DNA of 35,868 nt, taken from contig NZ_JAOCCU010000060.1 in assembly GCF_029840635.1 (NCBI RefSeq), positions 1 through 35,868 on the forward strand, given 5' to 3'. Every line of letters begins with the position of its first letter. Positions within the stretch are counted from its first letter, which is position 1. Made by a program: the position numbers and the translations under genes. Shown in pieces: positions 1 to 35,868 of the stretch. This stretch comes from Mitsuaria sp. GD03876 (lineage in GTDB: Bacteria; Pseudomonadota; Gammaproteobacteria; Burkholderiales; Burkholderiaceae_C). The notes beneath the pieces were generated by a model. The model saw nothing but the letters and a program-made list of their open reading frames with translations. It was not told the DNA's origin and made no database searches.

Positions 1-9
1 AAACTCCCC

Positions 10-1602
10 TCACCCGGCCTGGCGGCTGATCCAGATGGCCATGCCGATCAAGCCCACCGCGTACAGGCTGACCAGGCTGCCCGAGGCGACGCCGAAGCGC
101 AGCAGGTCCACCTTCTGGCGGCGCCGGTCCTCGGGCGTCTCCTGGCGCGACACGGCGCCCAGGATCGGCAGCTCCAGGCGGTGGCGCAGCTCGTTGAGGT
201 CGTGGAACACCGGGCGGACCTGGCTCGCGGCGAAGGCGGTCAGCAACCCGGCCAGCAGCGCCACGACCATGCCCGCGGCCAGCAGCATCAGCCGGTTCGG
301 CGCCACCGGCTTGGGCGAGGCGCGCGGCGGATCGATGATGCGGAAGTCGGCCACGCCGGAGGTGTTGTCCAGGTCGGTGGACAGCGACGCGGACTCGCGG
401 CGCTCGACCATCTCCTGGTAGTTCTTCTTGATGATGTCGTAGTCGCGGTTGAGCTGCGCGAACTCGGCCTCGAGCTGCGGCGCCAGCTTGATCGCGCCCT
501 GGGCGGCGTTGTAGCGGGCCGAGTACTCGTCCACGCGGGCGCGGATCTGCGCCACTTCCACTTCCTTGGTCGCCAGCACGCGGGCCAGTTCCTGGTTGGC
601 CAGGCTGTCGTTGCGGCCGCCAGCCGCCGCGGGCTGCGACAGCGCCGCCTTCTGCAGCTCGGCGACCTCGCGCTTGCGCTGGTCTTCCAGGTCCTTGATC
701 TGGCGCCGGGTGTTGACCACGTCCGGGTGCTGGTCGGTGTAGCGCTGCTGCAGCTGGTCCAGGCCGCGCTTGAGCTCGGCGATGCGGTTGTCCAGCTCCG
801 GCGTGGCGAACTTCTGCGCGCTCTCCTGCAGCAGGCTGGACAGGCTGCCGCCGGCGGCGCTGCGCTTGGTCTCCAGGTCGAGCTGCGCCTTGGCGGCGTC
901 GCGGGCGTTGACCGCCTCGCGCAGTTGCAGCCGGGCGGCGTCGAGCTGGTTGCTGGACTCGGCCAGGCGGGCCGCGGCGTCCTTGCCGTCGGCCTGCGTC
1001 AGCTGCAGGTTGCGCAGGCGGAATTCCTTGCGGCGCGCTTCCGCTTCCTCGAGCTTGGCCTCGTAGGTCTTGATCTGCTCGTTCAGGAAGGTCGCGGCGG
1101 TGGTGCTGTCCTTGCGGCTGGCGCCCAGGCTGGACTCCATGAAGATCGACAGCAGCGAGGCCACGACCTTCTTGGAGCTCTCCGGCGAGGAGTCGCGGTA
1201 GGACAGCAGGTACAGGTTGTTGGCCGAGTTGCCGGCGGTCTGGATCGACAGGTTGCGGGTGACGCGGTCGATCAGCGCCTCCTGGTCGGCCTTGCTGGTG
1301 GCCTTGAGGTCCAGGTCGGCCATGCGGACCAGCTTCTCGACGTTGGGCCGGCTGATCAGCGTGCGGCTGAGCATGTTGACCTGCTGCTCGGTGTTGGTGA
1401 GCACGGCCATGCCCGACATCAGCGGCTTGAGGATGGACTGGGTGTCCACGTAGACGCGCGCGCTGGCCTCGTAGCGGTCGGGCACGACGAACACGACGAT
1501 GGCGGCGGCGATGCCGACCAGCCAGGCGGCGATCAGCCCGGGCCAGCGGTAGCGCCACATCCGCTTGAACACGGCCATCAGTTGCGCGATCAGGGAATCC
1601 AT
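10..1602 (-). CDS. XrtA-type polysaccharide chain-length determinant (Wzz/GNVR family)
   Basis: This 530-residue inner-membrane protein resembles the Wzz/polysaccharide co-polymerase family that sets exopolysaccharide chain length. An N-terminal membrane segment lies at about residues 19-40. A long periplasmic region rich in charged heptads follows (about 165-410, coiled coil, with repeated Ala/Glu/Lys/Arg runs). A Pro-rich stretch (PPRASPKPVAPNR) then leads into a second membrane segment at about 437-459. A third hydrophobic stretch at about 506-526 ends the protein, and this extra C-terminal segment matches the PEP-CTERM-locus version of the family. There is no fused tyrosine-kinase domain, so the kinase is probably a separate gene beyond the window edge. 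The gene follows the Wza-like lipoprotein gene in the same direction, 143 bases downstream. The family call is firm. The XrtA assignment rests on sequence memory and on the nearby PEP-CTERM gene. Confidence 0.9.
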   Translation of the reverse strand: MDSLIAQLMAVFKRMWRYRWPGLIAAWLVGIAAAIVVFVVPDRYEASARVYVDTQSILKPLMSGMAVLTNTEQQVNMLSRTLISRPNVEKLVRMADLDLKATSKADQEALIDRVTRNLSIQTAGNSANNLYLLSYRDSSPESSKKVVASLLSIFMESSLGASRKDSTTAATFLNEQIKTYEAKLEEAEARRKEFRLRNLQLTQADGKDAAARLAESSNQLDAARLQLREAVNARDAAKAQLDLETKRSAAGGSLSSLLQESAQKFATPELDNRIAELKRGLDQLQQRYTDQHPDVVNTRRQIKDLEDQRKREVAELQKAALSQPAAAGGRNDSLANQELARVLATKEVEVAQIRARVDEYSARYNAAQGAIKLAPQLEAEFAQLNRDYDIIKKNYQEMVERRESASLSTDLDNTSGVADFRIIDPPRASPKPVAPNRLMLLAAGMVVALLAGLLTAFAASQVRPVFHDLNELRHRLELPILGAVSRQETPEDRRRQKVDLLRFGVASGSLVSLYAVGLIGMAIWISRQAG

Positions 1603-1745
1603 GCGGCGGTCTCGGTTGCGCCGGCGTCGTGGCCGGCGGTGCCCGGCGCGGAGCGCTCAGGGACTGCGGGAATCGGGCGCGGCCGCGTCGCGGCGGCCTG
1701 CGCGGAAGACGACGGGGCGGCCGGACGCGGCGCGCCGGGCGCCGC

Positions 1746-2384
1746 TCAGAAGAAGCTCTGCGGAATGATCAGGATGTCGCCCGGGCGCATCTCGACGTTG
1801 GCCGACACGTCGCCGCGGCGGATCAGGTCCTTCAGGCGCACCGAGTACTGCTTGTTGCCTTCGGCGGTGCGCAGGATGGTGGCGGAGTTGCCGGCGGCGA
1901 AGTCGGTCAGGCCGCCCACGGCGATCATCACGTCCAGCAGCGTCATCTTCTGCTTGTAGGGCAGGAACTGCGGCTTGGCGGCTTCGCCGACGACGCGGAT
2001 CTGCTCGCTGTACGGGCCGACGAAGCTGGTGACGATCACGGTGACGACCGGGTCGCGCACGTACTTGCCAAGCTGCTTCTCGATGTCGCGGGCGATCTCG
2101 ACGGAGTTCTTGCCCTGCACCGGCAGCTCGTCGATCAGCGGGGCGGCGATCTTGCCGTCGGGGCGGACCGGCACCGTCTGCGACAGCTCCGGGTTGCGCC
2201 ACACGATGATGTTGAGGTTGTCGCCGGCGCCGACGACGTAGCTGTAGTCGGCCTGCGAGGCGGACACCGGCGCGGGGGGCAGGCTGCCGGTGGTCGAGCA
2301 TCCGGCCAGCACGGCCAGGAGACCCAGCAGCGCGGCCTGGGCCGCCTTCATGGAAGCGATCTTCGATCCAATGTTCTTCATCAT
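1746..2384 (-). CDS. Wza-like polysaccharide export lipoprotein (XrtA/PEP-CTERM locus type)
   Basis: This is a periplasmic/outer-membrane polysaccharide export protein of 212 residues. A lipoprotein signal ending LLAVLAGC places the lipidated Cys near residue 28. A Poly_export (SBB) domain follows (YVVGAGDNLNIIVWRNPELS), then SLBB-like beta-grasp repeats containing VVGEAAKPQ and the closing MRPGDILIIPQSFF. The protein is shorter than E. coli Wza (about 380 residues), as is usual for the exosortase-associated form, so it may not build the full Wza alpha-helical barrel. Two adjacent ATG codons (2384 and 2381) sit 5 and 8 bases after an AGGGG Shine-Dalgarno. An in-frame upstream ATG at 2417 lacks one. 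It probably works with the downstream chain-length determinant in exporting the polysaccharide. Confidence 0.88.
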   Translation of the reverse strand: MMKNIGSKIASMKAAQAALLGLLAVLAGCSTTGSLPPAPVSASQADYSYVVGAGDNLNIIVWRNPELSQTVPVRPDGKIAAPLIDELPVQGKNSVEIARDIEKQLGKYVRDPVVTVIVTSFVGPYSEQIRVVGEAAKPQFLPYKQKMTLLDVMIAVGGLTDFAAGNSATILRTAEGNKQYSVRLKDLIRRGDVSANVEMRPGDILIIPQSFF

Positions 2385-2587
2385 GTCCACCCCTGCAGGA
2401 AGCTGCCCGGATTCCACCTCAGCGCGCCCGGGTGTGGAACCCCCTGGACTGAGGGCGATCCCTCCCTGACGTGAAGGATTTCCGTGCTAGCCGGTCCGGC
2501 CCGGGAACCCTTTCCCGCGAGGCCTCCGGCGGTACCCGCGATTCCCGCGAATCGGCGCCGAAACAACTCGGATACATATCGGCCGCG
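2385..2587 (-). promoter_or_regulatory. Leader region of the polysaccharide export genes with three CCCGCGA copies
   Basis: This non-coding 203-base stretch lies between the ThiF-like gene and the Wza-like gene, so it should hold the promoter or leader of the export genes. The heptamer CCCGCGA occurs three times within 37 bases (2514-2520, 2535-2541, 2544-2550, plus strand). The last two copies flank a short inverted pair, GATTC/GAATC. A GCCGATAT octamer (minus strand, 2576-2583) resembles a sigma-28 -10 element but has a poor -35. No clear sigma-70 promoter was found. The regulatory role is inferred. Confidence 0.3.
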
Positions 2588-3469
2588 TCACCGCCCCTTG
2601 AGCACCGGCTTGATCAGCGAGATCAGCAGGCGCTGCAGCGGATGGGAGTTTCCGCCGGGCCGCCAGGTGTGCTTGAGGGTGCCGCGATAGGCGTCGAAAT
2701 GCATGCCCCAGGGCGCGGCGCGCAGCCGCCCGCGATTCAGCAGCAGCTTGAGCACCTGGGTGCCCATCAGGCCGGCGCACAACTCGCAGGCCATACCGGT
2801 GGACGGGCCGCGCCGCTCCTTGAAGTTGACCGCCTCGGGCACCACCAGATACTGCCGGCTGAGCATCGCCGGCGATACCCCGGCGATGAAGCGCGCATAT
2901 TGGTCCTCGTGGTCGCGGCCCTCGACCTGGAAATAGTCCTCGAAACTCATGCCGGTGGGGCTGAAGTAGAGGAACGCGGTGCCCATCCCCAGAGGGGCGG
3001 CGGTCATCGCGGGAATGCCCAGCTCGCGGCAGCGGCGAAACACCTTGCGGCGGACTTCGAGGACGAAGAAATCGAGGCTGTCGACATACACGTCGACGTC
3101 CTTGAGGAAATCGTCGAGGTTGGCGTCGGTGACGCCTTCGGGAAACAGGCGCAGGTCGCTTTCGGGATTGATGTCGCGGGCCATCTCGGCGACGGCCTGG
3201 ATCTTGGGCCGGCCCATCGACGACATGAAGGCGGCGGCCTGCCGATTCATGTTGTGGACGTCGAATTCGTCGAAGTCCGCGATATTGAAATTGGCGATGC
3301 CCAGGCGCGACAGCGCCAACACATGCGCGCCGCCGACCCCGCCCAATCCGGCCACCGCGACGCGCGCCCGGCGCAGGCGCTGCTGCTCGTCCTTCGTGAC
3401 CCAGCCGATATTGCGCGAGAAGGCGCGGTCGTAATCGAAGACAAAACCGGGGGCGGCGTCGCGGGTCAT
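2588..3469 (-). CDS. ThiF/MoeB/HesA-family E1-like adenylyltransferase
   Basis: This 293-residue protein belongs to the E1/ThiF fold, whose members adenylate the C-terminus of a small protein or a carboxylate. The nucleotide-binding loop GLGGVGG is at residues 41-47. It is followed by the acidic DFDEFD stretch (65-70) and the NMNRQ motif (73-77), equivalent to the NLNRQ that contacts ATP in MoeB and ThiF. A single CxxC (ACELCAG) lies in the C-terminal third. The second CxxC of the usual zinc site was not seen, so zinc binding may be lost. No ubiquitin-like partner, rhodanese or thiazole gene is nearby. The start was chosen at 3469, where AGGGAG lies five bases upstream, rather than at the in-frame ATG at 3505. 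Its partner and product are unknown. It sits between the export genes and the PEP-CTERM gene. Confidence 0.85.
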   Translation of the reverse strand: MTRDAAPGFVFDYDRAFSRNIGWVTKDEQQRLRRARVAVAGLGGVGGAHVLALSRLGIANFNIADFDEFDVHNMNRQAAAFMSSMGRPKIQAVAEMARDINPESDLRLFPEGVTDANLDDFLKDVDVYVDSLDFFVLEVRRKVFRRCRELGIPAMTAAPLGMGTAFLYFSPTGMSFEDYFQVEGRDHEDQYARFIAGVSPAMLSRQYLVVPEAVNFKERRGPSTGMACELCAGLMGTQVLKLLLNRGRLRAAPWGMHFDAYRGTLKHTWRPGGNSHPLQRLLISLIKPVLKGR

Positions 3470-3907
3470 GGGTTCTCCCTTATTCGAATCGTTCGACCGG
3501 GGCACGGATCCGGCGCCGCGGGGCGTCCTGCCGCGCCTGTCGCCTTTTCACCTTGTCGCCTTGCCGCGCCGGCCCGTGCGGGCGCGCGTCACGCGTTGGC
3601 GGTCAAAGGGAGCGAGTATGCGCCCGCGCCGCGGCGGCGAACGCGCGAAAAACCGGGTCGCCGGGGGGCGGCGCGAGGGCGGCGCCGGGCCCCGCGCCCT
3701 GCCCTCGACACCCCCGCGAATGTGGTGGAACGCGCTGTCGAAAAACTTGACAGGAACCGCCCAGGAATCCCGCATTCAATTGTCAAGTCGTTGATTCACA
3801 AGGACTTGAGGGGGCTGGCACGGTCCTCGCTTTGTTGTCGGGCAAGGAGCCGGCACGTGCCGCTTCCTCACGTGCATCTGGCAAGACGCATCCTCAAGGA
3901 GAGACAC
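3470..3907. other. Divergent intergenic region between ThiF-like and PEP-CTERM genes
   Basis: This is a 438-base non-coding region. The half nearest the ThiF-like gene is extremely GC-rich, with no recognisable element. The half nearest the PEP-CTERM gene holds inverted repeats built on CTTGACA/TGTCAAG and GTCAAGTC/GACTTGA (3746-3809), a sigma-54 promoter (3816-3831) and a strong AAGGAG ribosome-binding site just before 3908. No small gene was convincing here. Confidence 0.6.
3816..3831 (+). promoter_or_regulatory. Sigma-54 (RpoN) promoter for the PEP-CTERM gene
   Basis: The sequence TGGCACG-GTCC-TCGCT matches the sigma-54 consensus TGGCACGrNNNTTGCW except for one base in the -12 box. The invariant GG (3817-3818) and GC (3829-3830) are separated by exactly ten bases. 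Predicted transcription start is about 3842, giving a leader of about 65 bases. RpoN together with the PrsK/PrsR two-component pair is known to drive PEP-CTERM genes in other betaproteobacteria, which supports the call. Confidence 0.75.
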
Positions 3908-4864
3908 ATGTTCAAGCAAGCAAAGCTCGCACTGGCAGCCGTGGCGCTGGCAGCCGCGACGTTGCCGGCGATGGCAGCGCCGCTGTACATCAACACCGGG
4001 CAAGACTTCAACCTGGACCCCAACGGCCTGACGACGACCGCGGTGTTCGACCAGCTGGGTTACTCCGGCACGCTGGCCACCTCGATCTACCTGGGCTCGC
4101 CGACCGTTCCGGGCACCACGGTGATCGACACCAACATCCCGTCGGTGATGAACAGCTTCGGCTTCAGCGCCGGCACCAAGCCGACGATCGATGGCGGCAG
4201 CGCGCCGTTCGCTTACCCGAACGCCCCGTCGCAGACCAACATCGACTCGCTGAACAACCCGCGTCCGGGCAATGACCTGAACGGCTTCACCGGCGGCGTG
4301 GGCTTCCCGCAGTACGGCGCTGGCGCCGTCGGCGGCCTGGGCGGTGCCTGGGGCCTGACGTACCAGTACCAGATCGTGGGCACCACGGTGGACCGCGACG
4401 GCGACGGCGTCTCCGACTACGTGGCCTACACCGGCGGCATCTTCCGCGTGTTCTATCAGAGCGCCGCTTCTGATCCGAACAACGGCAAGGAAGTCCTGCG
4501 CCTGGTGGTGACCGGCTCCGACATCCAGCTGACCAACCTGAATGTCAAGGGCTACGTCGACTACAGCTACGCGGGTGGCGACACCTTCGTCCAGAACTTC
4601 TTCAACTCCGGTGAAGGCCTGGGCTCGCTGTACGACAACTGGCTGCACAACAACATCTCGGTGAGCTGGGTGCTGGACACCAACGTGGATCCCCCGATCC
4701 CGACCCCGGACCAGCTGTGGAACACCGGCTCCGGCCTGATCCGCCAGTCGACCCTGGACGGTTCGCTGGTGATCAACGTGCCGGAACCGGGCTCCCTGGC
4801 CCTGGCCGGCCTGGCCCTGGCGGGCCTGGGCTTCGCCCAACGCCGCCGCAGCCTGCGCAAGTAA
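3908..4864 (+). CDS. PEP-CTERM sorting domain protein (exosortase substrate)
   Basis: This is a secreted 318-residue protein with an exosortase sorting signal. An N-terminal signal peptide (about residues 1-23, MFKQAKL... ending AMA) precedes a Gly/Asn/Thr/Tyr-rich, cysteine-free body typical of extracellular beta-structured matrix proteins. A calcium-binding-like loop DRDGDGVSD is at 162-170. The C-terminus (about 291-318) is the classical tripartite signal: VPEP, a hydrophobic helix, then an Arg-rich end QRRRSLRK. In this family the exosortase is thought to cleave near the PEP motif and release or anchor the protein with the polysaccharide. Translation starts at 3908, four bases after AAGGAGAG. 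A sigma-54 promoter lies upstream and a terminator follows. The body could not be assigned to a named family. A role in floc or biofilm matrix is inferred. Confidence 0.92.
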   Translation: MFKQAKLALAAVALAAATLPAMAAPLYINTGQDFNLDPNGLTTTAVFDQLGYSGTLATSIYLGSPTVPGTTVIDTNIPSVMNSFGFSAGTKPTIDGGSAPFAYPNAPSQTNIDSLNNPRPGNDLNGFTGGVGFPQYGAGAVGGLGGAWGLTYQYQIVGTTVDRDGDGVSDYVAYTGGIFRVFYQSAASDPNNGKEVLRLVVTGSDIQLTNLNVKGYVDYSYAGGDTFVQNFFNSGEGLGSLYDNWLHNNISVSWVLDTNVDPPIPTPDQLWNTGSGLIRQSTLDGSLVINVPEPGSLALAGLALAGLGFAQRRRSLRK

Positions 4865-4885
4865 TCGGGATTTCTCCCGGATGCG

Positions 4886-4912
4886 AAAGCCGCCCCTCGG
4901 GGCGGCTTTTTT
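4886..4912 (+). terminator. Rho-independent terminator of the PEP-CTERM gene
   Basis: GCCGCCCC (4889-4896) pairs with GGGGCGGC (4899-4906), extended by AAA/TTT, and is followed by six T residues. It starts 21 bases after the stop codon. Confidence 0.9.
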
Positions 4913-4962
4913 CATGGGTGGATCGCCTCGAGCTCGCCTCGGATCCGCCTCGATCGGGCAAT

Positions 4963-4990
4963 GAAAAGACCGCCTCCCGGGGCGGTCTCT
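4963..4990 (-). terminator. Rho-independent terminator of the secretion operon
   Basis: On the minus strand AGACCGCC pairs with GGCGGTCT (arms 4967-4974 and 4981-4988, 6-base loop) and is followed by TTTTC. It lies about 25 bases past the TolC-family stop codon, so it ends the glycosyltransferase/secretion operon. Confidence 0.8.
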
Positions 4991-5013
4991 TCAGGGGCGA
5001 GCGGGGCCGAGGG

Positions 5014-6426
5014 TCAGCGCAGCGGCGTCACCACGCCCCGCCCTTGCGACCAGATGATCGCCACGACCTGCTGCGCGTCGTACAGCGCGTTCACGTGGGC
5101 GATGCGCATCGAGTAGTAGTCGCCTTCCGCGGCCATTACGTCGAACAGCGAGCGCTTGCCGAGTTGCTGCCACTGCTGCAGCGTGAAGCCGCGCACCCGC
5201 TCGCTGTTGCGCAGGATGTCCACCAGGCGGCGCGAGCGGTCCAGCGACGACGAGGCCGCCTCGAACATCTCCTGCACGCGGTAGCGCTTGGCGTCGATCG
5301 TCTCGTCGCGCTGCAGCGACGCGGCCTGGGCGCGCCGGCGCGCCGAGGTCAGCGCCGAGTCCGCGCCCGGCTGCACGATCGGGATGTTCACCGTCACGCC
5401 GCCGACCCAGTCGGTCTGCCGCGCCTGCCCCACCGTGGTGTTGCCGCTGACCAGCAGGCTCACGCTGGGCTGCTGCCCGGCGCGCACCGATTCCGCGTAG
5501 CTGCGCTGCGCCTGCGCCTGCGCCGCCGCGGCGGACACGTCCGGCGAGACCATCACGTCGGCCAGCATCTCATTCAGGTCGGGCAATCGCGCCAGCACCG
5601 CGCTCATCGCCGCGCCGCGCGGCAGCTCGTCGCCGACGAAGCGCTTCAGGCGCACCTCCGTCTGGCGCAGCGCCGACGTGGTCTGCTCGTACGACAGGTC
5701 GGCCTGCTGCAGGCTCTTCTGTGCCTGCACCAGCTCGCTGGCGCGGCCGCGGTCGGCCTTGGTGATGATGTCCAGCGCCTCGACCAGGCAGGCCATCTTG
5801 CGCACGTACTGGCTGTAGACCTGCGCCTGGAGCTGGTAGCGGCCGCGGTCCAGCGCCAGCGACACCGTCTGCAGCGCGACCTGCTCCTCGGCGCTCGACT
5901 GCCCGTAGCGCGCGGCGTCGAGCAACTGCGACTTCCATTCGGTCAGCTTGGTGATGCGGCCCGAGTCGTAGATCGGTGCCGTCACGCTCAGCGAGCCGCG
6001 GCCCTGCATGCCGCTGGTGTGCGTGCCGGGACCGTCGCCCGGCAGGATGGTGCCGGTGTTGGCGCCGGTCAGGCCCAGCGTCACCGTGGGCATGCGCTGC
6101 GCCTTGGCTTCCTGGTAGTCGGCCTCGGCCGCCTGCGTCAGCAGCCGGGTCGCGCCCAGCGCCTTGCTGCGGTTGAGCGCGCGGTTGACCAGGTCCTGCA
6201 GCTGCGTGCGCGGGTCCGAGTCGCCGATGTCCAGCAGCGCGGTGTCCTTGGCGGACAGCTGCGCGGGGGGCAAGGTGCGCTCGTCGGAGCAGCGGCTGGG
6301 CGGCGGGTCCTGCGCGAGGGCGGGCGCGCTGAACGCGGCGAGCGCGGTCGCGACGACGGCGGCCCCGGCGGACAGGCGAAAGGTGGAAGTGCGCCGCAAG
6401 CTCGGGCGCCGAGTGGTGTCGGTCAT
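5014..6426 (-). CDS. TolC-family outer-membrane channel of a type I secretion system
   Basis: This is an outer-membrane efflux/secretion duct of 470 residues. A signal peptide with an Arg-rich start and the end SAPALAQD covers about residues 1-39. Two OEP-type repeats follow, each alternating strands and long Ala/Gln/Arg-rich helices. The beta-strand segments are recognisable (TVTLGLTGANTG and SVSLLVSGNTTVG), as are the terminal ERVRGFTLQQWQQLGKRSLFDVMAAEGDYY and NALYDAQQ motifs common in TolC/LapE proteins. It is last in the operon, 167 bases after the adaptor gene, with a hairpin in the gap. Ribosome-binding signals are weak. The start was set at 6426 (MTDTT) because it gives a sensible signal peptide; an ATG at 6510 is also in frame. 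With the ABC and HlyD partners it should form the trans-envelope export channel. Confidence 0.9.
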   Translation of the reverse strand: MTDTTRRPSLRRTSTFRLSAGAAVVATALAAFSAPALAQDPPPSRCSDERTLPPAQLSAKDTALLDIGDSDPRTQLQDLVNRALNRSKALGATRLLTQAAEADYQEAKAQRMPTVTLGLTGANTGTILPGDGPGTHTSGMQGRGSLSVTAPIYDSGRITKLTEWKSQLLDAARYGQSSAEEQVALQTVSLALDRGRYQLQAQVYSQYVRKMACLVEALDIITKADRGRASELVQAQKSLQQADLSYEQTTSALRQTEVRLKRFVGDELPRGAAMSAVLARLPDLNEMLADVMVSPDVSAAAAQAQAQRSYAESVRAGQQPSVSLLVSGNTTVGQARQTDWVGGVTVNIPIVQPGADSALTSARRRAQAASLQRDETIDAKRYRVQEMFEAASSSLDRSRRLVDILRNSERVRGFTLQQWQQLGKRSLFDVMAAEGDYYSMRIAHVNALYDAQQVVAIIWSQGRGVVTPLR

Positions 6427-6542
6427 GGTCACGCGTACTGCAAGCAATTTCCCATGGCCTCTACTGGACCATTCCAGCGGGAAATCGAACCCGCGATAAG
6501 CGGCGCGCAACCGGCCTGTTCGTGACCTTGCGCCGAGCCTTA

Positions 6543-6572
6543 CAAATGAAACCGCCCGCTCGAGGCGGGCAG
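6543..6572 (-). terminator. Possible attenuating hairpin between adaptor and TolC genes
   Basis: On the minus strand GCCCGC and GCGGGC form a stem around CTCGA, followed by GGTTTCATTT. The T-run is broken, so it could be a leaky terminator or an mRNA-stabilising hairpin that lowers TolC expression relative to the upstream genes. Weak support. Confidence 0.35.
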
Positions 6573-6593
6573 CGGATCGGCAGGTGGGCGGTC

Positions 6594-7802
6594 TCAGCGC
6601 TCCCGGAGCGCTTCCTTGGACTTCATCATCGGGCGCAGGAGGTAGCTCAGCACGGAGCGCTCGCCGGTGCGGATGTCCACCATCGCCGTCATGCCGGGGA
6701 TGACCGGCAGCGGCTCACCCTTGGCGCGCAGCGTGTTGTGCTCGGCGGTGATCAGCACCCGGTAGTAGGTGCCCTCGTTGTTCTTCTCGGTCTCGCCCAG
6801 CGCGTCGGGGCTGACGTACTCGATCTTCCCGTGCAGCCCGCCGTTGACGTTGAAGTCGTAGCCGTTGAGCTTGACGATCGCCGACTGGCCGACCTGGATG
6901 TAGCCGATGTCCTTGGGCTTGATGCGCGCCTCCACCAGGATGCGCGGACCGATCGGCACGATCTCCATGATCGGCGAGCCCGAGGTGATGACGCCGCCCA
7001 CGGTGTTCATCTTGATGTTCTTGACCAGCCCCTTGACCGGCGACTTCAGCACCGAGCGCGTCACCGCGTCGCGGCGCACCACGAGCTGCTCGTCGAGCTG
7101 CGCGAGATCCGTCTGCGCCTTGGACAGCTCCGTGCTCGCGTCCTGGCGGAAGCGGCTGATGCGCTCGTTGCGCTGCTGCTGCAGCTCGTTGACCTGGCGC
7201 GTGACCCGCATCACCTCGACGTTGGACATCAGCCCCTTGGACGCCATGTCCTGCGCCAGCTTCTGCTCGGTGGCCAGCAGCCCGATGCTGCGGTTGATGC
7301 TGGAGGTGGCCTCGTCGAGCACGCGGCGGCGGGTGTCGAAGACCTCGTTCTCGCTGTCCACCAGGCGCTGCACGCCCTTGACCTCGTCGGGGAACTTCAG
7401 CGGCACGCCCAGCGCCTCGGCGCGCAGCCGCGCCACCTGCGCCATCAGGCCCAGGCGCTTGGCCTGGCTCTCGTTCTCGGCGGCCTCGGCGCGGGTCGGG
7501 TCGAGCTCGGCCAGTGCCTGTCCGGCCTCGACCTCCTCGCCCTCGTGCACCAGCAGCTTGCCCAGCGTGCCGGATTCGAGGCTGGCGATGACCTGCTCCT
7601 TGCCGTCGGGCACGATGCGCGCGTCGCTGCGGGTGACCTCGTCCACCGTGGCCAGCGACGACCAGACCAGCCCCACCAGCAGCACCGCCGCCATCAGGTA
7701 GAGCGCCCAGACGGCGCGCGGCAGCGGCTCGTCGATCAGCGCCGACTGGACGCTGCCGACGAACAGGCCTTCTTCACGGCTGAGGGTGTGGGACTTGGAC
7801 AT
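6594..7802 (-). CDS. HlyD/LapC-type membrane-fusion (adaptor) protein
   Basis: This 402-residue periplasmic adaptor links the inner-membrane ABC exporter to the TolC channel. A short cytoplasmic N-terminus precedes one membrane segment (about residues 30-52). A biotinyl-lipoyl-like half-motif follows (SLESGTLGKLLVHEGEEVEAGQALAELDP), then long helical hairpins (about 105-245). The second lipoyl half (SPVKGLVKNIKMNTVGGVITSGSPIMEIVP) and a beta-barrel domain (KPKDIGYIQVGQSAIVKLNGYDF) come next. The closing PVIPGMTAMVDIRTGERSVLSYLLRP is the C-terminal signature of type I secretion adaptors. Length agrees with LapC/HlyD proteins. The gene starts 22 bases after the ABC gene in the same operon. Confidence 0.93.
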   Translation of the reverse strand: MSKSHTLSREEGLFVGSVQSALIDEPLPRAVWALYLMAAVLLVGLVWSSLATVDEVTRSDARIVPDGKEQVIASLESGTLGKLLVHEGEEVEAGQALAELDPTRAEAAENESQAKRLGLMAQVARLRAEALGVPLKFPDEVKGVQRLVDSENEVFDTRRRVLDEATSSINRSIGLLATEQKLAQDMASKGLMSNVEVMRVTRQVNELQQQRNERISRFRQDASTELSKAQTDLAQLDEQLVVRRDAVTRSVLKSPVKGLVKNIKMNTVGGVITSGSPIMEIVPIGPRILVEARIKPKDIGYIQVGQSAIVKLNGYDFNVNGGLHGKIEYVSPDALGETEKNNEGTYYRVLITAEHNTLRAKGEPLPVIPGMTAMVDIRTGERSVLSYLLRPMMKSKEALRER

Positions 7803-7824
7803 GACGCGGACTTCGACGCGGGGT

Positions 7825-10212
7825 TCAGACGGACGCGGCGCGGTTCATCGCCTGCGCGGCCGGATGCACGTGGACCGGCGCGCCCTGCGGCGCCTGGCCC
7901 GGCTGGGGCTGTTGTTGCGGCGGCTGCTGGCCCGGCGGGCGGGCGCCCGAGAGCGCGGCCAGCACCTGGTCGCGCGGGCCGTCCATCACCAGGCGGCCGC
8001 TGTCGACGACGACGATGCGCGACACCAGCTCCAGCACCGCCGGGCGGTGCGTGACCATGATCAGCGTGCACGCGCCGGCGGCGTCGCGCAGCTGGCGCAG
8101 GAAGGCGATCTCGGACTGCGCGTCCATCGAGCTGGTGGGCTCGTCCATCAGCAGGATCTGCGGCCGGGTCACCAGGCTGCGCGCCAGCGCGACCAGCTGG
8201 CGCTGGCCGCCCGAGAGCAGCGAGCCCATCTCGCCCACCGGCAGGTCCCAGCCCATCGGATGGCCGGCGACGACGCGGTCCAGGCCGGTCAGCTTGGCCA
8301 CCTCGACCAGGCGCTGGGCGTCGACGTGGCGGCCCATCAGCACGTTGTCGCGCAGCGTGCCGTGGAACAGCCGCGGCTCCTGCGAGACGAAACCGACCTT
8401 GCCGCGGAACTCGGCCGGGTCGACCTGACGCAGGTCGATGCCGTCGATCTCGACGTTGCCCTCGGTCGGCTGGTACAGGCCGGCGAGCATGCGCAGCACC
8501 GTCGACTTGCCGCTGCCGATGCGGCCCAGGATCGCGATGCGCTCGCCGGGCTGGATGCGCAGCGTGACGTTGCGCAGCACCTTGGGCGACTGCGCGTCGC
8601 CCTGCGCCGGATAGGAGAAGCCGACGTCGTTCAGGCCGATGCGGCCGGTGATCTGGTTCAGCGGGACGTAGTTGCGGGTGGAGTCGCGCTCCACCGGGGC
8701 GCTCATCACCGAGTTCAGCGACAGCATCGCCGCGCGGGCGCCCTGGTAGCGCGTGGCCAGGCTGACCAGGCTGTTCAGCGGCACCGTGGCGCGGCCGGCG
8801 AACATCACCGCGCCGATCAGCGCGCCGGCGCTGATGACGCTTTCCTGGATCAGGTAGACGCCCCACACCAGCATGACCAGGTTGATCAGCTGCTGCATCG
8901 TCGTCGAGATGTTCATGCTCCAGCTGGCCATCGTGCGGGCCTTGAGCGCGGACTCGGCGACGATCGCGGTCGAGTGCTCGTAGCGGCGCAGGAAGCGGCC
9001 TTCGGCGCCGGTGGTCTTGAGGTCTTCCAGGCCCTCGAGCGCCTCGACCAGCGTGCCGTGCAGGTCGGCCGCCTCGGTCATGTTGGTGCGCATCGCGCGG
9101 CGCAGGTAGCCCTGGATGCCGAAGCTCATCAGCAGCATCAGCGGGATCGCCGCCATCAGCACCCAGCCCAGCGGGCCGCCGATGATGAAGGTCATCGCCA
9201 CGAACAGCACCACGAACGGCAGGTCCGTCAGGACCGACATCGTGGCCGAGGTGAAGAAGTCGCGCACCACCTCGACCTGGGCCAGGTAGTGGGCATAGGA
9301 ACCGGCCGACGCGGGGCGGTGCTCCATCCGCACGCCCAGCGTCTGGCGGAACAGCTTGGCGCCGACGATCAGGTCGGTCTTGCGGCCGGCCAGGTCGATC
9401 AGGTGGGCGCGCAGCTGGCGCGCGAACAGGTCGAAGACCAGCGCCAGCGCGGCGCCGACGGCCAGCGTCCACAGCGTGACGAAGGCCTGGTGCGGGATGA
9501 CCTTGTCGTAGATGACCGAGGTCACCAGGCCCGACACCATCATGAGCACGTTGCTCAGCAGCGCGGCCAGCATCGCCGAGCGGTAGTACGGGACGAAGCG
9601 CTTGAGCGTGCCGAACAGCCAGTGGGAATCGGCCTGCAGCAGCGGGACCTCGTCCTTGGCGCCGCTCAGCGGCTTGGCCTGCGAGACCTCCTGCGGCGTC
9701 ACCGCCAGGATGAAGCCGCTGTACTCCTGGTCCAGCTCCGCGGCCGGGGCGACGCAGCTGGCAGCCTCGGGGCCGGGGAACACCACCTCGTAGCGCACGC
9801 CGCTGGCGTCGTCGTCCAGGCGGCGCACCAGCACGCAGGCGTCGCCGCCGTTGAGCAGCAGCACCGCCGGCAGCAGCAGCTGGTTGATCTCCTCGATGCC
9901 CTTGCGCAGCAGGCCGGCGTTGTAGCCGGCCTCGCGCATCAGGCGGATCGCCTGGTCGGGGCTGATGGCGCCCTCCACCGGCGCGCCGGCGCGCAGCGAA
10001 TCGGCCGAACGGGCGCGACCATGGTGCTGCGTCAGCCAGGCCAGGCACTGCAGCAGCGGATCGACCGCCGGCAGCTGCGCCAGGTCCGCCAGCGGATCGT
10101 GCGGCTCCTCCGGCATGCCGGGCGCGCGCTGGCCGTCCTCGGCCGCCAGGCGCAGGCCGGGGCGGCGCTCGCGCTGGTCACCGTCGAAGAAGGGGTCGTG
10201 CGGCCGGTTCAT
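7825..10212 (-). CDS. Type I secretion ABC transporter with degenerate C39 domain (LapB/HlyB type)
   Basis: This 795-residue permease-ATPase powers export of an unprocessed protein. The N-terminal region (about 50-170) has the C39-peptidase-like fold. Its DPLLQCLAWLTQHHGR segment (51-66) aligns with the catalytic DCGaaxLxxxxxyyGr of true peptidases, with Pro in place of the catalytic Cys. It should therefore bind substrate without cleaving it, as LapB and HlyB do. A six-helix membrane domain spans about 215-480. The ATPase has Walker A GRIGSGKST (563-571), signature LSGGQRQ (666-672), Walker B ILLMDEP (686-692) and H-loop His722. The C-terminal tail (about 755-790) is unusually Pro/Gln/Ala-rich. 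It begins 19 bases after the glycosyltransferase gene. No RTX or BapA-type substrate gene lies within the window. Confidence 0.94.
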   Translation of the reverse strand: MNRPHDPFFDGDQRERRPGLRLAAEDGQRAPGMPEEPHDPLADLAQLPAVDPLLQCLAWLTQHHGRARSADSLRAGAPVEGAISPDQAIRLMREAGYNAGLLRKGIEEINQLLLPAVLLLNGGDACVLVRRLDDDASGVRYEVVFPGPEAASCVAPAAELDQEYSGFILAVTPQEVSQAKPLSGAKDEVPLLQADSHWLFGTLKRFVPYYRSAMLAALLSNVLMMVSGLVTSVIYDKVIPHQAFVTLWTLAVGAALALVFDLFARQLRAHLIDLAGRKTDLIVGAKLFRQTLGVRMEHRPASAGSYAHYLAQVEVVRDFFTSATMSVLTDLPFVVLFVAMTFIIGGPLGWVLMAAIPLMLLMSFGIQGYLRRAMRTNMTEAADLHGTLVEALEGLEDLKTTGAEGRFLRRYEHSTAIVAESALKARTMASWSMNISTTMQQLINLVMLVWGVYLIQESVISAGALIGAVMFAGRATVPLNSLVSLATRYQGARAAMLSLNSVMSAPVERDSTRNYVPLNQITGRIGLNDVGFSYPAQGDAQSPKVLRNVTLRIQPGERIAILGRIGSGKSTVLRMLAGLYQPTEGNVEIDGIDLRQVDPAEFRGKVGFVSQEPRLFHGTLRDNVLMGRHVDAQRLVEVAKLTGLDRVVAGHPMGWDLPVGEMGSLLSGGQRQLVALARSLVTRPQILLMDEPTSSMDAQSEIAFLRQLRDAAGACTLIMVTHRPAVLELVSRIVVVDSGRLVMDGPRDQVLAALSGARPPGQQPPQQQPQPGQAPQGAPVHVHPAAQAMNRAASV

Positions 10213-10231
10213 TTATCGAATCTTCGTCACT

Positions 10232-12118
10232 TCAGCCGCGATGGGCGAGGGCCAATTGCTCGAATTCGCGCTCGATGTCGCGCACGATGGCCGGCATGTC
10301 GAAAAGTGCGCTGTCGCGGCCCGCGTCGCGCAGGTAGCGCTTGTAGGAGCGGGCCCGGCCGGGATTGAGGCCGATCTGGATCGCGCGCTGGACGTATTCG
10401 TCCACCGAGAAGGTGATCAGGTCCGGCAGGCCGACCGCGGTCAGCAGGCTGCCGCACATGCGGGAGATGTAGCTGCGGCCGGACCGGGTCAGGATCGGCG
10501 TGCCCATCCAGAGGCAGTCGCTGGCGGTGGTGCCGGCGTTGTACGGGAAGGTGTCCAGCACCAGGTCGGGCAGCTGGAAGCGGGCCAGGTAGTCCGGCGG
10601 CGCGACGCGCGGCGCGAAGATCAGCCGCGACGGGTCGATGCCGGCGGCCTCGGCCTCGCGGCGGAGGTTGGCCTTGGCCCACTCGTTGTCCGCCAGCAGC
10701 CACAGCACCGAGTTCGGCACGCCGTCCAGGATGCGCATCCAGGCGCCGAACATCTCGGCGTTCATCTTGTGGTTGTTGTTGAACGAGCAGAAGACGAAGG
10801 CGTCCTCGGGCAGTTCGTACTGCGCGCGGGTGGGGTCGGCGCCGATCTCGCGCTTGCGGTCGCTGACCTGGTAGCAATGCGGCAGGTAAATGGGCTTTTC
10901 GCTGCAGTACGGCAGGTATTCCGGCGGCATCGTGAAGCGATCGGCCAGGATCCAGTCCACGCCGGGCAGCAGCGAGGTCGCCGGCAGGCCCAGGTAGCTG
11001 ACCTGTACCGGCGCCGGCCGGTGCGCCAGGATGTTGGGGCGGGCGCCGCTGGTCAGGCCCTGCAGGTCGACCAGCACGTCGATGCCGGCCTGCGCGATCA
11101 GCTTGGCGGCGGTGGCGTCGTCCAGCGCGTTCAGGCGCCAGACCTTGTCCATCGACATCAGGATCCGCTTGCGCAGCGCGGTGCCGTCCTCGCGGCTCCA
11201 GTCGAAGGCATGGATCTCGAACTTCTCGCGGTCGTGCAGCTCGTAGAGCTCGGCGGTCAGCAAGCCGACGGCGTGCATGCACAGGTCACCGGAGAGGTAA
11301 CCGATCTTGATCTTGCCGCCCTGCTGCCGGGCGGCGACGGAGACCGGGTGCTTCCACAGCGCATCCTTCTGCCTCGTCACCTTCTCGTGGACGAAGCGCT
11401 GGGCGGCGCCCATCTGCAGCGCGGGATCGTCGGTGGCGCTCAGCGTGGCCAGCAAAGAGGTCGCGATCAGCAGCTTGTTGTGCGTAACCTCGCCGAACGG
11501 CTGGTAAACCGGCCACTTGCACTGCTTCTGGCGGATGTGCACGTAATGCTGCATCACGTCCGTCTGCTCGGGATCGAGCGTCAGGCTGCGCACCATCAGG
11601 GCCTCGGACTCCTCGTAGCGGCGTTGCAGCTCGAGCAGCCGGGCGGCGTTGTTGAAGGCATGCGTGCGCAGGCCGGTGGTGTCGGCGCCCAGCGCCTCGA
11701 TCGGGCCCTGGCCGTCGTGGACCTCGCGCCAGGCGGCCAGCGCCTCGTCGACGCGGCCCAGGTGCTCGAGCTGGTGGCCCAGGTTCAGCCGGGCCTGGGC
11801 GAAGGTCGGGCTGATCGCCAGCGCCTGGCGATAAACCTGCTCGGCGCGCTCGTGCTGCTGGATGTTGCCCAGCACGGTGCCCCAGTTGTAGAGCGCCACC
11901 AGGCGCGCCGCCGGCGCCTGGTCGGCGCGGCTCAGCCAGGTCTCGTACAGATGCGCGGCCGCGTCGCCCAGGTTCTGGGCCTGGAAGAAGTTGCCCCGGT
12001 CCATCAGTTCCGGCAGCGGGAGCGTGCCCTCGCGGGCGCGGGTCAGCAGCTGCTCCCATTCCGGGGCCAGCGGGGCGGGAACGCTCAAGTTCGGCATGCT
12101 GGGGCGGGCGATGTCCAT
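10232..12118 (-). CDS. GT41 (OGT/SPINDLY-like) TPR glycosyltransferase
   Basis: This is a cytoplasmic 628-residue protein of the O-GlcNAc-transferase-like GT41 group. Residues about 40-200 form TPR-type helical repeats (for example HERAEQVYRQALAISPTFAQ). The catalytic half follows, with GYLSGDLCMHAVG holding a candidate active-site His282, then the DVLVDLQGLTSGARPNILAHRPAPVQVSYLG block and FCSFNNNHK with Lys451. The nucleotide-sugar signature DTFPYNAGTTASDCLWMG is at 522-539. In characterised GT41 enzymes these His and Lys residues contact the UDP-sugar. The start was set at 12118, nine bases after AGGAAG; a GTG at 12139 is possible. It is the first gene of the secretion operon, so the exported protein is a plausible target. 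Flagellin is an alternative, given the sigma-28 promoter. The sugar donor is unknown. Confidence 0.9.
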   Translation of the reverse strand: MDIARPSMPNLSVPAPLAPEWEQLLTRAREGTLPLPELMDRGNFFQAQNLGDAAAHLYETWLSRADQAPAARLVALYNWGTVLGNIQQHERAEQVYRQALAISPTFAQARLNLGHQLEHLGRVDEALAAWREVHDGQGPIEALGADTTGLRTHAFNNAARLLELQRRYEESEALMVRSLTLDPEQTDVMQHYVHIRQKQCKWPVYQPFGEVTHNKLLIATSLLATLSATDDPALQMGAAQRFVHEKVTRQKDALWKHPVSVAARQQGGKIKIGYLSGDLCMHAVGLLTAELYELHDREKFEIHAFDWSREDGTALRKRILMSMDKVWRLNALDDATAAKLIAQAGIDVLVDLQGLTSGARPNILAHRPAPVQVSYLGLPATSLLPGVDWILADRFTMPPEYLPYCSEKPIYLPHCYQVSDRKREIGADPTRAQYELPEDAFVFCSFNNNHKMNAEMFGAWMRILDGVPNSVLWLLADNEWAKANLRREAEAAGIDPSRLIFAPRVAPPDYLARFQLPDLVLDTFPYNAGTTASDCLWMGTPILTRSGRSYISRMCGSLLTAVGLPDLITFSVDEYVQRAIQIGLNPGRARSYKRYLRDAGRDSALFDMPAIVRDIEREFEQLALAHRG

Positions 12119-12516
12119 GTGGTCGGGCTTCCTGGGCACGGGTCGCGGCCGGCGGGCGCGGCCGGACGCGCCGGCGCGGACCCAAAGGCCGCCTCGATGG
12201 GATTGTGTCCGCGCGTTCCCGGAGGGATCCCGGCAAATGGCCGGTGCCGACCGCCCATTTCCCTGCCTGGAAACCCCGCCCTGGGCGCGCCGCGGACACC
12301 GGCGACCCGCCCATTCAGCCCGTTATCGGCCGCCGGAACGAGAACTTGAGCACGATTTACGGCCCCCGTCACCGCCTTATCCGGGCTTCCGGGGACAGGG
12401 CCGACTTCCACAATCGCCCCGCGATCCAGGACCCAGAGCCGGGACGCCGCGCGGTAAAGCAGTCCACAGGACGTCGAGGGACGCGCGTTCCATCCAATCC
12501 AGACAAGAAGAAGCAC
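12119..12516. other. Divergent intergenic region between glycosyltransferase and unknown gene
   Basis: This is 398 bases without a supported gene. It carries a sigma-28 promoter on the minus strand (12323-12349), which would give the secretion operon a leader of about 200 bases. No clear sigma-70 promoter was found for the plus-strand gene at 12517, and only a weak AAGAAG ribosome-binding site precedes it. Confidence 0.55.
12323..12349 (-). promoter_or_regulatory. Sigma-28 (FliA) promoter of the glycosyltransferase/secretion operon
   Basis: Read on the minus strand, TCAAGTTC, an 11-base spacer, then GCCGATAA. The -10 element matches the FliA consensus at all eight positions, the spacer is exact, and the -35 matches TAAAGTTT at six of eight. 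Predicted start is near 12316. It is the only such site recognised outside coding sequence in this window. Confidence 0.75.
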
Positions 12517-13062
12517 ATGAAGGCGAAGCCGAGTCTGTCTCGTTGGGATGACATCGTCGAAGCGGCCGAGGCGGCCGGGCCCGACGATCTCGAGACGCGG
12601 GCGGTGGACACCCGGACCTGGGTGGAACCGGGCGCGTCGGAAATCGTGGAGCGCCTGGGCGGCGCCGGGGGCGCGGCGATGAACGACGCGCCGTCACGGC
12701 GGCGCGGCGGGGATTCGATCTTCGTCAGCCTGATGCGGCTGTGGCCCGGCGAGGGCCGCCGGCCGCAGGCCAGCGCCCGGGCGATGGCCAAGCTGCGCTC
12801 GGCGTTCCGGGCCAGCGTCGCCGACCTGGCGGACGTGGCCGAAGCCGCGGAAATCACCGACCTCGCCACCCGGGAGCGGGTGCGCGCCCTGCTCCGCCAT
12901 ATCGTCCACGCGCGCCATCCGCAGGACCTGTGGCATCTGCGCACGGCGATCTACACCGAGGTCGCCCGGGCGTTCGACCAGGCCGAGGCGGAGGCGCGGT
13001 TGATCGCGCTCAACCGGCAGCTGGAACAGGGGAAGAGCTTGTTGCGGCGGCTGCTGGGCTGA
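12517..13062 (+). CDS. Uncharacterised helical protein divergent from the secretion operon
   Basis: This 181-residue, probably soluble protein is not recognised. The first 70 residues are acidic and low in complexity (EAAEAAGPDDLETRAVDTRTW). The rest (about 75-181) is rich in Ala, Arg, Leu and Glu and should be alpha-helical, ending with EARLIALNRQLEQGKSLLRRLLG. There is no signal peptide, membrane segment, Cys cluster or known motif. Base use and codon bias match the neighbours, and the reading frame is long enough to be credible. The start at 12517 was chosen as the first ATG before the conserved-looking acidic region; its Shine-Dalgarno is weak. It is transcribed away from the secretion operon and ends before a large stem-loop. 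A regulatory or accessory role for secretion would be a guess. Confidence 0.6.
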   Translation: MKAKPSLSRWDDIVEAAEAAGPDDLETRAVDTRTWVEPGASEIVERLGGAGGAAMNDAPSRRRGGDSIFVSLMRLWPGEGRRPQASARAMAKLRSAFRASVADLADVAEAAEITDLATRERVRALLRHIVHARHPQDLWHLRTAIYTEVARAFDQAEAEARLIALNRQLEQGKSLLRRLLG

Positions 13063-13094
13063 GCGCCCACTGCCACCACCGTGGCGTTGGCCGC

Positions 13095-13140
13095 CATGGC
13101 ATGGGGCCACAGGCGGCAAGCGCCTGAACCCCATGCCATG
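13095..13140. repeat. Large stem-loop between convergent genes
   Basis: CATGGCATGGGG (13095-13106) is perfectly complementary to CCCCATGCCATG (13129-13140). An inner stem AGGCG/CGCCT (13111-13115, 13121-13125) sits inside the loop. There is no T-run. It could act as a rho-dependent terminator aid, an mRNA 3'-end stabiliser or a dispersed palindromic repeat. Confidence 0.6.
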
Positions 13141-13228
13141 CCGTCCCCGACCAGCACCGCCCTTCGACGGTTTTGCGACCGGGGACTGCGGGGGGTCTTG
13201 GGGCTTGAGGCTTGGGGCCCGGTCTGGG

Positions 13229-13735
13229 TTACTTCGGCTGCCCGATGAAATCCATCTTGCCCAGCGGCACGCCGGCGTGACGCAGCAACGCGTACAGCGT
13301 CGTGGCGTGGAAATAGAAGTTGGGCAGGTTGAAGAAGCGGCTGAAATCCTGGCCCTGGAACTGCAGCGGCTCCTTGTCGCGGCGCGGCACGCTCACCGGT
13401 CGCGTCTCGGCGCCGTTGATCTGCTCCGGCGTCACCGTCTTCAGGAAATCGCGCGTCTTCTGGATGCGCTGCAGCAGCGCGTCGATCGTGGCCTCGTCGT
13501 CGGGCCAGCTCGGCACCTCGATGCCGGCCAGCCGGGCGGCGCCGCTCTTGGCGGCGTCGCTGGCGATCTGGATCTGGCGCGGCAGCGGCAGCATGTCGGG
13601 CGCCAGGCGCAAGGTCAGGTAGACGGATTCGTCGAAGCCCTTGGCCAGCGCGTGATCGCGCGCGGTGCGGATCCAGGTCTGCATGTTGCCGAGCATGCGG
13701 TCGAACACCGGCACGGTGGCGGCGTACAGGTCCAT
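13229..13735 (-). CDS. DUF1993 family protein
   Basis: This 168-residue soluble protein matches the DUF1993 family, whose members look like four-helix-bundle proteins related to the DinB/YfiT group. Recognisable features are the N-terminal MDLYAATVPVFDRMLGNM, the middle LRLAPDMLPLPRQIQIASDAAKSGAARLAG, and the C-terminal LPNFYFHATTLYALLRHAGVPLGKMDFIG. Length is normal for the family. The start at 13735 follows GAGGAG with seven bases between; longer in-frame starts lack such a site. The gene is monocistronic, convergent with the unknown gene and divergent from the dehydrogenase gene. The biochemical role of the family is not established, though metal-dependent small-molecule modification has been suggested for relatives. 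Confidence 0.88.
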   Translation of the reverse strand: MDLYAATVPVFDRMLGNMQTWIRTARDHALAKGFDESVYLTLRLAPDMLPLPRQIQIASDAAKSGAARLAGIEVPSWPDDEATIDALLQRIQKTRDFLKTVTPEQINGAETRPVSVPRRDKEPLQFQGQDFSRFFNLPNFYFHATTLYALLRHAGVPLGKMDFIGQPK

Positions 13736-13871
13736 GAAAGTCTCCTCGTCGAGGGTTGGGGGGATGCGAAGCGGGCGCGATGCTAGTCGCTGTTCCGATC
13801 TGTTGCACGACGCTCGCCCAATGGCCTTGGGGTGGCCGAATGACGCGAGTAGGATCGATGCCCGCACGCCT

Positions 13872-14879
13872 ATGAACATCATCATCCTCGACGACTACCA
13901 GGACGCCGTGCGCAAGCTGCCTTGCGCCGCCAAGCTGGACGCGCTGAACGCCAAGGTCTTCACCAACACCGTCAAGGGCATCGGCCAGCTGTCGATCCGG
14001 CTGCGGGATGCGGAAGTCCTCGTCACGATCCGCGAACGCACCCACTTCCCGCGCCAACTGCTGGAAAAGATGCCCAAGCTCAAGCTGATCTCCCAGACCG
14101 GGCGGGTCGGCAAGCACATCGACATCGACGCCTGCACGCGGCTGGGCATCGCGGTGGCGGAAGGCGGCGGCTCGCCGATTGCGCCAGCCGAACTGACCTG
14201 GGCGCTGATCATGGCCGCCATGCGGCGGCTGCCGCAGTACATCGCCACGCTCAAGCACGGCGTGTGGCAGCAGTCGGGGCTGAAATCAGGCTCGATGCCG
14301 CCGAACTTCGGCCTGGGCATGGTGCTCAGAGGCAAGACGCTCGGGATCTGGGGCTACGGCAAGATCGGCCAGCTGGTCGCCGGCTACGGCAAGGCCTTCG
14401 GGATGCAGGTGATCGTTTGGGGCAGCGAGGCGTCGCGCCTGCGCGCCCAGGCCGACGGCCACCAGGCGGCGGACAGCCGCGAGGCCTTCTTCGAGCAGTC
14501 CGACGTGCTGTCCCTGCACCTGCGGCTGTCGGACGAGACCACCGGCATCGTGACCGGCGAGGACCTGGCGCGGATGAAGCCGACCGCGCTGTTCGTGAAC
14601 ACCTCGCGCGCGGAACTGGTCGCCGACGGCGCGCTGGTCTCCGGCCTGAACCGCGGCAGGCCCGGCATGGCGGCGGTGGACGTGTTCGAGTCCGAGCCGA
14701 TCCTGCAGGGACATCCGCTGTTGCGCCTGGAGAACGCGGTGTGCACGCCGCACATCGGCTACGTCGAGCAGGACAGCTACCAGATGTACTTCGACGCGGC
14801 CTTCGACAACGTGCTGAATTACATGGCGGGCAAGCCGACCAACATCGTCAATCCGGATGCGCTGAAGGTGCACCGGTGA
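13872..14879 (+). CDS. D-2-hydroxyacid dehydrogenase family protein
   Basis: This is a 335-residue NAD(P)-dependent dehydrogenase of the D-isomer 2-hydroxyacid family (phosphoglycerate dehydrogenase-like), which interconverts 2-oxoacids and D-2-hydroxyacids. The Rossmann loop GYGKIG is at 161-166. The catalytic triad is visible as Arg246 (NTSRAELV), Glu275 (DVFESEP) and His294 (TPHIGYVE). The N-terminal substrate domain starts MNIIILDDYQDAV. No ACT regulatory domain is present, so it is probably not a classical SerA. The stop codon overlaps the GTG start of the first chromate-transporter gene, so the genes are translationally coupled. The metabolic link between them is unclear. Substrate unknown. 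Confidence 0.9.
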   Translation: MNIIILDDYQDAVRKLPCAAKLDALNAKVFTNTVKGIGQLSIRLRDAEVLVTIRERTHFPRQLLEKMPKLKLISQTGRVGKHIDIDACTRLGIAVAEGGGSPIAPAELTWALIMAAMRRLPQYIATLKHGVWQQSGLKSGSMPPNFGLGMVLRGKTLGIWGYGKIGQLVAGYGKAFGMQVIVWGSEASRLRAQADGHQAADSREAFFEQSDVLSLHLRLSDETTGIVTGEDLARMKPTALFVNTSRAELVADGALVSGLNRGRPGMAAVDVFESEPILQGHPLLRLENAVCTPHIGYVEQDSYQMYFDAAFDNVLNYMAGKPTNIVNPDALKVHR

Positions 14880-15499
14880 GCGCGGCGCCCTCGCCCGCTC
14901 CGGCGCCCTCGACCGACGGGGCGACGCCCGAGGCGGCCCGGGCGCAACCCGAATCCCTGTCCCAGCTCTTCTGGGCCTTCACCTGGCTGGCGCTGCAGGG
15001 CTTCGGCGGCGTGCTGGCGGTCGCGCAGCGCGAGCTGGTGGAGCGGCTGGGCTGGATGTCGCGCGAGGAATTCGTCGAGACGCTGGCGGTGGCGCAGGTG
15101 CTGCCTGGGCCCAACATCGTGAACATCTCGCTGATGATCGGCGACCGCTTCTTCGGGCTGCGCGGCGCGATGGTGGCGCTGCTGGGGATGATGGGATTCC
15201 CGTCGCTGATCGTGCTGTCGCTGGCGGCGCTGTCGACGACCTGGCTGGCGTCGCCGGCGATGACGGGCGCGCTGCGCGGGATGGGCGCGGTGTCGGCGGG
15301 GCTGATCCTGGCCACGGGGTTGAAGCTGCTGCCGTCGCTGAAGAAGAACCCGGTCGGCATGTGGCCGGGGCTGGCGCTGGCGGCATTGGTGTTCGGGGCG
15401 ACGGTGTGGCTGAAGCTGCCGCTGTTCTGGATCGTGCTGAGCGTGGGCGGGCTGGGCATGACGCTGGCGCTGCTCGCGCTGAAGCGGAGCCGCGCATGA
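14876..15499 (+). CDS. Chromate transporter, N-terminal-type half (CHR family)
   Basis: This 207-residue integral membrane protein is one half-size CHR/ChrA unit, a family that exports chromate or carries sulfate-like oxyanions. Visible family motifs are LQGFGGVLAVAQRELVERLGWMS, where the FGG and the following basic residues are characteristic, and AQVLPGPNIVNISLMIG. Five or six hydrophobic segments follow. The first 30 residues are a Pro/Ala-rich cytoplasmic extension. The start is a GTG (14876) that overlaps the upstream TGA. The stop overlaps the next ATG (ATGA at 15496). Short CHR proteins act as paired, oppositely oriented subunits, which fits the next gene. Confidence 0.9.
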   Translation: MSAAPSPAPAPSTDGATPEAARAQPESLSQLFWAFTWLALQGFGGVLAVAQRELVERLGWMSREEFVETLAVAQVLPGPNIVNISLMIGDRFFGLRGAMVALLGMMGFPSLIVLSLAALSTTWLASPAMTGALRGMGAVSAGLILATGLKLLPSLKKNPVGMWPGLALAALVFGATVWLKLPLFWIVLSVGGLGMTLALLALKRSRA

Positions 15500-16059
15500 G
15501 CCAGTTGCTGTGGGGCACGCTGAGTTGGCCGGAGCTGGGGGCGCTGACGCTGCATTTCCTGATGCTGTCGCTGCTGTCGATCGGCGGCGCGATCACGACG
15601 GCGCCGGACATGCACCGCTACCTGGTCGACGAGCGGCACTGGCTGACGGACCAGAGCTTCACGAGCTCGATCGCATTGGCGCAGGCGGCGCCGGGGCCGA
15701 ACATCCTGTTCGTGGCGGTGCTGGGATTCAACGTGTCGGGGCTGCTGGGCGCGGCCGCGGCGATGCTGGGCATCCTGCTGCCGTCGACGACCCTGGTCGT
15801 GGCGGCGACCCGCTGGGCGCGCAACAACCGGGAGCACCTGGGGGTGCGGGCGTTCACGGTGGGGATGGCGCCGCTGACGCTGGGGCTGATGCTCGCGACG
15901 GGCTGGCTGCTCGCGGCGCCCTACCTGGTCGACGAGCACCACCGCTGGGTGACGCTGGCGATGATCGTCGCCACCGTGGTCCTGACGATGCGGACCAAGA
16001 TCGGGATCGTGTGGATGGTGCTGGCGGGGGGGGTGCTGGGCGCGCTCGGCCTGGTCTAG
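15496..16059 (+). CDS. Chromate transporter, second half (CHR family)
   Basis: This 187-residue membrane protein is the partner CHR unit. The family motifs are repeated in variant form: LSIGGAITTAPDMHRYLVDERHWLT corresponds to the FGG block, and AQAAPGPNILFVAVLG to the PGPN block. About five or six membrane helices follow. It starts inside the stop codon of the preceding gene (ATGA), so the two subunits should be made in a fixed ratio. Short-chain CHR pairs are known to confer chromate resistance in other bacteria. No chrB regulator lies nearby, so the true substrate is open. Confidence 0.9.
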   Translation: MSQLLWGTLSWPELGALTLHFLMLSLLSIGGAITTAPDMHRYLVDERHWLTDQSFTSSIALAQAAPGPNILFVAVLGFNVSGLLGAAAAMLGILLPSTTLVVAATRWARNNREHLGVRAFTVGMAPLTLGLMLATGWLLAAPYLVDEHHRWVTLAMIVATVVLTMRTKIGIVWMVLAGGVLGALGLV

Positions 16060-16071
16060 CGCGTTTCCATC

Positions 16072-16554
16072 ATGGATAAATCCTTGCTCCAGCGACAGGT
16101 GCTGGAACGGCTCGCCGAAGACCTGCTGCAGGTCGAACAGGCAGCGCGCACGGCGCATGAAACCGCGACGCACGAAGAGAACATCGCCGAGAACAAGTAC
16201 GACACCCTGGGTCTCGAAGCCGCCTACCTGGCCACCGGCCAGGCTCGTCGCGCCGAGGCCATCCGCCAGGCGATGGCCAATTGGCGCCAGTTCCGTCCGC
16301 CGGCCTACGACGCCGCGAGAGGAATTCAGCTCGGCGCGCTGGTCTGCCTGGTCGACGCCGACGACAGGCAGCAACAACTCTTTCTCGGCCCGGATGGGGG
16401 CAGCATGCAGTTGGTGAGCGGTGCCCAGCTCGTTCAGGTCATCAGCGGCGATGCGCCGTTGGGCAGGGCCCTTCTGGGCAAATGCGAAGGCGACGAGGTG
16501 TCGATACAGGTCGCTTCGATCCGACAGCGGTTTGAGGTGATGTGGGTTCATTGA
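16072..16554 (+). CDS. GreA/GreB-like protein
   Basis: This 160-residue soluble protein resembles a small Gre-factor relative common in betaproteobacteria. The N-terminal half (about 1-75) is a helical hairpin with the acidic stretch HEENIAENKYDTLGLEAAYLATGQARRAEAI, comparable to the coiled coil that Gre factors insert into the RNA polymerase secondary channel. The C-terminal half (about 85-158) is an FKBP-like beta domain (IQLGALVCLVDAD ... GRALLGKCEGDEVSIQV) matching the GreA C-terminal fold. Transcript-cleavage activity is not proven. The gene starts 12 bases after the chromate-transporter genes and overlaps the end-to-start junction with the glutathione transferase gene. Confidence 0.75.
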   Translation: MDKSLLQRQVLERLAEDLLQVEQAARTAHETATHEENIAENKYDTLGLEAAYLATGQARRAEAIRQAMANWRQFRPPAYDAARGIQLGALVCLVDADDRQQQLFLGPDGGSMQLVSGAQLVQVISGDAPLGRALLGKCEGDEVSIQVASIRQRFEVMWVH

Positions 16555-17195
16555 GCCAGTTGCCGAGGCTCTACACCTTTCGTCGCTGCCCCTACGCGAT
16601 GCGCGCACGGATGGCGATGCTGCAGGCCGGGAGAGACTTCGAGGCGGTGGAGGTGAGCCTGCGCGACAAGCCCGCAAGCCTGCTGGCCCTGTCTCCCAAG
16701 GGGACGGTGCCTGTCCTGCAGTTGCCCGAGGGCAGCGTGATCGAGGAGAGCTGGGACATCATGCGTTGGGCGCTGGATGAGCCCGATTTGCAGGGCTGGT
16801 GGGCGCGCGCGCAGTCGCCTGAGAACCTGAACTTGGTGAAGCGCAATGACGGCGACTTCAAGCGTCACCTGGACCGCTGGAAGTACCCCCAGCGCTACGC
16901 CAATGAGACTCTCGCGCCGGACGCCCACCGCGACAGTGCGGTCGATGTGCTTCTGCGACCGCTGGAGACACGACTGCACGGCGCGCCCTACCTGGGCGGC
17001 GCCACGCCATGCGCCACCGACCTCGCCGTGCTGCCCTTCGTGCGCCAGTTCGCCGCGGTGGACCCGGACTGGTTTGCCGCGCTGAACTTGCCGTCCGTAC
17101 GGTCCTGGCTGAACGGCTGGCTCATCCACCCGCTGTTCACGGCTTGCATGCACAAGCTGCCCGTTGAAGGTGTGAATCGCTTTCCTCCGCTCTGA
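16551..17195 (+). CDS. Glutathione S-transferase family protein
   Basis: This is a cytosolic thioredoxin-fold transferase of 214 residues. The N-terminal domain opens LPRLYTFRRCPYAMRARMAM, where the CPYA motif is the omega/beta-type Cys active site. The cis-Pro region KGTVPVLQLPEG and the glutathione-contacting VIEESWDIM follow. The C-terminal helical domain includes YLGGATPCATDLAVLPFVRQFA, the usual Asp-containing N-capping box. The start is probably TTG at 16551: an excellent GAGGTGAT lies nine bases before it, and the resulting MSQLPRLYTF is the usual family start. A GTG at 16542 has no room for a ribosome-binding site. It overlaps the upstream stop codon. Substrate unknown. Confidence 0.88.
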   Translation: MSQLPRLYTFRRCPYAMRARMAMLQAGRDFEAVEVSLRDKPASLLALSPKGTVPVLQLPEGSVIEESWDIMRWALDEPDLQGWWARAQSPENLNLVKRNDGDFKRHLDRWKYPQRYANETLAPDAHRDSAVDVLLRPLETRLHGAPYLGGATPCATDLAVLPFVRQFAAVDPDWFAALNLPSVRSWLNGWLIHPLFTACMHKLPVEGVNRFPPL

Positions 17196-17647
17196 CCGTT
17201 GCCTGGCTGGTGCTGGACGGCGGAGGCTGGGGCGTTCGGGTTCGTTTGAGGCCAGACGATTCTTCGCTTGGCGGCAGGAGTCGCGAGAGGCGACTGCATC
17301 CTCGAGGGCGCCCTTTGTTCCCTGGTGTTGCCCCTTTGCATCGATTCTTGACCGCGAGTCGCTCACCAGTTAGCACAGGACAGAGTTGGCAGCTCGATGA
17401 CTTGACTTTGTCGATGAGCATAAAAGCGCAGCACAAATCATCCAACCGATTAATTGATATTAGTTGGTGCCACCACCAAGAGCCGGGGCGCCTTAAAACA
17501 TATCCTCATATAAATACAGATGTTCATTGGAAGAACCCATTCTTCCAATCCCTGAGAAAATCGAGGGACTTCAAGTTTGCGTGAGTTGCGTTTGCGCCGG
17601 TGATAGCTTTCACCCGCCCCAAGTCGGGGTGCAACCGTAGACCTACC
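17196..17647. other. Lower-GC intergenic region upstream of the leader-peptide locus
   Basis: This is 452 bases without a convincing gene. From about 17395 the sequence becomes AT-rich, unlike the rest of the window. It holds a TATAAAT -10-like box (17509-17515) with no good -35, and a perfect palindrome (17527-17548) placed where a repressor or activator could act. The last 60 bases contain a CCCC/GGGG hairpin near the start codon. It probably carries the promoter of the three-gene operon that follows. Confidence 0.5.
17527..17548. repeat. Perfect palindrome, candidate operator
   Basis: TTGGAAGAA and TTCTTCCAA form 9-base perfect arms around CCCA. It is not followed by a T-run, so a protein-binding site is more likely than a terminator. 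It lies about 12 bases downstream of a TATAAAT box and 100 bases before the leader-peptide gene. Confidence 0.5.
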
Positions 17648-17995
17648 ATGCGCAAGATCTTCATTACCAACCAAAGCTCTCCAGGCGCCTCTCGACCCGG
17701 AATAGTCGAGCTGACGCCCGATGAAATCGACCTCGTTTACGGGGGGCAGTTCCAGTTCAACGACAGGCAGGGAAACATCTATTCCTCAGCGGTCATCAAT
17801 GGCATGACCCACATCATTTTCCCTGGGGGAATGCGAGTCGCCATGAGCCTGAGCGAAGATGGCGACACCTTCACCATGTCGTACAACGGGGACACCGTCG
17901 AAATGGAGCATATGGGCGGTGAGGTGTATGACATCAGCCTGAACGGCATCGGCATGCTATGCGGAGTCAGCAATCCATTCCTCTTCCCGCGATGA
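17648..17995 (+). CDS. Small protein with double-glycine-type leader, possible RiPP-like precursor
   Basis: This 115-residue protein is not recognised as a whole. Residues 1-33 look like a precursor leader ending ELTPDEIDLVYGG, with the LxxxEhxxVxGG pattern of double-glycine leaders that C39 peptidases cut (Gly32-Gly33). The remaining 82 residues are Gly/Ser/Met/Asp/Asn-rich, beta-like and hydrophilic (DGDTFTMSYNGDTVEMEHMGG), with one Cys near the end (MLCGVSNPF). The C-terminal FLFPR has no obvious recognition site. The start at 17648 has only a poor Shine-Dalgarno, and GTG at 17600 is an alternative. The downstream oxygenase gene begins about ten bases after the stop, so co-expression is likely. 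The gene lies in a lower-GC island. Alternatives are a secreted effector or a bacteriocin-like protein. The peptide role is inferred from the leader and neighbour only. Confidence 0.65.
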   Translation: MRKIFITNQSSPGASRPGIVELTPDEIDLVYGGQFQFNDRQGNIYSSAVINGMTHIIFPGGMRVAMSLSEDGDTFTMSYNGDTVEMEHMGGEVYDISLNGIGMLCGVSNPFLFPR

Positions 17996-18005
17996 GGTGA
18001 AGCCG

Positions 18006-19139
18006 ATGATCGACCTCGGAACTCATGGCAAGGATTTTCGAGACAAGTATCTCGAACGCCGTAGCCTTTTGGTTAGAAATGGTGTCGGGTCCCCACCGGG
18101 ATTACGGGAAGTTGACAGTTTCCTGGATCACTCCGACCCGTCACCTCCTCACATTCGGGTGTTCAAGGAAGGCCCCGTAGACGAGTCAAGGTATACGGAG
18201 GAAATTGACGACCTTGGCGTATGGCGGCGGCGCCTGATGAAGGGCCAACTCCATCAGTTGATATTGGAAGGCGCCACCGTGGCGCTCAACCGGATCGACC
18301 GTCATTCCTGGCCCATACGCAGTCTTTGCCACGAGATATCGCGCCTCACAGGAGAACGGGCAACGGCAAATGCCTACTTGGCAGTCAGCGGCACTGGCTC
18401 ATTCGGAAAGCACTGGGACACCCACGACGTCTTCGCAGTGCAGCTTCGAGGACGAAAGAGGTGGAGGCTGTTCGCCCCCACCTTGCCGCTGCCGCTGGCA
18501 ACGCAGACAAGCTTGCGCCACAAGACCGAATGCCCGATCACCCCGGTTTTCGATGAGATCCTGGAGACAGGTGACTTACTCTATATCCCGCGCGGCTGGT
18601 GGCATCTCGCCGAACCCATCGGGGAGTTGTCCTTTCACATCGCAATTGGGACACACACAATTCGTGTCATCGATTATCTCCTCTGGGCTTGCGGACGCGT
18701 ACTGCCTGAACAGTTGGAAGCCCGTCGGGCCGCCGGCGCGAACTCTTCTGCTCCACCCGCATTCGCTTCGCACCTGTTGAACGAGATGAGCGAAAAGGTA
18801 GCCTCCAAAGATCTTTGGGGGGAATTTCTTGAATTCTTGCATTCCCGCCAGAGAAATGAAGTCCCATCCTCCATGGAAGATCTTCAATCTTTGCAAAATG
18901 GCGAGATTCCGATTGAATATCGCGTGAGACTGAACACCTACCACAACACTTCTCGATCAATAAATGGTTACCAGATCGAAAGCGACAACTCAAGCAGACT
19001 GATCTTGAAGGAGATCAAAACCAGTCAACCAATCTCCATCGCCAAGCTGCTTGAAAAATTTCCAAGCCAAGAGTCCTCCGAGGTTCTTGTAACATTGGCG
19101 AACCTCGCCAGACTGGAGATATTGGAAGTCATGGCATGA
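18006..19139 (+). CDS. JmjC/cupin-type Fe(II)/2-oxoglutarate oxygenase
   Basis: This 377-residue soluble protein is of the cupin_4/JmjC group, related to the ribosomal oxygenases YcfD/RoxA. The iron-binding facial triad is visible: His136 and Asp138 in FGKHWDTHDVF, and distal His200 in PRGWWHLAEP. The downstream QLRGRKRWRLF block is the typical second strand after the HxD motif. A helical C-terminal region (about 230-377) includes a winged-helix-like end (SIAKLLEKFPSQESSEVLVTLANLARLEILEV), as in RoxA proteins. Such enzymes hydroxylate protein side chains. The start at 18006 lies five bases after GAGGTGA; a GTG at 17997 is less likely. It is placed directly between a leader-bearing small protein and a secreted protein, so one of these is a plausible substrate. 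It is not a close YcfD copy by context. Confidence 0.85.
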   Translation: MIDLGTHGKDFRDKYLERRSLLVRNGVGSPPGLREVDSFLDHSDPSPPHIRVFKEGPVDESRYTEEIDDLGVWRRRLMKGQLHQLILEGATVALNRIDRHSWPIRSLCHEISRLTGERATANAYLAVSGTGSFGKHWDTHDVFAVQLRGRKRWRLFAPTLPLPLATQTSLRHKTECPITPVFDEILETGDLLYIPRGWWHLAEPIGELSFHIAIGTHTIRVIDYLLWACGRVLPEQLEARRAAGANSSAPPAFASHLLNEMSEKVASKDLWGEFLEFLHSRQRNEVPSSMEDLQSLQNGEIPIEYRVRLNTYHNTSRSINGYQIESDNSSRLILKEIKTSQPISIAKLLEKFPSQESSEVLVTLANLARLEILEVMA

Positions 19140-19567
19140 GCAAGGCTCGATGGAAAAAGTTCCTGCCCACCATCGCTCTGATTGCGGCGACGACAGGGGC
19201 AAGCTTTCCTTCCCAAGCGGATATCGCCGCCCTGGCCAACCCTGAAATTGCCCTCGCATTCATGGAGGATTTCCCGGAACTTGCTCAGATTCAAGGCTGG
19301 GAAGGAATTCCATTTCCGAAGGTGCCAGACAATGAAATTGGACCTCTTCTGGCATCAAGGAAGATCACTCCGGTGCCATTTCGATCAACCTTCGGGCAAC
19401 CATTCCCGAACAGTTACCTGATCTATACGATTCCCTGTCCTTCGAACTTTCTCGCCGACTGCCATTTCCTCGGAGTCATGCAAGCGCTAGGCATGCCAGT
19501 GCAGAAGTTCTTCGGACCAATTGCGTTCAGGTATCGACCGGGACGGTGGGATGACCCAATGAAGTAG
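19136..19567 (+). CDS. Small secreted protein of unknown function
   Basis: This 143-residue protein is not recognised. It has a good signal peptide: basic start SKARWKK, a hydrophobic core, and a probable cut after SQA near residue 28. The mature part is about 115 residues, with two cysteines (Cys101 and Cys109) that could form a disulfide in the periplasm. It ends RYRPGRWDDPMK. It starts inside the stop codon of the oxygenase gene (ATGA at 19136), so it is translationally coupled to it and belongs to the same unit. Possible roles are an immunity protein, a chaperone or the modified product, but the sequence does not show which. Base composition matches the lower-GC neighbours. A terminator follows directly. 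Confidence 0.7.
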   Translation: MSKARWKKFLPTIALIAATTGASFPSQADIAALANPEIALAFMEDFPELAQIQGWEGIPFPKVPDNEIGPLLASRKITPVPFRSTFGQPFPNSYLIYTIPCPSNFLADCHFLGVMQALGMPVQKFFGPIAFRYRPGRWDDPMK

Positions 19568-19581
19568 CAAGACATGAAAGG

Positions 19582-19609
19582 AAATACGGGACGCCTTGGC
19601 GTCCCGTTT
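19582..19609. terminator. Bidirectional terminator between convergent genes
   Basis: ACGGGACGCC (19586-19595) pairs perfectly with GGCGTCCCGT (19598-19607), flanked by AAA before and TTT after. It lies 15 bases after the secreted-protein stop and 56 bases past the stop of the convergent propeller gene, so it can serve both. Confidence 0.75.
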
Positions 19610-19664
19610 CACAGTCGAGGCACGAAGGGCCTCTGGCTACGCTGGCGGGTCCTCTGGCGGCCCG

Positions 19665-21056
19665 CTATCCGATGCACTGCCCGCTGCGCCCGCCGTGGCT
19701 CGACAACGCCACACCGGGCAGTTCCAAGGCGTAGTGCAGCGACACCAACTGCCACCCTTGCGGTCCCATCTGCCACTGCGTGCTGTTGACGCCGACGTAG
19801 TCCGGCGTGGCCGTCGCGGGGTCGCTGCGCGACTCCACCACGCTGTAGACATCGGCATGCCCCGCGTATTGGCGCAGTTCCCTGTGGATCTCGCATTCAT
19901 GCAAGGCGCGCGGACCCGCCTTGCCGACCGCCGCCAGGAAGGCCTCGGCGGACCAGCTGCGGGCCTGCAGCTGGCTGACCGCTGCCTGGAGCTGCTGGCT
20001 CCACACCTTGGCATCCGGGTGCAGCAGCGCGCGCATGCGCGTCACGTCCGCGGGCTGGCCCGCCGCATGGCCGAAGGACTGCCAGAGCGCGCTGACCTGC
20101 GACGTCAGCGACGCGCGGCTGAACGCCTGCGCCTCATCGCCGAGCGCCTCCAGCAGCGCCGGCCAGCTGACGCGATAGACCTGCGACAGCCCGGGCGCAA
20201 GACCCGGCACCGGCCGCGTCGACGCGAACAGCAACCACCGTCCGTCGGCGGTCACCGACGGCGTGAACTCGAAGCCCGGGCCGTTGATCGGCGCCGGCAG
20301 CCGCAGCGCGGGGCCGTACTGCTCACCGACGCGTTCCGCCAGATAGAGGTCAGCGCCTCCCTCGCTCCCGGCGCGGCTGCTCCACCACAGCGCATGCCGC
20401 CCATCCGGGCTCAACGTGAAGTCGCTGTTGGCCGGTCCCTCGTTGACCGGAGACGGGAGCGCGCGCGGCGGGAGGTTCTCCTCGTCGTCGACGCGGTAGA
20501 TGGCGAGCTTTCCCGGACCGCCGGCGCGCAGCGAGGCGAAGTACAGCCGCCTGCCGAATCGCTCCGGACCGAGCTCGGTCCGCGTGCTCTGCAGCGGATC
20601 GGCCAGCCGCCGGGGCGGCGTCCACACACCGGCGTCGAGGTCCGTCAATGTGGCCTCGAACAGATCGAGGTCGTCGCCGCGATCGGCGCCGCCCGCGTCG
20701 GATCGATCGGAAATGAAGGTCAGGGTCTTGCCGTCCCCCGACAGATGCGGATCGGAGTCGCGCCAGCGGGCATCGGAGAAAGGCAGCAACTCAGGCGCGC
20801 GCCAGGCGCCTGTCGAGTCCTGCCGCTGCCAGTAGATCCGCGACTGCTTGAAGCCCGCGGCGGAGCGCGCGAAGACGCGGAGGGTCCGGGTTTCCTGCAG
20901 GTTGTAGGTCTGCAGCTGCGGGTCGTCGCCGGGCAACTCGACGCGCTCGACGATCAGCCCGGCCGCGCCTGCGGACGCCGCCGTGGCGGCGGAAGACAGT
21001 CCGTGGAGGGCGCCCAGAAGCAGCAGGGCCAGGGGGGAGAACGCGCTAGCAGGCAT
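19665..21056 (-). CDS. Secreted TolB-like (PD40) beta-propeller protein with C-terminal NTF2-like domain
   Basis: This 463-residue exported protein has a signal peptide (about 1-27). The middle (about 60-310) carries repeated PD40/TolB-type blades: DPHLSGDGKTLTFISDRS, SDFTLSPDGRHALWWSSRAG and TPSVTADGRWLLFASTRP, all with the DG..L.F.S pattern. A helical linker follows. The C-terminal 120 residues (about 340-455), with GQPADVTRMRALLHPDAKVW and YVGVNSTQWQMGPQGWQLVSLHYALEL, resemble an NTF2/SnoaL-like fold used in secreted sensor or ligand-binding domains. TolB itself has a different N-terminal domain and no NTF2 part, and no tol genes are near, so this is not TolB. It is probably periplasmic or surface-exposed. 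Ligand unknown. It is separated from upp by 172 bases. Confidence 0.75.
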   Translation of the reverse strand: MPASAFSPLALLLLGALHGLSSAATAASAGAAGLIVERVELPGDDPQLQTYNLQETRTLRVFARSAAGFKQSRIYWQRQDSTGAWRAPELLPFSDARWRDSDPHLSGDGKTLTFISDRSDAGGADRGDDLDLFEATLTDLDAGVWTPPRRLADPLQSTRTELGPERFGRRLYFASLRAGGPGKLAIYRVDDEENLPPRALPSPVNEGPANSDFTLSPDGRHALWWSSRAGSEGGADLYLAERVGEQYGPALRLPAPINGPGFEFTPSVTADGRWLLFASTRPVPGLAPGLSQVYRVSWPALLEALGDEAQAFSRASLTSQVSALWQSFGHAAGQPADVTRMRALLHPDAKVWSQQLQAAVSQLQARSWSAEAFLAAVGKAGPRALHECEIHRELRQYAGHADVYSVVESRSDPATATPDYVGVNSTQWQMGPQGWQLVSLHYALELPGVALSSHGGRSGQCIG

Positions 21057-21228
21057 GACGGGCGGCGTGAAGTCCGAGGTGCGCGGATGCTAGAAGCGGT
21101 GCGCGGGCCGGATAGCCGCCGTGCGATGAAGCCGGCGAATCGGGGGATCAAGTCAGGCGCGACCGGACAGGCGCGGAACGCCTGATGGCACGACCATCGA
21201 GCGCGGGTGAACGCGCCGACGCCCAGGC

Positions 21229-21861
21229 TCAGACGTCCTTCGTCCCGAAGATCTTGTCCCCGGCGTCGCCGAGGCCGGGAATGATGTAGCCGTTCTCGTT
21301 GAGGTGCGAATCGATCGCCGCGGTCCAGCAGCGCACGTCCGGGTGCGCCTTGTTCAGCGCCGCCACGCCTTCCGGCGCCGCCACCAGCACCAGCGCGCGG
21401 ATGTCCTTGCAGCCACGGTTCTTCAGCAGGTCCACCGTCGCGATCATCGAGCCCGCCGTCGCCAGCATCGGATCCACGATCAGCGCCGTGCGCTGGTCCA
21501 GCTGGCCCACGAACTTCTCGAAGTAGTTCACCGGCTGCAGCGTCTCGTGGTCGCGCGCCAGGCCGACCACGCTCACCTTCGCGTTGGGCATCATGTCCAG
21601 CACGCCGTCCAGCATGCCCAGCCCCGCCCGCAGGATCGGCACCACCGTCACCTTGCGGCCGGCGATCTGGTCGATCTCCACCGGCCCGCACCAGCCGTCG
21701 ATCGTCGTCTTCTCCAGGGGGAAGTCCGCCGTCGCCTCGTAGGCCAGCAGCCGCGCGACCTCGCCGGTCAGCTCGCGGAACTTCTTGGTGGACATGTCCC
21801 CTTCCCGCATCAGGCCGATCTTGTGCTTGACGAGGGGATGCGTGACTTCGATGACGGCCAT
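21229..21861 (-). CDS. upp: Uracil phosphoribosyltransferase
   Basis: This salvage enzyme (210 residues, normal length) converts uracil and PRPP to UMP and pyrophosphate. Characteristic features are the N-terminal [12 protein letters not shown], the [13 protein letters not shown] block, and the PRPP loop [10 protein letters not shown] (129-138). The C-terminal uracil-binding [15 protein letters not shown] holds GLGDAGD at 196-202. The GTP-regulated UPRTase family shares these. The gene is on the minus strand after rlmB, 97 bases apart, with GC-rich inverted repeats in between. It may be co-transcribed or have its own promoter. The call is certain at family level. Confidence 0.97.
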
Positions 21862-21958
21862 GGCTTGCGGTTCCGGTAAACGTTCGGGCCCTCGCGGGCC
21901 CCTTCCAATGAGGGCGCGGCCCCGGAGGGCCGCAGTGCCGCGATTATCTCGCGCCGGT

Positions 21959-22717
21959 TCAGGCCTTCGAGCCCGCCTGCCGCTGCCGCAGCGCCTCGTA
22001 CAGGCACACCCCCGCCGCGACCGACACGTTCAGGCTCTCCACCGCCCCCTGCATCGGGATGCGCACCAGCTCGTCGCAGGTCTTGCCCGTCAGCTGGCGC
22101 ATGCCGGCGCCCTCGGCGCCCAGCACCAGCGCCACCGGACCGGTCAGGTCCAGGTCGTACAGCGTCTTCTCCGCCTGGTCCGAGGTGCCGATCACCCAGA
22201 TGTCCCGCTCCTTGAGCTCGCCCAGCGTGCGCGCCAGGTTCGTCACCATCAGGTAGGGCACCGTTTCCGCCGCGCCGCTGGCCACCTTGGCCACCGTCGC
22301 GTTCAACCCCACCGCATGGTCCTTGGGCGCCACCACCGCATGCGCGCCCGCGCCGTCGGCCACCCGCAGGCAGGCGCCCAGGTTGTGTGGATCGGTCACG
22401 CCGTCCAGCACCAGCACCAGCGGCGGACCCTCGACCCCATCGAGCACGTCGTCCAGCGAGTGCGAATGCGCCACCGCCTTGACCCGCGCCACCACGCCCT
22501 GGTGGCGGTGCGTCCCGCACAGCGCCTTGAGCCGCTCGTCGTCGCTCTCGACGAGCCGGGCGCCCGCGGCCTGCGCCTTCTCCAGGAAACCGCGCATGCG
22601 CTGGTCCTTGCGGGTGGCGTCGAACAGGATCTCCTGCACCGAGGCGGGCGCGGTCTTCAGCCGCACGGTGACGGCATGGAAGCCGAACAGGATCTGGGTC
22701 TTGGAAGGGGAGCTCAT
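21959..22717 (-). CDS. rlmB: 23S rRNA (guanosine-2'-O-)-methyltransferase RlmB
   Basis: This SPOUT methyltransferase of 252 residues methylates the 2'-O of G2251 in 23S rRNA. An L30e-like N-terminal RNA-binding region (about 1-85, [12 protein letters not shown]) is followed by the SpoU domain. Its three knot motifs are visible: [33 protein letters not shown] and [22 protein letters not shown]. The conserved Asn-Arg-Glu type residues that bind S-adenosylmethionine and the substrate lie in these blocks. Length and order are normal. It is followed in the same direction by upp. Confidence 0.95.
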
Positions 22718-22751
22718 GGGGCGCGATTGTCGCAGGCCCCGCCCCGGCGGC

Positions 22752-23558
22752 TCAGAGCCAGCCGAAGTGCCGCGCCCCCATCAGCGCGCCGATCATCACC
22801 GGCTGGTGCAGCATGTAGTAGGACAGCGACCAGCGCCCCATCGCCGACAACGGCCGCAGCGCCGGCACCAGCGGCCGCGTGAACCACGCGCGCACCGACT
22901 CGATCCGCATCAGCGCGCAACCCCACAGCATCGGCCCCAGCCAGGGCAGGATCGGCACGTAGTCCTCGGTCAGCGGCTTGCGCGTGACCAGCCCGACCCA
23001 GTTGGTGGTGCGGGTGTCGAAGAACGGATCCGCCACCAGGAACGGCAGCGCGACGGCCACCGCGCCCAGCGCCCACAGCGCCGCCGCGGGCAGCCGCGAG
23101 AAGCCGAAGCGCACCAGGATCAGCATCAGCGCCATGCCGTGCAGCACGCCGAAGCTGATGTACGAGCGCGGGAACATCCACCACGAGCCGATCGACACCA
23201 GCAGCGCGCACCCCATGATCTGGCCCCAGCGGCGCCAGAAGCGATACGCCGTCTGCCCCTGCGACAAGGCCACCGCCTGCCCCATCCCCGCGCACAGCAG
23301 GAACAGGCTGACGATGCCGCTGCGCTGCCAGGTCCAGAACGGGTCGCGGTAGAAGTCCGCCAGGATGACCTTGAAGTAGCTCAGGTCGAAGCAGAAGTGG
23401 AAGACGGTCATCCAGACCATCGCCAGGCCGCGCAACGCATCCAGCCGGTCGAAGCGCGGCGTCGGCGTGCTGGCCGGCGAGGCGTCCGGCCCGTCGGCAT
23501 CGGCGGTGCCGGGGACGGGGTCAGGCATTGCGGTCGAGTAGCGGGCCGTCGAATTCAT
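22752..23558 (-). CDS. DUF1624 membrane protein (heparan-alpha-glucosaminide N-acetyltransferase-like)
   Basis: This 268-residue polytopic membrane protein has about seven hydrophobic segments. The N-terminal [28 protein letters not shown] is the signature of the DUF1624/HGSNAT-like acyltransferase group, with Arg, Asp and His at the catalytic-type positions. Later blocks [17 protein letters not shown] and the C-terminal [21 protein letters not shown] agree with it. The family moves acyl groups across or at the membrane in its characterised members, but the bacterial role is poorly defined. A Pro/Ala-rich cytoplasmic start of about 35 residues precedes the domain. An alternative start is ATG at 23528. 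No strong ribosome-binding site was seen for either. It lies just upstream of rlmB. Confidence 0.8.
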
Positions 23559-23760
23559 CGGGGAAACAGTCTACACAGGCCGGTCGTCAGGCGAATGACG
23601 GAGTCCGGCATTCGGTCACGGGCAAGCGGCATACCCCGCGTTCCAGTAGTCCGGCTGCCCGCGATGCGTCAGCGCCGGGGCGACGCCGACGCATGAAGAC
23701 GATTGAGGCGCCGCCGCGCCGCTTCGACGATGACGGTTTCGTTTCCGGACCGCCCGCGAC

Positions 23761-25401
23761 ATGCGCCATCCCCTGACTTCCTCGTTGTCCCTGCTCGCCC
23801 TGTCCACGCTGCTCGCCGCGTGCGGCGGCCGCGGCCAGGCCGAGACCCCGCCCGCCCAGCCCGCCTGCCAGCTGATCAAGGCCACGCCGGGGCTCTCGCC
23901 CGGTCCCGCCTTCGTGGACCCGCTGATGTCGATCAAGTACCTGGCCTCGAAGGCGGGCGCCTGCGGGGTGCCGCAGCTGCGCGACGCGCGCGACACCGTC
24001 GTGAAGACGCGCACCGTCGCCGCCAGCGAGTGGAAGAGTCCCGAGGGCGGCATCGTCGGCATGGTGACGCTCGAGGCCGAGGCCGAGCTGGCGCGGGAGT
24101 CGACCTACGCGCTGTACCTCGGCGAGTTGCGGATGATGGCCTTCACGACCGGCACCGAGCGCCGCGGCGCGCTGACCGAGGCGGTCGACGCGCCGGCGAA
24201 GTTCGGCGGCCTGCCGGCCACCTCGCGCGTCGAGAAGGACGACATCAACGGCCTGCTCAAGGGCTACCTGAAGTTCCTGACCGAGGAACACGGCATCGCC
24301 GGCGACGTCGCCTACGAGCTGCTGCGGGCCGTCGCCCGTTACGAACTGCCGAGCCTGTCGTCGCCCGGAGCGACCTACGCCGCACAGATCAAGCGGGTGG
24401 TCTACCGCAGCGCCGACGCCACCGGACAGCCCGTGGCGATGAGCGGCCTGCTGGTCTATCCGCTGCAGGCGACCGGCGGACCCGCCGTCGACTACAACGG
24501 CCTGCCGATCGTGCTCGGCCAGCGCGGCGCGGCCAGGAGCGACGCCCCGGCGCCGTCCTCCGGGGCCAACTACATGCTGCTGCCGGCGCTGCTGGCCGCC
24601 GGCAAGGGCCATGTCGCCCTGGTGCCGGACCTGATCGGCCAGGGCGATTCGGCCCGGCTGGCGCAGTCCTTCCTGATCGGCACGGACACCGCCGCCCAGA
24701 CCGAGGACCTGCTGCTGGCCGGGCGCGAGTACTTCCTGCAGCACCATCGCGCGCAGCTGGGCCAGGACCTGCGGGTGCTGGGCCTGTCGCAGGGCGGCTT
24801 CTCGGCGATCGCCGCGCTGCCGCACCTGGCGCGGATGGGCACGGTGCGCCAGGTCGTCGCCGCCGCGGGCCCGTTCGACTTGCAGAAGACGCTGGACGCG
24901 ACGCTGCTCGCCGCGGCCGGCCAGCCTCGCCCGCCCTATGCGGTGGATGCCGACCTCAGCCGCATTCCCGACTACCTGGTCGCCACGCTGACCTCGCTCG
25001 CCGCCTACCAGGGTTACCGCTTCGATCCCAAGACGACGTTCGACGACAAGGGGCAACCGCTGCCGGACTTCCTCAAGGACTACCGCGACGGCAAGCACCG
25101 CGCGCTGGGCACGCACCTGGCGATCAACAGCCCCGCGTCGGGCTCGCTGCGATATGACCTGCCGGCGGCGCAGTTCCGCTTCTACCGCTACGGCAAGGAC
25201 TCGCTGATCTCCCCGCTCAACAGCGACGACATGATCGCCACGCTGACCGCGCCCGGACAGCGCGTGGGCGGCGCCTCGCTGGGGAGCTGCCGTGAAGGCT
25301 CGGAGCTGGTGAAGCTGGTGCTCAAGCACAGCAAGAGCAAGTCGACGCCGCACACGATCTGCATGCCGTTCGTGCTGAACGACTTCGTCGGCGGGCTGTG
25401 A
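23761..25401 (+). CDS. Lipoprotein alpha/beta hydrolase (secretory-lipase-like)
   Basis: This 546-residue exported hydrolase has a lipobox STLLAAC ending at Cys21, so it is probably anchored to a membrane. The fold starts near residue 200. The nucleophile elbow is GLSQGG with Ser343, preceded by LRVLGLSQ. Upstream YNGLPIVLGQRG and LVPDLIGQGDS are strand motifs near the oxyanion hole. The catalytic acid and His could not be fixed by eye; candidates are in the last 120 residues (HTICMPF, FYRYGKDSLISPLNSDD). The long N-terminal region (about 25-195) has no recognised family. Cysteines in GACGVPQ and GSCREGS suggest disulfides. Substrate is unknown; a carboxyl ester is likely by family. It is divergent from the DUF1624 gene. 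Confidence 0.82.
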   Translation: MRHPLTSSLSLLALSTLLAACGGRGQAETPPAQPACQLIKATPGLSPGPAFVDPLMSIKYLASKAGACGVPQLRDARDTVVKTRTVAASEWKSPEGGIVGMVTLEAEAELARESTYALYLGELRMMAFTTGTERRGALTEAVDAPAKFGGLPATSRVEKDDINGLLKGYLKFLTEEHGIAGDVAYELLRAVARYELPSLSSPGATYAAQIKRVVYRSADATGQPVAMSGLLVYPLQATGGPAVDYNGLPIVLGQRGAARSDAPAPSSGANYMLLPALLAAGKGHVALVPDLIGQGDSARLAQSFLIGTDTAAQTEDLLLAGREYFLQHHRAQLGQDLRVLGLSQGGFSAIAALPHLARMGTVRQVVAAAGPFDLQKTLDATLLAAAGQPRPPYAVDADLSRIPDYLVATLTSLAAYQGYRFDPKTTFDDKGQPLPDFLKDYRDGKHRALGTHLAINSPASGSLRYDLPAAQFRFYRYGKDSLISPLNSDDMIATLTAPGQRVGGASLGSCREGSELVKLVLKHSKSKSTPHTICMPFVLNDFVGGL

Positions 25402-25490
25402 GTCACCGCCCCGTGCGGGTGGGCGGGGCCGAGCAGCACGACGACGCCGAGCTCGACGTTACGTCACCGCCCCGCGCGGGCGGGCGGGGC
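25402..25490. repeat. Two near-identical GC-rich hairpin repeats
   Basis: A 28-base element beginning GTCACCGCCCCG occurs at 25402-25429 and 25463-25490, with 26 of 28 positions identical. Each copy can fold: GCCCCG/CGGGGC in the first, CGCCCCGC/GCGGGGCG in the second. The second is followed by ATTTC. They lie just past the hydrolase stop and could terminate it. Confidence 0.6.
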
Positions 25491-25498
25491 GATTTCAG

Positions 25499-25541
25499 GC
25501 GATCAAGCGATCAAGCGATCAGGCATCCGGCATCTGGCATC
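25499..25541. repeat. Tandem micro-repeats GCGATCAA and GGCATCT
   Basis: GCGATCAA occurs about three times in tandem, directly followed by GGCATCC, GGCATCT, GGCATCT. They fill the gap between the hydrolase gene and the end of the flagellar operon. They look like slippage-prone satellite sequence. Confidence 0.65.
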
Positions 25542-25547
25542 TGGCCA

Positions 25548-26651
25548 TCACGCCAGCAGTTGCCGCACCCGCTGCCGGTGCATGCCGCGCAGCGCTGGCA
25601 GCAGCGCGCCGACATCGCTGTACTCGGCGCCTGACAAGGTGCCGGACAGCGCGCCCGCCAGGGCCTCGGCCTGCGCCGGCGCCATCGAGGCCGACGGCGG
25701 TGCCGCGGCCTCGAGCTGCCCATGCAGCCTTGCGCGCGCCTGCGCGACCTTCGGCTGTGCCTGCAGCAGCTGGCCCAGCGCCTGACGCTGGCCGGCCGCT
25801 TCCTGCACGTCCCAGCGCTGCGGCTGCAGCGCGTCGGGCGACGGCTCCAGCAGCGCGCGCACCGGCTGGCCGCTCGGGAAGCGCTTGCCCTCCCCGCGCA
25901 GCGTCAGCCCGTCGCGCAGCGCGGGCCATTGCGACTCCGCGACGCTGAAGACGATCTCCGTTCCCTGCGCCTGCACGGTCAGCCCGGCCGGCGACAGCGC
26001 CTTGGTCAGCGCCTGCAGTTGCTGCTGCGTGCCCTCGCCGTCCAGCGTCACCGCGATCGTCATCGGCTTGGCGGAGGTCCCGCCGTCCTGCGGCTGGCCG
26101 GGCAATTGCAGGCGCAGCGTCTCCTTGCCCCCCTGCTGCAGCACCGCGAGGTCCAGTCCGCGCAGCTTGAAGCGCTGGCGCGCCGCGCCGTCCTCGGGCG
26201 CGGCCTGCAGCTCGCCGTCGACACGGCCGCCCGCGTCGCGGGTGCGCTGCGACCAGGTCTGGCGCAGCTGCTCGACCTGCGCGCCGAGCGCCGCCGACAC
26301 CGGCGCCTGGCGCGCGAGCGTCTCGCTCAGGCCGCCCTTGAGCTGCTGCATCGCCGCGGCGAGGCGGTCGAGGTAATCGAGTCCCTGCTGCAGCTTGCCC
26401 AGGCGCAGCTGCGCGCCGGGTTCGCGCGCCGCGGAAGCGCCCTCCTCCGCGCGCAGCGGCGCGGCGGCCAGCTCGGCGATGGCGGGCGACGCGGGCACCG
26501 CGGGCGGGAAGCCGGCGGTCGGCGTCGGAACCGGCGCGGCCTGCGGCGCTCGCTGCAGCGCGGTGCCGGCGGTCGTCAGTTCTCCGGCCGCGCTGCCGGT
26601 CCAGGCGGCGCGCTGCGCGGGAACGGTCGCGACCGGCAGTTCAGATCGCAT
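25548..26651 (-). CDS. Uncharacterised flagellar-operon protein downstream of flgL
   Basis: This 367-residue protein is not recognised. The first 80 residues are Ala/Pro-rich (AAPVPTPTAGFPPAVPASPAIAELAAAPL). Helical stretches follow (LGKLQQGLDYLDRLAAAMQQLKGGL). The middle (about 150-260) is beta-rich (GLDLAVLQQGGKETLRLQLPG, TIAVTLDGEGTQQQLQALTKAL). The C-terminus is helical (ARARLHGQLEAAAPP ... GMHRQRVRQLLA). There is no signal peptide or membrane segment. Composition and architecture loosely recall FliK-type or export-chaperone proteins, but no motif settles this. Its ATG lies inside the last codons of flgL (ATGCGATCTGA, 11 bases shared), so it is translationally coupled and likely belongs to the hook/filament junction stage. 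It is the last gene of the operon. Confidence 0.65.
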   Translation of the reverse strand: MRSELPVATVPAQRAAWTGSAAGELTTAGTALQRAPQAAPVPTPTAGFPPAVPASPAIAELAAAPLRAEEGASAAREPGAQLRLGKLQQGLDYLDRLAAAMQQLKGGLSETLARQAPVSAALGAQVEQLRQTWSQRTRDAGGRVDGELQAAPEDGAARQRFKLRGLDLAVLQQGGKETLRLQLPGQPQDGGTSAKPMTIAVTLDGEGTQQQLQALTKALSPAGLTVQAQGTEIVFSVAESQWPALRDGLTLRGEGKRFPSGQPVRALLEPSPDALQPQRWDVQEAAGQRQALGQLLQAQPKVAQARARLHGQLEAAAPPSASMAPAQAEALAGALSGTLSGAEYSDVGALLPALRGMHRQRVRQLLA

Positions 26652-27522
26652 CGAACAGGCTCAGCTGGCTGACCTTGGCATAGGCCTTCTGCGTGGCCTG
26701 CAACGCCAGCGTGTAGCTGTTCAGGCGCGTCGCGGCCTCGCCGTAGTCGACCTGGCCGAGGTCCAGCGCGCTCTGCTGGTTGGCCAGGCTGACCGAGGCA
26801 TGGTTGGTGTCCAGCGTCGACAGGATGTTCTGCCGGCCGCCGAGCTGGCCGATCTTGCCGGCCACGTCGCCCAGCGTCTGGTCGAGCGCCGCGATCAGCG
26901 CGGTCACGTCGGCATGCACGCCCTCGGCGGTCACGCCCGGCGTCGCGAGCTGGCCGCCCAGCGTGTTCATCTGACGCAGGAAGGCGCCCATGCCCTCGAG
27001 CGACACATTGGCGCTGACCGACATGTTGTCGGCCACGGCGACCTGCTGCGCCTGCGTGTTGCCCAGGAAGGCGTAGGCGGGGTCGACGGTCGGCTGGTCG
27101 CTGGCGGTGCCGGAGAACAGGTAGCGGCCCTCGGCATTCTTGCTGTTGGCCAGGAACAGCAGGCTGTCGTGCAGCGTCTTCACCGAGCCCGACATCGCGT
27201 TCAGGTCGTCGCCGGTGTTGCCCGCGTCGGCGGCCCAGACCAGCAGGTCGCGCGTGGCCTGCAAGTCCTCGCGGATGCTGTCCAGCGTGACCTCGCTGGT
27301 CTTGAGCCGGCTCTGCAGCGCGCCGATGTTGTCGCGGTACTGGGCCAGCGACGACTCCTCGCGCGACAGCCGCGCCAGGCGCAGCGCGGCGATGCTGTCG
27401 TCCGACGGCTTGAGCACGCGCTGGCCCGAGGCCATCTGCTGCATGACATGCGTCAGGCCCTCGTTGGCGGCCTGCAGCGCGCTGTTCATCGTCGCGTGGT
27501 ACTGGTTGCTGGCGATGCGCAT
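26641..27522 (-). CDS. flgL: Flagellar hook-filament junction protein FlgL (HAP3)
   Basis: This 293-residue axial protein joins hook and filament. The N-terminal flagellin-like block starts MRIASNQYHATMNSALQAANEGLTHVMQQMASGQRVLKPSDD, with the SGxRVxxPSDD motif shared by FlgL and flagellins. The C-terminal coiled coil (AATRLNSYTLALQATQKAYAKVSQLSLFDAI) is the second conserved half. The short central part fits FlgL rather than flagellin. AAGGACG precedes the start by six bases. The gene follows flgK and overlaps the next, uncharacterised gene. It is exported by the flagellar type III system and needs no signal peptide. Confidence 0.95.
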   Translation of the reverse strand: MRIASNQYHATMNSALQAANEGLTHVMQQMASGQRVLKPSDDSIAALRLARLSREESSLAQYRDNIGALQSRLKTSEVTLDSIREDLQATRDLLVWAADAGNTGDDLNAMSGSVKTLHDSLLFLANSKNAEGRYLFSGTASDQPTVDPAYAFLGNTQAQQVAVADNMSVSANVSLEGMGAFLRQMNTLGGQLATPGVTAEGVHADVTALIAALDQTLGDVAGKIGQLGGRQNILSTLDTNHASVSLANQQSALDLGQVDYGEAATRLNSYTLALQATQKAYAKVSQLSLFDAI

Positions 27523-27576
27523 GGGGCGTCCTTCGGTGATCGTCGGGGGAAGCGGGGCGAGCTGGGGGACGCGGGC

Positions 27577-28944
27577 TCAGCCCAGCATCTGCAGCGTGCT
27601 GTCGAAGAGCTGGTTGGCGACCGCCACCACCTTCATGTTGGCCTGGTACATCTGCTGGTACTGCATCAGGTTGATGGCTTCCTCGTCAGTGTTGACGCCG
27701 GCGCTGGACTTCCAGTCCTCCTCGGCCTGGTCGCGCACCGTGGTGGCGGTCTTCTGCGAGGCCTGGTTCAGCGAGCTCGCCACGCCCAGCTTGCCCACCA
27801 GCTGCGTGAACACGTCGCCGGTGATCACCGCGGCGCTGCCGGCGGCGTTGCCGGCGGCGTCGAAGGTGGTGATCGTCATCGGCTTGTTCTTCAGCGCGAT
27901 CAGGGCGGTCAGGTTGCCGCTGTCGCCGCTGACGGTCGGACTGGACGAGAACGCCAGCTGCGCCGCGGTGATGCCGGTCATCTTGAGCCGGCCGCCGCTG
28001 GTGTCGAACAGCGGCTGGCCCGGCGTCGCGGCCGGCGGCGCGTAGCCCAGCGCCAGCTGCGCGTTGAAGGCGTTGCCGATGCCCAGCGCGAGCTCCGAGA
28101 CCGTCGTCTGCATCGGCCCGAGCACCTGCTTCTGCAGGTCGGCCAGGCCGCCGAGCTGGCCGCCCTGCCCCACGTCGGACAGCGTGAACGAGGTGCTGGC
28201 GAACTGGATCTTCAGCGCGGCCGGGCCGTTGGTGGCCATCACCGCGGCGTCGGCGCCGACGACCAGCGGCTGGCCGCCCTTGAGCGAGACGCTCTTGGCG
28301 CCGTCCGGCGTGTCCACCACCTGCAGCCCGACCAGCGCGGACAGCGCCTTGATCTTCTCGTCGCGGGCGTCCTGCAGGCCGGCGTCGTTCATGCCGGCGC
28401 TGCGGCCGGCGGCGATCTGCTTGTTCAGCAGCGCGATGTCCTGGGTGAGCGCGTTGACCTGGTTGACGACGCCGTCGCGCTGCGTCGCGATCGCGGTCTG
28501 CTGGTTGGCCATCAGCTGCTGCAGGCTGTCGAAGCGCTTGACCAGGCCGTCGGCGGCGGTCAGCACCGCCTCGCGCAGCGGGCCCGACTCGGGCTGCACG
28601 CTGGCGGCGTTGAGCGCGGCGAAGAACTGGTCGATGCCGTGGTTGATGTTGGCCGTGTCGTCGGACATGACCTGCTCGAGCTGGGTCAGGTAGGACTGGC
28701 CGGCGCCGTACTGGCCGAGCTGGCTGGTGGCCTGCCACAGCTGCACGTTCTTGAAGCCATCGGCGAAGCGCAGCAGCTTGGACACCTGCACGCCGGCGCC
28801 GCCCTGCGGCGTCTGCACCGAGCCCAGCAGCACGCCGGTGCGGGTGAAGCCGGGCGTCATCGCGTTGGCGACGTTCTGGCTGGTGGCGCCAAGCGCCGCT
28901 TGGGCGGCTTGCGCGCCGGTGAGGCCGTTCAGGAGGATGCTCAT
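27577..28944 (-). CDS. flgK: Flagellar hook-associated protein FlgK (HAP1)
   Basis: This 455-residue hook-filament junction protein is shorter than the enteric homologue (about 550). The N-terminus MSILLNGLTGAQAAQAALGATSQNVANAMTPGFTR carries the rod/hook N-terminal motif (ALxxxSxNVANxxTPGFTR). The C-terminal EEAINLMQYQQMYQANMKVVAVANQLFDSTLQMLG is the matching coiled coil. The central domain is compact, which accounts for the length. The start overlaps the flgJ stop by four bases (ATGA, 28941-28944), so coupling is expected. flgL follows 54 bases later. Confidence 0.95.
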   Translation of the reverse strand: MSILLNGLTGAQAAQAALGATSQNVANAMTPGFTRTGVLLGSVQTPQGGAGVQVSKLLRFADGFKNVQLWQATSQLGQYGAGQSYLTQLEQVMSDDTANINHGIDQFFAALNAASVQPESGPLREAVLTAADGLVKRFDSLQQLMANQQTAIATQRDGVVNQVNALTQDIALLNKQIAAGRSAGMNDAGLQDARDEKIKALSALVGLQVVDTPDGAKSVSLKGGQPLVVGADAAVMATNGPAALKIQFASTSFTLSDVGQGGQLGGLADLQKQVLGPMQTTVSELALGIGNAFNAQLALGYAPPAATPGQPLFDTSGGRLKMTGITAAQLAFSSSPTVSGDSGNLTALIALKNKPMTITTFDAAGNAAGSAAVITGDVFTQLVGKLGVASSLNQASQKTATTVRDQAEEDWKSSAGVNTDEEAINLMQYQQMYQANMKVVAVANQLFDSTLQMLG

Positions 28945-29333
28945 GGGGTCGTCGGCGGAGTGACGGAAGTCTTGCCTGGGGAAGGCGACCCGGCGGGGGC
29001 GGGACTTAAGCCGGCGGCCGGCAACACCTGCTTGAGCATCAGGTCGGCGATGCCGAAGGCGCGTTGCTGCGCCAGCGCGTCGGCCACCAGGCCGTCGGCG
29101 AAGTCGAGCATGTCCTGGCTGGCGCGCTTGCCCTCGCCGTCCTCGTCGCCGGCCAGCGTGCGGGTGCCGGCCCGCATCTGGCCGATCATCTGCTTGATGA
29201 AGAAGGCCTCGAACTTGACGGCGGCCTCGGTGGCCTTGGCCTGCACGCGCGCGTCGAAGGCGGGCGCCGGCACCGCGTCGGCGGTCACGTCGCCCAAGCC
29301 GGGGGCGACCTGTGTCTTCTGTAGATCGATCAT
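28941..29333 (-). CDS. flgJ: FlgJ-type rod-binding protein lacking the muramidase domain
   Basis: This 130-residue protein contains only the N-terminal rod-binding (Rod-bind) domain, seen as AVKFEAFFIKQMIGQMRAGTRTL ... SQDMLDFADGLVADALAQQRAFGIADLMLKQVL. It then ends in a Pro/Ser/Thr tail ([20 protein letters not shown]). Dual-domain FlgJ of about 300 residues, with a C-terminal peptidoglycan hydrolase, is usual in many beta- and gammaproteobacteria. Here flgK starts inside the stop codon, so the short form looks genuine rather than a broken gene. It should act as a rod cap or scaffold, and wall cleavage must come from a separate enzyme. A palindromic repeat lies between it and flgI. Confidence 0.88.
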   Translation of the reverse strand: MIDLQKTQVAPGLGDVTADAVPAPAFDARVQAKATEAAVKFEAFFIKQMIGQMRAGTRTLAGDEDGEGKRASQDMLDFADGLVADALAQQRAFGIADLMLKQVLPAAGLSPAPAGSPSPGKTSVTPPTTP

Positions 29334-29356
29334 CTCGGTCCGCTGGTGGAGTACGC

Positions 29357-29379
29357 CCTCTCCCGCACTGCGGGAGAGG
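29357..29379. repeat. REP-like palindrome between flgI and flgJ
   Basis: CCTCTCCCGC and GCGGGAGAGG form 10-base perfect arms around ACT, next to GGGGTGAGGG. This resembles the short intergenic palindromes found in many copies in other proteobacterial genomes. It interrupts an otherwise tightly packed operon and could stabilise or attenuate the mRNA. Confidence 0.65.
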
Positions 29380-29402
29380 ATCGGGGTGAGGGTCGTCGGG
29401 CG

Positions 29403-30515
29403 TCAGATCACCTGCAGTTCGCCCTCGATCGCCCCGGCCTGGTCCAGCGCCTGCAGGATCGCCATCAGGTCGTCCGGGTTCGCGCCGATGCTGTTGACCA
29501 TGTCCACGATCGCCTGCAGCGAGGTCCCCGCCGGCCAGCGGAACATCCGTCCGTCGCCCTGGTCCACGCGCAGCTGCGACTGCGGCACCGTCTGCGTGCG
29601 GCCCTGGCTGAACGCATTGGGCTGGCTGACCTGCGGGGACTCGCTGATCACCACCTTGAGGGACCCATGCGAGACCGCCGCCGGCCGCACCTTCACGCCG
29701 TCGGCGATCACCACCGTCCCGGTGCGCGAGTTGAAGATCACCCGCGGCAGCGCCGCCGCGGCCTCGATCGGCATCGCCTGCAGCTGCGCGACGAACGCCA
29801 CCCGCTGCGTCGCATCCGCCGGCGCGCGCACCGACACGCTGGTCCCGTCCCGCGTGGTCGCCACGCCGTCGCCGAAGCGCCGGTTCAGCGCCTCCACGAT
29901 CTGCGTCGCCGTCTGGAAGCCCGGCCGCTTCAGGTTCAGCACCACGTCCGGCCGGGAATCGAAGTCGGTCGCGATCTCGCGCTCGATGCTCCCGCCGTTG
30001 GGCACCCGGCCCGTCGTCGGCGTGTTCACCGTCACGCTCGACCCGCTCTGCCCCTGCGCGTTCAACCCGGTCACCACCAGGTTGCCCTGCGCCAGCGCGT
30101 ACACCTCACCATCGGCCGCGTGCAGCTCCGTCAGCAGCAAGGTGCCGCCGCGCAGGCTCTTCGCATCGCCGAGCGAGGACACCGTGAGGTCGATCGACTG
30201 GCCCCGGCGATAACCGGCCGGGAAACTCGCGCTCACCATCACGGCGGCCGCGTTGCGCGACTTCGCCTCGGTCTTCTCCGGCAGCTTCACGCCGAATTGC
30301 TTCAGCAGGTTGGCCACCGACTGGCCGGCGAATTTCACCTGCGTGCTGTCGCCGCTGCCGTTCAAGCCCACCACCAGGCCATAGCCCAGCAGCTGGTTCT
30401 CGCGCACGCCCTCGACGTCCACGAGTTGCCGCAGCGCCTGCGCCGCCTGCACCGGGGACGCGACGATCGCGGCCGCGGCCAGGGCCAGCGCCCACGTGAT
30501 CCAGAGTTTCTTCAT
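29403..30515 (-). CDS. flgI: Flagellar P-ring protein FlgI
   Basis: This 370-residue periplasmic protein builds the P ring around the rod in the peptidoglycan layer. A signal peptide (about 1-27, [16 protein letters not shown] ... VQA) leads into [26 protein letters not shown], the family signature. Further conserved blocks are [27 protein letters not shown] and [18 protein letters not shown] sequence ([19 protein letters not shown]). The C-terminal [38 protein letters not shown] is diagnostic. Start 30515 gives the cleanest signal peptide and has GAGG 11 bases upstream; ATG 30524 is also possible. It directly follows flgH. Confidence 0.95.
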
Positions 30516-30528
30516 GGCGGTCATGGCC

Positions 30529-31272
30529 TCAGATCGGATTCCAGGGACTGTTGAACCAGCGCGTGAACCAGCCCGGGGTGTTGGCGTCGGCCAGTTGGCC
30601 CTTGCCGCTGTAGGCGATGCGCGCGTTGGCCACGCGCTGCGAGGAGACGCGGTTCTCGCTGTCGACGTCGGCCGGGCGCACATACCCCGCCACGCGCATC
30701 AGCTCCTCGCCCTGGTTCAGCGTCAGGCTCTTCTCGCCGTGCACGCGCAGCAGGCCGTTGGACGTCACCTCCTGCACCACCACCGTGATCGCGCCCTGCA
30801 AGGTGTTCTGCTGCGTGCTGCTGCCGCTGCCGTTGAAGTCGCGGTTGCCGTTGATGCCGTACGCGCGCTGCTTGCCGTTCAGGTCGAGGTTGAAGTCGCT
30901 GCCGCTCTTCTTCGCGCTCTGCGTGTTGGCGCTCTTGCTGGCCTGCGTGGCCTCCTCCAGCACGATCGTCAGCACGTCGCCGGCGCGGAACGCGCGCGTG
31001 TCGGCGATCAGGCTGGCGCTGCGGCCGGCGACGAAGACGCCGCCCCCCGCCGCCCGCGTGGGTTCCGACAACGGCAGCGGCAAGCCGCCCGGATCGGCGC
31101 TGGGCAGCGGCGGCGGCGCGATCGCCGCGCAGCCGCCCAGGGCGAGCGCGAGCATCGGCGCGGCGCCCACGGCCAGCGCGCGGGCCAGCGCACGGGCCGA
31201 CACACGGGCCAGCACAGGGGCAGGAAAACCGGCAAGCACGCGGGCAACGGGACGGACGGCGATCGGCGGCAT
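30529..31272 (-). CDS. flgH: Flagellar L-ring lipoprotein FlgH
   Basis: This 247-residue outer-membrane lipoprotein forms the L ring. The lipobox LALALGGC follows a long Arg/Ala-rich signal sequence of about 43 residues. Family motifs include [81 protein letters not shown] and [34 protein letters not shown]. The start at 31272 follows GGAG with a normal gap; the later ATG just before the lipobox would give too short a signal. The gene lies between flgG and flgI with tight spacing. Confidence 0.95.
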
Positions 31273-31286
31273 GGTCCTCGCTCCGG

Positions 31287-32075
31287 TCAGCGGGCGGCTT
31301 GCGCCAGCACCTGCAGCATGTTGTCGGCCGCGGAGAGCACCTTGGTGTTCATCTCGTAGGTCCGCTGGGCCGCGATCATGTCGACCATCTCCTCGACGAC
31401 CTGCACGTTGGAGCCCTCCAGCGCGCCCTGCTTGAGCTTGCCCAGGCCGTTCTCGCCGGGCACGCCCTCGGTCGGCGCGCCGCTGCCCGCGGTCTCCTGG
31501 TACAGGTTGTCGCCCAGCGCCAGCAGGCCGGCCGGGTTGACGAACTGCGTCAGGCGCAGCTGCCCGATCTCCTGCGACGCGGCGTTGTCCGCGGTCGTGA
31601 TCGCGACGACGCCGTTCTCGCTGATCGTCAGCGACTTGGCGTTGACCGGGATCGTGATCTCGGGCTGCAGGCGCTGGCCCTGCGCGTTGGTCAGCCGGCC
31701 CTCCGGGCTGACGCTCAACTGGCCGGCGCGGGTGTAGGCGGGGCGGCCGTTCGGGCCCTCGACCTGCAGGAAGCCGTTGCCGACGATGGCCACGTCCAGG
31801 TTCTGGCCGGTGGTCTGCAGGCTGCCGTTGGTGAAGACCTTCTGCGTGCCGACCATGCGGGTGCCGTTGCCCAGCTGCACGCCGGTGGGCGAGGCGCTGC
31901 CGTCCTCGGCCTGCGCGCCGGGCTGGCGTTCGACCTGGTAGAACAGGTCCTCGAACATCACGCGGTCGCGCTTGAAGCCGACGGTGTTGACGTTGGCCAG
32001 GTTGTTGGCGATCGCTTGCAGCTTGGCGTCCTGCGCCTGCACGCCGGTCTTGCTGATCCACATGGCGGGGTTCAT
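31287..32075 (-). CDS. flgG: Flagellar distal rod protein FlgG
   Basis: This 262-residue rod protein is of the normal FlgG length (260). The N-terminal MNPAMWISKTGVQAQDAKLQAIANNLANVNTVGFKRDRVMFEDLFYQ has the rod/hook motif. The D1 beta part includes QLGNGTRMVGTQKVFTNGSLQTTGQNLDVAIVGNGFLQVEGPNGRPAYTRAG. The C-terminal QGALEGSNVQVVEEMVDMIAAQRTYEMNTKVLSAADNMLQVLAQAAR is typical of distal rod proteins. AAGGAG lies seven bases before the start. It is followed by flgH. Confidence 0.96.
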   Translation of the reverse strand: MNPAMWISKTGVQAQDAKLQAIANNLANVNTVGFKRDRVMFEDLFYQVERQPGAQAEDGSASPTGVQLGNGTRMVGTQKVFTNGSLQTTGQNLDVAIVGNGFLQVEGPNGRPAYTRAGQLSVSPEGRLTNAQGQRLQPEITIPVNAKSLTISENGVVAITTADNAASQEIGQLRLTQFVNPAGLLALGDNLYQETAGSGAPTEGVPGENGLGKLKQGALEGSNVQVVEEMVDMIAAQRTYEMNTKVLSAADNMLQVLAQAAR

Positions 32076-32130
32076 CGGGGACTCCTTCGGGGAATGCGGT
32101 GATCGGGTTGGATTCGGGGCAGGCGGCGCG

Positions 32131-32865
32131 TCACTCGCGCACCAGCCGGTTGCCGGTGTCGGCCATGCCGTCGGCGGCCTTGAAGAGCCGCATCTGCAGT
32201 TCGAAATCGCGGGCCAGGTTCATCGTGGCGACCATCTCCTCGACCGCCGAGACGTTGCTCGCCTCCAGCTTGCCCTTGGCGACCTGCACCGACGCGTCGG
32301 CCGCCGGCGCGGCGCCGTCGCGCGTGACCAGCAGGCCGGCCTCGTTCTTGGTCAGCTGCGAGAACGGCGGCTTGACCAGCTTGAGCCGGTCCACCGTCTG
32401 CAGCTCGGGCTGGCCGTTGGCCAGGATGGCGATCGTGCCGTCGGGCTGGACTTCCAGCCGGTCGTGCGGCGGCAGCACGATCGGGCCGCCCTCGCCCAGC
32501 ACCGCGTGGCGGCCCAGGCGCAGCGTGCCGTCGGCGTCGACGCTGAAGTTGCCGCCGCGGGTGTAGGCCTCGCGGCCCGACGGGCCGTCCTGCGCGACGG
32601 CGAAGAGGCCCTCGCCCTGGATGGCCAGGTCCAGGTCGCGGCCGGTGTCGCGCTGGCCGCCGGCGCGGGCGCTGACGACGTCCGAGCGCGCCTGCGCCAG
32701 GTGCCGCGCGTCGTAGCCGTAGCCCTTGACGGTCGCGGCGTTGGCCTGCTCGAGGTTGGCGCGGAAGCCCGCCGTCTCCAGGTTGGCCAGGTTGTTGGCA
32801 TGCACGGCCTGCGCGCGCTGGATGCGCTCGGCGCCGCTCATGACGGTGTAGATCAGGGCGTCCAT
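32131..32865 (-). CDS. flgF: Flagellar proximal rod protein FlgF
   Basis: This 244-residue rod protein begins MDALIYTVMSGAERIQRAQAVHANNLANLETAGFRANLE, the FlgF form of the hook/rod motif. The central DLDLAIQGEGLFAVAQDGPSGREAYTRGGNFSVDADGTLRL is conserved with FlgG and FlgE. The C-terminal LEASNVSAVEEMVATMNLARDFELQMRLFKAADGMADTGNRLVRE completes the rod helix bundle. The length agrees with FlgF (about 250). Its ribosome-binding site is weak. The order flgE-flgF-flgG identifies it beyond doubt. Confidence 0.95.
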   Translation of the reverse strand: MDALIYTVMSGAERIQRAQAVHANNLANLETAGFRANLEQANAATVKGYGYDARHLAQARSDVVSARAGGQRDTGRDLDLAIQGEGLFAVAQDGPSGREAYTRGGNFSVDADGTLRLGRHAVLGEGGPIVLPPHDRLEVQPDGTIAILANGQPELQTVDRLKLVKPPFSQLTKNEAGLLVTRDGAAPAADASVQVAKGKLEASNVSAVEEMVATMNLARDFELQMRLFKAADGMADTGNRLVRE

Positions 32866-32902
32866 CGGGGGCTCGCTTCGCTCGTCGGGCTCGGGCGGCG
32901 CG

Positions 32903-34111
32903 TCAGACGGCCTGCATCAGGGCCTGCATCATCTCGTTCTCGGTCGAGATGAGCTTGGTGTTGGCCTGGTAGTTGCGCTGCGCGCTCATCAGGCTGACGA
33001 GCTCGCCGGTGACGTCGACGTTGGACTGCTCCAGCGCACCGGCGCTGAGCTTGGCCGCCGTGCCCGCGCCCGGGCGCGCGTACAGCGCCACGCCGCTGTC
33101 GGGCGTGGAGGTCCAGCTGGTGTCGCTGACGGCCTTGAGCGCGCCCTCGTTGGCGAAGGTCGCCAGCGCGATCGTGCCCACCGTCTGCTTCTCGCCGTTG
33201 CTGAAGGTCGCGATCAGCGAGCCGTCCTCCGACAGGCTGGTGCCGGTCAGGGTGCCGGCGGCATAGCCGTTGGACTCGTTGGTGCGGGTGGTCGTGTCGC
33301 CGGCGAACTGCGTCGTGCCGGTGTAGTCGATCTGCATCGCGATCGGCGCCGCGCCGTTGCCCGGCGTGGCGTTGAGCGTGACGGCCGGCACCGCGGTGAG
33401 CTGGCCCTGCGCGTCGAAGTTCATCGTCGCGCCCGGACCGGCCGGGGCCGCGCCGTCGAAGCTGTAGTACGCGTTCAGCGTGCCGGTGCCGGTCTTGACG
33501 AAGTACTGCGTGACGCTGTGCTTGGTGCCCAGCGAGTCGTACACGACCGAGGTCACCGAGCTGTTGAAGCTGCGCGGATCGTCCTTGTCGAAGGTCGCCA
33601 CGGCCGGCACGGTCCAGTCGGCGCTGAGGTTGCCGTTGAAGCTCAGCCGGTCGCTGGGCTGCGCCGGGATGGTGCCGGTGGCCACGCGCAGGTCGCCGAA
33701 GGCGCCCAGGCCGGCGCCCTGCACCGGGCGGCCGTTGGCGTCCAGCACCGCGGCGTAGCCCTGCGCCTTGCGGCCCAGGCTGTCGACGACGTAGCCCTCC
33801 TTGTCGACGTTGAACAGGCCCACGCGGGTGAACAGCGTCTGGCCGTCGTTGCCCTTGACCGCGAAGAAGCCGCGGCCCTGGATCATCGCGTCCATGCCGC
33901 GGCCGGTGTTGAACAGGCCGCCGCCGGTCTCGATGGACTGCGAGATCGAGCCCACCTCGACGCCGGTCGGATGGCTGTCCGCGACCATCGACGAGAAGTT
34001 GCTGCGGCTGGACTTGAAGCCGTAGGTGCCGGAGTTGGCGATGTTGTTGCTGATGGTCTCCAGGCTGGCGTTGACCGCGTTGATGCCCGAACGTGCGATT
34101 TCGAAACTCAT
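32903..34111 (-). CDS. flgE: Flagellar hook protein FlgE
   Basis: This 402-residue hook subunit, the main protein of the universal joint, is exported by the flagellar type III system. The N-terminal MSFEIARSGINAVNASLETISNNIANSGTYGFKSSRSNFSSMVAD is the hook motif. The hook-basal-body D1 region contains GGGLFNTGRGMDAMIQGRGFFAVKGNDGQTLFTRVGLFNVDKEGYVVD. The variable domain between (about 170-330) is rich in Thr, Gly and Asn, as expected of exposed hook surface. The C-terminal LEQSNVDVTGELVSLMSAQRNYQANTKLISTENEMMQALMQAV completes it. GGAGG lies six bases upstream of the start. Confidence 0.96.
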   Translation of the reverse strand: MSFEIARSGINAVNASLETISNNIANSGTYGFKSSRSNFSSMVADSHPTGVEVGSISQSIETGGGLFNTGRGMDAMIQGRGFFAVKGNDGQTLFTRVGLFNVDKEGYVVDSLGRKAQGYAAVLDANGRPVQGAGLGAFGDLRVATGTIPAQPSDRLSFNGNLSADWTVPAVATFDKDDPRSFNSSVTSVVYDSLGTKHSVTQYFVKTGTGTLNAYYSFDGAAPAGPGATMNFDAQGQLTAVPAVTLNATPGNGAAPIAMQIDYTGTTQFAGDTTTRTNESNGYAAGTLTGTSLSEDGSLIATFSNGEKQTVGTIALATFANEGALKAVSDTSWTSTPDSGVALYARPGAGTAAKLSAGALEQSNVDVTGELVSLMSAQRNYQANTKLISTENEMMQALMQAV

Positions 34112-34178
34112 GGGGGCCTCCGTAGGCGTTGGATTCAGGGGAACTTCGGAACTGGGGAAGCGGGATCGCGGCGCGGCG

Positions 34179-34850
34179 TCAGGAGGCGGCGCGGCCCTTG
34201 AACTGCGTGATGGCCTGGCTCGCGATCTCGCCGACGCCGGCCAGCTGCAGCATCACGCTGCCGTCGCCGGCCAGGCGCACGCCGTCCAGGCGGGCCACGG
34301 TCTCGACCTGCACGCCGCGCTTGTCCTTGGCCTCGAACCTGATCGCGTACTGGCCGTCGCCCAGGCTCAGCTTGGCCGGGTCCAGCGTGTAGGCCTGCTC
34401 GCCCTTGCCGAGCGCGCCCAGCGCGATGCGCTGCTCGCGGCCGTCGCCGCCGGTCAGCACCAGCGTGTTGTCGGGGCTGGCGGCGTCCAGCGTGAAGCGC
34501 AGCTGGACCGGCTGGCCCGAGAGCTGCAGCTGCGAGACCGAGGCCTGCAGCGTCGAGCCGACCTGCGCGCCCAGCGTCATCAGCTGCAGGCTGGCCAGCA
34601 TGCCGGCGTTGGTCTGGCCCTGCGAGGCCAGCTTCTGCATCGACTCGACCTGGCTGAGCTGGGTCAGCTGGCTGACGAATTGCGACGGGTCCTGCGGCGA
34701 CAGCGGATCCTGGTTCTTGATCTGCGCGACGAGCAGCGTGGTGAACAGCGAGCTCAGCCCGCCGCCGTCGCCGCCCAGGCCGTTGCCGGCGATGGCGTCG
34801 TTGGCCGACGGGGAGTTGCTGCTCGCGTTGTTGTTGACGGCGGTGGTCAT
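34179..34850 (-). CDS. flgD: Flagellar hook-cap (hook assembly scaffold) protein FlgD
   Basis: This 223-residue protein caps the growing hook. The conserved FlgD start region LSSLFTTLLVAQIKNQDPLSPQDPSQFVSQLTQLSQVESMQKL is clear, with the KNQDPLxPxDxxxFxxQLxQxSxVE signature. The Ig-like/tudor part with LRFTLDAASPDNTLVLTGGDGREQRIALGALGKGEQ follows. The first 30 residues are Asn/Ser/Gly-rich. It sits between flgC and flgE in canonical order. Confidence 0.95.
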   Translation of the reverse strand: MTTAVNNNASSNSPSANDAIAGNGLGGDGGGLSSLFTTLLVAQIKNQDPLSPQDPSQFVSQLTQLSQVESMQKLASQGQTNAGMLASLQLMTLGAQVGSTLQASVSQLQLSGQPVQLRFTLDAASPDNTLVLTGGDGREQRIALGALGKGEQAYTLDPAKLSLGDGQYAIRFEAKDKRGVQVETVARLDGVRLAGDGSVMLQLAGVGEIASQAITQFKGRAAS

Positions 34851-34875
34851 GGCGGGTTCCTCGCGGGGGGCGGAT

Positions 34876-35301
34876 TCAGGCGTCGCCCAGGCGCAGCAGC
34901 GACTGCTGCATCGACTTGACCCGCGACAGCACCTCGACGTTGGTCTCGAAGGCGCGCGACGCGGAGAGCATGTCGGTCATCTCGGCGACCGGGTTGACGT
35001 TGGGATAGAAGACCTCGCCGTTCTCGTTGGCCAGCGGGTTCTCGGGCTCGTAGGCCTTGCGCAGCGGCTCCTGGCTCTCGACGACGTCCAGCACCTGCAC
35101 CCGCGTGCCGGCCAGTTGCGCGTCGCCCAGGCCCTCGCGCGCGGCCAGCGCGGCGAAGACCGGCTTGCGGGCGTGGTAGGTCGCGGCCTCGCTGCCGGCG
35201 GCGGACTGCGCGTTGGCCAGGTTGCTGGCGATCGTGTTCAGGCGCACCGTCTGCGCGGACATCGCCGAACCGGCGATCTGGCTGATCTGCTTGAAGGACA
35301 T
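34876..35301 (-). CDS. flgC: Flagellar proximal rod protein FlgC
   Basis: This 141-residue rod protein begins MSFKQISQIAGSAMSAQTVRLNTIASNLANAQSAAGSEAATYHARKPVF, the FlgC form of the rod motif. Its C-terminus EVFYPNVNPVAEMTDMLSASRAFETNVEVLSRVKSMQQSLLRLG matches family usage, in which YPNVNPVxEMxxMxxAxRxxxxN is invariant. AAGGGGAAG precedes the start. flgB lies 30 bases upstream and flgD 25 bases downstream. Confidence 0.96.
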   Translation of the reverse strand: MSFKQISQIAGSAMSAQTVRLNTIASNLANAQSAAGSEAATYHARKPVFAALAAREGLGDAQLAGTRVQVLDVVESQEPLRKAYEPENPLANENGEVFYPNVNPVAEMTDMLSASRAFETNVEVLSRVKSMQQSLLRLGDA

Positions 35302-35331
35302 GGGCTTCCCCTTGGGGTGTCGAGGCGGCGG

Positions 35332-35718
35332 TTACTGGCCGTTGATGGCCTTGGCCAGGCCCTTGAGCTTCATGTTCACGAAGGTCAGGCTGGTCTGGAA
35401 ATCGAGCGCGTTCTGCGCGAAGGCGGCCTGCTCCACGCCCAGCTCGACGGTGTTGCCGTCCTGCGAGGGGTGGTAGGGCACGCGGTACTGCGGGTCCTGG
35501 GCGCCGGTGTCCAGCGCGAGCCCGGCGTCGAAGCCGTCGCCCGATCCGTCGCCGCCGCCGAGTGCGGCGCGCAACGACGCGGCAAAATCGATGTCGCGTG
35601 CCTGGTAGCCCGGCGTGCTGACGTTGGCGATGTTGGAGGACAGCACCTTGGTCCTCTCGGCGCGCAGGCGCAGCGCGTCGTCATGCACGCCGGCCGCCTT
35701 GCTGAAATCGATGCTCAT
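35332..35718 (-). CDS. flgB: Flagellar proximal rod protein FlgB
   Basis: This 128-residue rod protein begins MSIDFSKAAGVHDDALRLRAERTKVLSSNIANVSTPGYQARDIDFAASL, with the SSNIANxxTPGYxARDxDF motif of FlgB. The C-terminal GNTVELGVEQAAFAQNALDFQTSLTFVNMKLKGLAKAINGQ agrees with the family, where NTVxLxxEQxxFxxNxxxYQxSL is conserved. An AAGGAG six bases before 35718 fixes the start; a longer frame to 35847 lacks it and adds an Ala-rich tail foreign to FlgB. It is the first gene of the operon. The 150 bases upstream to the window edge show no clear sigma-28 or sigma-54 promoter, and flgA/flgM-type genes, if present, lie beyond. Confidence 0.95.
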   Translation of the reverse strand: MSIDFSKAAGVHDDALRLRAERTKVLSSNIANVSTPGYQARDIDFAASLRAALGGGDGSGDGFDAGLALDTGAQDPQYRVPYHPSQDGNTVELGVEQAAFAQNALDFQTSLTFVNMKLKGLAKAINGQ

Positions 35719-35868
35719 GCGCGACTCCTTTCCTTCGTTCGTTTCCGTTGCCCTGTCGACCGCCCTCGCGGCCTCAGCGCTGTCCTTGTCCATGACGGCC
35801 GTCGCCGCCGGTGCGCCCGCGGCGGAGCGAGCCACCGCGTCCGCCACCAGCGCGCCCGCGGCGGATCG

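What the first reader, a model, noticed from the sequence alone, without database searches (positions are those of the whole stretch)
17648..19567. Candidate undescribed oxygenase-modified peptide (RiPP-like) locus
Three tightly packed genes encode a 115-residue protein with a leader ending ELTPDEIDLVYGG, a JmjC/cupin oxygenase with an intact HxD...H iron site, and a 143-residue secreted protein with two Cys. Start and stop codons are about ten bases apart or overlapping. JmjC enzymes hydroxylate protein side chains, so the small protein (or the secreted one) is the natural candidate substrate. No known RiPP class is recognised, and no dedicated transporter or peptidase is adjacent.
Basis: partly seen in the sequence, partly recalled or inferred. 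Interest (0 to 1): 0.75.

Follow-up and report, generated by a model that had tools for sequence, protein, structure and literature searches.

The report
Oxygenase-linked microcin-like peptide locus
A small peptide with an export leader is encoded beside an iron oxygenase whose relatives often sit next to bacteriocin-like peptides in Gram-negative bacteria, and a short acidic motif that these peptides share suggests where the oxygenase may modify them.

Summary
The three genes are real: a compact, GC-poor group in a variable spot of the genome. P0001 (17648-17995) has a double-glycine leader. P0002 (probably ATG 18006, to 19139) is an intact JmjC Fe(II)/2-oxoglutarate oxygenase. P0003 (19136-19567) looks exported.

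P0002 has the ribosomal-oxygenase fold but lies outside that clade, and the genome has a separate ribosomal-type oxygenase. Many relatives sit beside GG-leader peptides, often with HlyD and C39-peptidase exporters. 'Cupins' in A. baumannii mca-type, E. coli mct-type and Moraxella pLQ510 microcin clusters are homologues.

Peptide motifs follow the oxygenase clade: C-terminal DGD with one group, mostly G[NT][DN]Y with the other (17 and 26 peptides, no crossing); oxygenase columns 125 and 143 switch with them. P0001 has an internal SEDGD. GG peptides at exporter loci without JmjC have no DGD (0 of 23).

Best reading: P0002 hydroxylates P0001, perhaps at Asp in SEDGD, and a C39 exporter encoded elsewhere cleaves after GG and secretes it. 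Modification, site, export and activity are inferred. Weak points: no homologue of P0001 was found, its motif is internal, no exporter is adjacent, and P0002's nearest clade shows no GG peptides.

The parts
17648..17995 (+). P0001: 115-aa precursor-like small protein, 33-residue leader ending GG, 82-residue core
   Evidence: leader 10/13 identical to a GG peptide beside a C39 exporter in the same genome; no match in the 298 other family genomes searched, in plasmids or in viral contigs
17648..17746 (+). leader of P0001, residues 1-33, ending ELTPDEIDLVYGG (predicted C39 cleavage after GG)
   Evidence: sequence
17852..17866 (+). SEDGD (residues 69-73 of P0001): proposed modification site, like the EDGD(G) motif of peptides linked to related oxygenases, but internal
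   Evidence: EDGD in 0.16% of shuffles of the P0001 core; 17 of 55 peptides of related loci carry [EDAVN]DGD
18006..19139 (+). P0002: JmjC (PF08007) Fe(II)/2-oxoglutarate oxygenase with C-terminal winged-helix-like domain; alternative GTG start at 17997
18411..18419 (+). codons of His139-Trp140-Asp141 (iron ligands His and Asp); His143, two residues on, is Arg in clade B
18603..18605 (+). codon of His203, predicted third iron ligand
19136..19567 (+). P0003: 143-aa predicted exported protein with two conserved Cys; role unknown (immunity or accessory)
   Evidence: in the genomes searched its only relative is one paralogue in the same genome
19586..19607 (.). 9-bp inverted repeat just after P0003, possible terminator
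   Evidence: number of such sites not above shuffles; z -2.9

Best explanation
The locus is a small, probably laterally acquired RiPP-like (modified microcin-like) unit. P0001 is the precursor. While the leader is still on, the JmjC oxygenase P0002 uses Fe(II), O2 and 2-oxoglutarate to add oxygen (+16 Da) to the core, most likely beta-hydroxylation of an Asp (or a nearby Asn) in or next to SEDGD. A peptidase-containing ABC exporter encoded elsewhere in the genome (C23, or C1) then cuts after GG and secretes the peptide. P0003 is an exported helper or immunity protein of the same group. Shown here: gene order, intact iron site, GG leader, C39 exporters in trans, the family's repeated neighbourhood with GG peptides, and the covariation of peptide motif with oxygenase clade and two oxygenase columns. 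Inferred: that P0002 acts on P0001, the residue, the chemistry, the export route and an antibacterial function. Rough odds: P0001 is the substrate 0.65; modification within SEDGD 0.35-0.4; export by a C39 exporter in trans 0.55; bacteriocin-like function 0.5.
For: Tight spacing and overlap of the three genes. Iron residues intact and invariant. Of 89 loci with an oxygenase relative, 36 gave 55 GG-leader peptides on the same strand within 4.5 kb; 43 of 55 carry one of two motifs (17 DGD-type, 26 G-x-x-Y-type, of which 21 strictly G[NT][DN]Y; 12 neither) against a shuffled mean of 4.7, maximum 12. No peptide has both, and the motifs do not cross oxygenase groups. Oxygenase columns 125 and 143 are N and H in 20 of 20 aligned sequences of clades A and C, and S (14 of 15) and R (15 of 15) in clade B; P0002 has N and H. 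Control: 22 C39-exporter loci, none with the JmjC, gave 23 GG peptides: 0 with DGD, 2 with the loose and 0 with the strict second motif. The genome has a second such unit (JmjC, 89-aa hydrophobic protein, GG peptide ending VDGDE). A homologous cupin stands in an E. coli plasmid with the gene order of the mct cluster, in which the cupin gene mctC is required for activity (PMC8853679 passages). Other JmjC/cupin proteins hydroxylate RiPP precursors: BipG on ornithine (PMC12707348 section 9), PbsQ +15.99 Da (PMC12257519 passage).
Against: No homologue of P0001 was found, so leader conservation against core variation cannot be tested for it. Its motif is internal, whereas all 17 counted DGD motifs start within the last six residues. 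P0002 groups with clade C (96/87; no starred set), in which no convincing GG peptide was found; a position with clade A is merely not rejected (p-AU 0.234). 53 of 89 relative loci gave no peptide, and six of the 19 rows of clade A in the tree (L015, L017, L018, L021, L037, L122) have none counted. The motif patterns were written after the peptides had been seen, and peptides within a clade are kin, so the Fisher values overstate independence. Clade B is one clade, so the enzyme switch is one event. No exporter is adjacent. In A. baumannii, mcaB alone protected cells (PMC10333792), which suggests immunity rather than, or besides, modification.
Confidence: 0.55

Rival explanations
1. P0002 is an immunity protein: it protects the producer, by binding the peptide or modifying a cell target, and does not mature P0001.
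For: mcaB alone protected a delta-mcc A. baumannii mutant (PMC10333792 passages); a homologous cupin-HlyD-C39 exporter unit with a GA-leader peptide was seen here (L118).
Against: mctC is required for Mcc1229 activity while the mctDE region gave immunity (PMC8853679 passages). An intact, invariant iron site and the motif/column covariation point to catalysis on the peptide. Small hydrophobic, immunity-like proteins stand beside the peptide in the paralogous locus.
Confidence: 0.15
2. P0002 is a ribosomal or other housekeeping protein oxygenase that happens to lie beside a small gene.
For: Best solved structures are NO66, MINA53 and YcfD, over nearly the whole chain including the winged helix.
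Against: A separate ribosomal-type oxygenase is in the genome (C15, 131.6 bits to PF08007), and seven such rows form their own clade, 100/100, without P0002. The window gene is rare: 6 of 398 other sampled genomes of the order have a match at E<=1e-20. It lies in a GC-poor, variable spot.
Confidence: 0.08
3. P0002 modifies the exported protein P0003, or a separate protein or metabolite as may be the case in clade C, and P0001 is a signal, inhibitor or unrelated GG peptide.
For: P0002 is sister to clade C in the fuller tree; clade C neighbours that were scanned include amidases and an asparaginase-like protein. The P0003 start overlaps the P0002 stop.
Against: P0003's paralogue has no JmjC among the genes of the 13-kb stretch read. 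P0003 has no DGD, whereas P0001 does. Clades A and B both have GG peptides.
Confidence: 0.17
4. P0001 is a degenerate or truncated relic and the locus no longer makes a product.
For: No homologue; a weak profile match to beta-type GG peptides that go on to a C-terminal DGD (hhalign probability 16%, E 0.0016).
Against: Open frames for all three genes, tight coupling, GG leader and intact iron site.
Confidence: 0.08

Closest known systems
mcaABCD microcin Mcc17978 locus of Acinetobacter baumannii (PMC10333792, passages read)
   Same: GA-leader peptide next to a cupin gene; an A. baumannii plasmid unit of the same gene order has a cupin homologous to P0002 (26.8%, E 5e-36).
   Different: HlyD and C39 exporter adjacent; peptide of the G-N-D-Y type; oxygenase in clade B; cupin proposed as immunity. 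That the plasmid unit is the same as the published chromosomal one was not checked by sequence.
mctABC microcin Mcc1229 of Escherichia coli (PMC8853679, passages read)
   Same: A plasmid cluster with the published order (ABC transporter, cupin, DUF4440, DUF2164) has a cupin homologous to P0002 (29.7% over residues 80-217, E 1e-9); mctC is required for activity.
   Different: More distant oxygenase; peptide described as Cys-rich at its C-terminus; exporter adjacent. Identity with mct rests on gene order and annotation only.
Moraxella catarrhalis mcb bacteriocin plasmid pLQ510 (PMC2761928, passages read)
   Same: A cupin homologous to P0002 lies upstream of the HlyD and C39-exporter genes.
   Different: 'cupin' and 'JmjC' do not occur in the paper's main text; exporter adjacent; the peptide beyond the exporter has neither motif; the cupin frame may run across the record start.
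BipG (biphenomycin; PMC12707348 section 9) and PbsQ (PMC12257519 passage)
   Same: JmjC/cupin oxygenases that hydroxylate a RiPP precursor.
   Different: Orn is the residue for BipG; quite different clusters; no sequence comparison made here.
Ribosomal oxygenases NO66, MINA53, YcfD
   Different: YcfD-type rows form a separate clade; different gene neighbourhood.
JmjC (PF08007) fused to RRE-like folds (PMC12710340, abstract, section 6 and part of the references read)
   Same: The paper notes bacterial PF08007 homologues in RiPP-like contexts; P0002's C-terminus has strands followed by three helices.
   Different: No peptide motif, clade or target is given in the section read; PF05402 is not among the Pfam matches of P0002.

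Membership tests
cupin/JmjC-linked GG-leader microcin loci (mca/mct type) | small precursor with double-glycine-type leader | tested here: met
   P0001 ELTPDEIDLVYGG; 10/13 identical to a GG peptide between HlyD and a C39 exporter in the same genome
cupin/JmjC-linked GG-leader microcin loci (mca/mct type) | adjacent homologous JmjC/cupin with intact iron site | tested here: met
cupin/JmjC-linked GG-leader microcin loci (mca/mct type) | HlyD and C39-peptidase ABC exporter in the same locus | tested here: not met
   none adjacent; C39 exporters on C1 and C23; the T1SS at 5014-10212 has a C39-like domain without the catalytic Cys
cupin/JmjC-linked GG-leader microcin loci (mca/mct type) | DGD or G-N/T-D/N-Y motif in the peptide (a regularity found here, not a published definition) | tested here: inconclusive
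   SEDGD present but internal (residues 69-73); 12 of 55 peptides of related loci have neither motif
cupin/JmjC-linked GG-leader microcin loci (mca/mct type) | antibacterial activity of the product | not testable with these tools
   needs the purified or secreted peptide
RiPP | ribosomal precursor modified by a co-encoded enzyme | not testable with these tools
   needs mass spectrometry
ribosomal oxygenase (ROX) | JmjC + helical + winged-helix fold | tested here: met
ribosomal oxygenase (ROX) | membership of the YcfD-type clade | tested here: not met
   ROX rows form one clade 100/100 without P0002; NO66 and MINA53 were not in the tree
RRE-containing RiPP enzyme | PqqD-like RRE domain | tested here: inconclusive
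   PF05402 not among matches at E<=10; order of strands and helices is compatible but the whole chain also matches ROX with its winged helix

The most novel reading that the evidence does not exclude
A widespread but unrecognised class of oxygen-modified microcins: JmjC oxygenases of Gram-negative bacteria hydroxylate a short Asp/Asn-Gly motif (DGD or G-N/T-D/N-Y) in GG-leader peptides, with residues 125 and 143 of the oxygenase setting which motif is used. The window is a compact member with an internal motif, a core unlike the others and export in trans.
Probability: 0.38. Interest if true: 0.8.

Novelty: new variant of a known kind. Interest (0 to 1): 0.62.

Why it matters
Cupin genes in microcin clusters have been proposed as immunity proteins or left unassigned. 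If they are peptide oxygenases with a recognisable target motif, a set of class II microcin-like peptides in Acinetobacter, Moraxella, Neisseria, Methylomonas, Pseudomonas and Burkholderiales would in fact be modified, with a testable site for most. That would bear on why such a peptide made without its oxygenase can be inactive (as in mctC mutants), and it gives genome mining a two-part signature: oxygenase clade plus peptide motif.

Tried and rejected
Homologues of P0001 were sought in 299 family genomes (own only), viral contigs (none) and plasmids (none). A first narrow leader pattern missed nearly all GG peptides; neighbourhood reading found them. A first gene caller was misled by antisense frames and was replaced; both are home-made and can miss genes. 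The structure of P0001 from one sequence was poor (mean pLDDT 49.3): it shows strands on either side of SEDGD and is not used as evidence. A profile link of P0001 to beta-type GG peptides was weak. Placing P0002 inside clade A was neither supported nor rejected. P0003 as substrate was set aside: its only relative, a paralogue, has no JmjC in the stretch read, and it lacks the motif. RRE membership was not shown. The list of folds does not exclude families that it does not show.

Not in print, as far as searched: (JmjC + bacteriocin + double-glycine: 0 papers); for most of these only the listings were seen. Only open-licence PMC papers are held, so this is a limited statement. The N. gonorrhoeae bacteriocin-like island paper (PMC11798529) has no 'JmjC', 'cupin' or 'oxygenase' in its main text (passages).

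Full report
What is there. Three genes lie on the + strand between a glutathione S-transferase-like gene (16542-17195) and, on the opposite strand, a WD40-like beta-propeller gene (19665-21056). P0001, 17648-17995, is 115 aa with a 33-residue leader ending ELTPDEIDLVYGG. P0002 runs to 19139; GTG 17997 is possible, but relatives begin at the Met that corresponds to ATG 18006. P0003, 19136-19567, overlaps the stop of P0002 and has a signal-peptide-like start, judged by eye. A 9-bp hairpin at 19586-19607 follows (z -2.9); the terminator scan lists it on the minus strand and finds no more such sites than in shuffles, so a shared terminator is only possible. The stretch has 49-59% GC against 65-73% around it. 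Six 9-kb regions of genus relatives around the GST gene were read: none has the JmjC; in two (L208, L210) the GST gene and the gene at 21229-21861 are both kept with unrelated genes between them. So this is a variable spot. P0003 was found in none of 15 other genus genomes.

The neighbourhood of relatives. The single genome scan gave 80 loci, the best of 103 confirmed. Many have small peptides with leaders such as MRELTITEMEIVSGG beside the oxygenase, often with HlyD and C39-ABC exporter genes (read by eye, not counted): Acinetobacter L004 and L009, Methylomonas L005, L007, L008 and L011, Variovorax L006, Moraxella, Neisseria, Pseudomonas, Vreelandella. The window's genome has a second unit on C2: an oxygenase 38% identical to P0002, an overlapping 89-aa hydrophobic protein and a GG peptide ending VDGDE.

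The motif. One filter (leader pattern, start and ribosome-site score, coding score, same strand, within 4.5 kb) was run on 89 loci: 36 gave 55 peptides and 53 gave none (repeated). Of 55, 17 (12 loci) carry [EDAVN]DGD, and all 17 start within the last six residues; 26 (19 loci) carry a loose G-x-x-Y pattern, 21 of them strictly G[NT][DN]Y; 12 carry neither; none carries both. Shuffling the cores gives a mean of 4.7 and a maximum of 12 peptides with a motif in 300 rounds. DGD peptides stand only with oxygenases 36-49% identical to P0002 (best tblastn segment), the others only with 27-34%. Not in the count: both L003 peptides (Duganella, ending DEDGDEG and DEDGDEGS) and the L026 peptide (NDDGDG), which fail the filter's score or leader length, and the L040 peptide (EDGDSYIC), whose leader the pattern does not match. 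The 12 without a motif are five of L022, one of L043 and one of L036 (Moraxella), both of L035 (N. gonorrhoeae), the one of pLQ510 beyond the mcb exporter genes, and two that look like chance hits (L002, L055). In Moraxella L028, L029, L046 and L047 the second motif stands near the GG site instead of at the C-terminus. The patterns were written after the peptides had been read, and peptides within a clade are kin, so the Fisher values (1e-8 against controls; 2e-12 for no crossing) are descriptive only. Among 17 clade-A peptides the first 15 residues are on average 56% identical and the core without its last nine residues 32% (131 pairs between loci).

Control. One search listed 23 strong C39-exporter places in 16 of 120 sampled genomes; 20 of the 21 outside this genome were fetched with flanks (G365 was left out; L180 is only 4.8 kb) and read together with the two of this genome. 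None of the 22 has the JmjC; 14 gave 23 GG peptides under the same filter: 0 with DGD, 2 with the loose second motif, 0 with the strict one.

The oxygenase follows the motif. Nine clade-A and eleven clade-C oxygenases were compared with fifteen of clade B; six aligned rows of neither set (L015, L017, L021, L037, L033, L051) were left aside. With thresholds of 85% and 70%, three columns separate them: 40 (D 15 of 20 against N 15 of 15), 125 (N 20 of 20 against S 14 of 15) and 143 (H 20 of 20 against R 15 of 15). P0002 has D, N and H. Position 143 is two residues from the iron-binding Asp; 125 lies on the strand before it; distances were not measured. Clade B is one clade (99/100), so this is one evolutionary switch, not many, and clade C shares N/H without a known peptide.

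P0001 in this light. It contains SEDGD at residues 69-73. EDGD appears in 0.16% of shuffles of its core, the looser pattern in 0.8%. But the motif is internal, and no homologue of P0001 was found. P0002 itself falls beside clade C (96/87), whose scanned neighbours include amidases and an asparaginase-like protein and in which no convincing GG peptide was seen. In a reduced tree of 54 rows that join is not starred, and holding P0002 with clade A costs 4.9 log units, not rejected (p-AU 0.234). Six of 19 rows of clade A (L015, L017, L018, L021, L037, L122) have no counted GG peptide, nor have the two unlabelled rows within clade B (L049, L151). So motif and columns 125/143 link P0002 to clade A; the tree leaves it open.

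Export. No exporter is adjacent. The genome has two strong C39 matches, C1 and C23, and four weaker ones, one of them in the window. Between HlyD and the exporter on C23 stands a peptide with leader MQELTQDEIDQVHGG, 10 of 13 residues as in P0001. Both exporters keep the Cys motif (AECGLAC); the T1SS at 5014-10212 does not. Export in trans is therefore possible but unproven.

P0003. One paralogue, 39% identical, is in the same genome beside genes that look like a type II secretion or pilus cluster (by eye); none in 398 other sampled genomes of the order. Both Cys are kept. It may be immunity or accessory; nothing decides.

What is known. The A. baumannii mca locus has a 'cupin-like' gene that protects cells when expressed alone (PMC10333792, passages). 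The E. coli mct cluster has one that is required for activity, with immunity in mctDE (PMC8853679, passages). Homologues of P0002 were found here in an A. baumannii plasmid unit of the mca order, in an E. coli plasmid with the mct gene order, and on Moraxella pLQ510 upstream of the mcb exporter genes, where the paper's main text has neither 'cupin' nor 'JmjC'. JmjC/cupin enzymes hydroxylate RiPP precursors in biphenomycin-type pathways. PF08007 proteins with RRE-like folds, and bacterial homologues in RiPP-like contexts, are noted in PMC12710340 (section 6). I found no paper that names the motifs or the covariation (mostly listings).

Verdict. It works like an oxygenase-matured microcin unit; it is not filed as a full member of the mca/mct type because the adjacent exporter is missing and activity is untested. 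New variant of a known kind. The strongest new point is general: peptide motif and oxygenase change together, giving a definite site to test.

Noticed in passing
G000 C2, locus L112:3913-5831 (minus strand): A second JmjC/GG-peptide unit in the same genome: oxygenase (38% to P0002), overlapping 89-aa hydrophobic protein, GG peptide ending VDGDE, and another small hydrophobic protein overlapping its end.
   Followed up: partly
L119 (pLQ510) 39-797: A cupin/JmjC gene lies upstream of the Moraxella mcbAB exporter genes; the original paper's main text does not mention 'cupin' or 'JmjC'.
   Followed up: partly
L002, L010, L012-L014, L016, L019, L020, L023, L027, L030, L044: Clade C oxygenases without convincing GG peptides; scanned neighbours include amidases (PF01425) in L012, L013, L014 and L019 and an asparaginase-like protein in L019, with RND-like efflux genes in some (by eye): perhaps a different substrate.
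   Followed up: partly
L114-L116, L121, L122: More distant JmjC genes in other RiPP-like or tailoring contexts: a radical-SAM-like gene (L114, by eye), a nitrile-hydratase-leader-like small protein (L115, by eye), a short GG-leader protein (L116), YcaO/TfuA/ThiF/MFS (L121, annotation), O-methyltransferase/MFS (L122, annotation).
   Followed up: no
window 17195-21229: Variable spot in the genus: in two of six relatives both flanks are kept with unrelated cargo between them.
   Followed up: partly
window 5014-12118 (minus): T1SS (OEP, HlyD, ABC with a C39-like domain lacking the catalytic Cys) followed by a TPR/GT41-like glycosyltransferase.
   Followed up: partly
L028, L029, L046, L047 (Moraxella): The G-S/N-N/D-Y motif stands near the GG site instead of at the C-terminus, showing that its position can vary.
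   Followed up: no
L003:4098-5933 (Duganella): Two GG peptides ending DEDGDEGS and DEDGDEG with a radical SAM gene (PF04055) next to a JmjC: possibly a doubly modified peptide.
   Followed up: no
L123 (A. baumannii plasmid) 4501-6319: The cupin match covers only part of the query and an ISAba10 transposase gene follows within it, so this copy looks interrupted (annotation).
   Followed up: no
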